Origin: Ricordea florida
Taxonomy: Eukaryota > Cnidaria > Anthozoa > Corallimorpharia > Ricordeidae
Length of the DNA: 64,000 nucleotides
Reading direction: 5' to 3'
Assembly: GCA_949710005.1 (NCBI GenBank)
Contig: OX453275.1
Span: forward strand, 30,509,218-30,573,217
In this document: piece after piece, positions 1-64,000 of the stretch
Numbering within the stretch: position 1 is the first letter of the stretch
How the letters are laid out: each line of letters begins with the position of its first letter
Made by a program: the position numbers and the translations under genes
Notes under the pieces: generated by a model
What the model was told of the DNA's origin: nothing
Databases searched by the model: none
Seen by the model: only the letters and a program-made list of their open reading frames with translations

Positions 1-80
1 AGCAGTTCTATCATAAAGCGAAATTGTATGTTACATTAGCCACCCAAAGGGAGTTAAAGGGTTGACATAAAGCAGCTTAC

Positions 81-3000
81 TTATCTAAATTCTTGGAGAT
101 TCTTTTCTTTTTGACTTTGCATCCTTCTTGCTCACTTAGTAGATCGCCAAGGAAGCTCGAGGATCCATCTTTAAACACTACAAGTGTACCAGATGGTTGA
201 CTATTCCAGACATGGAAACCAGATATTGCCTGAAATAACTGAAAGAGTAAAACCAGAAGTTAGACATTTGTACACAAAACGGAATATCATACCAACACTT
301 ACCTTAAAAGCTTTTGGAAGCTGCTATGCAAAGTAATGGTAAAGGTGTCAATGACATAATAACCAAGGCTATGACTGTCCTACTGGGATCAGTTATTCCA
401 AATATGACACTTTCTGTTATGGAATATATTATTAGTCATCACGGATGATACAGTCATTATATGAACTTTCTCAATTATCTCACAATGCAGTCACTTGGGT
501 GTGGATTGCAATGTTTCAACTGCTTATTGCTGGTCCTCACCAGGCGGTGGGGTCAACTGGTTACACATAACATTGCAACATAACCAGTCAACCCTATCAC
601 CCAGGGTTTTCAATAAGGGCCGGCGGCCGGCGAAACTCGCCGGCTACTCCATACGTTTTCGCCGCCTACTTTGATTAACAACTTATTCGAATTTTACGAA
701 TTAGCATGATAAATAATTTGCCACAACATGAGCTGTGGATCAGCCAACATTTAATTTGTTAAACACAAAGGAAACTTGCCTGAACTCTTGGTTAATTTAG
801 CGACAATACATCGTGTTTATCTGTTCATTTATTGAGGTCAAACTGAGCAGCCTGGCTTTACTCAAAACCTTGGGATCTGGGTCTGAAAGCTGCACATCTC
901 CATGTGCTCTGAAAACCAGTCATGCATGACATGGTCACGTCTACTTCCTAGATTACGAGTTTTGTCAAAATTTTGAGTAAATTTTTATACACCTACACAA
1001 TTGAATAAAACTGGAAAATAAAGCTTTGACGGTTTTTGTCAGTTTTGACGGTTCTGTCAAAACTGACCTAATTCTTGCCCCAGAATGTAGGAAATGCACT
1101 TTTAGAGGCTCAGATCTTAAAAACTTTCCGGGGGGGCATGCCCCCGACCCCCCTAGATGGTCGCGCCTGTGGCGCGAAAAATCTCTTTGCCGTCTACTTC
1201 CACATTTCTGCTGTCTACTTTGATTCTTATTGAAAACCCTGTATCACCTGAACAACATTAGCAGTTAGGATGGAGGCATTGGGGTATATCAGAAACTTGC
1301 AAAACGAAGAAAAAATCCAAAACTGCAAAACCGTGGAAAAATTTGGCCAAAACCAAAAACCACATACAAAACCATCAAAAACGGATGTAATGGTGATCCC
1401 CTTCCAAGATATTTAGTTTGCCACACATTCCTCTAAATAACTTTGTTGTTTTGCAGCAATTTGAGACCAATTGCTGCTCAAATCGAAGAGAAACTGAAAC
1501 CAAAATAGGACAAAATAAGAAAAATCGAAAACCACATTGGATACCAAAACTGAAAACCGCTGGTATCTTTTTACGGAAACCGAAAAGCAGATGCTAAACA
1601 ATGAAGAATCTGCAAACCCAATAAACACCAATACTGAAAAACCCAAAGCCTTTTGGCACAAAAACCAAAAAACAGATCCAAAATATAGCCAAAACCACAA
1701 AACCGAAAATACCAATGCCCCACTCAATTAGCAATCAAAACATCACAAGTCACACCCAAGTGACTACATCGTGAGACAAAAGAAAAATGTTCTTATAACA
1801 AGACATTTTCTATTTCACAACAGAAACTCATACTGTAGTCTAATTATCAGACTACAAGTTTTTGTTTCCGACATGTATAAATCAATAGTCAATGAGGCAC
1901 TGCACTGGGTTTTCTTGAGGAAACCAAAGTTCGCCGCATTTTTTTTCTGCTTACCATGAAGTTTGCCACTTTTACCATCAGTGCCTAGAACATGATACAA
2001 TACTACCAAGCTCAAAAGCCAACTAAAACTACAGCAATATTTATTTAGTATACAGTGTGATTTGTTGTTGTCAAATACCATGGTCCTGGTAACATCGGAT
2101 CACAAGTCCTGATACACATTATATAAAAAATGGTCACCAGGTGGATTAAGGGATTGGAGCAGAAGTTGCAAGTGTTCATCAATAAGAGCCTGAGGAACAT
2201 CTTGCAGATTTGGTGGCCTAGGAAAATCAGCAACAAGGAGCTTTAGAGACAAACAGGGCAACAACCGATAAAGCAAGAGGTAAGACAAAGAGCTCGGGGA
2301 ACACCTTGAGGAGTCCAGATGGACATGTAGTCAAGAGGGCAACCCACAGGGGAAGCAAAAGAGACGGAGAGCACACCTGGTGACGTACGAGAATGGCAGA
2401 GTTGGAGAGAAAATATCTGATGTGGAATGAAGCAAGGGACTCTGCACAGAATTGGGTTAGGTGGCATGCTGTAGTTGAGGACCTACATTCCACTAGGGAC
2501 GAAGAGGAATAAGTAAGTAAGTATGTTGCAGCACTGTAAAGAGGCATGTACTGTACACGTTTGTGTAGGACTACATATACATTTCCATATAACCCCATAC
2601 TTCATTACTCAAGCAGTGGCTGAATTGAAGAATGAAACAGTACGGCTTCAGCATGCATAATGAAATATGGGGTGATCTCGAGAATCTAGCCTCACACATT
2701 ACTAAAACTAACAACTCACTTGAATGCGCTGGCAATCTTTCAAGTCAGAATCATTTTCCTTCCATATTAAAATCTCCTGAGACCAAAGTAGAAGGTTAAT
2801 GTCAAACTCAATCTATCAAGACAATTTAATATACAAATCTGACGACTCCTACATGTAATTTGCAACAAAATCAACTTAACTACAAAATCCTTGCGTTTCA
2901 TACATGTACTAATTGTCTTGTTTACTTACTGTCGCGTTGACTGCGACAACAAATTCCCTAGTGGCCGGATTTTGGATTGCTGCACATGTCACATCATCTT

Positions 3001-3397
3001 TCTGCTCAACAGACCAGTGGTTTATGAGTTTCTTGTGTTCAAGCTGTGCGACAGAAAAGGCAAATGTGTCACTATAAACAGCGATAGAGCGACATGTAGA
3101 AAACAGACCTCAATCGGTGAAAAATATATCATTATCACTGACTATCAATGGATACGCGTACACAACCGTATCTGCGGATACACAAAGAGCCAGGGTATTC
3201 TGCAGTCTATCCTCTCAAACTATAAACGTCTCCAAAACCCTTTGAAAAACAGCCATTTTGCTTACGTTGTAAACGAGGATTCCCCTATCCAATAATGTTA
3301 TTATAACGTTGTCCTCTTTAGTCTCTCTTTCAATTCCGCACAACGATTTGCTGTTCCAAATCTTACAAAGTTCGAAAGGTTCTCTGATATCCGCCAT
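81..3397 (-). CDS. NOL11: NOL11-like nucleolar protein, first four exons (3' part off window)
   Basis: Exons read on the minus strand: 3397-3266 (ATG start, 44 codons), 3043-2930, 2776-2720 and 229-81, each with AG/GT borders and phases 0, 0, 0 and 2 that agree. The translation aligns from memory with vertebrate NOL11: a SVEQKDDVTC stretch in exon 2 matches human SVKQGQIITC, followed by an EILIWKE strand in exon 3 and LVVFKDGSSSFLG in exon 4. NOL11 belongs to the t-UTP part of the small-subunit processome in the nucleolus and is needed for pre-rRNA transcription and processing; these residues fall in its N-terminal beta-propeller. The gene continues past base 1, so the C-terminal domain is not seen. 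Intron 3 is about 2.5 kb and holds a hAT-like element and a fold-back repeat. The identity is firm for a family call, while the function is inherited from the family. Confidence 0.85.
602..1241. mobile_element. Non-autonomous hAT-like DNA transposon
   Basis: Termini CAGGGTTTTCAATAAG (602-617) and its exact reverse complement (1226-1241) face inward, flanked by a direct repeat TATCACC at 595-601 and 1242-1248. A CAGGG-type terminus and a 7-8 base target duplication fit hAT elements. The 640-base interior has a GC-rich dyad around 1127-1155 and no transposase ORF. It lies in NOL11 intron 3. Confidence 0.65.
1262..1740. repeat. Low-complexity A/C-rich tract (AAAACC-like units)
   Basis: Degenerate repeats of the form AAAACCNAAAACC run through this stretch. 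They create apparent ORFs on both strands rich in F/S/V or N/T/K, which I do not regard as genes. Confidence 0.5.
2578..2691. mobile_element. Fold-back MITE, family A copy 1
   Basis: The left arm around ATAACCCCATACTTCATTA and the right arm around GCATGCATAATGAAATATGG are imperfect inverted copies. The same arms occur at 39308-39456 and 39537-39660. It lies in NOL11 intron 3. Confidence 0.5.
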
Positions 3398-3546
3398 CTT
3401 GCACGTGTATGTTTTGAGGCTGCTGTCTTGAGTGCGTTAAATCTTTGGAATGTATGCGCAGAAAGTTCTTGCGCATGTCTACCGCCATTTACCTGGGAAT
3501 CTCCCTTTTAGCGCACCCTAGTTAACTTGCAATTCGCTTCGCGCAA
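3398..3546. promoter_or_regulatory. Divergent NOL11/PIGX promoter interval
   Basis: Only 149 bases separate the NOL11 ATG (3397, minus) and the PIGX ATG (3547, plus), so both core promoters must lie here or in the first exons. I see no clear TATA box. The arrangement is that of a bidirectional housekeeping promoter. Confidence 0.6.
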
Positions 3547-6500
3547 ATGCGCTGGAAGTACTCCGATATTTTGAATTTTAGTGTCCTGTTGCTTTCTTTT
3601 TTCTATTGGCGTTTCGTAAAATGCGAAGATGAGCAGCTTTGCAGCCAGGTTTCTCTTCAGAGAAATCAAGAAAAGCAAGGATTTCACAGGTTGGTTTGTT
3701 AGTTCTGGTGCCAGCTAGAGTCCACATGGAAAATGTAGCCTCAATAAAATTGCGATCTCACTATTGCAACCCTTGCTTTCAAAAGATCTGAGCTGTAATT
3801 CTCCTAAGGGAATTCCATACACGTCCCTGTATATCGTTTCGGAGTATTTGATGTTATATCCCATTGGAAATCCTTGAATGCTTGGTAAAGTGAAAGTTTC
3901 AATATTTTTCTTTTCACTTTTCTTTTTGTTACATTTTTGTTTCTAGGGATCTGATTACCATTTTGGACTGGAACATTAGCAGCTTGTCTGTTGATCCTCA
4001 AAATTGTCAACTTCTGTTGGTAGAAAATCTGCCAGGTGGAATGTATGTTGACATCAACCAAATCAAGAATGCAGTTGGATTTGGTGGTCCCGAGGTTAGA
4101 GCAGCAGAATTAATGTCATTATTTTAAACACATCTTTCCATCTTTGTTTGTCTAACAATGATTCAGCTTATTCTGGAGCAACAACAATATTTCTTGAGAA
4201 TGAGCTATTGAAATGCTTATCAGTTACACCAAGTTCTGTGGGTAGTCAACTTTCCCCTGGTTCTGAGTGTGACTCATGTTCAGGGTGTTGAAATGTTAGT
4301 CAGTGTCAACTTTAATTGGTTCCAGAACTGTGTGCACCCAGACAATAATAATAATGATAATAATGATGATGATGATGATGATGATGATGATAATAGTGAT
4401 TGTGTTAATGGTAATGATAATGATAATGATAATTATGTTATAAACATGTTTTCTTTGTTAGTTTTAAATCAAGGAAGTAAAAATGTTTGCCACAGAGTAC
4501 AACAGAATGCATTTTCAAGTGAGAGAGCAAAAAAGTAAAATTTTCTAAATTTTCTGGGGAGGAAGCTTCCAGAATTCTTCTATAAGCCTAGGAGCTTTGT
4601 GTTTTCCTTGCATAATCAACAATTAAAAAATGCAGAAAATATTGATAGCCCAGAGGGGAGGTGAAAGTGAAGAGGTTGCACCCTAGCCTGGTTTGATTAG
4701 TTTCTTTGATTCTCCTAATTCCACAGAGCCTGATAAATCAAACTTGGTTTATGCTCTGCCTTACGGGATAAGGGATGGACTAGTCTGAGCACAAAGGTTA
4801 CTAACCTGGGCTAGGTCGTGTCTGCCATGCAGGCTAGGGATGCGCTTAAGAAACATTATTATTCAATCAAAATATTTCCCCGATTCTGATTGGCTAAAAG
4901 CACACGTTTAATTCACCATAACCAGTTACTGATGACCAAATTTGGAAGAATTTTGACTTAACCGAGGAAATGACGTTTGGACATTCTCGGAAGGGTGTTA
5001 ACAACTTCCTCGATCCGCTTAATTCTTCATATCCTACTCAGCCTCATTCATTAATTGCTAAGTTATACATGACCAACAGCTAAGTATGTTTTGTCCTTTA
5101 CAAGCCTGTTATAAGTGTTTTACATCGTGACATCTCTGTCAGTAATTTGAAAATGCACTTTTTGTATCATCTCTGTTATCCTCAGGTCTTCTGCACTGAG
5201 AGCATAGATGTTGAGATGCTTGCTGATCATGATAGCTCTAAAAATGTTTTTGTGTTTCCTAAGATAGCATTCGATCCCAGGTATGTAAGGTAAAGCTCAT
5301 TTATATCAAACAACCTATCACATTTAAATCAGACATGACATTGTAGTTTGATGCTATGCTGATTTAAGATAATGGATATAACATAATAAAAAAATTTCAA
5401 TTCACCAACCCTACATTTCGACACTCCTGTCTAGTGTCTTCCACAGGTGAGATTAGGCTAGCCTTTTAATTAAGTTTCATTTATTATTTTGAACCAGTGT
5501 AGTATCAATCTTTGTCTGAAAGTCCACCTGGTTGCAATGACGTGCACTTTTCTTGTAACATGTAAATTGTTTCAGACATTATTAATTTCTTGATTAAGTT
5601 TGATTCTACTGTACAAGTGAATGCTTAGAACCCAGTAGTCTTGGTAGTTGTTTGGCAGATATTATTGTCCTTTGACCTCTTTGATTTCAGTTAACCTAAA
5701 GCTGTAGGTTAAAAGTAGTTTTCAACTGGCTGTTTTCAAACTTAAGACAGGCCTTCTGATAGGCTGTGATAAAAAATTGGAAATTCTGCAGCAGTTTCCA
5801 GTTATATGATAAGAAAGGACTATTTTGGAATGAATTAAGAGAATTGTGCACATGATCCTAAAGTTCTAAGGCGGTGTATATCAAGTTTACTGAAATGCAA
5901 ACTAAAAGGAAAAGCAACTAGAATACTAAAAATAAGAAATAAAAAAAAAATCAAGTCCACATCTGATGATAAAAAGGCCAACAAAAAGACTCTTGAAACA
6001 AGTAAGTTTTAAGATTTAAAAGAACAGAGGTCAGCTGCAAGTCTTAAATGATCTGGTAGGCTGTTCCAAAGGAAATAATGCCTTGAACATAGATTGTTGA
6101 CAAAACCAATGGTTGAAGAAAGTGTTGTAACATAGTGTGGATGTGGTATTATTAACAAGTCATGCAAGTGAAGGTTGACTGTGTGAATTTGTACTGTCTC
6201 ATAGTACATGAATCACAAGGCCTGTAAAGACCCAAGTAAAATTAATACTTCAGCCAGTCGCAACATGTGTCCACAGTCTAATGAACATGTAAAAGCAGAC
6301 AGTAAGTGGCAAACCCAGGCCATTTCCTCACTAATTTTTAGATTATACTGTAACATAGAATTTCTGTCAGAAAACGTGCGATCTCAGTTTTGGGTTGAAG
6401 GAAAAGAACTGAACCATCAACATTGCCATTTTCGTAATGTTTTTGTGGCCACAGCCGTGTGAGATACCAGTACATGTCACAAGAAATAAACATCGCAAAA

Positions 6501-7848
6501 CACCATTTTTCCCTTCTGATTCCTTGAGTACAATAAGTAATGAGGAAATTTTTAGTCAGTTACATACTGTGGCAATGTAAAGCCAAAGCAAACACAAAAT
6601 TACTTTTGTCAGTGTGTACTTTGATAATTAAAGAATTATTTCTTTCTATTCAGAACAGAATCTTTCACATCCCAAATTTCTATACCCATTCACCTGAGAT
6701 ATCACAGACCAGTGTCTGGCAAGGGATTTGTCTCTGTCTTTCTTTCTTCACCTAGAATCCTTGGAAGGTGTCATGGTAAGTAAATTTTTACCATGATCAG
6801 GTTTACTTAACAATTTTGTTTGTTTATACATTGCACATAGTAAACAAGTTAGAAAAATGGGGTAATTAAAGTAAAAGTAATGGAAAGTAGCTATCGAAGG
6901 TAAAATGGACAGAAACTTTGTGCAGCTGAGATGTAACTAAATATCTTTCACAGGGAAAAATGAACTTCAAGCACAGTGTAAATCCAGAAGAACTATGGCA
7001 CCTTGCAATGCTAAAGGAGATGCAATGTGTGAGTGGTTCACTTTAAGCACAAGCGCTAAGGTATGGCCTTGTTATTGTATCACGGGGTATTTACAATAAT
7101 TTCCAAACAGGACATGTCTGTTAATCAGTATTTAACTGAGATAACAGCCAGAAGGATGTAAGCAGTGAATAAACAGCCTATCCTGATAGTACATCTGTGT
7201 ACAGAATCCACTGAGGTGAGAAGCCATATTTAAGGCTAGACATTTCAAGGGTTGATCTACGTCTTGTTACAGCTGAAGGCAGCATAAACAAGCATTAAGA
7301 AGTGGACTTGCAGTCTGGAAAAGTGTCATACAAAATGCAAATCCAACCCTCAGCTGCATTGATTTTGTTAAATGCCAACTGGTTTATTTTGACCCCGGTG
7401 TGGTAACCATTGTTGAGGGTAATTGAAAAGAAGTTTATTTGTTTTTATGAACATTGCCAATAACAGTAACTCAGTTAAGGTGAAACTCTCAACCCTTTCA
7501 CTCCCAAGATCAAAACTCTTAGGGCCTCTAAAATTACAATCAGTAAATGAATCAAGTAACAAACGAACACGGAAGCGCGGCATGACACGCATGGCAAGCA
7601 TCACAGTTAGAGTTTGACCACTCATGGAAGTTAAAGGGTTTGTTGAAATTTAATAAAACAACATTTTTTGCAATTTCTTTTGGCAGAGCTCTGCCCATTC
7701 TGCTAGTGGACAACTTCACTTTGCCATACCAGTAGGTCAAAAAGAGCATGGTTGGACAGTTATCATGGTGACAGTTTTATCAACCCTTATTGGAAGCACC
7801 TGGTTGTTATGGACATTATCAACAATGATAAATAAGACTTCAAGTTGA
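3547..7848 (+). CDS. PIGX: PIGX, subunit of GPI mannosyltransferase I (six exons)
   Basis: Exons 3547-3689, 3947-4094, 5186-5280, 6654-6775, 6954-7060 and 7687-7848 join with phases 2, 0, 2, 1 and 0 and give 258 residues plus stop, the length of human PIGX. The start is the ATG at 3547, which opens a hydrophobic signal peptide followed by a mature part beginning KCEDEQ. Family landmarks are GFHRDL at the exon 1/2 join, LPGGMYVD in exon 2 (human IPAGLYVD), HLRYHRP in exon 4, and a single membrane segment near the C-terminus with a short basic tail. PIGX is an ER membrane glycoprotein that stabilises PIGM, the enzyme adding the first mannose to GPI anchors. Introns hold a GAT microsatellite and a LINE remnant. 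The calls rest on splice sites and remembered alignment; transcripts were not available. Confidence 0.88.
4344..4436. repeat. GAT/AAT trinucleotide microsatellite
   Basis: Runs of AAT and GAT repeat in PIGX intron 2. They produce a spurious poly-Asp/Asn ORF. Confidence 0.8.
6009..6209 (-). pseudogene. LINE (CR1/L2-like) reverse transcriptase 3' remnant
   Basis: The minus-strand reading ends in FLWNSLPDHLR followed by a SFK stretch, the typical C-terminal tail of CR1/L2-type LINE ORF2 proteins (a WNSLP core followed by a FK box). Only the last part is present, in PIGX intron 3, with no start or catalytic motif. Confidence 0.45.
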
Positions 7849-9257
7849 CGTGATGTAGAAATACTAAAACGTCCAAGAAAACTCTCAAGTCTTTCACTTG
7901 CTGAGGGTCACCCTTTTTAAGTCTGCAAGTACCATGTTTCACACCGAAAAATGTGAATTTGATATCATTTTGCTTTAGGCCTGCAAGACCTCTAGTAAGA
8001 AACTCCTTGATGTTTGCATTCGCATGCTTGGAAATAGCTGAATTACTCTCAACATTTTATTTTACAATAACTGAGCGAATTCTCGCGCGCTGATTGGCTA
8101 ATTTTTATCATCAATAAGAGTACAGACACATAAAATTTTAATTTATGCAAGTTTTTTTCGCGTGATAAGTGAGCTGTCAAACAGTCAGATTTTTACCCAA
8201 TCAAATTGTATTACGTGTTGTCACAAGCCAATGAGAAGGCGAGAAAAGTTATTGAGAATAGTTGCGCCCTGATTGCGTCAATTTAAATAAAATTCTGCAT
8301 TATTCGAGTTTACTTGCTGTTTACTTGCGTTTTCTTTTCATTTAAGTCTTCATTTGACCTTTTTCGCGTTTTGTTATTGTAAAAAACAAATTGACGTCCG
8401 TTTTTTATGCGTCTGTCGTCTTATTGATGATAAATTGCGTCATAACATTGTCAAAGTTTGTTGTAGATCCACTCGCCTATCGGCTCGTGGATCTACAACA
8501 CTTTGACAATGTTATGACGCAATTTATCATCAATAAGAGGACAGACGCATAAAAAACGGACGTCAATTTGTTAAACTGACAACAAAGTTCAGTCTGCTAT
8601 CCGCTGCTAGAAAAGAAACCGAGGATCGCAAGCTGCCTCAAGGTAGTACACAGATCCCCACTCTTTTTGATACCCTAGTTATCCAGCTGTCAGTTAATCC
8701 AATATTTTCAATATATTAATTATTACAAACTTTCCAAATCCAAAATGAATTGGATCCTTTTAGGATGCTATATGTAATTAGTAGGTAAGATGACTTCATG
8801 CTTATTGTACTGTATTAGGAAATGATTGGAAGAAAACAATTCCTCTGACAGCAAAATTGGACACAGCCTACAACTTCATCCAAATTTGGCTGCCATCTGA
8901 AATTTTTTTGTGAAGTCATAAATTTTTTGACAACAAAAAAAGCTTACGTTGCCACCCGTGTTCAACCAAAATGGGTCAGGTTTTAACAAATCATCATCAC
9001 TCAGGGATTCAGCAAAATGAACTTTATTTTTGCAATACTCATTTTTCAATCACTGGGACTTGATTTCAAAAGTTTTTTGATGTACATTAAAAGGAATGGA
9101 CATCTGAATTTAGTGACTGAATATCCTAGCAACTAGACTTAATTTGTCATTAAAAACTGACTCTCTTTGTGTCATATTTGGCAGCAGTTGTATAAATAAT
9201 GTTTCTGACAACCACTACCTTGCAAGAAAATAACCATTAAAAAATGAATATTTACAC
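7849..9257. other. Intergenic region between PIGX and the coiled-coil gene
   Basis: These 1.4 kb separate the two converging genes. They contain the perfect-looking palindrome at 8385-8572 and, at about 8085-8245, a looser inverted repeat with GCGCTGATTGGCT-like arms. I see no gene, RNA or clear polyadenylation site for PIGX apart from a weak AATAAA at 8286. Confidence 0.6.
8385..8572. repeat. Near-perfect 188-base fold-back palindrome
   Basis: The arms 8385-8472 and 8487-8572 are reverse complements with one mismatch and one extra base, around a roughly 14-base centre. The shorter motif ATTTATCATCAATAAGAG also occurs near 8105, so it belongs to a dispersed family. No ORF lies inside. Confidence 0.75.
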
Positions 9258-9263
9258 TTTATT
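9258..9263 (-). terminator. AATAAA polyadenylation signal of the coiled-coil gene
   Basis: AATAAA on the minus strand lies about 20 bases after the TGA at 9283 that ends the last exon. Confidence 0.6.
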
Positions 9264-9282
9264 TACAATATTTACAAAAATA

Positions 9283-12200
9283 TCATTTCTGGCTGTCTGG
9301 CTGGATCTTGGAGAAGTCATCTACTTCAGGGATATTGTTTGGTACGACTGTTTGTTGAAAGAAAGATCCTTGGCCCTGCAAAAAGCAAATAAGTCCAAAA
9401 GGAAATTTAAAGCCTTAGTTACTTACATTTGGTCGCTCAAGGTGGGGTGGGTAAAGTCAGCTTAACTGATTGCTGGGTGGAGAAGTGTAGAGAGAGAGGA
9501 ATCATGCATTTTTTTTCCCAAAAACAGCCTAAAGGAGGACGCAAAATAACTGCAAATTTGGGTTGTACTAAATGCAATTCAACTCGTGCTAACCATCTGT
9601 ATAAGCTTTATGTTAAGCCAGCAATGTGTAATTCATATAAATATTCTTTTCCTATCCGAATTGTACGGGACTGAAATAGTCTACCAGGATCAATTGTTGA
9701 GAATGGGAGCCTAAGCCGTTTTAAGAATGCGCTGAAGCGCTTTCTAAATATCCACTAGCTGTTTGTCCAGTTTATCTACTGTCATTGTTGACCATCATTT
9801 ATCCAATTTTCTTCTTGTAAATACTTCTTAAATGTTTTATATTGTACATGGCTTATATCCTTTTGTATCTTTTTATTTAGGGAACCATCATAGGATTGAC
9901 CTCCAGTTTTCCTTTTCAAGATGTTTTTTAATTTAAGTTTCCTTATCTTGAATAAATACGTTATGTTACATTTTTGGATTACTCTGGAACATTCCTTATG
10001 TGCTGTCGTTTCTGGAAATTTGGAACGTACCTGATCTGATGTCACTTCCGGTCCTCCTTGGCTTTGCGCATCAGTTAGTTCTTTCAGTTGAGACTTCAGT
10101 TCTGGTTCCTGGCCCTTTTTGCTGGCATAATCAAAAGTGTTCTTTGACTTCCACAACCAGTCCTCATTGTCTTCTTCTTGTGCTTTTGCTTTGAGCTTCT
10201 CCAAATTTTTCACAATCTGCCTATTTTTTTCCGTCAGCTCCATATTCTCTTTCTTCAATTTATCTAGTTGGGTTTGAAGAGTATTTATCTTTTCCAAATC
10301 ATTTTTGTATGATCGGCAGTCACCCTCTTCTCCGTAGCTTGGCAGTGTCTTCAAACCATTCCCTCGGCATTCCATTCCAAGAACCATAGCTTTCACTTCT
10401 TCCAATTCTTTTCTGCTTTCTTCTAACGCATCCCAAATTCTCTTCAGATCTTCTTCTTTCTCTGTCACGATGTTCTTCCATCCTTTAATGTCCCTCTGTT
10501 GCTGATATATAATTGCTTCCAAATCTTTTGAGTTTTCCTTCAGTGATTCGTTCATTTCTCTCAGGTGGCATTCTCTTTCTTTCATAAAAGCTTTCCACTC
10601 GGTTGCATTTTTCTCTGCTTGGGACAAATTTGTCTTTAAGATGTCCATTTCTTTCTCTTTGCTCTCAACAACTAGTCGTATTTCATCGTCCTTTTCTTGT
10701 AAAGAAGTGCTCATGTTCTCAAAACTTTGCCGAACCCGAAAGACCAACTTTTCCAATCTTCTATTCTTTTTCTCCTTCTCTCCAAGCGTTCTTTTCAATT
10801 CTTTCTTCTCCTCGGCCATTTTGTCCATGTTGTCTCTTAAAATGTCTTCCTCATGAATTTTCTGCCGAAAAGAAGTTCTCAAATTCTTCAACTCCTCAGC
10901 CGTTTGCCTGGCAAGTTCCACATCTCTTATCATTTCTTTATTTTCCTGGATCAGAGTCCACTTTTCCATGTTTGCTTCATCCAATTTGTCTTGAAGTCGT
11001 TTCATTTCGTCCTCTTTAAAACCAAGGTATCCTTTCATTTTCATGGCTTCTTGTTCTTTCTTCTCCAAGGTTCTTTCTAGGGCATCAATTTTTGATTCCT
11101 TACCATTAAGAACTCTTCTAACATGTGTCATTTCCTCTCTGCTTTCATTGAGCCTCTTATTCGTCGTCACCAACTCGTTTTCTTGATCACTTATGCGGGA
11201 CTCCAACTTGGCAATTTTTGCTGTGAATGAATACATTTTTTGTTCAAGCTCACACTTTCTTTCTTCAGAGATATTTTTCCACTTTGAAGACTCCAGCTCC
11301 ATTTGACTCAATTTCTCATTGACTTTTCGTAGTTCCTCATCTTTTTCCTGACAATAGGTTTGTCTTTCCCGCAGCTCAACGTCTCTTTCATTCAGTGATA
11401 ATCTCACAGCCTCCAAATCACCGTTAAGTTGAACGTTAAAGCTTTCCATCTCGTCTAGTTTCTTTTCTTTTTCTGCAACCGATTCCCTTAATTGGTTCTT
11501 CTCCTCGTCTGCGTTTTCTTTCTTTCGTTTTTCTTTCTCTAGGCAATATTTTTTTACTTCTTGCAGCTCGACGTCTCTTTCCATCAGTGACGTTCTGGCT
11601 GCCTCTAAATCACCTTTTAGTTGAGCATTAAAGCTTTCCATCTCTTCCAGTTTCTTGTCTTTCTCTGCAACTGACTCCCTTAGCTGATTCCTCTCCTCGT
11701 CTGTCTTGCCTTGACAGCTGCTTGACGTCTCGTCAGTGGCAGCTTCACGCGTGGAAGTCCCGACTGTTTTTTCCATCTGATTGTCATGCAAAAGGGCCTC
11801 AAGTGCCTTCATGTTTTCTACTAACTTCTGCAACAAACCATTTGTCATTGTACTCTCAATAGAGTCGCTGTTCAGTTTGGCAGGTTTAGCAAGAATCTGT
11901 ATGCAACTTTCTGCAAATGCTAGGGCAATTCCTTTCTCTTTTAAAGCCTTCTTGGTATCGTTCAGGTCCTGCTGTAGTTTTGCCAGCCCTGTCTGTTGCA
12001 ATGGAGTCATTTCGTCATCTCCTTCGGTGACCCTTTCTCCTGCCTGATCAGGAACTCTTTCATCTAGCTTACCACTGTTGATTTCCTCTTCATTTTTGTT
12101 TGGTTCCACCTTGTTTTCTTTATCCCTTTCTATTAGCTTCTGAGCCATTTCCTTCTTAGTGGCATCGTGGGTAGTTCTCGCTGTATCACCATTCGCATTT

Positions 12201-15200
12201 TTCTTCTTCACTTCTCGACCCAACTCCTCAACCTGTTCAAAAAGTAATTCCAAGGAACGCTTCATGTACTCCAGATCGTTTTTTGGCCTTTCCATCTGTG
12301 TGGAAGTGATCTTCTCCACTTGTCTCTCCAGCCTTTCGAGTCTTTCTTTTTGTTGCTCTAGCAAACGTCTTTCCCGTTCAGATGACATCTCCCTCTGTCT
12401 GTCACAAAGTAAAGCCCTTTGCAGTGAGACGGTCTTTTTTTCTAGTTGTGTTTCATACATGTCCATTCTTTTGCACAGCTTGTGCAGAGAGCTTGTAGCC
12501 AGATCCAATTTACCCTCGGTTTGGTTTAACCACGACAGTATCTCTTTTCTATCTTGATGCATTTGTTGAACATACTCTTGACATAAATTGGTCAGGGCCT
12601 TTGTCCCATTCTCGTTTTGAATATGGCGGTTTTCCAATTTGTTGGCTTGCTCTATTTCCTTCCGTCTGGTGCTCACCAACGCCTCATACAATTGACGAAT
12701 TTCCTCCAAACCCAATTCCACTTTTTCTTCCAAGTGTCGAGTCCACTGCTGAACGTGGTTATTAAGGTTCTGGTTATCAAGGGTCTGGTTGTAATGTGTG
12801 TCCTTGGTAGTGTCCTTGGATCTACTAACTTGGGTTGAAGAAAGAAGTCCTTCCTCTGCACCAAGATGCGCACCATCACAACTTGTCTGGCCACTTTTTG
12901 TTTCACCGTTCTTAAATGCCTGCAGTTCTTTCTTTAGCTGTTGAATTTGATCCTGTAGACATCCCTCGCTCTCTCTACATTGATTTACAACCTTGCTCAT
13001 GGAATCAATCTCGTTCTTTAAATTCAGCTTCTCTTCTTGGCCAATGTCCAAAGCTTTCTGGAGTTCTTTGCAATGGTTAACCTTCCCAAAAATCTCGTTC
13101 TTCATTCCGAGCAACTCCCTTTCCATGATTTCCTTTCTAGAGTTTTCTTTGTCCAATTTAGCTGTCGCATCCGTTAACTCTGACGCAAGGCTCACATTCA
13201 CGAAATGGGTGTTCCTTAACTCTTTTTGCAAGCCTTCAATTTGCTTCCTTAAGGTGGCCTTTTCTCCCTCATCCGAACTCACATTGCTATTTGTTAGTTG
13301 CCTTTGATCATCATCCTTTTTAAGTTGAACTTCAAGTTCCTCAACCATGTCTTGGAGCTTGTTTATCTCAGAATCTTTCTTCTCCAAATCATGCAAGTGT
13401 TTCGTGTGCTCTGCGGATCTTGCTTCTTCCAGTTCCAGTATTGTGTATTTCAATTTACTCTGAAGTTCACTTGCAATGGATTCAGAATTCCTCAAGTTTT
13501 GTTCTAAACTGTCAACTTGTTCTCCCAGCCTGTTCTTTTCAGCTTCGACAGACTCCATGAGACTTTGCAGTTTACGCTTTTCTTGATCGCCAATCTCCAG
13601 CTGATCCTTCATCTTCTTAATTTTCTCATGTAGCATGTTCATCTCATAATTTTTCTCCTCTAAGACCTGTAATCCATTCCTGTGTTCTGTGGACCTTTCT
13701 TCTAAATCCACTTTCGTGGATTGCAAAACCGACTGCAGCTTGCATATCTCTGTCTGGGCATCTTCCAGTTGTTCTTCTAATCCCTTAACCTGTTGGTTCA
13801 ACTCACCCTTTTCAATTTCCACTTTCCGCCTCAATTCATCACCCATCCCAAGCTCATCTTCAAGTTCAGCAATCTTGTCATTCATAGATTTTAGGTTGTT
13901 CTTTGTATCTGCAGATCTTTCCACCTCCTTTTTCAATTCTGCTTCGGTGGATTCCAACTGATTCTGAAATTCCATCTTTTCAAACTGAGCATCTTTCAAG
14001 TGTTGGATTAAACCATTAGCCCTATCGTGCAATTTGTTGTTCTCCGTTTCCATTTTCATTTTCTCTTCGGTAAATAATTTGAGCTCACCTTCAAGATCTT
14101 TAATTTTGTCCTGAAGTGTTTCCGCATCAGAATTCGTGTTCTCTGTGACATTTCGCTTTTTCGTTGACCTTTCTGCGTTAAGCTCTGTTTTTGTGGATTC
14201 CAGCTTGTTCCGAAGGCCACATATCTCAGACTGGGCATCTTTCAAGTTTTCTTCCAAGCTCTCAACCTGTTTACACAACTCGTTCTTTTCTGTTTCCACT
14301 TTCTGCCTTTCTTGATCACTCTTATGAAGTTGATCTTCCAGCTTCGTGATATTGTCATTAAGGGATTTCATCGTCTTGTCCTGTTTTGCAATTTCATTCT
14401 GCAGTCGGCATATGTCATTATATGAGTTCTCCATCTTGAGCTCTAATTCATCGATCTCCTCAGAGAGTTTGTCATTGAGTTGGTTGCCTGATTGCACAAG
14501 ATATTCCATTGAACTCTTTTCAACATCCCTTTCTTGAAGCTGAAGTTTAAGATCTTCGTTTGTCTCCTGCAGTGACTTGATTTGTGGCTCTAATTCATCC
14601 AAGACATTCTCAAGCCGAACTTGAAGGTCTTCTTTTTCTTCAGTCAGTGACTTGATCTTAGCATGCTGTTTGTCTAGTGCTTCAACATACTCTTCTCTCA
14701 TCTGGGTGAGATCTCTGTGAAGGGCATCATTGTGCTTTGAAGAAGCTTCAGAGATGACCTGAATTCCGTCTTTCAAATCTTCGCTCATTTCCACTATGGA
14801 GGTGACAATAGCTCTTACGTTCTGCAGCAATGAAAAGTGCGAACCTGGCTCATCCATCTTAACGAGTCCATTTCCAACTTGTGCTTCCTCTTTTCCAGAA
14901 AAGGCGTTCCTCAAAGCAGCAATCTTGGTGTGCAACTTGATCAGTTCTTGGATCTCATCGCAAATATCGGTGACCTGTGTTTCATTAATCAGGCCTTCGT
15001 TCGTCAGATTGTTTTGTTTATTGGCGTCTGTCCCTGTACCTGGTCTGTAGACCAAGGAAAGCTGTTGAGTCGTTTTCACGGCAGATGTTGAATCTAAATA
15101 GGAACTGTTGGACTTAACTAGATAGATTTCTTTTGCATGGTCACTAGCAGACTCATGACGCTCATCGGTGTCTTGGGAGGTTAGTTCAACAAGGTTGTCA

Positions 15201-18200
15201 ATGGATCGATGTGGTTTATCCTGACTACAAGCGCTGTTCGTTTCACCAACCTGTTCTTTTACGAAACTTGGAACTTTTTCAGATGATGAACGTTCGTCTT
15301 GTTCAATCTTTTCCTCAACTTCATCAAGAAGATCATCCAAGTCATCTGCAAATGATGCTGCAAAAGGATCAAGGTTTGGGTTTCTCACTGGAGGGGACAG
15401 CCGTTTTTGTCTTGATGACGTTCTGTCATCTTTGTTAGAATAAGCAGGTTTCCTGAATTTTGGCTGAAGTGGTTTATTGGAGACCTGGTCATTGCTTGCA
15501 CTCTGTTGTTCTATTCTCCTCTCCTTGGCACCCTTCTGTTCAGATGTAGGTAATCCATTCTTCTTTTCCTCAGCAGCGGTCTTCTCGGAAGTTTTCTTTT
15601 GAGTGTTTTCATCTCTGCCCTGTGTCTTTTCCTTAATCCTTGCAGATTGCTTTGCTTTGTGCAGAGATCCAAACAGTTGAGCGTCCAAGTCGTCAATCTC
15701 TTCATCACTGAGCACTGGACTTTCCGGAGTCTCCACCACTTCACTAGCATCAGAATCTGTTTGATCTCTCTGGGATTCCTGTGGTGAATCATTCTTGTGG
15801 TCTGGTGCACCATTGCCTTTACTTTCATCGCCAGAGGGAATTAAGTCAGAATCCAGTGACGGTGTTTTCTCGTCTCCGGCTGATGAGTTTCCATCTTCAA
15901 AGCTGTCATCGGAGTAATTTGCCGACACTTGTTCGTGTCCATTGTTAACGTCTTTGACAGGATTGTCCTCCAGGATGGTGTCCCTTCAAAACAATGATAT
16001 TTTACTTTGAACTCACGTGGTATTGTCTGAGACTTTGTTCCTCTATTCTAGCGCATACAGAAGTGCCTAAAAATGATCAGTGACTCTCATCACACACAGA
16101 ATAATTAGTCACTGCTTCAAGAGCAACCCACTTCTGTAAAAAAAGGCTACAACATTGCTACAATTAAACTAGAGAGGGAGAAAACTGCGGTTTTAGGACA
16201 GACAAATTTTGACAGGGATTTTTTAGCTTATAAGCTAAATTTGACGAATTTTGAGCACAGGAATTTTGACAAGGCTTATAAGCTAAATATGTTTTAAAAC
16301 TTAACCAGAGATTTAATCAGAGATTTATTGGGTAATATTTCTGGGACAGGAAGATTAAGAATTTGAAAAATGGCTTAAAGATTTGATATTGTTTACAAAA
16401 GTAATTATGGTTCGGTTAAGAGAATTATATATTTATGAACTAAAAATAATAGCGAAAGATCTTGAAATTAAAGGAAGAGCAAAAATGAGTAAGCAAGAAC
16501 TAATTGATGAAATTTCTAATTTTAAAGATGAGGAAATTACTGATTTAATTGGAAAAGTTTTACCCATTAGCAGAATTATTTGTGATCATGGGAAAATAAA
16601 AAAATTTTGTAGCGAATGTAATGGTTATAATTGTGTGCATAATAAATATAAATATAGGTGTAAGGAATGCGGAGGGTCTCAAATATGCGAACATAATAAT
16701 CAAAAACAATGTTGTAAGGAATGCGGTGGATCGCAAATATGCGAACATAATAAACAAAAACAACAATGCAAAGAATGTGCGGGATCACAAATTTGTGAAC
16801 ATAGCAAGCAAAAAGCTTCTTGCAAGGCTTGCAGAATGAAATTATTCAATGATTTAAAATAAAAGCGAAGAATGAGTAATTGCGCTACATAACCTTTATT
16901 TTGGTTTAATAAAAAATTGATTTAAAGATAAAAAATATAATAAAAAATAAAAGATGGAAAGACGAATATATAGATGGGAAGAAAATTTTTATTTAAATTA
17001 CGAAAATGAAAAAGAACTGGGTTTTTGCGATTTTATAGAAGAAATCAAAAAGGATTTGTTAAAAATTATATCAAAAATTCGCGGTTTTATTGTTGAAAAT
17101 AGTGGTATTCATTTTGGCATTATTTATAAAGATGATGAGGATAATGGTTGTGTTATTAACTATAAAACTGAGTCTGAATTTTGTGTTAATGGGATATGCG
17201 TTGAAAAGTTTGTAAAAGATTCATTAAATTGGGCAAATGAATGTTTTAAAGCAAATGTTGATGAAAATGAATGGCTCAAATTTAAGTTTCGCAAAGACAC
17301 ATTAAATTGTAAAAATGGCGTTGATAATGATGATGATGCCGCTTATGAGGAATATCTTCGCCAAATTGATTATGGGGGAGTACCAGGGTATTTTGGTTAT
17401 TATGATAAGGAATGTGATATTAATAAGTTTGATAATAATTTTATTATTGATTTTATTGATATAATGATAGAAATAAATCCTCACAAGTTAGAGCACAAAA
17501 ATAAATTTTACAAAGATTTGCATTATGATTTAATGAAAGCAATACACAAACGTAAATTCTATAAAGACTTACACGATGAACTAATGGTTGTTGCTTGGCA
17601 CCCAACTAGATATTTAGATTGGTGTATTGATTTTGAAGAGTTTAAGTTTTTGAAAGAAGAGGTATGGGGCGATGAAGATTAATATTATCTAATTATGTTA
17701 TATAACTAAAGTAATAGTTACATAACAAAAATTTATCTAAATCTTAAACTAAAAGTTATTGGCAATCCCCTTAAATCAAGTTTTTTCCATTCATTGTCTA
17801 AGATAGTTAAATCAAAGTGGTTTATGGGGTTCTCATATTTTTGAACCGGAATTGTAGGATAATCCTTTGAGGGTATGTTTGCAAGTAGGTTTGATGGTGT
17901 GAGTTTCACAAGTTCTCCATATTTGGCGTTATTCATATATGACGATTTATTATCCACTATACTACACATAAGCCTCAAAGGTTCCCTAATCTGTATATTT
18001 ATGGGGTATAATTTACCAGGATTTAAAACTATAGGAACTCCTAAACCAATTGACAATCCTCTCGTAATTATAACTTTGGAGTTCTTATTTGAATAAAGAT
18101 AGTCAATAGTATCAGTCTCAATTATTGTTATTTTTTCCAGACCAGGATCATTAAGAAAGATTGATTGAATGCCGCTAAGAGAATATGTGCCCGGTTGAAT

Positions 18201-21200
18201 TATGAAGCTCTGATTCTTGCCATATAATATTGTCTGTTCGTCCTTGAAATTAATCAATCTTTTGGTTTGTATATTACAATCCAGGAGCTGTATCTCTCGA
18301 AGATTTTTCAGCGGCGGATCTAAATAAATCCTGGTTTCTGAATCATACATTGTAATACTCAACATTTTTGTTTTGATTATATTAAACTCATCTTTAAATT
18401 GAGCTATCTTGGATAATCAAAACATTAACGAAATAAAAACCAGGATAATAATCCCCCGGAAAGCATTAAAATAATAAGATTATTTTGATGAGAAGATGTT
18501 TCTATATTACTAACTTTTTCCTCATTGCTTGATTCATCACTATTGTTTAGTTTAGGTTTTCTTGGTTGAGGGTTGGTATTTAATAAAACCTTTGAGGATC
18601 CTAAACTATGACTTATTCCAACAGTTTTTGTCTCAACATTTATTGAATTATTTACCCCAAAGGTCATATCTTCTGTTACCTTTTTCAAATCATTATTGTA
18701 CCCAATAATGCTTTCTGTATTTATTATTAAATTGCTTGGCATTAACCAAACACCAGGAGCTACAGCTAAATCAAGTCGGGATTTTGATTCTTGAACCGCT
18801 GTTTGATATCTTTGAATTGATTTGGATGTGTCATTTTCAATCACAGAACTTTCAAATAAAGATATAAAATTTTGTTGGGTTTCAAAACCACCGCCCCCTT
18901 TACTAACAATTGAAGTTCTAGTATTAACTTGTGAGCCTAAAACACAATAAACAAAAGCTTCAATTGATCTATTTATTCTTCCCAATCCCGCCTTTGTTAA
19001 TCCACGCCCAGATTCTGCTATAAACCAAGCATATTGAAAATCAACAAAATGATCATTTCGAAGCATTGATACTAAATCGCCTTTATTTTTTCTGCCGCCA
19101 TCATCGTAAAATTTATTTTCGCGACTTGGCCAAATATTAGCTTCTGTATCATAACCTCTTATAATCCTAACATTTTGGTATCCGCCACCCGTTGCTTGAG
19201 CAGCTTCGCTCCCAGGAACGCTTCCGGGGTCCGCGTATCCTTTTCCATAATCAATGAATACATCCCCTAAACCATGATTTGTACCGCCCTTAAATCTAAA
19301 ATCGGCTAAAGTTTTATTCCATCCCTTATAATCTTGATTATTACTTAAATCAAATTCTGCGCATAAACGATTATAAGCATTTTTGTTGTATGGATTATTT
19401 TTTAAGGAAAAAGTTTTTTCGCCGGGTAATGGCACGTACAATTCATATAATATTCTTCTTATTGTAAAGTAAATGTGAAATACAAAAAAACTTCTAATAA
19501 CTTTCGGGTAACTAAAAATATCACTTAAACTTACGCCGCATCCAGACGTTGCGCACCAAACCGCCATGTTTAATTGTTGCGGCCACTGATTAATATTTGG
19601 TTTACTCAACCAAGCTCTAGCTTCTTTTCCACTAGTAAACCCCACAGTTTGATTTTTAAAAACATTTTTCATTGATGCGGTGAAACTATCTTTTTCTGAA
19701 ACATATATATTTAGATTGATTAATAATTTTGTTACATTAAGAGCAAATTCATCGAATTTAATTCCAGGTATTGGATATGTTTGTTTTGTAAATGTTAAAC
19801 TTTTTGGAAATGAACTTACCTTAACTTTTTTTTCTACCCCCAAATCTTTCCATAATAATGTTTTCAAATTATCAGGAAGATCATCAGTCCATGTTTTTCC
19901 AGTAGGATCATCATCAGACATAATTGTTGTCCCATTAACTTTCCATTTAATATATCCGCCATATAAATCGTGTACATAATTGAATTTAGTAAGATTTGCT
20001 TTTGGGTAGCGGTTTCTGAAATCACCAAATAACATCTTATTCTTTGTTTTCCAATTTATCTGATCTTTAGATTAAGAATAAGATGTAAAATTAATTAACC
20101 TCTCTTCTAACTCCCGCAAAACAATTACACCCCACATCAGTTCTTTCAAAAGAAATTTTTAATGAGCGGGATTGGTTAATTCTTTTAATAGATCTTCTCG
20201 AACTTTCTTCCTTATCATACTCATGTCGAAGTTTTTTTCTGAATCTTTTCTGAATTTTTGTCGTATTTCTTGTTTCAGTTTTTGAAATTTTTCCAATTCT
20301 GCTAAAATTATGGAAAATTCTTGATCGGATATAACATTATCTTTCAAAGCTTTTGAGACTAAATCGTTAATTGTGTTTAATTTTGATTTTGCAATTGCAA
20401 CGGTTTGTTCGTGTTTACTAACTTTGGAGGAAAGACTTTTAGAGGCAAAACCAAATCCAATCGACAAACCTCCAAAAACACCTCCAACCACACCCAAAGG
20501 CACACCAACAACAGCACCAAAACCCGTGAGAGAAGTTCCTAATCCGCTTGCTGATAGAAGAACTGAAATAAATCCACCAGAAACACTAATTTTTGTACAT
20601 ATTCCTCTTGCTCTATTATATTTTTTCCTTACTTCTTCGTAATGTTTAATTTCCTTCTCGAGATTTTGTAATACCTCGCTTGATTTTTGTAGTCTGAAAT
20701 TAATCAAATTATCTCCGCTTTGTGTTTGGAAATTATTATTAGGTAATTGAGGATAAATTCCATTGTATTCACCCATATTGTATTTTACTGAACGGTATGA
20801 TGTCTTTAAATTTGTTACTTTCTCTTCTTTTTTATACTTTCCACAAAATATAGAACTACAGCCATTATCAAAAGCCAAGCATTCTCACCTAAAAATCCAA
20901 TAACCTGACCTGCGGTTTTGAAAAGAAAGCTAACTATTGCACCAACCATCCCCGGTAATATTTCACCTAGTTTTTTACCTATAGTTTTCAACCCATTACC
21001 TACACCCCTACCCAAAGCAGATAAACCCCTTGAAAGATTAGAAACTATTACCCCAATGATGGCGCCCACAGCACTTAAAACAGCAAAAACTGTAAAACCA
21101 TACTTTTTGAAGATATACTTTAGTTTCTCCCGTAAAGGTAAATTTTTAATTATTTCATCTTTTCGACCCTCAATATCTGATAATTGTTCTTCACTTGAAA

Positions 21201-24200
21201 TTGTTTTATTACTAAGCCGTTCTTTTAATTTATCAACCTCAGATTTTAATCGATCATTACTTTGTTTTAATTTTGATTCATTTGATTTACCCTTCTTATA
21301 TTTATCTATTTCTTCTTTGTATAATTTTACTTCATCCAAAAGTTTTTCCGCTTGTATTTTTAATTCTACATTCTGTTTAACGGTTTGATCGAAAAGACTT
21401 TTATTTTCTGCTTTTTGTACTTGTTGTCTCTCAATGAATTCCCTAAGTTCTTTTTCTCTTTCCGCATATCGTTCAATCTCCAGCGGATATACTTCTGCTG
21501 TTGCTTTCAATCCTTGCAATGCATTATCTAATTCATTATTCGTTTCAATAGATTTCCTCAATTCTAACTGGGTATTATTATATTTTTCCAACATGCTTTC
21601 ATAATCTGCACCTAGAGCTTTTCTAAATGTTTTTGGTAAATTTTCTGTGTTACGAACGCCATTTTCATCAACTAATGTATGCCAAACATTATTAACTGCG
21701 GAACTTAATTTTCCTTCTATGCTACTATTTTCTCCAAAACGTACATTAAATGCGCCGTCATTGGGTTCGTAATTTGGGTAATATCGTTTGAGTTCTTGCC
21801 TAGCTTCTCTCATTCTATCATAATCACCATCTCTTTCTCCCAGGTTCATTCTTTCTGGCGGTTTTTCCCATTGAGCCCTGTCTCTTGATTGGTTATAATC
21901 ATCATAACCAGGATAATCTTGTTCAAGGGATGTAGATGTGTTTGCGGTTTGATAAAATGTATCATCCCAATCCCAATCATTATTATCGCCAGCATCATCA
22001 GTTTCTTTTGGTAAATCTTCCATTGGTATATATTCTGCCATGATTTTTTACTCATCAGTAAGAAATCTTTAGATTACCTAGAGTCGGGAATAAAATCAAA
22101 ATTGATTTAAAAGATAAAAGGAATAAATAAAAAGAAATAAAATGAGTAAGGAAGACCAAAAATATAAAACCGCCACAATTAGTGATATTGATTTTTTAAA
22201 TTACGCTAAAAAAACGGGGATAATTATTTCACGTCGAGATGCTAATAAGATTTTAAGTGAAATTAAAAAAGAACATGATCATGATAGAAACATTAAAGAA
22301 TATAAAAGAGAAATTAGGGCAAAATTAACTAAAAGATATGGAATAGAAAATGATAATAGTATTAGTGATGAAGAAATGACGAAAAAAATAGCTTCGAAAA
22401 TAAATAAAAAATAAATCATTTATGTTATATAACTTATTTTAATTTCTGTATTACAAGTTATATAATATTTTACTTACCGCGTAACCTAAACCTAACATTC
22501 CAGCTCCGACATATACCATTTCCCCAGTCTTTTGACCATCGCTTGGTTTGTAATAATCAGAGAATTTGGGTTCTTGCATTTGCCCGTACAATTCAAAAGC
22601 CTGATTTGTAGTAGAAATATTTTTTGATGCTTGATATTTTTCATCTTTTTTCTTCATTTTCCAATCAAGCATTTTTTGTCTTTTTTCCTGATATGCTTCG
22701 TAATCTTTTTGATATTTTTCCATTGCTTTATCGTGTCGTATTTTTTCTGTATCCACATTGCGCCCAGATAAATATTTTGCAAGAATATTTCCTCCGGTAA
22801 ATGCTGTCGCATTCAATACTGCTCCTATCGCCATCATTGCTAATGTCGCCATAATTTTATTTTGGTAAAATCTTTTGTTCCTCTAAATATGTTTTAAGAT
22901 ACATACTTCCGGATAATACTGCAACCCATTTTGCGTAATTTGTAATACTTGAGGATGGATCACTCAAAAATGATTCTTTCATTACCTTTTTAGCCACATA
23001 ACCAACTCCAGCTCCTAATCCGATAAGTACCGCCGAATCAGTTACAGTTTTCACAAGTTTGTTTTCAGTCGACATGATTTTTTTACTACATCAGTAAGAA
23101 ACTTTTAAATAACTTTATGTAGTAAAAAATAATTTATAATTATTCCATTCCTAAAGATTTTGAGGACAATGGAATTTTTGAAGGTTGAGGTATTTGCGGA
23201 ACTTGCGATAAATCAGCTATCCTATTGGAATATTCAACCCTAGCTTTTTCCTTATATCTCATAAAAAGATCAAATGCTGTAAACCCCAATCCAACAACAG
23301 ATAAAACAGTAGTAAAAGATAACTCCGGAAGCCATGATTTATATTCATTATTTGTCTTTTCTTGATTGTACTCTATTTCTGTATTTTCGTTTCGTTTCAT
23401 CTCCCTAGCTAATGCTTCTTTTGCTTTTTTATTATATTCAGCTAATTTCTTACCAGCTGCGACTTTTTTAGGATCTTTCTCCCTCTTTTTAGTATCTTTA
23501 TTTTCGGGTTTGGGATCGGCCGTAATTTGCTCCGCAAAGCGGGGAGGGGCTTCACCCCGATCAACTCCTACTTCAGATTGTTCAGACATTGTTATTTAGA
23601 TGCTACAAATAAGTTTTTAGATCTGTTTAATACACAGTATCAACACCCTCAGTAGATTGCTTAGTTTCCTGATCAGTTTTGTTAGAATTTACTGGTTCTT
23701 CTCTTGGAAATTGTTGATTTTTGTTGAATTTAACGTGTTTAGCTACTTGAAATAGTCCGCTAGCAAGTGCTGCCAATCTTCCTGCTTTCAATGCTAATAA
23801 CCCAACAATGTTTGTTAATTCGCGATTTACCAAATCATCATTCTTCAAATCATTGCAAAGAGATTCTATATCATCAACTGGAACTAAATATGAAATAAGT
23901 TTAGAAACTAATTGCAGGGAAGAATCTACTAATCCACCATTAATTTTCTTACCCATTACTGCTTGATAACGATTAAAATACTTTTCAACATCTTTTGCAG
24001 ATAATTTCTTTATATCGCCCAGACTCATTTCAACCCCCAAATATTCCTTTGTTGTTCCTAAGGCTGCGAGAATGGCAAGTGATTCTTGTTTTATTTCAAG
24101 ATCCTCACTTTGATTGGTATCATTTTTTACCGTCGGTCGGTCAGTTTTTTCTGTCGGTTGGTCAATGTAATCTTCCGGCTTCGCCGGGGAGAGCTTCGCT

Positions 24201-27200
24201 CGATCAATATTAGCCATCTTTGTTAAATCACTTCTGGTATCTCTAAATAGCAATTAAATGGGTGTCGCAAACTCAAACAAAGTCTAGAATATTTTTCTGT
24301 TTTCAGGAGATGCATAAACTTTTTACCTAATTCATAATCCAAATCACCGCCATAATCTTCAAAAAACATTTTCATACCTTTCTGCGATGGATTATGGAAA
24401 GTAACAACGCAGGCTACATTTTCTCGGAATGGTTTTGCTATTGATGTTAATTGCTGAGTTAAAACCCAAACTGATAATCCATGATGCCTTCCAGAGAATG
24501 CTAAATCTATAAATTTATTAGATCTTTTCTTCAGATCGGAGGATACAGCGCAATCATCTAAAATTATTAATGTATTTGTTCCAGAAAACAAAGTTTGGCA
24601 ATCATTTAACAATTCATTGATCTCATCTGAATTACTTGCATCTGGTGATAATACATAAAAATGTTCATCTCCTAGAGCAAAATTATGATAAGTTTTATTT
24701 TTAGAATAGGTTGGACAAATTAACACAATATATTCAAAAACTTTCCGGAATGGACCTCGGAGCTGTTCAATTAGGTATTTTGTTTTTCCGCAATTTGTGG
24801 GTCCTGTTATAATACAATGGAATGGTATTTTATCTCGTAAATCTTCCATGATTTTTTGTATCATAACATTATGTTTTTAGATTCTCAGTCCGCAAAGCGG
24901 GGAGGCGCTTACGCTCCGATCAGTACTTAATTGATCTCAAACTTGAATTCATAATCTCCATCATTGCATCTGCTACAACAAACATATGACAAGTTACGGT
25001 TCCAGATCCGCTTTGTTTCCTTTTAATTTCTATTTTTACGCCGTCGTGCGTATTATTTAGAGCAAGTCCACCGCCATGAATACCATTATCTGGATGAGTT
25101 CTAGTATCAACCCAAAGAGCAAACTTATCCGCGTAAAATTCTTTTTCTTTCAATGAAATTTGTAAACCATCATCCCGGTGAAATCTTTTTTTCACGGATT
25201 CCCAAAGATCGGACGGAATCATTCCCCTAGAGTATATTCTATTTGGTACGCCATCAACATCAATTTCAACGGAAGATATACCTGGATTATAAAAATTTTC
25301 AGAATCCCTTGCTCCTGCAGCTTGAGGCAATAAAAACAAAAATAATACCCCAGTCATTGATCTTCTCGGTAAATTAATATGCTGGTTAATAACGCCGTCA
25401 CCACCAACGGAAAATGTAAAAGTTTTGTGCAAGGTAATATTTTCATAAAAGAATCCTTTACCAACTTGATAAGCTGCTTGTGCCTCACGAGCTAAGTATT
25501 CGCTTGAAATTGAAGAATATTCTAACTCTAAGTTTTTGATTGAATATGATGCTGCTTTAGTTGTATCAGAATAAATAAGAATATTGGCGATCGGGGCAAG
25601 TGTAAGCTCAAATATAAGATGATTTTCCAACGCTTTCGGATAAAAAACGCCATGATCGTTTAGAATAGGATGATTTATTGGTATTCTGTACTTTGAACCA
25701 TGAACATTGGTGAGAGCAACTTCTTTTGCGTCTTGTGTTTTTGCATCTCCAGCTTTTGTTCTAAGTTTTCTAATATTTAATGAAGAAATACCTTGTTTTA
25801 ATCTATCTTCGCGCTCTTCTTCAGTTAAGAATAAATCATGATATGTTTGAAATAAATCATATCTTTGAGTATCTTGCAATGTTTCTCCTCCAAAAAGAAC
25901 TTTCAGTCTGGTTACAAGATTACGGCCCAAATTATTCACAACTGTGTTATTAGCATGGCCCTCAACATCTAAATCAAATAGAAGAGATACACTTCCGGGG
26001 ACAATCACTAAATTCTCAGAAAGTTTTGGAATATTTATGTATAATGTTTCTCCTGGACTGGCTGAGGATGGATTAAGAGTAATTCGATTCAATGTTGATT
26101 CTGCTTTCAAACCAAATGGTTCTTTGGGAATTCTGTTTGGATTAATTTTTTCAGACGTCATTGTAATTTATAAGATACTTTGGTTAACCTTTAAACCTGT
26201 GTTGTTCTATTTTCTAACTTACCAATATGTTTTAATAAACCTTCTCTCGCCTCGGGAATTAAAATCATAATATTAAAAATTTTATCACCATCTTCCATAT
26301 ATAGAATTTTTTTTCTAATAATTTTTTTCATAATGTTGATTTGGTATTCGGTAAATTTTATTTTTTCTTCTTCCGACACCATTTGATTTATAAGATAATT
26401 TGTTTATTTTTAAATGAACAACGAAAATATACTCTCAAAAATATATTATTCAGCTGAAGGATATTGGAAAGGATATTCTGCAATTCCTAAATTAGCCGAG
26501 AAAACAAGAGTAAGTGAAAATGATGCAAAACAATGGTTGCAAAAACAAGCTATATGGCAAATCTATCTGCCTGCTCCTAAATATATACCTAGACCGCACT
26601 GGACTGTGGATAAACCTAATCAGATTCACCAAGCAGATTTATTATTTTTACCACATGATAGAGTTAGAAGAAAAACATATAAATATGCGTTAGTTGTGGT
26701 TGATATCGCCTCGAGATATAAAGATGCTGAGCCATTAACCTCAAAAGAAAGTCGAGAGATATCAGAAGCTTTTAAGAAAATATATTCTAGAAGATTGAAA
26801 TACCCAAAAACATTAATGGTTGATCCTGGGAAAGAATTTATGGGAGAAGTTAGTAAACTCATGAATTACCATAATGTGAGAATACAAAGAAGTGAAGCTG
26901 GTAATCATAGAGCCCAAGCATTTGTAGAAAATGCAAATAGAATATTGGGCGAAAAATTATTTAGTCATCAATATGCGCAAGAAATGATCGACGTTGTCGG
27001 GCCTTCTGGTCTTAGTGATGGTCGATCAAGGGTATGGGTAAAAAGATTACCAGCTATTCTAAAAACCTTGAATAATACACAGATGAGAATAACCGGTAAA
27101 GAGCCTGATGAGGCTATAAAACTGAAAAGGATTGATATTGAACCAAAAAATTATAAACGAGCGGTGGGGCTTGATGAGGTTAGATTGCCGCCTATTGTTA

Positions 27201-30200
27201 AAGTTAGATATTTATTATCACCGGGTGAACTTGAAGGTGGAGAAAGAAGACGAGCTACTGATCCTATTTGGAGTATCAAAGTTTATGATATCTCCAGAAG
27301 TGTTATTTCATCCAATCAACCGGTTTTATATTATTTAATTGATGGGTCTCGGCGAGGATTTGTAAGGGAAGAATTACAAGTTATTCCTTATGATACTGAG
27401 TTGCCTCCCAATTCTGTTTTGGTAAGATCCAGCTCTGCTGGGGAGGGCTCCGCCCGATAATGACCATATGGAAGAGTATGTATTCCATCTTTTTGAATGA
27501 TTCTCTTATCATCATAAGCAGATAGCGCTTTTTTATTAACTGTTTTTGTGTAAATATCGTGTAGTTTTGATCCGATTAAATTTTGCAATCTCATTTGCGG
27601 TTCTTTAGTATTCAAGCAATTTTTAAAATCATTAAAACTTATTGTTTTCTTAACAACTAATTTCTTTGTTCCTTTATTCTTCTTTATCTCTTTTCCATTG
27701 TCCATTAATAATGCATATTGTTTAGCCCCCAAACCCACAAATTCTGTTGGTATACTTCCGCCAAACTCATCTTTGAACTTGCCAATTACTTTTTTGTTTT
27801 CATCGTCCCAAATACCAGATTTGTGGTTTTTTGGGTAGTTGCTAGTGTCGAACTTTTCCCTAACATCAAGCCTTATATCTTCATAGAAATCCTCCGTTTC
27901 TATATTATATACAAGACTATCAGTATCAGTCATAAGTAATTCGGCTTTTTCTCCGTATTTCTCTTTAATATAATTATAATGAAAGTCATACATTATTTGT
28001 TTACTTAAATCCAAAATGGAAAACCCCACATAAACCGGTTTATTAAATCTTATTTCTGTTTTCTTCATATTTATGGCGGCAAGATCCTCAGAAAATATAG
28101 TAAAATGATTAAAGTTCGGTTTTCTTATTAATTTTTTAGCTGATTCTATATTATTAACTAATCTAACGTCTATCCTTTTTCTCATATTTTCCATTGTTTT
28201 GCCAAATACGGAGTTATTCATAAGTTTGAAGAAATCTTTTTCAAAGTCGTTTTTCGCATGTTTTCTCAATTCAGTATTCCGATCGATGTAAGTTTGCAAC
28301 CACTTAGACTCTTGAAATTTAATTCCCTTATGAATCTTTGTTATTTTTAATCCTTGTTTTTCATAAAATTTTAGAGTTTCATGATGAATTACATATCTTT
28401 TCTTATCAAATAGATTTGGTATTAATTTCTTAACTTTATTAACAGTAAGTTTTTCTGGAGCTAAAGGTAGATCTTTATGGCTATCATGAAGATTTTTTGG
28501 GTATTCCAAATCAACCTCAACTATACAAGGCATATCTCTCCAATTTTCAAGCTCTTCATTTGGAATCCATTTAAATCCACGTTTTGGTAATTTCTTGCTC
28601 ATTGCGGCTCCATATAGGTTATTTGCGTCAAGATAAATAATATAACTTATAAGTTTATTTATTTCAAAATCTGTCATATAGGGGTTATTAGCTTTAGCAT
28701 ATCTTTTTGATACTTGGGATGTTCCCCCTCTAATCCCTTTCTCAATAAAAAGCAGCATATTAACGTCTGTAAACAACTCCAAACTAACTTTAGTTAATTT
28801 TAACATCGCATCCCAAGATAATCCTGGGGATGTAAAATAGTGAGCAGGATCTAAACTATAATTATTAATACACACATCTCTAAAGTTCTCAAATACGTCG
28901 GCTAGCTGTAATACATCTGTTTTTAGGTATAAATCATGATAATCTCTCATTATTTTCATGTCAAATGTTTCCCACACATTTTTAGCGTGTTCATAATCCG
29001 CATCTGAAATATCTTGATTATTAAGAATTGATTTAAATGCTTCCTTTGGTGGAATTTCTGTTTCATTAAGTTTATCAATTCGATCAAAATAATCATAAGG
29101 GAACACACCCTTTCTCAACAATAGTTTTAACTTTTCTCCTGCGAAATGTTTCTTAATTTCTGTCATATTTTTATCTATTGGGGAAAAACACATACTTCCT
29201 AATAGTTTACAATTCTTACATTGATCGCAATTACCAACGCCATTAAAAGTAATAATCTTTCCATCTTTTATGTATCTTTTCAAACATTTTCCTGGTTTGC
29301 ATGACTCACATTTTCCGCATTTTGTAAGATTGTCGACCAATCCGCTAAGAGAGCATTGCATAAATTTATAAGAATCAATGAATCTTATTGTTCTAGTAAT
29401 TGGCTTTTCTTTGTCATCCTCACCCTCATCGCAATCGTGATCGCGATCGTGATCGTGATCATAATTAATTAAAATTTTCTTTGAGAAACTAATATACTTT
29501 TCATCAGTGTTGGCTAAACAGCTAATTTCGCCCTTTGTTTTACCAAGATTCTTAATGAATAGATGAGAGTCATACCCTGACAGATTATGAATTACTACTG
29601 GAACGAATTTGGGAATAACATATTTTAAGTTACAAATATTATGCGCCGCTCCCCTATATTTTCCAGTAAGATGACAATGATCTATTACTTTTTTAAAATC
29701 TTCTTCTTCACTTTCAGAAAATTCACGCTCACATATATGACAATGAGTTGCATTTTCATAATCTTTTTTACCCATTTCTGTCATATTCTTTTTGTCATAA
29801 ACTTTAAAAGTTTCCTTTTTTTCTTCTATTAGCTCAAAAATTTTCCTAACATCTCTTTCTAAATATTCTGTAAATATCTGCGCGACATCCTCATCATCGG
29901 ATTTTGCGGTATAATTCACGCAGATTTTAAAATCATTTGGTAATATACTTTCATCGAAACATTTAATATAATAGCAGAACCCCGATGCTTTATGCATTTG
30001 GTAATTTTTTGTAAAGCTTTTAATTTCGTTTGGTGAACAAGTATGTATTGGTATTAGTCGACCTTCAAAATCTACATAAACAACAAAAGGCGATCGCATT
30101 TTATTTTTAAAATTTTTAAAGTAAATAAATTTTGGGCTGCCATCTTCATTCTTTGGCATTTTTATTTTAACTTCGCCGTGTGAATCGCAGTATTCTTTGT

Positions 30201-33200
30201 GTTCTTGTAAAATCCTTTCATCATAAAATGAGTTGAAACATCTAAGGCAGAAATGTTTTTTATGTTTATTATTATCATTTTCAGATGATAAAAGTCTGCT
30301 AACATTATTTACTAAAATATAGTGGGTTTTTTCGTCATTATTTATTAAAAGTAATGTTATAAATTTACAATCACATAACTTGCATTCATAATTATTGCAA
30401 TCGCATTTCTTACAGCCGCATTCTTCGCATTCGTGTTTTGTGCAGTCTTTTTTCTCACATTTCTGTTTTTTCTTACACTCTTTTTTCATACAGCCGCAAT
30501 TCTTACATTTTTCTTCTTTCTTGCAATAACATTTATCGCTTAATCTCGCAGTATATATTTTATCAGCTTCTTCGTCATATTTCAATACATTAACTGGATA
30601 TGGGTTTTGTTTTTCAAACTTACCAAAATCTTTTAATTTCATTGCGCCTTCTATACCAGAAAAGTTTAATTTTTTACAATTTTCCAACAATTCATTATTT
30701 ACCCTCTCTCTGTGATGTTTTCTTGGAAACGCTGCCTCTGTTAATGAAAGTTGACCACAATCATCACACTTATTTTGTATGTTAATAGTAGCTTTTTTTG
30801 CTGCTAATCTTTCTGGCGTTGGTATATATGAACTCCCAGAAATAACTGTGTAAGGCGCTATACCAAGATCAAATCGCACTACTGAATCAAATTGAAAAAC
30901 GCCAGAATCTGTATTTTCTTGAAATCTTTCAACCTCACCAAGTATATTTTTAATTATGTCGTCATATTCTTTTGTCAAATCGCTTGCCTCTGTAATTATT
31001 TTTGGTTTGGCGTGAAAGTATTTTTCAACCTCTTCTGCAATTTGGTTATTTGGAGCTTTTACAAACTTAGATGATAGTATAACCTTAACCTTTTTTGGTT
31101 TCTTATCCTTATTAATAATATCTATAACCTTTGGTTTTATTTTTTTCATGAATTCTTCAATAGTATATCCTTTTTTCCCATCTATAGTATGTTGCCTCAA
31201 ATAGCCATTTTTGAATTTTCTCACATTTTCTTTGATAATTAATTCTTCTTCTTTCAGCCTTTTTGTTTTTGGCCTTGCTCCCTCCTTCTTGTAATCTCTT
31301 TTTGATTTTGTTCGGTTTGAACGATTTTTAGGTTGGTTTATATATTTCATTCGCTTTTTTATATCTATCTATAAAATTTTTAGCTAGTTCCTCTGTTTTA
31401 TTTTTTACTTTTTCTGGAATATATGGTTTTACAAAATCCCAAAACTTGTTTAATACATTTCCCAAAAAGGGGGTTTGTTTGGTATTTTTAACCGATTCAT
31501 TTTTTATTGCTTGTTTTTTAGGTTTTGTTGGAATGGGAGGTGGTGGGCGTGTTGGTTTGGGTGGAGAAGGTCTTTTTGGTTTTGTTTTTGGTTTATTTGA
31601 TGGGGGTGTGCCTGGCGGTGTTCCTGGCCTATATCTATCCGGTGAACCTGGTGGTGTTTCTGGTATATATCTATCTGGCGAACCTGGCGGTGCGTCTGGA
31701 ATTTGAGTTGGTTGTGGAATATTTAAGGGTGGTAAATTTGGTCTGTTTCTTGGTCTTATTCGCGGTATTGGAAGAGGCAGTTGTGGCTGGTTTGCTCTTC
31801 TCCTCGGCATATTATTTATCTCTCTAAAAATTTCTCTTCTATTATCTGCGATTTGTTGGACATTATTAATTACTTCGGGGATATTATTCAATGCTTGTAT
31901 TTTTGCTTCTCTGGTAGTCATTCTTGATCTACCTCGAATTCTATACCACGAAAGTAATGAACTTAATTGTTTTACATTCAATTCTCTTAACCGATCCATA
32001 ATTACTTTTGTAAATAATATCAAATCTTTAAGCCATTTTTCAAATTTTTAATCTTCCTGTCCCAGAAATATTACCCAATAAATCTCTGATTAAATCTCTG
32101 GTTAAGTTTTAAAACATATTTAGCTTACAAGCCTTGTCAAAATTCCTGTGCTCAAAATTCGTCGAATTTAGCTTATAAGCTAAAAAATCCCTGTCAAAAT
32201 TTGTCTGTCCTAAAACCGCAGTTTTCTCCCTCTCTAAACTTCTTTCAGAAACGTTTCATCGTTATTGCACGTTTGTGGCAGTCGATTCCCTTTCTTCCTT
32301 CTCAGTTCCCGAGTCCTTGAATTAATTTATTTTATTCGTTTTGTAAGCACAAAGTGGACTTTGAAATCTAGAAGTCCGGGGGTCAATTCGATAGCCCTTT
32401 TACAATTGTAATTTACAAGTGTGGCTATTGTTTTAGAGTTAACAACAATACCTACGCTTATAAATTACACTTTAGTGTCAAAGGGTTATTGACTTGACCT
32501 TAAATCTAAAGGATGAGAAATCAATATGAAAGAGGTACTGTCACCATTTCTTTGCTTCGTGTGGTAATAAGTACTGAAAATCTAGAAATTCTGAACTTCA
32601 CGCTATTATATATTGTTTCACTTAAACGAGAACTAACATCCCCTGATTTCAGTTCTTCGGGATGTAATGTATTTCCTTCCACCCTTGCCAGATAAATAAC
32701 AATGGTTAGCTTTAATTAACAAGCAGGCTACAAAGGTTGGTGTTATAACGAATAAGTGTTCATCTGTCAATTTAAAAGTTCAGGCAATCATATATTGTCC
32801 TCGTTATGCTAAACGTGACTTCGTAGCTAAGTTATTGATATAGAAATCGAGAGCCAGTTAGTTTTAAGGAGTTTCCCCACGACACGGAAGCAGCACTTCG
32901 GCTTGAAAAAGTTAGCAAGCATCTTAAAGATGCAATTCGTGTCCATCCTTGCCACCCTTGGGTAGAGATAATAACAACCGCTTTCAGTCTATCAACATGG
33001 TACTGTCTAGGGTGGAGAGGTGGTTATTTTTGGTTTTAATTCCAATACATTCTTGGGCTTTCCATAATATCTCTAAAATACATGAGAGTCTGCCTATAAT
33101 TTCATTGGAATCCTAATAACGGGTATTCATTGACTCCATACCTATGTGTAGCAGCTTCTTCAGGTTCAAGAGAGAGATCTTCTTTAGCGCAGTCGGATGG

Positions 33201-36200
33201 AATATCATCGATCTCTTCATCCTCAGTTTCCCTGTAAAATGTGAAACATCACTCTGTACAGACAAGAAATATCACCTTTTGATATGAGTCGATTGTATGT
33301 TATGATAATTATGATAATGGCTTTATACACCGCACATATCAACAAATGTCCATGGTGGTTTACAATTCTTACTCTGGGGTGAGATCGGACGTCGTCAGCT
33401 TGTAAAGGCGCCTCTGGCAGCCGCTGCCAGTCCATGTTTTGATCTCACCCATCCACCCAGGTGAAAGTACATACACAAAGGCAAGACCACAATGTGGTCT
33501 GTGATAATGTGGTCTGTGGTAATGTGGTCTGTGGTAAAAGGGAGCTTAAGCAAGAACGACTACGACACCGAGGACGGCACGTTCGAAAAAATGAATTTGT
33601 TTCATTTTCTTTCCATAACCAACTTCTCAAAGCGCCGATTTTTCCAGCTGAACCTGTTCACAGTTCATTACAATTTTTTCTTGGCAATTTTGCCGTTGTG
33701 CACTCGCGTCTTCCAGAAAACCTGAAAAATGGTCTTTTCACGTACGTTGTTGTTTTGCAGAGGACGGCAAAGAAATCTACCAGACTATATTTTGCACGTG
33801 CAGTTTCATTGTTTCGCTCGTCAACGCTATGTTTGATGACGTTGTAGTCGTCGTCGTGTTTTGCTTAAGGTTCCTTATGTGGTAATGTGATACCATGTAA
33901 GGAAATTTGGGTGACGTGATGCAAAGCGTTTCTGGACTCTCGATGAGAAACGAGCACCAGGTAAGGTTTTAGTAATGAGATTACCTAGTTATGGCAATCA
34001 TAAACTTTGCTGTACCTAAATTGGGTGCATCTTGCACACACCTCGCAAATTGTACAAGACGTTTAGATATAATCTTCAAGAAATAAAAGGTGTGAAGGAA
34101 AACCAGTTCCATACCAGACAAATCCCTTATCAATAACTTCAAGTGACACGGAGTTGTTAGTGGAGTTTTGTGATGATTGTTTTGCTTGGTCTTCTTTTGA
34201 ATCTTGTTCTCTGAAATGATAACAGAGAGTAGCATCTCAAAGGCACATCTACGTTTAATATGCATCAAAAATTAACTTCATACTTTTGAGGACCAGGTTC
34301 GACATCTTCCAGGAACTCGTCTTCAGTGGCACAGTTGGGTGGGATTTCATCAACCTCTTCCTCCTCCGTTTCTGGTTCCCTTGAAACACGAAACAACACA
34401 GAAATATATGAGCTTTGGAATTTCTAAGACGACTTGGAAGCAACAGAATTCATAACAAGAATTAAAACCAAAACTATAACTTAATACTTTTGAGGAACAG
34501 TTTCCACATCTTCGAGAAATTCGTCTTCAGTGGCACAGTTGGGTGGGATTTCATCAATCTCTTCATCTTCAGTTTCTGGTTCCCTTGAAATACGAAACAA
34601 AAACAATACAGAAAAATATAAACTTATTAAAGCATCCCGATGGCGACATGCACAAATAAAACAGGATTTGTAAAATCAATTAAGAACATGGGGCTTCAAA
34701 TCAATCTAAAACTATAACTTCATACTTTTGAAGAACAGTTTCCACATCTTCGAGGACTTCTTCTTCAGTTGCACAGTTAGGTGGGATTTCATCAACCTCT
34801 TCATCCTCAGTTTCTGGCTCCCTTAACACAAAACAAGCATACAGAAAAAATACAATTTTTAGAATGTTATGGGCGATATGGAAGCAACAGGATTTAACGA
34901 AAAATAATTAAGCTTGAAAGCATGAAATCAAAACTGTAACTTCGCAACTGTTTCATACTTCTCAGATGAATCTTCAACAGGCACAGTCGTATTGGTAGCA
35001 TTTTCTAGCCCTTCGCTTTTGTGTCCATCTTTGGTTGCTTGATACCTGACACGACAAGCAAGAGTAATTAGCGGATACAAGAGAGTATAAGAGACAGAGA
35101 AGAACACTTCCAGTCCAGCTCTTGGGATATGAAAACTTCAGAAAAGTTATCTTGGCACACGGAAGTCTGTTTTCCGAGAGGTCCGATTACCTCGTTGTGA
35201 TGCACATGGCGTACCGAGTTGAACTCGTGTTTGTAAATTACGCATGAATTATCCATAATTACGGCTGAATTATCCATAATTACGCATGAATTATCCATAA
35301 TTAGAGAAACTCGTAGATATCCAAGAGCCGCGAGGGGCCATGAAATACAGATGACAAGAAGGTTTGGGTTATAGCAGGAGCGAATCACGATTTGCTCCTT
35401 GTTATAGTGGGGACAAATAGTGTACCGAAGGCCATCCTTAGCAGTACTTAGACATCCTTGAACATCTTTATACATCCTTAGACGTTGTCTAAGGATGTTT
35501 AAGTACTGCTAAGGATGGATAAGGATGTCTAAGTAATGCTTAGGATGTATAATGATGTTCAAGGATGTTTTAAGTACTGCTAAGGATGGCCTTCGGTACA
35601 CTATTTGTCCCCATACACCACGTATCTACCCTTATCATTAAATACTCCTTGTCAAGTCTAAAGTAGCAGACCACAAACAGTAAGCCCAACAGATTAGAAA
35701 AAAAAAAACAGAAAATAATTGCTACTTGCTGCAACCTCGTTTCCAGGGTCTCTCCTCTTCCCAGGGAGGCCCCGGGAACTAGGCTTCGTTTACCGGTTGT
35801 CTTGCTAAACCTCTCTGAGGGCGGGAAGGCCGTGAAATAGTTCCACAGTTACTTTACCTGAGCTCAGCACTGTCTGATCCACATTCTTTCTTCTGTCGTG
35901 CAACATATTGCCATGGAAATTCCCCAGAAGTTTCATCCTCAGATTCCAATTCATGTTTAAATGTTTTCTGCTCACGAGGTGGACTGGAGGATTTTACAGC
36001 AGATTTCGCCTAAAATTCATATATATAGTATATGAGCAATTTGCAGAAATGTATTTATGATAATTGAGATTGAAAAAAGCTTGAAAAAAAAAAAGAAGGT
36101 AGGGAACCCAATATGAGCGCGTCGATGATTTCGACGCAAAGACAAGCTCTGTGACCCCCTAGGTGTGGTTAACTCCCCCGACCCCACACCAGAAGTTCTG

Positions 36201-37670
36201 TTTTGAAGTTTTCATTTGTAAAATTTGCAGATTGTACTTTCGTGTTATGCACGAGGCCGTTCCATGCCAAAGGTAACTTCAATGTCGTACATTAATTTTG
36301 TTTCCTTATCATACTATGCATTAGCCTGCGAACACAGAAGTTCATCCAGTATTGGGGAGAATCGATTACCGGAAGGAAGTCTGCGTTCAAGCACGCGCGT
36401 TTTTGAGACGCGGACGGCAACCGGAAGAGAACATTTCACCTGCCAGGACAGTGGTGTCTCCCAGATTTTTATAGTGATCATATCTAATGGAGAAAAGATA
36501 CTAATTAATGTAAATGTGGTTGTGTGAAGACAAGTTAAAAGGGAAAACAGCTCACTTCCGGTTGCCGTCCGCGTCTCAAAAACGCTCGTGCTTAAGCTCC
36601 TTAATGACTATGCTTTGCCGGACTTGAATATTTTACGCAAGTGTAATAAGAAATTGATTCACTGAAACAATTTGACGAAATGCGCACAAAGTATATTTTA
36701 GAAAAGAAAATAGAGCTGTACCTTGTGTTCCTTTAGCCACTGGTTGACTATATGTTTGCGAAAGAACAATTTCGGCATTTTTAGATCGTCTCTCGTGGAT
36801 TCACGGAGTAATTGGGATGGTGGATCAGAAAAGTCCCCGATAACCGGTAACAATAGAAACATCGAAGCCAATAGTAACCTTGGATTTCCCATGTAATTAA
36901 CGATCGTCTTAAAGTTTCGTTCAAAAAGTTTTAAGAAACTGGCACCAAAACAAAATATATATAGTCATTCGCACACGAGAAAGATAATTCAAACCGTGTT
37001 GTATTAAACGCCTGCAAGACACTTATACACTTAAGAAAATATTATACATTCCTTAATATTGCTAAATTTTAAGGTAACATTTTATCCACGAGCTCTCCAT
37101 TGGGTGCCTTTGATTTATACAATTAACACTTACCTTGTTTTCCAGGGACGCCTGCTTTATATGCGACTGTAGCTTTTTTCTCAAGGAACTTGCTTTGGTC
37201 TCCCTGGGAATTGAAGGTAGCTTCTTTGATCCTCTGGCTGCTGGGTCGTTCAGCGGTGGGCTCAATAACGTGTTTTTGGAAACGTTCTTCAAGAATGCTT
37301 GATCAACGCTGGACTGCCCAATCCCGGTTTCTGGTTTGATTGATGAAACACTCCCAATCACATGCTTGGTGGTTTTCTTCAGGTCACTGACTCCAGCTTC
37401 TTTCTGTCGATTTTTTACCAAGTGAATTCCTGCAACAAAAAAAAAAAAACGATAATTTTACACCTGAATTTTAGTTGATTTACGAAAGTGCTGGATCACG
37501 CACAAACCTGAATCCTTTGTTTGAAGTTCATTATTCCTTCTTTTTGTTTTATCTCCAGACGAGTCTCTGTTCTTTCCGCCGTCTGATTCGTTACTGGAAC
37601 TTCCCTCGCTGTCGCTATTAGAGCGAGTTTCTCTCATTGGTAATCTTGACTTTGTTTTTGGTGGCGCCAT
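9283..37670 (-). CDS. Giant coiled-coil protein, 11 exons, 2435 residues
   Basis: Exons in order: 37670-37508, 37429-37134, 36907-36722, 36009-35858, 35045-34959, 34821-34726, 34583-34488, 34379-34284, 33231-33142, 15983-10031 and 9375-9283. All have AG/GT borders, and the summed length of 7308 bases is exactly 2436 codons with no frame break. The N-terminus is basic and Ser-rich, then come Glu-rich repeats, an acidic YSDDSFED stretch, and about 1600 residues of heptad-rich coiled coil with many Lys/Glu pairs. I do not recognise an ortholog; the layout resembles centrosomal or ciliary scaffold proteins, which is only inference. Exon 3 is the least certain, because it could also be read from an internal ATG at 36892 with a hydrophobic stretch. 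Intron 9 (33141-15984) contains element 1; without it the intron would be about 1.1 kb. The splice across the element is in phase (AG|G). Confidence 0.75.
9630..9758 (+). pseudogene. LINE (CR1/L2-like) 3' end remnant
   Basis: The plus-strand reading has SYKYSFPIRIVRD, a TGA in place of the expected Trp, then NSLPGSIVE and RFKNALKRFL, ending at TAG 9756-9758. This is the C-terminal tail of a CR1/L2-type LINE ORF2, broken by the TGA. It lies in intron 10 of the coiled-coil gene. Confidence 0.6.
10031..15983 (-). CDS. Exon 10 of the coiled-coil gene, main coiled-coil exon
   Basis: A single 5953-base exon. The acceptor TTGAAG ends at 15984 and the donor CAG|GTACGT is at 10030. The open frame runs past the donor to 9782, but that tail is intron and LINE-derived sequence, since an in-phase last exon with a stop and AATAAA follows at 9375-9283. 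The protein is almost wholly alpha-helical: Leu-spaced heptads with repeated KLxEMESFN and VELQE/RQ blocks around 11400-11700, which look like an internal duplication. Confidence 0.8.
16166..16170. repeat. Target site duplication, left (AAACT)
   Basis: AAACT directly precedes the left terminus and is repeated at 32236-32240. A 5-base duplication fits insertion by a retroviral-type integrase. Confidence 0.85.
16171..16426 (+). repeat. Left terminal inverted repeat of element 1
   Basis: 256 bases matching the complement of 31980-32235 with two differences noticed by eye (one in the second GCTTATAAGC palindrome, one in codon 2 of the gene). It holds palindromes TTAGCTTATAAGCTAA (16223-16238) and GCTTATAAGC (16274-16283), repeated AATTTTGAC words, a promoter box and the ATG of the first gene. 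In this family the TIR ends are expected to be the protein-primed replication origins. Confidence 0.93.
16374..16382 (+). promoter_or_regulatory. Promoter box CTTAAAGAT in left TIR
   Basis: 24 bases lie between this box and the ATG at 16407. The identical box in the right TIR (32032-32024) has the same spacing to its ATG at 31999. Confidence 0.55.
16407..16862 (+). CDS. SAP-like domain plus CxH/CxxC zinc-repeat protein
   Basis: 151 residues. The ATG at 16407 is inside the TIR and has a promoter box at the standard spacing; an upstream TTG-started extension is unlikely. Residues 1-40 look like a SAP/HeH-type helix-loop-helix with an LRELYIYELK start, probably DNA binding. Residues 55-150 hold four or five tandem units of the form C-x-H-x6-C-x2-C followed by GGSQICEHN. 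Such units are familiar from proteins of nucleocytoplasmic large DNA viruses and are likely zinc binding. The first residues are shared with the gene at the other TIR. A role in binding element termini or regulating transcription is inference. Confidence 0.75.
   Translation: MVRLRELYIYELKIIAKDLEIKGRAKMSKQELIDEISNFKDEEITDLIGKVLPISRIICDHGKIKKFCSECNGYNCVHNKYKYRCKECGGSQICEHNNQKQCCKECGGSQICEHNKQKQQCKECAGSQICEHSKQKASCKACRMKLFNDLK
16921..16929 (+). promoter_or_regulatory. Promoter box TTTAAAGAT
   Basis: Exactly 24 bases before the ATG at 16954. Confidence 0.55.
16954..17682 (+). CDS. Giant-virus-like protein with C-terminal AWHPxRxxDW motif
   Basis: 242 residues, starting at the ATG that follows the promoter box. 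There is no membrane segment. The C-terminus reads VVAWHPTRYLDWCIDFEE; motifs of the form WHPxRxxxW recur near the ends of many proteins in mimivirus- and phycodnavirus-type genomes, where their role is unknown. KFYKDLH occurs twice, at about residues 184 and 201, which indicates a small internal duplication just before the motif. The region at 105-140 is Asp-rich. It is transcribed away from the left TIR, next to the SAP-like gene, on the opposite strand to the virion genes. I do not assign a function. Confidence 0.7.
   Translation: MERRIYRWEENFYLNYENEKELGFCDFIEEIKKDLLKIISKIRGFIVENSGIHFGIIYKDDEDNGCVINYKTESEFCVNGICVEKFVKDSLNWANECFKANVDENEWLKFKFRKDTLNCKNGVDNDDDAAYEEYLRQIDYGGVPGYFGYYDKECDINKFDNNFIIDFIDIMIEINPHKLEHKNKFYKDLHYDLMKAIHKRKFYKDLHDELMVVAWHPTRYLDWCIDFEEFKFLKEEVWGDED
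17733..18365 (-). CDS. Candidate minor capsid (penton-like) protein
   Basis: 210 residues, all-beta in appearance: short strands separated by turns, few Cys, no signal or membrane segment. The C-terminal end LDLRGLPITFSLRFR looks like a terminal beta-strand. Polinton genomes usually encode a single jelly-roll vertex protein of about this size beside the capsid module, and no other gene here fits that role. That is the basis of the call; no sequence motif proves it. It is the last gene of the leftward virion gene series and has its own promoter box at 18398-18390. Confidence 0.45.
   Translation of the reverse strand: MLSITMYDSETRIYLDPPLKNLREIQLLDCNIQTKRLINFKDEQTILYGKNQSFIIQPGTYSLSGIQSIFLNDPGLEKITIIETDTIDYLYSNKNSKVIITRGLSIGLGVPIVLNPGKLYPINIQIREPLRLMCSIVDNKSSYMNNAKYGELVKLTPSNLLANIPSKDYPTIPVQKYENPINHFDLTILDNEWKKLDLRGLPITFSLRFR
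18390..18398 (-). promoter_or_regulatory. Promoter box TTTAAAGAT
   Basis: 24 bases separate it from the ATG at 18365. Confidence 0.55.
18425..20035 (-). CDS. Conserved 536-residue element protein with C-terminal anchor
   Basis: A homolog is present in element 2 (62770 to the window end), sharing cores such as WPQQLN, CATxGCGVS, FRxKGGxNHGLGDVFI, IRGYDTEAN and GYNNxLxKxTxDMTFGVN. The central part is mixed alpha/beta; the last 20 residues form one hydrophobic segment ending in WFLFR (WWLFR in element 2), which suggests a tail-anchored membrane or virion protein. Conservation across elements that differ strongly in base composition implies an essential role, perhaps in the virion or its membrane. 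Compared with element 2, this copy has about ten extra residues around 270-290, where GC-rich hairpin DNA is inserted. Function unknown. Confidence 0.75.
   Translation of the reverse strand: MLFGDFRNRYPKANLTKFNYVHDLYGGYIKWKVNGTTIMSDDDPTGKTWTDDLPDNLKTLLWKDLGVEKKVKVSSFPKSLTFTKQTYPIPGIKFDEFALNVTKLLINLNIYVSEKDSFTASMKNVFKNQTVGFTSGKEARAWLSKPNINQWPQQLNMAVWCATSGCGVSLSDIFSYPKVIRSFFVFHIYFTIRRILYELYVPLPGEKTFSLKNNPYNKNAYNRLCAEFDLSNNQDYKGWNKTLADFRFKGGTNHGLGDVFIDYGKGYADPGSVPGSEAAQATGGGYQNVRIIRGYDTEANIWPSRENKFYDDGGRKNKGDLVSMLRNDHFVDFQYAWFIAESGRGLTKAGLGRINRSIEAFVYCVLGSQVNTRTSIVSKGGGGFETQQNFISLFESSVIENDTSKSIQRYQTAVQESKSRLDLAVAPGVWLMPSNLIINTESIIGYNNDLKKVTEDMTFGVNNSINVETKTVGISHSLGSSKVLLNTNPQPRKPKLNNSDESSNEEKVSNIETSSHQNNLIILMLSGGLLSWFLFR
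19212..19250 (+). repeat. Possible fifth, diverged double-hairpin copy
   Basis: AGCTTCGCT followed by GGAACGCTTCC forms two small GC-rich hairpins inside the 536-residue gene, exactly where the element 2 homolog lacks residues. The linker and tail differ from the four clear copies, so membership is uncertain. Confidence 0.3.
20063..20071 (-). promoter_or_regulatory. Promoter box TCTAAAGAT
   Basis: 27 bases before the ATG at 20035. Confidence 0.5.
20159..20776 (-). CDS. Gly-rich hydrophobic membrane protein, MGEYNGIYPQLP start
   Basis: 205 residues from the ATG at 20776. I choose this start over the open frame's upper end at 20878 because a TTTAAAGAC box lies 25 bases upstream, and because related cnidarian element proteins begin with a similar DGIYP-type stretch (recalled, not searched). 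Order of parts: N-terminal IYPQLP motif, coiled coil at about 20-65, a long Gly/Val/Ala-rich hydrophobic block at about 75-130 that could form two membrane helices, then a charged coiled coil with SKLNTI and EFSIIL motifs. Its promoter lies inside the end of the neighbouring 408-residue gene. A membrane-active virion role is inference. No homolog is seen in the visible part of element 2. Confidence 0.65.
   Translation of the reverse strand: MGEYNGIYPQLPNNNFQTQSGDNLINFRLQKSSEVLQNLEKEIKHYEEVRKKYNRARGICTKISVSGGFISVLLSASGLGTSLTGFGAVVGVPLGVVGGVFGGLSIGFGFASKSLSSKVSKHEQTVAIAKSKLNTINDLVSKALKDNVISDQEFSIILAELEKFQKLKQEIRQKFRKDSEKNFDMSMIRKKVREDLLKELTNPAH
20802..20810 (-). promoter_or_regulatory. Promoter box TTTAAAGAC inside the neighbouring gene
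   Basis: 25 bases before the ATG at 20776. It decides the start of the Gly-rich membrane protein. Confidence 0.45.
20815..22041 (-). CDS. Coiled-coil protein with conserved C-terminal membrane region
   Basis: 408 residues. The N-terminal 100 residues are acidic and Tyr/Asn-rich; coiled coil covers about 150-295; from about residue 305 a highly conserved block follows: IFKKYGF, a hydrophobic helix, RGxxxLGRGVGNGLKTIGKKLGEILPG, then two further hydrophobic segments and a basic tail. The homolog in element 2 (61767-62777) keeps the same C-terminal block nearly residue for residue while the N-terminal half has diverged. The layout, an amphipathic Gly/Lys linker between membrane helices, suggests a virion membrane-interacting or penetration protein, but that is inference. 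Promoter box at 22073-22065. Confidence 0.75.
   Translation of the reverse strand: MAEYIPMEDLPKETDDAGDNNDWDWDDTFYQTANTSTSLEQDYPGYDDYNQSRDRAQWEKPPERMNLGERDGDYDRMREARQELKRYYPNYEPNDGAFNVRFGENSSIEGKLSSAVNNVWHTLVDENGVRNTENLPKTFRKALGADYESMLEKYNNTQLELRKSIETNNELDNALQGLKATAEVYPLEIERYAEREKELREFIERQQVQKAENKSLFDQTVKQNVELKIQAEKLLDEVKLYKEEIDKYKKGKSNESKLKQSNDRLKSEVDKLKERLSNKTISSEEQLSDIEGRKDEIIKNLPLREKLKYIFKKYGFTVFAVLSAVGAIIGVIVSNLSRGLSALGRGVGNGLKTIGKKLGEILPGMVGAIVSFLFKTAGQVIGFLGENAWLLIMAVVLYFVESIKKKRK
22065..22073 (-). promoter_or_regulatory. Promoter box TCTAAAGAT
   Basis: 23 bases before the ATG at 22041. The leader TTTCTTACTGATG that follows it is shared with the 72-residue gene at 23075. Confidence 0.55.
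22106..22115 (+). promoter_or_regulatory. Promoter box TTTAAAAGAT
   Basis: 26 bases before the ATG at 22142, back to back with the box at 22073-22065 on the other strand. Confidence 0.5.
22142..22414 (+). CDS. Small basic protein, possible DNA-binding regulator
   Basis: 90 residues, Lys-rich (about one residue in five), largely helical, with no Cys and no membrane segment. It is the only rightward gene inside the virion block, between two leftward genes, and has its own promoter box. A segment DFLNYAKKTGIIISRRDANKIL could fold as helix-turn-helix, so a regulatory role is possible but unproven. No counterpart is seen in element 2. Confidence 0.6.
   Translation: MSKEDQKYKTATISDIDFLNYAKKTGIIISRRDANKILSEIKKEHDHDRNIKEYKREIRAKLTKRYGIENDNSISDEEMTKKIASKINKK
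22451..22852 (-). CDS. Two-helix membrane protein, conserved in both elements
   Basis: 133 residues. It begins with a hydrophobic helix (MATLAMMAIGAVLNATAF), then about 75 charged coiled-coil residues with HDKAMEKYQ, then FSDYYKPSDGQKTGEM and a second hydrophobic helix near the C-terminus. Element 2 has the same protein at 58248-58679 with HDKALEKFQ and WSDYYRPSSSQQTGEL. The helix-stalk-helix plan fits a minor virion or membrane protein. The upstream box is weak and closer than usual (ATCTTTTG at 22870). Confidence 0.7.
   Translation of the reverse strand: MATLAMMAIGAVLNATAFTGGNILAKYLSGRNVDTEKIRHDKAMEKYQKDYEAYQEKRQKMLDWKMKKKDEKYQASKNISTTNQAFELYGQMQEPKFSDYYKPSDGQKTGEMVYVGAGMLGLGYAVSKILYNL
22857..23075 (-). 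CDS. 72-residue membrane protein with DPSSSxxNYAKWVAVLSG motif
   Basis: One hydrophobic Gly/Ala-rich helix near residues 15-30 and a second around the invariant YAKWVAVLSG. The element 2 homolog (58682-58897) matches at SDPSSSIxNYAKWVAVLSG. It is separated from the next gene by only four bases, but has its own promoter box at 23110-23100 with the TTTCTTACTGATG leader. Short conserved proteins of this kind accompany capsid genes in cnidarian Maverick-like elements (recalled). Exact function unknown. Confidence 0.7.
   Translation of the reverse strand: MSTENKLVKTVTDSAVLIGLGAGVGYVAKKVMKESFLSDPSSSITNYAKWVAVLSGSMYLKTYLEEQKILPK
23100..23110 (-). promoter_or_regulatory. Promoter box ATTTAAAAGTT
   Basis: 24 bases before the ATG at 23075. 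Confidence 0.5.
23140..23589 (-). CDS. Single-pass membrane protein containing a double-hairpin insert
   Basis: 149 residues: residues 8-20 are encoded by double-hairpin copy A; then a basic stretch with KDPKKVAAGKKLAEYNKKA, a charged linker, one hydrophobic helix at about 95-115 (FTTVLSVVGLGFTAFDLF), and a Pro-rich C-terminus. Element 2 carries a frameshifted homolog at about 58928-59245 with the same KDPKKVAAG core but without the inserted peptide. The conserved basic core next to a membrane helix suggests an internal virion face or DNA contact, which is inference. Confidence 0.7.
   Translation of the reverse strand: MSEQSEVGVDRGEAPPRFAEQITADPKPENKDTKKREKDPKKVAAGKKLAEYNKKAKEALAREMKRNENTEIEYNQEKTNNEYKSWLPELSFTTVLSVVGLGFTAFDLFMRYKEKARVEYSNRIADLSQVPQIPQPSKIPLSSKSLGME
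23532..23563 (+). repeat. Double-hairpin mini-element, copy A
   Basis: Hairpin 1 is CCGC-AAA-GCGG, linker GGA, hairpin 2 is GGGG-CTTCA-CCCC, tail GATCA. It lies in frame in the 149-residue gene, where the minus strand codes DRGEAPPRFAE. Confidence 0.75.
23611..23622 (-). promoter_or_regulatory. Promoter box ATCTAAAAACTT
   Basis: About 21 bases before the ATG at 23589. Confidence 0.45.
23627..24217 (-). CDS. Conserved element protein, SLGDIKKLS motif
   Basis: 196 residues from the ATG at 24217; the frame above it to 24253 starts only at TTG and overlaps the ATPase gene. Residues 4-15 are encoded by double-hairpin copy B. The conserved part starts at about residue 43: ESLAILAALGTTKEYLG, SLGDIKKLS, a YQAVMGKKI segment, then hydrophobic helices ending FQVAKHVKF. 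The element 2 homolog (59299-59829) matches along this whole part and lacks the copy B peptide. It lies between the ATPase and the small membrane proteins in both elements. A virion component is likely from context; function unknown. Confidence 0.7.
   Translation of the reverse strand: MANIDRAKLSPAKPEDYIDQPTEKTDRPTVKNDTNQSEDLEIKQESLAILAALGTTKEYLGVEMSLGDIKKLSAKDVEKYFNRYQAVMGKKINGGLVDSSLQLVSKLISYLVPVDDIESLCNDLKNDDLVNRELTNIVGLLALKAGRLAALASGLFQVAKHVKFNKNQQFPREEPVNSNKTDQETKQSTEGVDTVY
24175..24206 (+). repeat. Double-hairpin mini-element, copy B
   Basis: Hairpin 1 is CCGGC-TTC-GCCGG, linker GGA, hairpin 2 is GAGC-TTC-GCTC, tail GATCA. Its stems differ from copy A yet pair fully. Translated on the minus strand as DRAKLSPAKPED near the start of the gene. 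Confidence 0.75.
24223..24849 (-). CDS. A32/FtsK-HerA-type DNA packaging ATPase
   Basis: 208 residues from the ATG at 24849. This start is chosen over 24864 because a TCTAAAAACA box lies 22 bases upstream of it and the element 2 protein starts at the equivalent residue. Walker A is GPTNCGKT at residues 16-23; Walker B is TLIILDDC; a conserved FSGRHHGLSVWVLTQQ follows, with the Gln-rich sensor typical of A32-like viral packaging ATPases. The family pumps genomic DNA into preformed capsids. The gene lies next to the capsid gene, as in most Polintons. Length and motifs are complete, with no breaks. Confidence 0.9.
   Translation of the reverse strand: MEDLRDKIPFHCIITGPTNCGKTKYLIEQLRGPFRKVFEYIVLICPTYSKNKTYHNFALGDEHFYVLSPDASNSDEINELLNDCQTLFSGTNTLIILDDCAVSSDLKKRSNKFIDLAFSGRHHGLSVWVLTQQLTSIAKPFRENVACVVTFHNPSQKGMKMFFEDYGGDLDYELGKKFMHLLKTEKYSRLCLSLRHPFNCYLEIPEVI
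24872..24881 (-). promoter_or_regulatory. Promoter box TCTAAAAACA
   Basis: 22 bases before the ATG at 24849. It supports that start for the ATPase. Confidence 0.45.
24890..24922 (+). repeat. Double-hairpin mini-element, copy C
   Basis: Hairpin 1 is CCGC-AAA-GCGG; hairpin 2 is GGA-g-GCG-CTTA-CGC-TCC with one bulged G; tail GATCA. It lies between the ATPase and capsid genes, and its tail supplies the TGA stop of the capsid gene (24922-24920). Confidence 0.75.
24920..26161 (-). CDS. Major capsid protein (double jelly-roll type)
   Basis: 413 residues, beta-rich throughout, with no signal or membrane segment. Landmarks shared with element 2 are RxTxNPSSA near residue 28, NNLGRxLxxR near 80, a TxEERxDRxxQGI helix, PILNDHGVF, and in the second half TGVLFLFLLPQAAGARDSE and VPNRIYSRGMIPSDLWE. 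These features, the size and the position beside the packaging ATPase identify the hexon-like capsid protein of a Maverick-type element; it is on the short side for that family. The stop codon lies inside double-hairpin copy C, so the natural end may have been altered by that insertion. Promoter box at 26195-26187. Confidence 0.85.
   Translation of the reverse strand: MTSEKINPNRIPKEPFGLKAESTLNRITLNPSSASPGETLYINIPKLSENLVIVPGSVSLLFDLDVEGHANNTVVNNLGRNLVTRLKVLFGGETLQDTQRYDLFQTYHDLFLTEEEREDRLKQGISSLNIRKLRTKAGDAKTQDAKEVALTNVHGSKYRIPINHPILNDHGVFYPKALENHLIFELTLAPIANILIYSDTTKAASYSIKNLELEYSSISSEYLAREAQAAYQVGKGFFYENITLHKTFTFSVGGDGVINQHINLPRRSMTGVLFLFLLPQAAGARDSENFYNPGISSVEIDVDGVPNRIYSRGMIPSDLWESVKKRFHRDDGLQISLKEKEFYADKFALWVDTRTHPDNGIHGGGLALNNTHDGVKIEIKRKQSGSGTVTCHMFVVADAMMEIMNSSLRSIKY
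26187..26195 (-). promoter_or_regulatory. Promoter box TTTAAAGGT
   Basis: 25 bases before the capsid ATG at 26161. Confidence 0.5.
26191..26382 (-). CDS. Small charged protein between capsid and integrase
   Basis: 63 residues beginning MVSEEEKIKF, helical and Lys/Ile/Glu-rich, with an ILYMEDGDKIFNIMILIPEAREGLLKHIGKL core. The ATG at 26382 has a box TTTAAAAAT at 26414-26406, 23 bases upstream, which overlaps the integrase start on the other strand. Its end overlaps the capsid promoter box. No homolog is recognised in element 2. Real on promoter evidence, function unknown. Confidence 0.5.
   Translation of the reverse strand: MVSEEEKIKFTEYQINIMKKIIRKKILYMEDGDKIFNIMILIPEAREGLLKHIGKLENRTTQV
26414..27460 (+). 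CDS. Retroviral-type (rve) integrase
   Basis: 348 residues. Catalytic residues in order: D75 (IHQAD), D137 (LMVDPGKEF) and E172 (AFVENANRI), with 34 residues between the last two, close to the classic D,D(35)E. The N-terminal 60 residues carry YYSAEGYWKG, shared with element 2; the C-terminal 80 residues form a small beta-rich DNA-binding-like domain ending in RGFVREELQVIP. This enzyme would cut the element ends and join them to host DNA, producing the 5-base duplication seen. The last 11 codons and the TAA lie in double-hairpin copy D and overlap the convergent polymerase gene by 73 bases. It is the only long gene on this strand in the right half. Confidence 0.92.
   Translation: MNNENILSKIYYSAEGYWKGYSAIPKLAEKTRVSENDAKQWLQKQAIWQIYLPAPKYIPRPHWTVDKPNQIHQADLLFLPHDRVRRKTYKYALVVVDIASRYKDAEPLTSKESREISEAFKKIYSRRLKYPKTLMVDPGKEFMGEVSKLMNYHNVRIQRSEAGNHRAQAFVENANRILGEKLFSHQYAQEMIDVVGPSGLSDGRSRVWVKRLPAILKTLNNTQMRITGKEPDEAIKLKRIDIEPKNYKRAVGLDEVRLPPIVKVRYLLSPGELEGGERRRATDPIWSIKVYDISRSVISSNQPVLYYLIDGSRRGFVREELQVIPYDTELPPNSVLVRSSSAGEGSAR
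27388..31350 (-). CDS. Protein-primed-type family B DNA polymerase with HNH-like insert
   Basis: 1320 residues, intact. Exo I is VDFEG (D427, E429); an endonuclease VII-like HNH zinc motif lies at about 535-575 (CHIC, then DHCHLTGKYRGAAHNICN); Exo II is NLSGYDSH (D594); motif A is LDANNLYG (D908); motif B is NNSVFGK (about 1045); motif C is DTDS (1142-1145). The stretch between exonuclease and motif A fits the TPR1/TPR2-bearing protein-primed polymerases of Polintons, which replicate linear genomes from terminal proteins. Oddities: a Cys-rich insert (16 Cys in about 57 residues, around 285-345), a second Cys cluster near 680-720, and a His/Asp repeat encoded by GATC-rich hexamers at about 29437-29462. 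The first 280 residues are basic and could contain the terminal protein. The C-terminus overlaps the integrase gene tail to tail. Confidence 0.92.
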   Translation of the reverse strand: MKYINQPKNRSNRTKSKRDYKKEGARPKTKRLKEEELIIKENVRKFKNGYLRQHTIDGKKGYTIEEFMKKIKPKVIDIINKDKKPKKVKVILSSKFVKAPNNQIAEEVEKYFHAKPKIITEASDLTKEYDDIIKNILGEVERFQENTDSGVFQFDSVVRFDLGIAPYTVISGSSYIPTPERLAAKKATINIQNKCDDCGQLSLTEAAFPRKHHRERVNNELLENCKKLNFSGIEGAMKLKDFGKFEKQNPYPVNVLKYDEEADKIYTARLSDKCYCKKEEKCKNCGCMKKECKKKQKCEKKDCTKHECEECGCKKCDCNNYECKLCDCKFITLLLINNDEKTHYILVNNVSRLLSSENDNNKHKKHFCLRCFNSFYDERILQEHKEYCDSHGEVKIKMPKNEDGSPKFIYFKNFKNKMRSPFVVYVDFEGRLIPIHTCSPNEIKSFTKNYQMHKASGFCYYIKCFDESILPNDFKICVNYTAKSDDEDVAQIFTEYLERDVRKIFELIEEKKETFKVYDKKNMTEMGKKDYENATHCHICEREFSESEEEDFKKVIDHCHLTGKYRGAAHNICNLKYVIPKFVPVVIHNLSGYDSHLFIKNLGKTKGEISCLANTDEKYISFSKKILINYDHDHDRDHDCDEGEDDKEKPITRTIRFIDSYKFMQCSLSGLVDNLTKCGKCESCKPGKCLKRYIKDGKIITFNGVGNCDQCKNCKLLGSMCFSPIDKNMTEIKKHFAGEKLKLLLRKGVFPYDYFDRIDKLNETEIPPKEAFKSILNNQDISDADYEHAKNVWETFDMKIMRDYHDLYLKTDVLQLADVFENFRDVCINNYSLDPAHYFTSPGLSWDAMLKLTKVSLELFTDVNMLLFIEKGIRGGTSQVSKRYAKANNPYMTDFEINKLISYIIYLDANNLYGAAMSKKLPKRGFKWIPNEELENWRDMPCIVEVDLEYPKNLHDSHKDLPLAPEKLTVNKVKKLIPNLFDKKRYVIHHETLKFYEKQGLKITKIHKGIKFQESKWLQTYIDRNTELRKHAKNDFEKDFFKLMNNSVFGKTMENMRKRIDVRLVNNIESAKKLIRKPNFNHFTIFSEDLAAINMKKTEIRFNKPVYVGFSILDLSKQIMYDFHYNYIKEKYGEKAELLMTDTDSLVYNIETEDFYEDIRLDVREKFDTSNYPKNHKSGIWDDENKKVIGKFKDEFGGSIPTEFVGLGAKQYALLMDNGKEIKKNKGTKKLVVKKTISFNDFKNCLNTKEPQMRLQNLIGSKLHDIYTKTVNKKALSAYDDKRIIQKDGIHTLPYGHYRAEPSPAELDLTKTELGGNSVS
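27430..27460 (+). repeat. Double-hairpin mini-element, copy D
   Basis: Hairpin 1 is CAGC-TCT-GCTG, linker GGGA, hairpin 2 is GGGC-TCC-GCCC, tail GATAA. It supplies the integrase stop TAA (27458-27460) and is at the same time coding on the minus strand, giving YRAEPSPAELD near the polymerase C-terminus. Confidence 0.75.
31328..31999 (-). CDS. SAP-like domain plus Pro-rich protein started in the right TIR
   Basis: 223 residues from the ATG at 31999, which lies in the TIR; the TTG-started extension to 32023 is rejected. Residues 1-40 match the left-TIR protein in their first residues (MxRLREL) and keep a SAP/HeH-like pattern, then diverge. The middle, about 70-165, is Pro-rich with three near-identical PDAPPGSPDRY-type units; the C-terminus is a basic helix. 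The last 23 bases overlap the start of the polymerase gene. It may bind element ends, or act as terminal protein or partner of the polymerase; its position directly before the polymerase gene invites this, but no direct evidence is seen. Confidence 0.7.
   Translation of the reverse strand: MDRLRELNVKQLSSLLSWYRIRGRSRMTTREAKIQALNNIPEVINNVQQIADNRREIFREINNMPRRRANQPQLPLPIPRIRPRNRPNLPPLNIPQPTQIPDAPPGSPDRYIPETPPGSPDRYRPGTPPGTPPSNKPKTKPKRPSPPKPTRPPPPIPTKPKKQAIKNESVKNTKQTPFLGNVLNKFWDFVKPYIPEKVKNKTEELAKNFIDRYKKANEIYKPT
31980..32235 (-). repeat. Right terminal inverted repeat of element 1
   Basis: Complement of 16171-16426. One inner palindrome is damaged here (GCTTACAAGC, against GCTTATAAGC on the left). 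The repeat ends inside the coding start of the Pro-rich protein gene. Confidence 0.93.
32024..32032 (-). promoter_or_regulatory. Promoter box CTTAAAGAT in right TIR
   Basis: 24 bases before the ATG at 31999, a mirror of 16374-16382. Confidence 0.55.
32236..32240. repeat. Target site duplication, right (AAACT)
   Basis: AAACT directly follows the right terminus, matching 16166-16170. Confidence 0.85.
32241..33141. other. Remaining right part of coiled-coil gene intron 9
   Basis: About 900 bases of AT-rich intron between the element and exon 9. I see no gene, repeat or RNA in it. Confidence 0.5.
33142..34821 (-). repeat. Tandem array of four duplicated phase-2 exons
   Basis: Exons 34821-34726, 34583-34488 and 34379-34284 are each 96 bases and near-identical (core EIPPNCATE). 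The fourth, 33231-33142, is 90 bases and diverged (core DIPSDCAKE). All begin and end in phase 2, so copies can be added or skipped without shifting the frame. Introns between the first three are also similar, which indicates recent unequal duplication of exon plus intron. Confidence 0.8.
33490..33536. repeat. Short tandem repeat, three 15-16-base units
   Basis: AATGTGGTCTGTGGT-like units repeat in the intron between exons 8 and 9 of the coiled-coil gene. Confidence 0.7.
35235..35302. repeat. Tandem repeat of a roughly 25-base unit
   Basis: Three copies of TGAATTATCCATAATTACG-like units, each holding a small dyad, in the intron between exons 4 and 5 of the coiled-coil gene. Confidence 0.7.
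35407..35612. mobile_element. Fold-back MITE with AAGGATG-rich arms
   Basis: The outer arms GGGACAAATAGTGTACCG and their complement enclose imperfect inverted repeats of CATCCTTAGCAGTACTTA. The whole 206 bases can fold into a long hairpin. There is no ORF. Confidence 0.65.
36389..36593. mobile_element. MITE with 39-base terminal inverted repeats
   Basis: The arms 36389-36427 and 36555-36593 match with one mismatch (core GAGACGCGGACGGCAACCGG). The 127-base interior is non-coding. It is in intron 3 of the coiled-coil gene. Confidence 0.7.
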
Positions 37671-38834
37671 TGCGCGCTGCGCACTTTGACGGCTACACCA
37701 AAATGCGACTCAGCTACGACTTGATACTTCGGAAAGCGTCACATGCAGATTAATCGGTTCTTTTCGCACTGTTTTCGATGTTTTCTTTTATCTCTCGCCA
37801 GAAAAAATCGCTTTAACTCAAAAATTTTCCCGCTCTTCAGATAGCACTCTGATCGCAGCGATATCTGAAGCAAAATGATGAGATTTCCTAGCAACAGTAC
37901 ATAAACAACAGTATCAGTGGTTTCGTCACAAACGAATCCGTTTTATGAAGGATTCGAATCCGCGAGCTTCTTCTTAGTCTAGCAAGTTCTAAAAACTGTA
38001 TTTTGTTTTACTATTTGTTTTCTTTTAATATCTCTCTATTTAGGACTCCTGGTTTAAAAATCCATCTGTACCCCCAAATGCTGTTTAAAATAGGCCGCTT
38101 GCGATTCAATTAGTTTCGGTAATAGAGTTCCCATACTAGAGCAAAGTTTTCCTCTTGCAGGGGTAGAGTGGGGTTGCGCACCGTACAAACTCGCGAAACA
38201 AATGTCAATACTGTAATTCAGAAGCATTAGAAATGCACAGTCCTCGAGGAGAGAGTATGATTTGATCGAAAAGATGAAAGAAAAAGGAGAGATTTTTATA
38301 TGCGAGGATTTAACACTGAGTATGCTCAGAAGGTGGGGAAGGGGAGATGGGTGGGGTGGGGTGGAGACCTTGGTGCAAACAATCAGTTGTTTGTGAGTTG
38401 AGCTGTCGAATAATTGTAAGGTTTTCCAGATGATAAGCGCAGCGTTTTGCACGTATTGATGTGTCCTCCATTTCATCTCTCTTCGAAGAAATGTGACGAT
38501 CGAATTTCTGTCAATCAGTCCAAGATATTTTCACAAAGATTTTAACCCCTTTATTACTTATTCTTGTTGTCTCGTAAAATACCTGTTCCTTCAAGATTTA
38601 AAGAACAGTCTGTCTAAAGGAAAGCAAAATAACCATTAGGTGTCTTAAAGTGCTGAGTTTTCTTCAGTGATTGTTCAAATTTTAAGCTTTGATTTCGTTA
38701 CATTGTTGTTATTATTGGGTAGTTGCGTGACAAACGAAATGGGCGGTGAAACTGATGATGTCCTGGGTCTGGTGACGTTCTATAGCTTCACGGAACTTCG
38801 CGGTCAACGTGAAAACAGGTTACAGTTGTGAAAT
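37671..38834. promoter_or_regulatory. Divergent intergenic region, coiled-coil gene / PLA2G6
   Basis: These 1.16 kb lie between two outward-facing starts and must hold both promoters. I see no TATA box that decides a start and no further gene; the ORF-like stretch around 38054-38476 has no coding features. Confidence 0.5.
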
Positions 38835-41110
38835 ATGGGTACCACAACTTCAAGTCATCGTGTAGAGGAGACCAGGTCTGCCCACTACGAATATGCCACT
38901 GTTTTAGAGGAGGCAGCGAACGGTTCAGAATCATTAAGGCTCTATAGAGTCACCGCTTACCGGTTTGAGGTTGTGCTGTACAACCCGGAACACTCTCCGA
39001 ACTGTTTCAGTCTTTTTCGGTTGCAAGACGAAGAAGAAGCTAGAAAGAAATTTAAGTAAGTTGCTTCGTCTGTTAATTTAATTCAACCACTATTAATTAG
39101 TATTAGCTTGAACACAGTTTTAAGAACTGTTTCATGCTTTTACAGGGTTGCTGTTTTTGTTACGGCTGGAAAATTAAGGTTAAACAACGGGTTTTAGTGA
39201 TGCATAATTTAGTTGGTATAAAATTTTGAACTATTGTGAAATTATTCTGTAAATTAGCCACGTTTGAAAGGTTAAACCTTCAATTTGACCAGTTCTAGAA
39301 AAAGCTGGGTAAGATTTCCTCACAGGTCCCTACTTCATTATGCATGCAGTAGTCGTACGGTTTAGTTCTCAGAAATGTTTGCACGCGCACTTCCCAAGTC
39401 AATTCAACTACAGCATGCATAATGAAGTAGGGACCTGTGAGGAAATCTTACCAAAAGCTGTACAGAAAGTAACTTACTTTGGTCTAATACTTCAAATTCA
39501 AGCGACAGCCTTATATGGGATGGTAACAAACAAGGCAAGCAGATTTCCTTATAACCCCATACTTCATTCTGCATGTTGTAGCTATATTCTTTGGGATAAT
39601 GTTTGTGAAAAGATTAAAGCATGCCTAATGTAGTATGATAGGGTTATACAGAAATCTAGCCACAATTAACAATAAAAAATTGTTATTCACAGTCAGAGCT
39701 CGGAAAATATACCCCTATTTAAAATTCTTTACGTTAATAAGTACGTTATTAACTTATTCCCCTGAGGCTGTGTTACTTGAGTTGGTTTTTAAATGGAAAA
39801 CACTACCCTCACCTTTCTTGTTTCACGCAGGCAAGGGATATAAGTATGCAGCTGAAAAAAAAAAAGAACAAAAATAAGTAATAAATTATTATGATAATTA
39901 AAAGTTAGCTCACTTAAAAAACAACAACTGCACAAGAACGTTTTACCAGCTGTTCAACCAGTGATCTGAGCTGCTGGTTTTGCTCATACAATATTGGTTC
40001 TTAGTTTGCACAGTCTACGTAATAAAATACTAATATGTTCTATTTAACTGCTGTTGAAAAGATCTACAATTGATTACCTACAAGTTATGTAACCAAATTT
40101 ATTAAGTATGATTGAGTGGTATACTGAACGGTAGCAAATTGATGAAACCGATATCACACGTGTGGATATAAATACTGTTGAACCTCACTATCTCCAACTG
40201 GTGTATTTGAATTGAAAACAACACATTGCGCAGATAAACACATTCAATCTTAGATTATAGCTGCTGTTATGACTTAGAAGTTAGGAGTCCACAAAAAACA
40301 ACTCACAACAAGATATTAAACATACATTTTTATTGATTTTAATACTTTTATTTGTCCCCAATAAATTTTTCTACGACAGTCGATTATAAAAAAAGTATAA
40401 TGGGTCATCACGTCGCTTGAACTTTTCGATCAACTTTCGATTATAATCGAACATCAGCCTACCATGGTGATATCATTGGCAGGGTAATGTTTTTGTTAAT
40501 TTGCTTTCACTTGGTACCTGGTACACCACTTCATTTTATATTAGAAAACAGTCCTAAGAAAATACGCGCGCTGATTGGTTAGAATTCGTGTTTCTATTAA
40601 ACAATTAGATTATGAGCTCGAGATTTCTATCGCGTGATAGTTGATGAGGGCGCAGCCCGAGTCAACTATCACGTATAGAAATCGAGAGCGAATAATCTAA
40701 TTGTTTTAGTATAAATCTACAAGTCGTTCAAAACTTTGTCTTTTCTGGAACAGCCTCGACCAGTAAACTGTCTAAATCTTCTTCATGGACACTTCGAAAA
40801 CGTGAAGAAGCGGCCGCCATTACGCTACTCACTATCTATCACAGAATAGATAGTGGGTAGCGTAACCAGTCAGAGCGCGGCATTTGTGATAGAACGCTAG
40901 TAGATTTATACTAAAACTCTATAGAAACACAGAACTAGCACGAGCTGTTGACGTAATGATGACGCAGCAAAGAGAATTTACATTTTGGTCATCAAAGTTA
41001 ACAAGTTGTTTTCCTTTTTTTCGTCGCGGTGTTTTCTAAAAGAAATAGAAAACATGTTCTTCATGTTTTTATCGAGTTATAGAAACACTTGTGAAAGTGT
41101 GGGAGAACTC

Positions 41111-41141
<31 letters not shown>

Positions 41142-44100
41142 CATGTTCCCACAGCATTTCTTGTTCTCCCAAACTTTCACTCGTGTTTCTATAACTCGAT
41201 AGAAACACGGTACATGTTTTCTATTTCTTAATTATAAGAAACAATTACATGGTCCATCACTTGGAGATATGAAATTCCCCTTCTCATGCTGTAAAAATAC
41301 CCTTAAGAGAAATTTTGTGTCTTCATACAGCCATGTTTTACCCTCTACATATCATGCTATAATGCAACCTTGAGTTATGCACGGGAAATTGGGATAATCA
41401 TATAAATTGATAAAGTAAGTTATACCACTGTAAGGTAAAAGGGAGGTGCTGACGTTTTGAGCATTAGCCCTTTGTCATTCGCTTCAATGAAGGGCTAACA
41501 CTTGAAACGTCAACACCTCCCTTTTACCTTTTTACCTTACCTTCACCAGTTTCTTTAGAAACTATACCCACAATACTTGAGTTATGCAGTTGGTTTTCTC
41601 TATTACTAAATTGCTGTCTGTAACCAATTTGTCTTGCCATTGATTGCAGAGAGTTTACAGAGAAACTGGCACCATTTTATCAGAGTTCATCAAAGTGCTA
41701 TGATTCATCAGTTCTTCAAGAGCTGGTTTCCTGTTTGGAACAGCACCCTGATTGGTCCCTTGCTCATGTTGCCTCGCACACAGGTCTGACAGAATGTTTA
41801 AAACACAAAACCATTGCTGAAACAGTCAATAGCTCAACTGATGAGAAACAGAGGACACCTCTTCACTTTGCATCAAGGGTATAATGCCAAACTTTCTTTG
41901 TTGGGGAACTAACTATTGTATGAACACAAGTGCATTTTGTGATTTATGAGCATGAGTGACCATAAATCACAAAATGCACTAGTAGTTCATATGATTTCTT
42001 GTTTATAATATTCTTAACAAAATTTTGCTGAGGCTGTCACAGTACACCACTCGCTTTGTAGACGAAACACTTCAGTGGTTTCCAAAGTTTAGGGTTAACT
42101 TTTCTTTCAGTCGCCCATTTGTTTCCCAAATATTCAGCCACATTTGTATAGCTTTTGTGGTACTTTTGTTTTTTGTATTTTCTAGACTCTTGAACAACAA
42201 TTTGGTCAGATAAGGTAAACCGGATATCAGCCATTTTATTTTCAAATTTGGCGCTATTTTTCTTTATTTAATAATGGCTGCTTCTGTGTGGGTGAAAGGT
42301 GAGACAAATCCTGAGTTCTTATTGGCTACCTGAGTGAGCAAGATAGGAAACGAAACGTCAGCACCTCCCTTTTACCTTATGGTGGTATAACTGACTTTAT
42401 CAATTCGTTTGATTATCCCAATTTCTTTAGCTGGATATTGGCCTTGTTAGTTTTTACACTTTTACTGGCCTTGACTATGTCTTGGTGAATAAAAAATGCA
42501 AAATAGATCTTGGCCAATATGCAGCCATCTTGACTCCACGCTTGGTCAATAAGGCATGTACCGTATATGGATTATGACAAGGTGAACCTGATTTCTTTTC
42601 CTGAATTTACTTGTAACATGCTTCACTGTTAAATGGATACAGTGATTTATATTTTCTAGGGAAAAAGTCTGTTATTTACCAGCATTAGATCAGTTCATAA
42701 CTAAAGATGAAACCATTTCTCATAGCAGTTGTCTCTATTTCAGGCTGAAGTTTATGAAGTAGCTGAAGTAATGAAATAATGAACAAGATGCAATACTAAC
42801 TAGTTACCAACCTTCTTCCCTGGGCTTTTCTCCGCCAAGAGTAGAAAAGCCCTGGGAACGAGGTTGACTAGTTACAGTGCGACTCCTCGAACCCAGAGCA
42901 CCCAAACAAATTTTCATACAAATTATTCAATCATGATTAAGTATCTAAATTATAGAATCTCTACAGTTGTTTTATCTTTTCCTTAAAATGCAGTTTGCTC
43001 CATAACTGTACAAAATTTATCAGGATTGAAAAAGAGTCATCTTAGTCAGTAGAGACTTTCCACACATCTGTTGTTTAATAGCGTCAAATACACGCATTCA
43101 AACTTCGTATGAGAATTTATTTTGGTGACCTTGGTTTGAGCAGACTCACACTGTAAACAACTACTGAGACTCCTAGCTTCAAACCATTTACAGTTTTAAT
43201 GAAAAATAAATAGATACTTATGTAGTGCAATTTAAACTGACTTTCTGCACATCATTTATAGAGCGGAAAACTTGATTTTGTCCAAATGTTGATGGATCAT
43301 GATCCAGTGCTCCTGGTAAAAGACAAGCTGGGAAACACACCTCTGCACTATGCAGCGGAAAAATACCCTGAGATACTTGACTTAATGTTAAAGAAGGCTC
43401 AAGGATTTGGTAAGTTAGGCCCAATTCAGAAGTCATACTTTTCATGAGACAAGTAAAATTTGAAGTTGGACCAATCCAAATTAACAAAGTATGCCTGTTG
43501 ATTCAGAAGTCAAACTTAATTAGCTGTTCCTCAGTCGTTTCCAATAAAGTTGCAGGAAAACTAACAAATGTTGTCAGTGGTTTTGAAAATATATACCAAA
43601 TGATAATTTATGCATTAAGTTAGGTACATGAACCGTTTGGCATCTGAATCAAGGCTGTTGCAAAATCGAAATTTCCAGCCATGCCACGCAAAAAGAACCC
43701 CTGAGCCTTTCCAAATTAAACTAGCTGTTCCTAATTGATTAGATGCAGAACTTTTCATGTTCTTAATTCCATGAATTAGTTTTCGACTCATGAAAAGTAT
43801 GGCATCTGAATCAGGCCTTAGTACTCCACCACAAGAAGGGGCAATATTACCCTAAGTGAACTGGAGCATATTATGTCTGCATCATGATACTTGTACCCAT
43901 GCTCAAAGTTCATACCTGAGTGTGCTCACTGCTGCTACATATTGAGGAATGCCAAAGATCTAAAGATATCATCAGGGATTGGAAGCACAAAAATTCATTT
44001 TACCCAGAACAATGAACAGCTGATATTACTGACAGGCACATTGTAGACACATTTAATATATGAACGTTTTATGCTATCTTATTTACTCTTGTATGCAATT

Positions 44101-47100
44101 AGATTTTATCTAACTTTTGTAATCGATATCATACAGTAGTTCTAATGCCAAAGATTTGGGATATAAAAGTTAGTTATCATAGTAGTTCCTCAAAATAATG
44201 GTTTGGTGGAATTTTTTATTGATTTTCATAGATGGCCTAAGCTCCTGGATCTAAAGGGTTTTAATGCATGGGAAATGCAACAGTTTTTTCAGAGATAGAA
44301 AATTAGATCTTTTTCCAAAACAAAATCAACTTTACTTTGCATCTGTGTGATATTTTGTGTTGTCAGCCTGATTCTTGGGTCATTTAAAAACAATTGTGTT
44401 TGAGTAATTAGAAATCAGAAATAGCAGTAAAATGAAATCACTTCTAAATGACCAGATGGAGAATCAGACAGACTGAAAAAATATCGTACAGAAAGAAAGC
44501 AAGTCAGTTGTTTGGAAAAAATATAATTTGCTACCATTTCTCATACGTTTCTCATACATTAAAGTCCTTTTGATCGAGAGAGCTTATTTGAGCTCTCTAT
44601 CGTTTAACCCTTTATGCCCCAGCAGTGACCAGCATCCAATTTCTCACTACAATACTCACTGTTCATCAACCATTCAGGTTTACGTATGAGAATAACGAAA
44701 ATGATCACAAAAAAAGTTGTATTGATATTAAACAAAATAATAATTCTTACCAGTACCATATTAAACAAATATATGAAAACAGTTAGAAGAAAAGGAATAT
44801 TGATATTGAGGCTTAAAAGGTTAACAAATGTTAAGTTTGGATTGTCAGATTTTTGTTTGTGTGCTCATTAAATCAGGCATGCATGTGAGCACATACAAAG
44901 TCTATGTAAGTTAATTTGATTTGATTTTGACCAGAGTTTGTGATTTAGAGTTTCCTCTAATTAATTTTAGAATCTGTTTCTGATTTTTGCACTATTTCAT
45001 AACTCTTCGGGAATATGCTTCTGGGTAAGTGTTTTTTTTTTGCGTTACGTAGGTTTAGAAAGTAAAATAATGTAGCATGTATTTTGCTGTAAGCTTTTTT
45101 TAGTGAATTTGGCGAGACCGCTAAGGTGACATCTATATCACACCCAAAGTACGTTATTAACTGTAAATGAGAGGCGGAAAATCGGTACAGTGCTGCATAC
45201 ATGTTACCTAAGTATTCAAAGCGTTATATGTTGTGGTTCAACTTTTGGATCAATGTAAGTATCTGGGCAACTGTGTAGCTACCCCTCCCCTAACCCAACA
45301 GTAACACAAACTTCTTAACTTATTATAACTTGTTGGTGTAAGGGAGGGGTAGGTGCACAGTTGTCTAGATACTTACATTTATCCAACTTTTTTCACCAAA
45401 TGTTTAGGAAATCAAGTAGCAGAAGTAGTCAATACTGCAAACTCCAGCAACCAATCGCCTTTAGATGTCGCCTGCCGTTACTCCCAAGGTGGTAGTGTTA
45501 AAGTATTGCTTGAGGCTGGGGCCAATCCTAACCAAACAACAGAAAATGTTCATCCTATCCACACGGCACTGAAGTCCCAGAGTGAGCAATGTGCCGCTGT
45601 GTTGTTGGAGTTTCATCCAGAGCAGATCAGTGTACGAGATAAGAAGTATGGTGGAACACCCTTACACTGGGCCAAAACTAAAGAGGTCAGAATCACCATC
45701 CTCAGGGGGTGTTTTTGATTTGAAATATGTGGGAGTTGTTAATGACGATCATCACTTAAAAACAGAAATGAAAACCATCCCACATTGAAAACAAAGTATT
45801 TTGTGCACCCCTCGACCGACATATCGATCGACATATCGACCGACACTCAACCGATGTATCGACCGACACTCGACTGACACTCGACCGGGATATGGCGGTC
45901 GACATATCGGCCGATATATCGGTCGAGTGTCAGTCGATATGTCGACCGATACATCGTTCGAGTGTCGGTCGATATGTCGACCGAGAGTGGTTGTCTGATT
46001 GTCGGCCGAGATGTCGATCGGTAGGCCACCCACATTCCGCCGATACTTAGCTGATACTTAGATGCTGGTGACTGTAGCCTGCGTCGCACACGTAATTTAA
46101 CCTTGGTTAGTAACGTCTGCTGAGCATCGCAGATATCCCTGTTCTACGTCCCGCTTCTCAAAGGCTTCTTTGTATATATAAACCCAGCGTAGTCAATGGA
46201 ACAAAACCGAACCAAAAATCAATCGAACTCAATCGAACCCGATTGGTCGGACTGTTTTTCGATTGAAACCCAGCCCTGTTCCATACTGTAAAAATCATAG
46301 GGACTACCCCAGTAAAGGCCATATACCATGACAGGTATGGCGGTGTGAAAAAGTTGCTTAAACGTGAACTCGCGTTTTTTTATTTTATTTTTATCTTGGT
46401 TGTTTTGTCAAATGCTTGCCTAACTCTCCCAAAGTTTTGCAGTAAAAAAGCATTAGTGCGATGCATGGGCAAATTCAAGACTTGCTTGTCTGTCATCAGT
46501 TCTATTCCAACACCTTGTTATCCTTCATCGTCCTTATCCTCTTTCCTGTCAACTGTATTTTGTGTATTTGGCAGTATTTCACTTGGGTGTCTTGCATGAC
46601 AACGGCTGAATGACCCGAACATAAAGCCTTCAGAAATTTTAAGGTTGACCAAGAAAGGATGAAATACGCATAACTTATACATCTGACACTGGCAGTCAAG
46701 ATATTTTGTAAAGGCTTACATGATTCACTACCCGGCAGTGGGTAGTGAAGGCAGTCAAAGTTTTTGACTTACATTAAACGCCGACAGTTGACCGATATAC
46801 CACCGACACTCACTGGTCAACCTATCGACCGACACTCGACCGAGACTCGACCGATACATCGGTCGGCATATCGACCGACACTCGGCCGATATCTCGGCCG
46901 ATATATCGGTCGATATGTTGACCGATATATCTCGGCCGATATATCGGCCGAGTGTCGGTTGATATGCCGACCGATGTATCGGTCGAGTGTCGGTCGATAT
47001 GTCGACCGATACATCGGTCGAGTGTCGTTCGATATGTCGACCGATACATCGGTCGAGAGGTGCACAAAATACACATGATCCAAAAATTGTCATGATCAAA

Positions 47101-50100
47101 AATGAATAAGCCTTCAAAGTAAGAAAATTTGAGACTGCTAATTAAAAAAAACTCAGCAAATATGTAGATGTGCTACACCAGTCCCATAGCATTGCTAACA
47201 TTGACTTTCGAAACAAAATAAGAACTTGAGATTCCATTTTGAGTAACTAAGGTTTTTATTTGTGGAGTTCAATTGTCTGTGTACAAGATAAGCCCAAAAG
47301 GGCTTTTGTCATGCATCATTCTTAAATTGTAATGTAAGTCTAGCAAGAAACTTTTTTTTAATGAAGGCAGTGGAATTACTTCTGGATAAAGGAGCTAATA
47401 TTGAGGCACAAAATAATGATGGAGAGACAGCACTTCACATAATGGCTCGTCGCAGAAGGCTTGATTGTGTGATAACATTGTTAAGCAGTGGAGCACAAGT
47501 TAATGCCACAAGTAAACAAGGTTCCACTCCTCTGCATGATGCCGCAGCTGTGAGTACTTATGCTCATGCTTGTCAATATCCAATATATTTGATATTTGAG
47601 GACCTACAGATAAAGTGTGCAAACAGGTGAACAGTCAAACAATTGCCAATTTGTTTTGATATAATGAAACTGAAGATAACCCATCCTCACATTTCAATAC
47701 TGCCCTGTCTGCCATTATCACATGTCATGGATGATCATGTGCATTTCCCTTTATACTCTCATTTTAAGTTATTGTTACCACAGGCAACCTCAGTTATTGA
47801 AGTTGCTTGTGGGTTGTATTGAAGGAAACCTAGAAAACTGCAGATTTAGTTAAGTTGTTTTATTATTGTAATTACAAGATCTTGGAGGCTAGACACATTT
47901 TGCTATTAAATTATAATCAAAAAACTTTGAAATTCAGAAAAATTAATTAATGAATCCACACGAATTCAGGAAATATATATATATATATATTTTTATTATT
48001 AAAACATATTGGAGCGCAGAGTTTGCCTCAATAGCGACTAGAGCTCATTGAGGAGGATCACTCTGATTTAGACATAACAATAATTTTTTACACGTTAACG
48101 GTCGTACACACACTAAAGCAAAATTGACACAATAAAGGACAAGTATTCCGAGCAGTGGCGGCGAAAACTCTAATTAGAATCGCGAGTAAAACGCTTCGTA
48201 TCTCTTATGTAAATTTGAACACAATGAAATAACTCTCTATTCAATGACAAAGAAATGTCACTGTAAATATTTTTTTGGTAGGTTGACGATCCAGATATAG
48301 TCAGAGCGTTAATTGTCTTTGGTGCAGATGTGAACATTACAAACAAACGGCACGAAACACCTTGGCATGTGGCAACTCTGTGTCGTCGGCACTGTTGGCG
48401 TGATGTGGTGAAAGCCCTGGGGTTTGTGGGTGCAGCGCCGTGTGATAAGAGCAAGAGTGGATGTACACTGGAATGTAATAAACCCTTTCATGATGAAATA
48501 ACCATAGGTGAGTTTAAGATACTATATGGCCTTGAGTAAGTTGACTGCCAAACTCCAGGGAGGGGATGGGGCAGTCGTGTCGCCCGACTGTCAGTTCACC
48601 CGAAATCAAGTTCGCCCGAATTCGAATCATTTCGCCCATTTAAGTCGATTCACCAGAATCGAAAAGTCGTATCGCCGGGACTTAATAACAGGACTAAGAA
48701 GTCGAAGAGCGAAGAAAGTTTAAAGTTTATTCATATACATATACAGACCAGCGTGGTATTTCACTGAATTAACAGTTTCGATTACCTTTTGTGGAGTTTA
48801 TCAAAAACCTTGAATTGCACTGCTCGAAGCGGCTCGTGTAATTTGAGCTTTTTGATAAAATCTGCTCTTGTGCAATTATATCACGAATTGAACTCGAAAC
48901 CGCTTGATTACCATTACAGGAGAACCGACCTTTTGCTCGGGCGAATCAACTTTTAAGGGGCGAAACGATTCGAGTTAGGGCAAACCTGGAGTGGCTACCA
49001 TTTACAGAAACCATCCGGTTGGAAATTTCAGGCAAAAACATTAAACAGTTGAATGCCACGTTGCGAGAGAAGGAATCGCTATAAAGTATATCCACATCAG
49101 TTAGAGAGACTTAAAAGAGCAGAAAAATAGCATCACCACAAATCACAGCCCATATTTTCAGAAGCTTCCCAAACGGAATGGCACGAACCATTTGATTTTC
49201 CAACTGGAATTTCTGGTTTTTCCATGTAAATGGTAAGTACCCCTGGTTTCCAGCAAACCGACAATCGGGCAAAACGACCATAAACCCCGTGGGGTACTCA
49301 GGTGAGGATGTATTTTGTGACAGACTCTGTGGATGATGCGAAATCATTGAACACCAAAAATTTCCTTATTGGGCAAGACTCCGAGGAGGGCCACTTCCTA
49401 TTTGTTGGGAAATGCAAAATGAGTATTAAATTTTACCCCCCCAAATCTTTTTATTTTGAAGCACTCCCAAAAAAATCCCCTCAAGAAAAATAGAAACTTC
49501 CCAAAAATCCCAGGCTGTGATTACCTACTGAAAAAATGTAAATATTGTTTCCTATTAGAACAGTCTGTGTCTCCTGTTGAGTCTTCCCTCATATAAGTCT
49601 ATGGTGCCCTCCAGGGCTAGACCCCAATACCGTCAAAATAGAATACGACTGTATCAGTCTCTCTTGGGAGGAGTAGGGCTGTACTGCCTTTGGTTGTCTG
49701 ACTTGTTTTCTCTGTGCATGCAACAGGAGACACTCCTATAAAGCCGACTCTCAGTTTGCCAGGTTACAAAGAACTGGTTCAGCTGACAACAGCAGCACTA
49801 TCACTGGGACTTACATCATCAAACAAACCTCTGGACGCGGTTGATAGCGGCCGGGAGAGGCCTCCGTCCCAGTCAATATTCAAGTCCCTTCACAAAAAGG
49901 ACGCTGTACTAACCCTGGATGGAGGCGGTATACGCGGGCTCGTTCTTATACAGCTTCTGTTAGCCATAGAAGAGTTCACTAAACAGCCGTTACTGCGACT
50001 GTTTGATTGGATTGGAGGTACAAGCACTGGAGGGATCTTAGCTTTGGCCCTGGCTCATGGTAGGTTGCTACAGTGCATGTGATAGATGATTCACGTATTG

Positions 50101-51598
50101 CCAGAGCGCCGGGGTTCGCCATATTGGACACGTCCAGTTGACGAAGCGAAGGCCTTAAGGAGTGAAGGAAAAATGTCATTTTCTTGAATTGAAGCTAAAA
50201 AAAATTAATTGGTCGGTACTTGAAAACATAAAGGCTGTGTGAGGCCCTCATATGTTGAATGAACGGCCCTTTCGCTTTCCGAGCCTTTACCCGCGACGCG
50301 CTTTGCTATTTTCGTTCGCGCCCACATTGCTATAAAATGGAACAGGCTGCAGTCAAACAGATTGAAGATTGAATGCGCAGCAAGAGTAGCAAATCACGTG
50401 GTTATTTACACTTGGCTTGCTTCTATCATGGATGGCTGGGTGGCTTTGCATTTGGAGAATCGCACCCGGTATTCGCAAGGGGCTTGGGTTCGAATCCCAG
50501 TCCAGCCTTGTCTTTCTTCAGGTGTTAACACTGCTTGGATCAGATTTCCAACCAAATGTCATTTCAATAAAACAGGGTTTCAAATAAGAATTGTAGCAGC
50601 AGGAGAATTGTGTAAAGTAACAGGGGAATATTCTGAAAGTGCGCCATGTCTGAATTTAAAACTAGCTCAGGCCATCTAAATTTGACCGGAGAATTCTTCG
50701 TAGTAGCCGGAGAATTATACGGTTCTGTCCTCGTGTACCTGTACACAAGGGAATAGCCATTGTATTCTCTTTGTTTAGAATTCATTGGTTATGTGTGGCT
50801 TATTGTTTGGTCTTTTGTATCGGCTCTTGTGTACCGGTACACTAGGACAGAACCAATTATCCGATCTCCGATGCCTAATGAACACCCTGGAAGTATGCAT
50901 GTATCTTCAGTGTATCTTCATGTCATTTCAATAAAACGTTTTCAAGTGTAATTTACCAGTGAAGCTATTATTTTCAAATTCTAGAGAAATACATGCACCT
51001 TCACTTGTAAATTGCATTTGTGAGAGTTTATAAATAATTTATTGACTCCACGTTTCCATACGCAATGCAGATATGTGATTTGTATGGTTTTTAGTAAAAA
51101 AGGTGTAAGCTAGGGTCAATTCAGTAAAATGGTTACTATAGACCTCTTTCACAATGATGGCCAAACAAAAAACTCCTTTGTTTTCATGGTAATGAGCTTT
51201 ACTGGACTCGCTAGGATGTGCAAAATTCAGTACAATTTTTGCTCCAAAATGAGGTTAGTGGGTGTAATTAACATACATACAAAAGAATGATAAATCGGCA
51301 GCTATTTATGAAAGTAGTCTAATGTATATTAATTACTACTAGCTATTGTTTTAGAGTTTGAAAACATTAGCTACACTTGGAAAATTATGCTAGCAATTTT
51401 TTTTTTTAAATTGACCCCTGGAATGTTTTTATTTTTCTTAATTCAAGGTAAATCACCCCGCTACTGCCAGGGCTTGTACTTTAAGATGAAAGATTTGGTT
51501 TTCAACGGACCTCGCCCGTATGACTCGGAACCGCTGGAGAGATTCCTTCGACAGGAATTTGGCGAGACCGCTAAGATGACTTCTATATCACACCCAAA
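38835..51598 (+). CDS. PLA2G6: PLA2G6-type calcium-independent phospholipase A2, exons 1-8
   Basis: Exons 38835-39055, 41650-41878, 43262-43409, 45408-45685, 47367-47549, 48282-48507, 49727-50059 and 51448-51598 join in phase (2, 0, 1, 0, 0, 1, 1, 2) and give about 590 residues. Parts in order: N-terminal domain with FEVVLYNPEHS and CFSLFRL, five or more ankyrin repeats (TPLHFA, TPLHYAAE, PLDVACR, TPLHWAK, TALHIMA, TPLHDAA), a linker, then the patatin-like catalytic domain with the DGGGIRG oxyanion loop and the nucleophile motif GTSTG. The order and spacing match vertebrate iPLA2-beta, which releases fatty acid from the sn-2 position of phospholipids. The catalytic Asp and the last 200 or so residues are not in the window. 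Element 2 begins about 1.2 kb after exon 8, so either it lies in intron 8 or the gene is truncated. Confidence 0.85.
39308..39456. mobile_element. Fold-back MITE, family A copy 2
   Basis: The arms TAAGATTTCCTCACAGGTCC and TACTTCATTATGCATGC are repeated inverted at 39411-39456. It is the best preserved of the three copies; PLA2G6 intron 1. Confidence 0.7.
39537..39660. mobile_element. Fold-back MITE, family A copy 3
   Basis: Imperfect inverted arms around AACCCCATACTTCAT and CATGCCTAATGTAGTATG, 80 bases from copy 2 and related to 2578-2691. Confidence 0.5.
40590..40930. repeat. Nested fold-back repeats
   Basis: The arms CAATTAGATTATGAGCTCG (from 40600) and their complement to 40704 form one hairpin. 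A second dyad, CACTATCTATCACAGAATAG, follows near 40830, and outer arms GATTTATACTAAAA recur near 40910. PLA2G6 intron 1. Confidence 0.55.
41039..41229. repeat. 191-base near-palindrome
   Basis: The arms AAGAAATAGAAAACATGT and ATCGAGTTATAGAAACAC pair with their complements over almost the whole length around a short GCCTGCGGC-type centre. PLA2G6 intron 1. Confidence 0.7.
41424..41530. mobile_element. Fold-back MITE (GCATTAGCCCTT type)
   Basis: The arms AAAGGGAGGTGCTGACGTTT and AGCATTAGCCCTT are inverted around a short centre. A solo arm recurs at about 42353-42380. This repeat style is common in anthozoan sequence (recalled). Confidence 0.6.
45105..45390. repeat. Displaced copy of PLA2G6 exon 8 end plus flanking intron
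   Basis: 45105-45148 repeats the last 44 bases of exon 8 (51555-51598) with two changes, and the donor GTAAGT has become GTACGT. The following intron sequence and the fold-back repeat of 51700-51855 are copied too. It lies in intron 3, just before exon 4. It has no acceptor of its own in frame, so it is a dead exon piece. Confidence 0.8.
45797..47071. repeat. Paired palindromic minisatellites (CGACCGACACTCG units)
   Basis: Two arrays, 45812-46023 and 46781-47056, are built of CGACCGACACTCGACCGAT-like units that switch strand midway, so each array is itself an inverted repeat of palindromic TATCGGTCGATA-type words. Inverted TATTTTGTGCACC copies (45797-45809 and 47059-47071) bound the whole. 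It lies in PLA2G6 intron 4. It gives spurious Arg/Tyr/Thr-rich ORFs on all frames. Confidence 0.75.
48570..48980. repeat. Degenerate TTCGCCCGAA-type repeat tract
   Basis: Scattered CGCCCGAA/TTCGGGCG-like words on both strands in PLA2G6 intron 6. Non-coding; probably an old fold-back element. Confidence 0.35.
50434..50507 (+). ncRNA. tRNA-like Pol III sequence, probable SINE head
   Basis: 74 bases with a pairable 7-base acceptor stem (GGCTGGG with TCCAGCC), a TTGGG/CCCAG T-stem around TTCGAAT (B box GGTTCGAATCC) and a weaker A box. The anticodon arm does not fold into a standard 5-bp stem with a 7-base loop, so a working tRNA is unlikely. It could be a tRNA-derived SINE or pseudogene in PLA2G6 intron 7. 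Confidence 0.4.
50721..50854. mobile_element. MITE with roughly 28-base terminal inverted repeats
   Basis: GGTTCTGTCCTCGTGTACC at 50721 returns inverted at 50825-50854 (GTACACTAGGACAGAACC). The interior is about 75 bases. PLA2G6 intron 7. Confidence 0.6.
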
Positions 51599-51913
51599 GT
51601 AAGTTATTAACTGTGAATGTGGGGCAGAAAATCGGTACAGTGCTACATACCATGTTACCTAAATATTATTCAAAGCGTGATATTTTGTGGTTCAATTTTT
51701 AGATCAATGTTAGTATCTTGGCAACCGTGCACCTACCCCTCCCCTAACCCAACATTAACACTAACTTTTTAACTTATCATAACTTGTTGGATTTGGGGGG
51801 GAGGGGGGGAGGGGGGGTAGGTGCACAGTTGACCAGATATCGACATTGATCCCAATTTTTTTCTTGGTTTAAATTTTATTTTCCTTTGTTTTTTTTTTTT
51901 TTTTTTGTTTTCT

Positions 51914-51951
<38 letters not shown>

Positions 51952-52834
51952 GGGGGGGGGTATTATAATGTATGATAGTGAGTTTGAAATAAAGATTTTA
52001 ACCAAGGATAAAATGGAACCACAACATACACGCCGCCGCGAGCTTTCACATTCATAGGACATTTTCTCATGATTTCAGGCTTTTATGAACTCATTTTGCT
52101 TTAATATGTATTTTTAATGAAATCAAATATAAATATTTTAAAAATTCTTAATGGATATTCAGAGTTGTAAAAGGTGCCACTTTATTGGGTGGGTTGTGTT
52201 GGTGTTTCCAAGTTATTAAGCGATTATTTCATGAGGTTGCATTGGATATGAGAGGATAATTTATCAATGCCATATCCTGTAGGCGCGAAATTGTTTTATT
52301 CAATTTTTTAAGGTCGGATTCTTGGAAACTGTAGATATAAACTATGGAAAAATCCTTAACTTTGTAGCTATATTCGTCTTCGCCGGTGTGGCATTTTTCA
52401 AAAATGTTTGTTTCTTCCGTGGAAACCTCGCAAAATACTTCAGGTTTCAGTGTTTCAGAGTAGTATAGTAGGAGGGAATCAAATACGGATTTGTATATAA
52501 GCTGTTTTTCAGCGTGTAAAGGCTCCCAAGTATAAAAGGAAGGGTCCACAAATGATGCATTTTTGCCTATTTTCCGATTTAAAGCCCTATTTTAGAAATG
52601 AAGCGTTCTTTTCCTATTTCCCGATTTAAAGCATTGTTTTGACTTGTTTCCGACTTCCGAAGATGACCCGAAGATTTCCGAAGATGACCCAAAGATTTTC
52701 AGAGCGTTTTCCGAAAATTAATGAGCTATTTCAATTTAGACAAATATGCATACTATAAATCTTCGGAAAAACGTTGGCGCAACGCGGCATGCGTGTCTAA
52801 ATCTTTAATTTAAATAGTTGCATAAGGTTCTACT
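51599..52834. other. Start of PLA2G6 intron 8 up to element 2
   Basis: It holds the source of the duplicated intron piece with a fold-back repeat (51700-51855), long poly-T and poly-G tracts at 51886-51960, and near 52560-52640 a doubled CCGATTTAAAGC phrase. A 106-codon minus-strand frame at 52229-52549 lacks an ATG and is not claimed. The left end of element 2 must lie here, but its terminus cannot be fixed without the right end. Confidence 0.5.
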
Positions 52835-53077
52835 ATGTCTTCAGACTCTTCAGACGAGATGACCGCGTGAGAGTGGTACGCTGAGGAAACTCCTTATGTT
52901 CTTGAGAACGAGGAGGAGGACGAGGTGTTCGAGGCGCCCTGGTGGGCAGCGGCGGAGCTTCATGGGGAAGAAGAAGATAACGTGGAGGTTTTGATGAGTC
53001 AACAACTAAATGAGTACGCAGCAAAAATAGATGCTGCTTTGGAAGCGGGTGTGTTTGAGACTGCGCCTAGTGCTTAA
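52835..53077 (+). pseudogene. Small acidic protein gene with in-frame TGA
   Basis: An ATG at 52835 opens MSSDSSDEMTA, then TGA at 52868-52870, after which the same frame stays open for 68 codons that are very Glu-rich (ENEEEDEVFE) to TAA 53075-53077. It probably was one 80-residue acidic protein near the left end of the element, inactivated by a single nonsense change. There is no similarity to the TIR genes of element 1. Confidence 0.4.
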
Positions 53078-53257
53078 TTAACACTGTTTAGACTGTAACT
53101 TTTTTTTTCGGTATATATATAGAACACGTTGACAAAATTGAGAGCGTTTATTTTAGATGGTATGAAGAGGCAGGTTTAAACCGTAGTGGGAGTATAATAG
53201 ACGCAACGCAAAAGTATTTCCATTTAGTAAGTGGTGCATCAAAGGTATCTTCAAAAT

Positions 53258-56200
53258 ATGCCCACCGTCAAAGAGTTACGCTCTTTAGCAAGAAGTTATG
53301 GATTATCTGTAGGTTCTAAGATGCTGAAAGCTGACCTCCTACGAGCTATCGGGGAGGCTCACGCCGCGGAGTGGAGGAAACGACTCCGGCGAGCGCTACA
53401 GATGGGGAGATACCCTGCTATTACCAGAGGGGATATAGAGAATCCTCATAAGAAGTGGCAGCGGGCTCGTGAACTCTGTCAACTTGCGAGAGAGGTTGAC
53501 GCTGCGCTTCTCGCGGAGGGTGTCCGAAAGAAAACTACTCCAACGATGAGGGCAGAAGTTCGTAGAAAAATTGAAAACCGTCGAGCCCCCTTAGCGCGAT
53601 CTCTGGTTCGAGAAGGTGCGCGTATACTCGAAGAGTTGGATGGAGAGAGAGAGGGAGAGGAAGCTGGTCGCCGCTTCTGGAAGTGGTCTTTCTTCCGAGG
53701 CGTGGCCGGGTCTCTGGTGGATCGGATTATGGATAAGCTCCATGAGAAGGTCACCACCAGCTGCTATCTCCGATACAGTTACACCTATCGACTAAGGAAT
53801 ATCGAAACGGGAAAAACTATGCTGTTTCACAAAATCGTAAAAGGCAGCCCTTGGATCCAGCAGCTCGAGACGCAAGCCAGAGACTGGGTGCAGGCGGAAG
53901 ACGAGAAGCGCTTGATTGGTGACCAAATCGAGCGACCTAACACCAAGTGGGTCTTCATCCGATTTATCTCTGTGACAGTAAAAGCTATAGTAGATTGGCA
54001 GGCGCCTTTGTTGGGGACAGGACCACTACCCAGCTGGCTCAGAAGAAAGCCTAGGATGTATTCCTTGGATACATACGGAGATAACCTCTGTCTCTTTAGG
54101 TGTATCGCCGTTCATCGAGGTGCGCGTGCTGATTGTTGCACTCGCCAAGCTCGAGCTCTCGCTAGAGAGATATACAAATCACACGAGACTTGCCCAGGGG
54201 TTTCTCAGGACGAGCTGCGGAAAGTAGAGCAGCACTTCCGGCTCGGGATCTGGGTATACGAACCACAAGAGTCGGGAGATTGGCTGCATCGGAGGCACCC
54301 GGCTCACTATGAAAAAGTAGGCACTCCACCAATGACGATCGGCGTCTACGAGGGGCACGCGTTTTTCATTCGCGACATCCGGAAACTCGCGAAAAAGTTT
54401 GTGTGCGGGGAGTGCAATGCAAGGTTCACACGCGCCGACAACCTCCATCGCCACGCCGAGCGTTGCACCCAAGGTGAGACAAAAGTTGTCTGCAAAGGAG
54501 AGAAAGTGGAAGCTCCACCATCGGCCTTTGAGAAGGTCTTCTACCCACAAAAACGGGATAGCGTCCAAGCCGTCCAATGGCTCGAGTATGAAGCCCGAAC
54601 TAGAGGGATCCATATCCATCACCAGCTATGTGGACATGGAGGCGAGCGAGTGATAGAAGGTTTCGCCGTAGACGGTTATGATCCCATTTCAAAGACCGTC
54701 TTCCAATTCAACGGGTGCCTATGGCATGGGTGCAAACGCTGTTTCCCATTGCCGAAGCAACGCCAGGAGCAACTTCGGAATCTTTCCAAGAAAAAGGGCA
54801 GCCCTGTTACACGTGAGATAGCATACCAACAGACGCTCGAGCGAGAAGCCAAAATCCGAGCTGCTGGGTTTCGCCTTGTGGTTCGGTGGCAGCACGAGGA
54901 GCCTAAACCTTGGAGAAAAGACCGCATCCCCGAACGAAAAACCGAGACGTACCCCCACGCGATCGTGTATGACTTCGAGAGTTACCTCGACAAGTCCAGT
55001 GCGAAAAAACCGACCGCCGATTTGACTATAGAGGGAGCCCACGTTCCTATCTCCGTCTCCATATCAGACACCCTGGATCCGACTCCCGAACACCTATGCG
55101 TACGAGAGTCTAAGTTGTTGGTCTAAGAATTTGTTCGAGTGCTAGAACGACGGGCCGTTTGGATACGCGAACATGTTCGCGCGAGGTTCCTGCCCGACAC
55201 CATCGAGCTCTTACCAAAAAAGTATCGGGAAGCGATCGAAGAGTGGTGCGACCAAGTCCCTGTGCTTGGATTCAATTCGGGGAAGTACGATTTGAATTTG
55301 ATCCGGAACCACTTCGTCCCAGAAATCTGCAAGACGACCGACCAGTCCATCAAAGTGGGGTGTAAGGAAAACCAGGTTATGTATATCACAACTCCGGGCT
55401 TTAAATTTCTGGACGTTTTGAACTACATCGGTCCTGGCAAAACCTACGATGCTTGGGTCAAAGCCTACGGTTGCACTCTCACGAAGTCTTGGTTTCCGTA
55501 CGAATGGTTCGACTCGCACGACAAGCTCGACTTCCCTGGCCTACCGGACTACCCACAGTGGTTTTCGAAACTGAAAGGCAAATATCTTCTTTCCCTTTCA
55601 GAATATCGAGACTGCAAGCGGGTATTCCGGGAGAAGGGGATGCAGACCTTCGCGGACTGGCTCCGCTACTACAACAATCTCGACGTGGGCCCCTTCGTCG
55701 AAGCACTGGCCAAAATGCGCGACTTCTACACCGCGTATGGAATCGACATCTTCAAAGATGCGGTTAGTCTACCTGGAGTGTCGATGAGGTTCGTCTTGCG
55801 AGGCACACTTTGCAGCCCCAACCCGCCCGAGCTGTATGCCCCCAACAAAGAAGCGTACGACATGCTCAAAGCGGCGGTTGTCGGAGGGCCTTCGATTGTA
55901 TTTACCCGCTACCACTTGGTGGGGGTCTCGCGGATCCGGTCGCACCAATACGACCAGGCCCACCAATGTCAACGCATCCTCGGCTACGACGCGAACGCGC
56001 TCTACCTCTCTACCATGGCAGCCCCTACGCCCTGTGGGAGGGAACGGTGATCCACTACCGTAGTCCGGACGATGTCGATGGGTTTGTGGAGGCTCTACGA
56101 GAAGGAAGGTGGTTCGGGTTCGCCGAGGTTGACATCGAGGTCCCCGAACACCTCTGGCCAAAGTTCGAAGAAATGCCCCCGCTCTTCTACAACAAGGAGA

Positions 56201-57234
56201 TCCCCATCGAAGCGGTTCCCCAAGAGATGCTGGACTATCTCGAGCGAATGGGACGAACCCGATCAACAGATCCGAAGCTTGTCGGGGCCCTATGGGCCAA
56301 GAAGATTCTGTTGTACGCCCCTCTGCTCCGCTGGTACCTAGCCCACGGTTTAGTTGTCACCACGGTGTACCGGACGATCAACTACAAACCGCAAAAGATC
56401 TTCGGCTGGTTCGTCGACCAGGTTACAGAAGCTCGACGAGAAGGGGATACCAACAAGGACAAAGCACTACTTGCTGACCTGTTTAAACTGCTGGGTAATA
56501 GTTGCTACGGCAAATTTATCGAAGCGCTGGAGCGCCAGACATTGGTCTCCTACACAGCCGACGAAGCGGTGGTCGATCGTGCTCTCCGCTCTTCCTGGTT
56601 CGAGGACCTCGACGAAATAGGTTCCGCCTACGAGATCCACAGGAGGAAGCAGAAGATCGAGATCACCCGCCCGTTCCAAATCGGAATCACAGTCTATCAG
56701 CTAGCCAAACTACGGATGCTCGAATTCTACTACGACTTCCTAGACCATTTCGTAGACCGAAGATCCTTCGAGCTCCTACAGATGGATACCGATAGCCTGT
56801 ACATGGGCATCGCCGGGAAAAACCTGGACGACGTCGTCCGCCCCGAGCTCCACGAAGAGTTCGAGGGCTGCAAAAAGAAATGGCTGGCTTGGGATAAATG
56901 GAGCGGCCGGACGCCGGGCCTGTTCAAACTCGAGTTCGAGGGAACCCGGGCCATCGCTCTATGCAGCAAGGCGTACTATGTCGACAGCGAAGGAAAAAGC
57001 AAAACCTCGGCGAAGGGGATGTCCAAGAAAGACAACGACTTGACATGGAGGCGCTACAAAACAACTCTGGATGGAGCGCTCGACCGGGCAGAAAACCGGG
57101 GATTCCAAATGGACCACGGAAAGATGACAACGTACCACCAGGAGAAACTCGGGCTTTCCGCCTACTACGACAAGAGACGAGTTCTACCCGACGGGATTCA
57201 CACCGAACCCCTTGAGTACACTTTCAGGGGGTAA
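53258..57234 (+). pseudogene. Family B DNA polymerase of a second lineage, broken twice
   Basis: The start is the ATG at 53258; the frame above it opens with GTG. Parts in order: SAP-like residues 1-30 (VKELRSLARSYGLSVGS), a basic helical region, an OTU-like segment near residue 275 (DNLCLFRC with a later GHAFF), a C2H2 finger near 383, a PD-(D/E)XK/Vsr-like nuclease region (FAVDGYDP, FQFNGCLWHGC, later LVVRWQHE), Exo I YDFES, Exo II FNSGKYDLN, motif A GYDANALYL, motif B GNSCYGK and motif C MDTDSLY. Breaks are an in-frame TAA at 55124-55126 and a frame change near 56035-56050, just after motif A. Homology to the element 1 polymerase is clear only in the catalytic core and the C-terminal DKRxxxxDGIHT. 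The copy cannot make a full-length enzyme as it stands. Confidence 0.85.
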
Positions 57235-58209
57235 TTCGGTATTCCAAGGTACTACCTGCAGCTCCTTGCGGACGAAGCCTCGTTTTGGCCCGTCTCTGAG
57301 AAAGTAGACCACAGGTTCGGGTGGTCGAATCTCCGCACGCGCCTGTTCGTACACCTCGAGGCTCCAAATTGGGTCCGTTGCGCGTCTTCGCCCACCCTCC
57401 TGTTAACCAGGCTGGTATAAATATCGTACGCTGGCGTCAGAGGAAAGTCTCTCTTCCAACAAACCAACTGCCCTCCCCAGTACAACAGCTGAAGGTTTTT
57501 CTACCACCGTTTTGGATTCGATGGCATCCTGCGGTTTTTTCCCGATCAACCGCGTTGGTTTGTTGTTCAAAGCCGCGACAACAGCAGGCAGCCGAGTCAC
57601 CCATTCAACCGATCTTTCTCCTTCGGGAAGAAGCATCTCCTGGGCGTACTGGTAACCGAACAACCGCTCGGCTAGAGTCCTGTTGAACCTCTCAACGATC
57701 GCTTGGTCTCGGTGGATATCCACGCGGCCACGCCGAACTTCGGTATTGTGGCGAGCTAGTAGCGGTAAGACAGCACCCATGAACTCTTTTCCTGGATCGA
57801 CTTGGAGTAGCTTGGGCCAGGTCAAAGGACTTCGCTTGTAGATGCGCTCCAACGCTCCCGCGACTTCTCTCGCTTCCTTTGAAGCCAACGGCTCAGCCTC
57901 CTTGTAGCGCGAGGCAACATCGACCACAGTGAGCGCATATTTGTAAAGCTTCCGCCCACGTCCCGGGCGGTCATGAGGTAGAAATAGAAGATCGGCCTGA
58001 TGAACCTCGTTTGGTGTTGAGACATTGAACTTCGGTCTTGGTATGTGTTGCGGGGGCGGGAGGTAGATTTGCCACATTGCCTGATTTTTTAGCCACGCCA
58101 GGGCGGCATCTTCAGAGGTGCCAGCCGCGTCTGCCAACTTCTTCGAGGCAGCGAACCCCTTCCAATACCCCTGGGGGCTGTAGTAGATATCGGACAGCTT
58201 CTTTTCCAT
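57184..58209 (-). pseudogene. Retroviral-type integrase with nonsense codon
   Basis: From the ATG at 58209 it aligns with the element 1 integrase: YYSPQGYWKGF, catalytic D73, D138 and E173, the same 34-residue spacing. An in-frame TAA at 57403-57405 cuts off the C-terminal beta-rich domain, which remains readable in the same frame down to a stop at 57184-57186. The core is otherwise complete. As in element 1 it converges on the polymerase gene and overlaps its end. The truncated product would keep the catalytic core but lose the C-terminal DNA-binding-like part. Confidence 0.85.
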
Positions 58210-58247
58210 TGGTCTATAGTTCCATAGCGAAAAAAAGCTATTGTGTC

Positions 58248-58679
58248 TCACAACAATCGGCTAGCAGCATACCCAATGGCGAGCATCCCACCCCCTACAT
58301 AGGCTAGTTCACCTGTTTGTTGGGAACTCGAAGGACGGTAATAATCGCTCCATTGCGGGACGTCGTGGTCATCAACCGCTGTGGGACGAGGATGGGTTTT
58401 AGCGTACAAGTCGAGAGCGCGGTTAGTTGCACCTGTGTCTTGGTCAGCGCGATTTCGCAGTCGTTCCTGCTCTGCTTCCCAATCAGCCAGATTCTCGCGG
58501 CGTTTCTGAAAGGCAGCCCAGTCAGCCTGGAACTTTTCCAAAGCTTTGTCGTGACGCTTACGCTCAGCCGCCATTGCATCGGGACCTTTCCCAGAAATCG
58601 CCCGTGCGAGATACGACCCACCTACGAAGGCCGTAGCGTTCAGGATAGCCCCACCAAGCATCAACGCTATGGTTGCCAT
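58248..58679 (-). CDS. Two-helix membrane protein, homolog of element 1 133-residue protein
   Basis: 143 residues, intact. It has an N-terminal hydrophobic helix (MATIALMLGGAILNATAF), a charged stalk with RKRHDKALEKFQ, a YRPSSSQQTGEL motif and a C-terminal helix. Same plan and size as 22451-22852. It lies directly beside the integrase here, whereas in element 1 it is at the far end of the capsid block. Confidence 0.7.
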   Translation of the reverse strand: MATIALMLGGAILNATAFVGGSYLARAISGKGPDAMAAERKRHDKALEKFQADWAAFQKRRENLADWEAEQERLRNRADQDTGATNRALDLYAKTHPRPTAVDDHDVPQWSDYYRPSSSQQTGELAYVGGGMLAIGYAASRLL

Positions 58680-58681
58680 CT

Positions 58682-58897
58682 CTACTCAGTTGGGATTATC
58701 TTTTTATCGACTAAGTATTGCCTAGCTGCGACGGCTCCCGAGAGAACTGCAACCCACTTCGCGTAGTTTTCAATCGACGAGGAAGGGTCCGAGATCATAG
58801 GCGTTTTGAGAACCTTTTTCCCCAACCAACCGATACCAGCAGCAATGCCTGTCAGAGTTGCCGCTTCGACAACAGTGTTTACGACTTTGTTGTCCAT
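58682..58897 (-). CDS. 71-residue membrane protein with SDPSSSIENYAKWVAVLSG
   Basis: The start is taken at the ATG 58897 (MDNKVV), which matches the length of the element 1 protein; a GTATAGT motif lies just upstream. It has two hydrophobic helices, the second carrying the invariant YAKWVAVLSG. Intact and two bases from the next gene. Confidence 0.7.
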   Translation of the reverse strand: MDNKVVNTVVEAATLTGIAAGIGWLGKKVLKTPMISDPSSSIENYAKWVAVLSGAVAARQYLVDKKIIPTE

Positions 58898-58927
58898 CGA
58901 GACTATACAATACAAAAATCTATTCCA

Positions 58928-59245
58928 TAATTTCGCGAGGCCGCGCAGACTCGGGTGGCGGGTGAGTAAGCTTTGGCTGCTGCTGCGGTTGCTTGAGATG
59001 CGCTAGATACAGACTATACAGACTGGCGAAGAGGCTCCCTGCGGCAATCAGGAGCCCCCAATTCCATCTTGTCGTAGCTCGGTGTGGTTCGTCGTCGTGG
59101 CTCTCGCGAGCCCGCTCTCGAGACAGAGCTTGTCGAGCTTCTTTGTCGCGAGGGCTCGGCCAGCCGCAACCTTCTTAGGATCCTTCTGCTTATTCGGAGC
59201 TACGGGAGCGGCCGGCGCTGTAATACGATCTTCTTCTTCCATCAC
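58928..59245 (-). pseudogene. Membrane protein homolog of the 149-residue gene, frameshifted
   Basis: The first 25 or so codons carry the conserved KDPKKVAAG core. Near 59150-59160 the reading frame changes by one base; the original frame then ends at 59048, while the neighbouring frame continues through a hydrophobic helix (LLIAAGSLFASLYSLYL) and a Pro-rich tail to a TAG near 58928, the arrangement of the element 1 protein. It has no double-hairpin peptide. Confidence 0.6.
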
Positions 59246-59298
59246 TTTCAGACAGGGCTCGTATACTATACAAACACCAAAAAATTGCTAGCGGGACC

Positions 59299-59829
59299 CT
59301 AGCGATCCATCGAAGACTCTGCAAGAGGAACCACAGGTTCGCTAGCATCTGGGCCTGCAGCCGTCGAAGACTCTGTGTGGCAACCTACATGAGCCAGTGC
59401 AGCCACTAGCGCCACCAAACGACCTCCGTTGACAGCGATCCAGCCAGCTCCGTAGCTCAACTCACGTCGGATCAGAGCATCCTGCTGGAGGTCTGTTAAC
59501 AGTGCCTGCTCGGAATCCAGTTTTTTCCCTACTGCTCCCAACAAATGACCGACCGCCTTGCACACGACCTTCAAAACCCCGCTAGAGAGACTGTGCTCGA
59601 CCTGCTTTCCGAGGGTCACCTGGTAACGAAGATGGAGCGAAGCAACCTCCTTCCTCGAGAGCTTGTGGACGTCGCCCAGCGACAACTCCTTCCCCAAGTA
59701 CTCCTTGGTATTGCCCGCGGCCGCGAGAATAGCCAGCGCCTCCCGTTCGTCCCGAGCATTGTCTACGGGAGGCTCGCTGGGACATATCCCTTCTTCGCGG
59801 AGAATTTCATCCAGCACGGTGTCATCCAT
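59299..59829 (-). CDS. Homolog of element 1 SLGDIKKLS protein
   Basis: 176 residues from the ATG at 59829, where an ATATAGTC motif precedes the start; the frame above it overlaps the ATPase and is not coding. Conserved blocks are EALAILAAAGNTKEYLG, LSLGDVHKLS and YQVTLGKQV, then hydrophobic helices. The N-terminal region lacks the peptide that double-hairpin copy B encodes in element 1, so it shows the state without the insert. Intact. Confidence 0.7.
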   Translation of the reverse strand: MDDTVLDEILREEGICPSEPPVDNARDEREALAILAAAGNTKEYLGKELSLGDVHKLSRKEVASLHLRYQVTLGKQVEHSLSSGVLKVVCKAVGHLLGAVGKKLDSEQALLTDLQQDALIRRELSYGAGWIAVNGGRLVALVAALAHVGCHTESSTAAGPDASEPVVPLAESSMDR

Positions 59830-59831
59830 GA

Positions 59832-60479
59832 CTATATGTCTGCCGAAACAATTTTGCTGGGAGCTGGGATTTCCAACACGATATCGAATGGATGGCGGAG
59901 ACGGAAGCAAAGTCTGGCGTACGGATGCTCCTTGAGCGCGGATAGCATTTGGTGCCGCTCCTCCTTCGAGTGTCCCACCCCGTAGTTCTCCCAAAGCGTT
60001 TTCCCGTCGAGCTCGCTCGGGCTGTAAAACGTCAACATCGCTGCCACATTCTCCCGGAACGCTTTTGCCACGCTTGTGTATTGTTGGGTCAAAAGCCATA
60101 CTGAAAAATTCTTGTGCCTGCCGGAGAAAGCCAGCTCGATCAAAGCGCTGCGATGTCTTTTTACGTCCTCACTGGCGGCGCAGTCGTCCAGAATAAGCAA
60201 CACCTGGCCACGTCCTTCGAAGACCGCGACCGCCAACCGGAGGCACTTCTCAATTTCACCGCCCGAGTTCGATGGCGCCAGGGCGATGAAGCCGGCGTCC
60301 TTCAGGGCAAATCGCCGATATGTTTTGTTGTGGACGTACGTCGGGCAAATCAAACACACGACGTGGAACTTCCCACGAAAAGGACCACGGAGAGCTTCGA
60401 CGACCAGTCTAGACTTCCCGGAAGCGGTTGGACCGATGATAAGCAGGTGGCCGGGTATCAAATCGGTGAGACAATCCAT
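59832..60479 (-). CDS. A32-type DNA packaging ATPase
   Basis: 215 residues, intact. Walker A is GPTASGKS at residues 16-23, Walker B is VLLILDDC, followed by FSGRHKNFSVWLLTQQ. The start MDCLTDLIPGH lines up with the ATG chosen in element 1. It ends two bases before the next start codon and lies beside the capsid gene. Motifs are complete, so this gene alone would be functional, although the element as a whole is decayed. Confidence 0.88.
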   Translation of the reverse strand: MDCLTDLIPGHLLIIGPTASGKSRLVVEALRGPFRGKFHVVCLICPTYVHNKTYRRFALKDAGFIALAPSNSGGEIEKCLRLAVAVFEGRGQVLLILDDCAASEDVKRHRSALIELAFSGRHKNFSVWLLTQQYTSVAKAFRENVAAMLTFYSPSELDGKTLWENYGVGHSKEERHQMLSALKEHPYARLCFRLRHPFDIVLEIPAPSKIVSADI

Positions 60480-60496
60480 AGTATATAGGGAGGCAA

Positions 60497-61729
60497 TTAA
60501 TAGTAGACGACTTGACTTACAAGGTCGAATGCTGCGTCACCTAGGAGGAAGACGTGGCAGTTGGCATTACCACCGCCACCGGCTTTTTCATAGATCCGGA
60601 ACTGAAGATTTCTTCCCGGACCGATAGCTGCTTGTCCGTCGCCGTGAACGAGGTGGTCGCGAGACGTGCGGAGATCGATGAAGATCCCGTATTTGTCATG
60701 TGAGAACCCAGTAGGGCGGGTGACCACCGAGAGTGGAGCTGGGGGGTGCACCAACCATTCTGCGCCGGCTCGCGCCGTCTCCCAAATATCTGCGGGGAGC
60801 ATGCCGCTGGGGTACAGCGTGTTGGGGAAGCCGTTGAGGTCGAACTCAACCTTTGTCACGCCCGGATTCGGAAAGGCTTCGCTGTTTCGCGCTCCCGCGG
60901 GGAACTGATCGACGAACAGGAACAGGACACCCACAAAGCTTTTGAGTTGCACGGGGATGTTGTCCGTGAGAATTGTCTCGGTGGCCTTCGCAAAGGCGAT
61001 CACTTTGTAGTGCGAGATGTGGTTGTAAAGAACCACTCTCGGGATGTGCTACGCGTAATCGGGGGACTCAATCGCCTGATACACCAGTTCTATGTTTTTT
61101 AGTGTGTAGCTCCCAATCTTGTTCGTATCCGAGCTTACGATGACATCTCTGGCGGCGGCGAGAGTGAGCTCCAACCTAATTGGTGGAAGACTCGCCGTAT
61201 GGAGAACGCCGTGGGTGCGAAGGAGCTCAAAGTCAAGTGGGATCCTATATTTGGGGAAGGTCTCGGCAATTGCTACGTCCCCTGCCACATCGCCTTTGTC
61301 TCCGGCCTCTGAGCGGATTTTGTTGGCCGCGGTTGTCTGGATCCCTTGCTCGATACGGTTAGCTCGCTCTTCGGTGGGAAGCCACAGGTCGGAGAACGCT
61401 CCAACTAGGTCAGCGCGCTCCAGGTCCTCTAGGGTTTTATCGCCCATCTTGACGATCCTGCACCGAATCAAACAGCGCCCCAGGTTGTCGACAACGCGAT
61501 TGTTGGCGTGCTTCGACGATCCGCCTAGCGACACCTCGCCTACAAGGGCTAGGGTGTCTGGGACTAGGACGGTGTCGGCGGGAAGTCTGGGAATGTCAAC
61601 GTAAAGAGTCTCTTTGTGGATCGCTGAGCTAGGGTTAAAGGTCAAGCGGTGGGTGACGCGTTTTCCTTTTGCGGCCATGAGAGCGCGCGGCTCCTCCCTT
61701 GGGTCAAGCTTCTTGGAGATGTACGCCAT
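60497..61729 (-). pseudogene. Major capsid protein with in-frame TAG
   Basis: The ATG at 61729 (MAYISKKLDP) follows a TATATATA box. Blocks shared with element 1 are LTFNPSSAI, NNRVVDNLGRCL, TEERANRIEQGI, VGVLFLFVDQFPAGARNSE and FPNTLYPSGMLPADIWE. A TAG at 61049-61051 splits the frame in the middle, between the two jelly-roll halves; the frame is otherwise continuous to 60497. No intact capsid protein can come from this copy without readthrough. Confidence 0.82.
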
Positions 61730-61739
61730 TTTACTTTTA

Positions 61740-61753
61740 TTGTATATATATAG
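61740..61753. promoter_or_regulatory. Shared TATATATA promoter between capsid and coiled-coil genes
   Basis: The tract TGTATATATATAGG stands out in GC-rich surroundings. It lies 10-14 bases from both the capsid ATG (61729, minus) and the ATG at 61767 (plus). It is the only promoter candidate in the 37-base gap. Confidence 0.5.
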
Positions 61754-61766
61754 GCAGAAAAAAAAA

Positions 61767-62777
61767 ATGGATATCAACCCTGATGAAATGACCCCTTTGA
61801 TGTCCCCCGATGACGACCCCGACGATCCCGAGCCCGCCGGCGCTGAAGGTGGGAGGGTTAACCCCAGCTTCGACCCCGCCGATCTGTCGGAGGGTGGAGA
61901 ACAATTCGGGATGTATGACTTAAGACCGCGAGGTCGTCCCCGTGAGCCTGCCACAGCAGAAACGTCGTTTTCGACCGACCCTGTTGATACAATGTTGTTG
62001 CAGGGGGCACGACCAAAAACGAAGATGGTGACCAACCCTTTTGATGGGAGGCCAATCAGCGAAAAACTGCTGAAAGATGCGAAGTTGGAATTGGAGGACG
62101 AATATCCCCAAGCTAACGGTTACGAAATCGGTATTGTCGGTGGTCGTATTATGATTCGTGTGTGGGAGGGGGAAAATAAGACGTGGCGACCACTGCGCAA
62201 CTTGGATGGTGGTTTTACGCAGAACTTCTCTAAAGAATTGAAAGAAGTTCTAGGACCCTCCGTGGGTGAGATAATCGAAGAACATAACAACACAATAGAA
62301 AACCTCGAGCAGCAAAACCGACAGGATGAGGAGATAATAGCCGCTCACGATATTTCATCGGAAGATAGACGTGCTTTGGAGGCGCGGATTGCGGCGCGCG
62401 CGGAAGAGATTCAAGAACTAGAGCTGGAAAGAGAATCCTTGGAAGAGCGAATGTCTCTGCGGGACCGCGTTCGGGCTATTTTCAAAAAGTACGGTATCGG
62501 GGTCCTGGGGGTTCTCGTAGCGGCTGGGACGGTCATCGGTGTCGTCGTGGCCGCTTTACAGAGGGAGCTTGCAGGCGTAGTGCAGGGGGTAGGGCGGGGG
62601 TTGAAGACCATCGGAAAAAAGATAGGGGACCTCCTTCCTGGAGCCATAGGCGCCATTGTCTCGTTCCTCTTCCGCACGGCTGGAGAAGTTGTTGGTTTCT
62701 TAGCCAAAAACGCCTGGCTCTTGATCGTAGCCGTAGTCGTGTTTCTCATCGAGCGCTACAAGAAGAAATCTACCTAA
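61767..62777 (+). CDS. Coiled-coil protein with conserved C-terminal membrane region
   Basis: 336 residues from the ATG at 61767; the frame above it to 61614 is antisense to the capsid gene. The acidic Asp/Pro-rich N-terminus contains YDLRPRGRPRE; a coiled coil covers about 170-225; the C-terminal block from about 235 (IFKKYGIGVLGVLVAAG, RGLKTIGKKIGDLLPG, then hydrophobic helices and a basic end) matches element 1 20815-22041 almost residue for residue. Intact. It converges on the next gene with an eight-base overlap. Confidence 0.75.
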   Translation: MDINPDEMTPLMSPDDDPDDPEPAGAEGGRVNPSFDPADLSEGGEQFGMYDLRPRGRPREPATAETSFSTDPVDTMLLQGARPKTKMVTNPFDGRPISEKLLKDAKLELEDEYPQANGYEIGIVGGRIMIRVWEGENKTWRPLRNLDGGFTQNFSKELKEVLGPSVGEIIEEHNNTIENLEQQNRQDEEIIAAHDISSEDRRALEARIAARAEEIQELELERESLEERMSLRDRVRAIFKKYGIGVLGVLVAAGTVIGVVVAALQRELAGVVQGVGRGLKTIGKKIGDLLPGAIGAIVSFLFRTAGEVVGFLAKNAWLLIVAVVVFLIERYKKKST

Positions 62778-64000
62778 ACAACCACCAAGTCGCACCTGCG
62801 GCCACAACAGTGACTGCAGCTAAATTTCGCTCGTGCGCGGACGGCGCTACGGGGGCTTTAGTTTTCGGGACAAGTGGGACTGGAGGTTCTATTTTCAGCG
62901 TTGTTTCCGATACAAGGGGGACTGGGGCTTTTGTTTTCGGTGTTGTTTTCGGGACAAGGGGGACTGGGGCTTTTATTTTCGGCGTGCGCTTATGTGTCCT
63001 CTCGTTTACGTTAGGATTGACCCCGAAGGTCATATCACTGGTCGCTTTCTGGAGCTCGTTGTTGTACCCGAGAACGCTTTCTGAATTAATAACCAGGCGG
63101 CTGGGGAGCAACCAGAGCCCTGGGGCGACAGCCAGATTCAGCTGCGCTCGAGCGTCGGACAAAGCCCTTTGATAGTTCTGGATGCCGGTGGAGATATCGT
63201 TTACTACGATTGTCTCCTCTAGAAGTTGTCTAAACATTTGGCGGGTCTCAACAGCACTGTCGCTCGCCCCCACGATAGTAGATCGGGTTTTGACTTGCGA
63301 GCCAAGAACACAATAAACTAAAGCCTCGATACTACGATTTAGACGCCCCATGCCAGCCTCCGTCAGACCTTCACCCTTTTTCGGTGAAAACCAGCTGTAT
63401 TGCGCTCCGCCGTGGGCATCGTTTCGGATAAAGGCCAACAGATTACCTTGATTCTTTTTCCCACCCTCATCTGAGAAGAGATTCAGGCTATCAGGCCATG
63501 TGTTTGCTTCGGTGTCATAGCCACGGATGACGTGCAAGTTCTTTGGACCCTCGCTTGGGTACGTTATAAACACGTCTCCAAGACCGTGGTTTCGTCCGCC
63601 CTTCCAACGAAAGTCGGGGGCTCTAGGTAGTCCGAATTCGATGCAGAGGCTTTCAAAGGCGGACTTGCGAAGTGGGTTGTTTGTTTTTTGGAACGCCTTG
63701 TCTCCGGGGAGGGGACAGCCGAGCTCGAATAGGATACGGCGGGCGGTAAAGTATACGTGGAAGCGAAGCAGCCCCTGAACTATGGACGGGAAGGTTTTAT
63801 TGGTCGGGTCGGTAATCGACACCCCACACCCTGCAGTTGCGCACCATGTGGCGAAGTTCAGCTGCTGAGGCCAATATTCGTATGTGGGAGAAGAAAGCCA
63901 ACGATGAGCCTCCTTTGCCGAGCGATGTGTGATAGTAGTTTCCTTCCAGAAGTCTTGGACTCCTGCTTTGAACGAGATTTTAGGGTCAACAAAGATCTCT
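62770..64000 (-). CDS. Homolog of element 1 536-residue anchored protein (5' end off window)
   Basis: The frame is open from the right edge; an apparent start at 63822 is only a GTG inside the protein, since the upstream codons still match element 1 (WPQQLNF, CATAGCGVS). About 409 residues are seen, with no break. Between the conserved part and the anchor is a Pro/Lys-rich repeat (about four units of the form KAPVPLVPKTT), absent from element 1. The C-terminal anchor ends in WWLFR. It is oriented toward the coiled-coil gene, the reverse of element 1. Confidence 0.72.
   Translation of the reverse strand, partial: EIFVDPKISFKAGVQDFWKETTITHRSAKEAHRWLSSPTYEYWPQQLNFATWCATAGCGVSITDPTNKTFPSIVQGLLRFHVYFTARRILFELGCPLPGDKAFQKTNNPLRKSAFESLCIEFGLPRAPDFRWKGGRNHGLGDVFITYPSEGPKNLHVIRGYDTEANTWPDSLNLFSDEGGKKNQGNLLAFIRNDAHGGAQYSWFSPKKGEGLTEAGMGRLNRSIEALVYCVLGSQVKTRSTIVGASDSAVETRQMFRQLLEETIVVNDISTGIQNYQRALSDARAQLNLAVAPGLWLLPSRLVINSESVLGYNNELQKATSDMTFGVNPNVNERTHKRTPKIKAPVPLVPKTTPKTKAPVPLVSETTLKIEPPVPLVPKTKAPVAPSAHERNLAAVTVVAAGATWWLFR

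Follow-up and report, generated by a model that had tools for sequence, protein, structure and literature searches.

The window, by which we mean the whole 64-kb stretch of DNA analysed, is part of a 36.6-Mb contig and contains a Maverick/Polinton-type element (element 1) with terminal inverted repeats at 16140-16443 and 31963-32266 (304 nt, 91%). Pfam matches in this element include the rve integrase (PF00665) and the Pox_A32 ATPase (PF04665), along with a Capsid_N match of 21.8 bits that falls under the Pfam cut-off of 24; no close relative of its capsid protein was confirmed among viral contigs. Many Mavericks related to element 1 are present in the 538-Mb host genome. Element 1 carries four double-hairpin inserts, E1-E4, whose boundaries were derived by comparison with empty relatives, and has two empty targets that are occupied in related loci (L numbers):

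16140..32266, no strand: Maverick/Polinton-type element 1, carrier of units E1-E4
23531..23560, plus strand: unit E1, 30-nt insert, CCGC-AAA-GCGG and GGGG-CTTCA-CCCC
23672..23673, no strand: empty target, TTTCCTGA/TCAGTT, with a 33-nt unit in L043, L044, L047 and L052
24174..24203, plus strand: unit E2, 30-nt insert, CCGGC-TTC-GCCGG and GAGC-TTC-GCTC
24889..24919, plus strand: unit E3, 31-nt insert, CCGC-AAA-GCGG, second hairpin imperfect
27025..27026, no strand: empty target inside the integrase gene, GGTCGA/TCAAGG, with a 30-nt unit in L021, L040 and L059
27428..27457, plus strand: unit E4, 30-nt insert, CCAGC-TCT-GCTGG and GGGC-TCC-GCCC

All four units start with TCC and end with CGA, and the next base is T, usually as part of TC. 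E1 constitutes ten minus-strand codons near the N terminus of the ORF 23140-23589, and E2 ten minus-strand codons encoding DRAKLSPAKP at the N-terminal end of the ORF 23627-24217. E3 is situated between the capsid gene (stop at 24920-24922) and the ATPase gene (start at 24864), while E4 forms the ten codons directly ahead of the integrase stop and is also within the overlapping minus-strand ORF 27388-31350. A preliminary description of this DNA had proposed that units supply the stop codons of the capsid and integrase genes. This proved to be mistaken. The capsid gene, on the minus strand, has its stop at TCA 24920-24922, and the integrase gene has a TAA at 27458-27460; both stops are outside the inserts, and relatives with the respective site empty (such as L029 for the former, L027 and L032 for the latter) retain a stop at that position.

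Structure and covariation of the units

The units follow the plan T-stem1-3nt-stem1'-GGA-stem2-loop-stem2'-GA over about 30 nt. A scan of the plus strand of the 16.1-kb element for GC-rich double hairpins recovered five places, four of them being E1-E4, whereas 60 dinucleotide shuffles of the element gave 0.25 places on average and never more than 2. Given that the same loose scan yielded 22 further places in the remainder of the window, mostly in its GC-richer part, the scan alone is unspecific. A covariance model was made from 15 same-length copies, including E2 and E4, because MAFFT alignment of the four window copies puts their spacer in the wrong place. At E<=1 this model finds only E1-E4 in the 64-kb window, recovering E1 (E 0.003) and E3 (E 0.036) independently, as neither was in the training set, and it gives 60 matches in 244 kb. 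No match falls in the part of the window with element 2, the homologs of which the preliminary description had noted as lacking two of the units. Hence, the four units of the preliminary description, all visible in the sequence, are exactly those found by the model in the window, and the further copies that it had suggested seeking in this way do exist.

Single-copy folds of E1-E4 are unremarkable both as RNA (z -0.65 to -1.37) and as DNA (z -1.38 to -1.99), and the case for the units is founded on recurrence and covariation rather than on fold energy. The pattern GGGGAGN{8,14}CGATCA, which demands no pairing, gave 684 matches versus 183 for the control, and stem 2 is paired in 78 of the first 100 matches listed (26 distinct cores) versus 4.2% of shuffled cores. 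The 15 copies show 17 compensatory cells, involving both stems, a value reached in none of 500 shuffles; two of the five covariation measures are weak, with two-sided-change pairs matched in 10 and further pair types in 493 of the 500 shuffles, and all these values are partly by construction because the copies came from a grammar demanding pairing. Two hairpins whose pairing is kept via compensatory change are characteristic of fungal double-hairpin elements (DHEs) and of yeast GC clusters. The earlier claim that the stems vary and still pair thus holds across relatives, though not fully for E3, the second stem of which has a wobble or bulge. The invariant columns of the 15 copies define a shared core, TCC..GGGGA..CGAT.

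Filled, partial and empty sites

Genome searches recovered 1863 matches to the E1 site and 824 to the E4 site, versus no match for either control. Among the first 100 listed for E1, 7 are filled, 3 partly filled and 90 empty; the corresponding figures among the first 100 for E4 are 3, 4 and 93. Every non-empty row listed at these two sites has a length that is a multiple of three, and partial remnants of 15, 12 and 9 nt are found there. Across 20 nine-kb relatives, which were picked by the exact E1 core just as most relative loci were selected for carrying a unit, E2 is missing in 18, and E3 and E4 in all 20. Clean filled/empty pairs with no flank mismatches are provided by L066/L064 at the E1 site, L021/L038 and L030/L037, whereas one mismatch separates L042 from L047 at the E2 site and E3 from its empty relative L051. 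At the protein level the filled E1 site reads MSEEVV-DRGEAPPRYA-EQI (L066) and the empty one MSEEVV-EQI (L064, L055). Discrete units with precise empty sites in relatives are what is expected of mini-elements of the DHE or GC-cluster kind, and the units are missing at exactly the four sites where the preliminary description had envisaged ancestral coding sequence as the alternative.

At five cleanly resolved coding sites the insert length is a multiple of three (30, 30, 30, 30 and 33 nt). The quoted lengths leave out rows misfitted in the boundary table on account of other indels in the nearest empty relative (inserts of 27 or 35-45 nt), which include the window rows for E1 and E2 and L064, whose insert measures 39 nt against L025 (0 mismatches) but about 30 nt against L049. 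Thus, double-hairpin inserts of about 30 nt are present at many Maverick sites and mostly preserve the frame in the genes that they entered.

The insert edges bear on whether these are ancestral coding or spacer DNA, non-mobile and precisely deleted between short TC repeats in most relatives. Short direct repeats are indeed seen at the edges, and the 15-, 12- and 9-nt remnants indicate that deletion does happen. However, about 20 site clusters share one plan and core, with units in either orientation, and filled sites are the minority among those listed for E1 and E4. Moreover, the protein homologs listed mostly lack inserts: the E2 motif is present in none of 120, some of them with a shorter N terminus, and the E4 peptide in one of 120. 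We accordingly consider precise deletion to be extremely improbable. Among the 120 public homologs listed for the integrase, three (P0249, P0256 and P0258) have inserts at the site 27025..27026. Loose peptide motifs also match ordinary sequence of two capsid relatives, P0008 and P0029.

The scarcity of filled sites also bears on a selected functional RNA or regulatory element, acting at mRNA 3' ends or in translation control to the benefit of the Maverick, with mobility being incidental. Conserved pairing is consistent with such a role, as is the position of E3 at a gene junction, given that in Marseilleviridae transcript ends are located in hairpins, according to part of the published account (PMC5413956). 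Against this, of the sites listed for E1 and E4 about 90% are empty, the units are scattered over N termini, the integrase interior and gene junctions with variable sense, and their single-copy fold energy is ordinary, all of which makes a selected function quite improbable.

A further candidate is a MITE mobilised by the rve integrase that element 1 itself encodes. A few other hairpin inserts do have direct repeats of about 6 nt (GTAAAT in L023, GATTTTA in L021). The edge repeats of the units, in contrast, are T or TC in most clean cases, and their total length varies, the duplication spanning 2 to 4 nt in many of the clean cases and 2 to 6 nt or more overall; hence, there is no fixed target-site duplication. 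One unit, in L030, terminates in CGAA rather than CGA. Beyond two bases, the TCC-type units also lack terminal inverted repeats, so that neither hallmark of a MITE, such repeats and a target duplication of fixed length, is seen, and we judge the chances of this explanation to be slim indeed. A Pfam search at E<=1 with seven ORFs of the element revealed neither a transposase-like nor an HUH domain, and no transposase or nuclease was linked to the units.

Distribution and probable movement of the mini-element

In relatives the unit plan is found at about 20 site clusters with stems that differ yet pair; the single orientation noted by the preliminary description is true of the window, whereas relatives have units in both orientations. 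All 25 sampled hairpin-bearing matches, a sample that covers the first 22 Mb of a single contig and in which two loci overlap each other, are within the Maverick family of element 1. Units are located in the loops of other hairpins in 7 of 20 clusters, as against a background of 1.1% (255 of 23075 junctions), or in 8 of 45 cases by flank context; counting only cores starting with CC or CT, the figures are 4 of 17 clusters and 4 of 39 contexts. Certain hairpins have loops in both orientations, namely CCGC-AAA/TTT-GCGG, CCGC-GAA/TTC-GCGG and GGCGC-TTAC/GTAA-GCGCC, and the TTAC/GTAA inversion is seen at the E3 site.

Such loops are the expected mark of foldback copying, and together with the nesting in hairpin loops they would fit hairpins arising de novo at each site by replication template switching, without common descent. 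However, the invariant core requires a common source and whole hairpins are common to different sites, with identical 25-nt cores occurring at two sites in L030, making such an origin very improbable. Apart from the origin of the units, template switching can be a cause of stem upkeep.

The best overall explanation, to which we assign a probability of about three in four, is that E1-E4 represent copies of one mini-element, about 30 nt long, mobile but non-autonomous, and belonging to one Maverick family. That the units are a mobile mini-element with conserved structure, in line with the preliminary description, is very probable given the further copies, the precise empty sites and the kept pairing. 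Within this family's DNA, the mini-element would insert ahead of a T that is mostly part of TC. We tentatively propose, at somewhat less than even odds, entry that is single-stranded or hairpin-targeted, perhaps while Maverick DNA is single-stranded and folded during strand-displacement replication, which would account for the hairpin-loop targets. After entry, descent and recombination of the Maverick may have been the main means by which it spread, as each site tends to retain its own unit. Of 41 exact E4 units genome-wide, the 11 that were placed (8 fetched, the window and two listed E4-site rows) are all at the E4 site, suggesting that most copies spread thus rather than by fresh jumps. 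The pairing is probably kept up by template switching between the arms, by selection on foldback DNA for movement, or by both.

One exact unit pattern gave no match in a prokaryote genome collection, and two stricter patterns none in viral contigs. A loose pattern gave 12 matches in IMG/VR on contigs of GC 0.55-0.73; ten lack a second stem, one could form a 3-bp stem and L009 a 4-bp one, and we take them to be probable chance matches. Our search of the open-licence literature found no report of such units in Mavericks/Polintons.

Likeness to known mini-elements

The units appear to work like yeast mitochondrial GC clusters and fungal DHEs, by resemblance only. Yeast GC clusters are mostly intergenic, and in-frame coding inserts are a notable feature of the Maverick units in comparison. 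Fungal mitochondrial DHEs reportedly comprise two adjacent GC-rich hairpins of a few tens of nt that are optional among relatives; they are organellar, whereas the units, on their 36.6-Mb contig, are not mitochondrial and are found in protein genes of a dsDNA virus-like element. According to PMC4478555, yeast GC clusters (GC42) likewise consist of GC-rich palindromes some tens of nt long. They too have short edge repeats (AG or ACT, as against mostly TC in the Maverick units), presence/absence polymorphism, footprints, and merger and shuffling of units, but differ in being mitochondrial and in sequence and target. Rickettsia palindromic elements, from excerpts of their description (PMC10969869), are also frame-keeping palindromic inserts that add peptide to existing proteins; being bacterial and about 150 bp long, in ten families, as against 30-33 nt here, they differ in size and place, so that the units work alike without being members. 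The likeness to Rickettsia elements and DHEs previously drawn stands as a resemblance only. Bacterial REPs, as partly documented in PMC3733652, share palindromic repeats of 20-40 nt in many copies, but have GTAG or CGTC tags and are bacterial and extragenic. Sponge mitochondrial repetitive hairpin-forming elements (PMC2800124) are structurally diverse hairpin inserts, of which a few lie within protein genes and keep the frame, but they are mitochondrial and of other sequence, the protein-gene insert described there being 90 bp and AT-rich.

A bolder and rather unlikely reading is that of a hyperparasite of about 30 nt confined to a DNA virus lineage, which would jump into single-stranded hairpin loops while the Maverick DNA replicates, leave virion and integrase genes readable by its 3n length, and have its stems rewritten by foldback copying, such that structure rather than sequence is inherited. 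If true, few known mobile elements would be as small, and none would have been described before in such a virus. The mode of movement of comparable mitochondrial mini-elements is described as unsettled in the sections of PMC4478555 drawn on. Within one virus-like family, a single genome here offers one insertion site in more than 1800 alignable copies, both filled and empty, making the choice of target, the constraint on frame, nesting and copying between arms directly measurable. The units are also a source of short peptide insertions for viral-type proteins.

Double-hairpin units of the window Maverick and their pairing

The four double hairpins of the preliminary description (E1 to E4, inserts of about 30 nt on the plan T-stem1-3nt-stem1'-GGA-stem2-loop-stem2'-GA) were confirmed in the sequence, and such units are real, mobile and structure-conserved. 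Pfam recognizes in their carrier an rve integrase, an A32-type ATPase and a capsid-like ORF, the last through a Capsid_N match scoring under the curated cut-off. Its 1320-aa ORF, earlier called polymerase, has no Pfam match; judged by sequence this label is likely, since locus L059 of the host genome is matched both by this ORF and by the polymerase ORF of a second window element, which bears DNA_pol_B_2.

Features of the window
16140-16443 and 31963-32266: terminal inverted repeats (inverted repeats in the window) of the Maverick-type element
23531-23560, 24174-24203, 24889-24919, 27428-27457: E1, E2, E3, E4
45796-47072: TCGACCGATATATCGG-like repeats, inverted as well as direct, in a dense array that lies beyond the Maverick element
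53231-63822: second Maverick-like element, GC-richer (about 54%), polymerase matches split over two overlapping ORFs; no unit by covariance model

Scanning the plus strand for double hairpins rich in GC gave 5 places within the element, where 60 shuffles averaged 0.25 and never exceeded 2; elsewhere in the window the scan gave 22 more. The covariance-model search proposed earlier, run with a model from 15 copies, did recover further copies: at E<=1 it gave 60 matches across 244 kb, of which those within the window were E1-E4 only.

Scanned with a grammar for this form, the window element and fetched host loci (L-numbers, mostly related Mavericks) gave 71 copies with the GGA spacer, 48 of them distinct, in 20 site clusters; these occur in both orientations, and the single orientation initially described holds in the window alone. 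Because the grammar itself required pairing, stem 2 was retested with a pairing-blind pattern, GGGGAGN{8,14}CGATCA, whose 8-14 free bases are unconstrained. It has 684 matches genome-wide versus 183 for the reversed control, and stem 2 is paired in 78 of the first 100 matches listed (26 distinct cores), versus 4.2% of shuffled cores. A two-sided stem change is seen at the E1 site, with CCAC/GTGG in L041 versus CCGC/GCGG in most copies; the stems vary and still pair, as had been claimed. Of the cells in 15 copies of equal length (14 of these copies distinct), 97.6% are paired and 17 show compensatory change, neither value being reached in 500 shuffles, and slid structures pair at 32-48%; by weaker measures, pairs with two-sided change are equalled in 10 of 500 shuffles and further pair types in 493 of 500. 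As these copies were drawn from a pairing-demanding grammar, their covariation serves as supporting evidence only. Some hairpins have inverted loops (among them GGCGC-TTAC-GCGCC and GGCGC-GTAA-GCGCC, both at the E3 site).

Insert boundaries and coding effect

Boundaries were derived by comparing filled and empty relatives, i.e. sites with and without a unit. The inserts mostly start with TCC and end with CGA directly before T, usually TC; an exception is the unit of L030 at about window position 23120, with CGAA at its end.

Junctions, and insert lengths from well-fitting comparisons
E1: TTTGC/TCAAC, 30 nt
E2: ATCT/TCAAC, 30 nt
E3: CGG/TCAG, 31 nt
E4: AAGA/TAATG, 30 nt
L021: AACCAC/TCCCGC, 30 nt
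L045: CTCCCT/TCAGTC, 30 nt
L043, L044, L047, L052: TTCCTGA/TCAGTT, 33 nt (L043 group)
Integrase interior: 30 nt
L030: 31 nt

Three filled/empty pairs (L066/L064, L021/L038, L030/L037) have no flank mismatch, and the E3 comparison has one. Both 31-nt sites lie outside named ORFs, and at five coding sites each insert adds 10 or 11 codons: E1 (MSEEVV-DRGEAPPRYA-EQI filled, MSEEVV-EQI empty), E2 (MTEV-DRAKLSPAKP-EDY filled, MTEV-EDY empty), E4 (integrase C-terminal end ...NSVLVR-SSSAGEGSAR-stop), the interior of the integrase gene and, in the E2 gene (minus-strand ORF 23627-24217), its C-terminal part. The capsid and integrase stop codons, previously attributed to the units, are both part of the target and present in empty relatives. 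At the E1 site of L046 the second hairpin is replaced or nested (GTCC-CTTC-GGAC), the insert being 9 nt longer than usual and in frame. Relative to homologues, the window integrase ORF also has an 8-residue insert, DVVGPSGL (about 26989-27012), which may be a decayed unit; the DNA behind it is GC-rich, partly self-complementary and not reported by the covariance model.

Site occupancy, spread and target choice

The host genome (537.8 Mb, 48 contigs) has 34 occurrences of the exact 23-nt E1 core, of which 20 were fetched and aligned with the window. All 20 are one and the same site in related Mavericks and, having been selected by the E1 core, leave the alignment uninformative on E1 occupancy. 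For the other units the proposed presence/absence comparison was borne out: E2 is filled in the window, L023 and L040 and empty in the other 18 loci, and the E3 and E4 units are present in the window alone. A different double hairpin lies just upstream of the E3 site in L024 and another near the E4 place in L037, with a larger insert containing a reversed hairpin near the latter place in L021; L039 and L040 have short remnants at the E3 site.

Flank-anchored patterns, allowing any insert length up to 30 nt (longer inserts are invisible to them), were then used for E1 and E4. The E1 pattern alone has 1863 genome matches (control 0), so copies of this Maverick family are very numerous in the host; the E4 pattern has 824 (control 0). 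Among the first 100 matches listed for each, E1 is filled in 7 (one decayed), partly filled in 3 (15, 12 and 9 nt) and empty in 90, and E4 full in 3 (one decayed), partial in 4 (15, 15, 9 and 9 nt) and empty in 93, all 17 non-empty lengths being multiples of three. The filled E1 copies among these spread over several flank haplotypes, and at least one haplotype, CAACAGCTTC, occurs in both states (filled at C1:6493501; empty at C1:2412186, 17084031 and 20268353). Remnants keeping the edges and lacking the hairpins, in L039 and L040 (E3 site) and at C1:10228523 and C2:6048507 on two host contigs (E4-site matches), look like units whose folded part was lost by deletion.

Exact copies of the E4 unit number 41 in the genome (control 0). 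Eleven were placed, namely the one in the window, two matches of the E4 survey and 8 fetched ones; every one of them occupies the E4 site, with flanks that differ, so a given insert is mostly passed on together with its Maverick, through descent and recombination, and fresh jumps are rarer. In L030 the same 25-nt core is present at two sites, likely through recent local copying.

In 7 of the 20 site clusters the junction lies within the loop of another GC-rich hairpin in at least one copy, against a background, by the same rule, of 255 in 23075 TC junctions (1.1%; window element and 20 loci; binomial 1.4e-9, clusters taken as independent). In the usual model of Maverick replication the polymerase is protein-primed and displaces a strand; such replication would expose single-stranded DNA, and the units would enter this DNA, when folded, at hairpin loops. 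The hairpin loops as insertion sites point to folded single-stranded DNA as a possible target, the odds of which are slightly lowered by stricter nesting counts (8 of 45 by distinct flank context; 4 of 17 clusters and 4 of 39 contexts for cores starting with CC or CT only).

In behaviour the units resemble the GC clusters and double-hairpin elements of mitochondria, a likeness by which membership of neither is claimed; where units are nested, the composites recall the merging of GC clusters described in yeast (PMC4478555). A mini-element of this kind is found in an unexpected place, a Maverick.

Distribution of units and other hairpin types

The first 30 matches listed for the pairing-blind pattern come without exception from contig C1 and led to 28 additional loci (L041-L068; among sampled loci L066 overlaps L067, and L068 overlaps L023). 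A double hairpin is found in 25, all encoding proteins of the same Maverick family; the other three have no hairpin and no match to element proteins. For the patterns tried, IMG/VR viral contigs yielded no convincing copies and prokaryote genomes no copies. Among 120 integrase relatives listed, one (P0241) has the E4 peptide, three have inserts at exactly a second site (10 aa in P0249 and P0256; 20 aa in P0258, which reads as a putative double insert) and P0269 has an 11-aa insert at a third place. The E2 motif is in none of 120 E2-gene relatives listed, 39 of these also inspected by eye; P0130, an E2-gene relative, has an insert near the C terminus that resembles the 33-nt unit when read. The best capsid relative, P0001 (97% identity), lies on a contig of 16,053 nt, about the length of one whole element, which may be fragmented assembly or extrachromosomal DNA; other close capsid relatives were also noted.

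A second double-hairpin type has the spacer GCC for GGA, such as TCGGCGGAGCCGGGCCCGACTTTGAGTCGG, with edge direct repeats of varying length (L021:5152, L022:7418, L027:7234, L028:1621, L039:1683, L040:1578). On the minus strand, L023:7134 and L033:7055 have a hairpin insert, CGAGC-TTC-GCTCG-GGA-CCGGC.., that differs from the TC-edged units by its direct repeat of 5-6 nt (GTAAAT / TAAAT). On the plus strand, a short GC-rich repeat, TCCTTCGGACTGGCGGAGCC, and its variants lie a short way upstream of the E2 site in L025, L030, L033 and L037, and L033 has this type twice in tandem.
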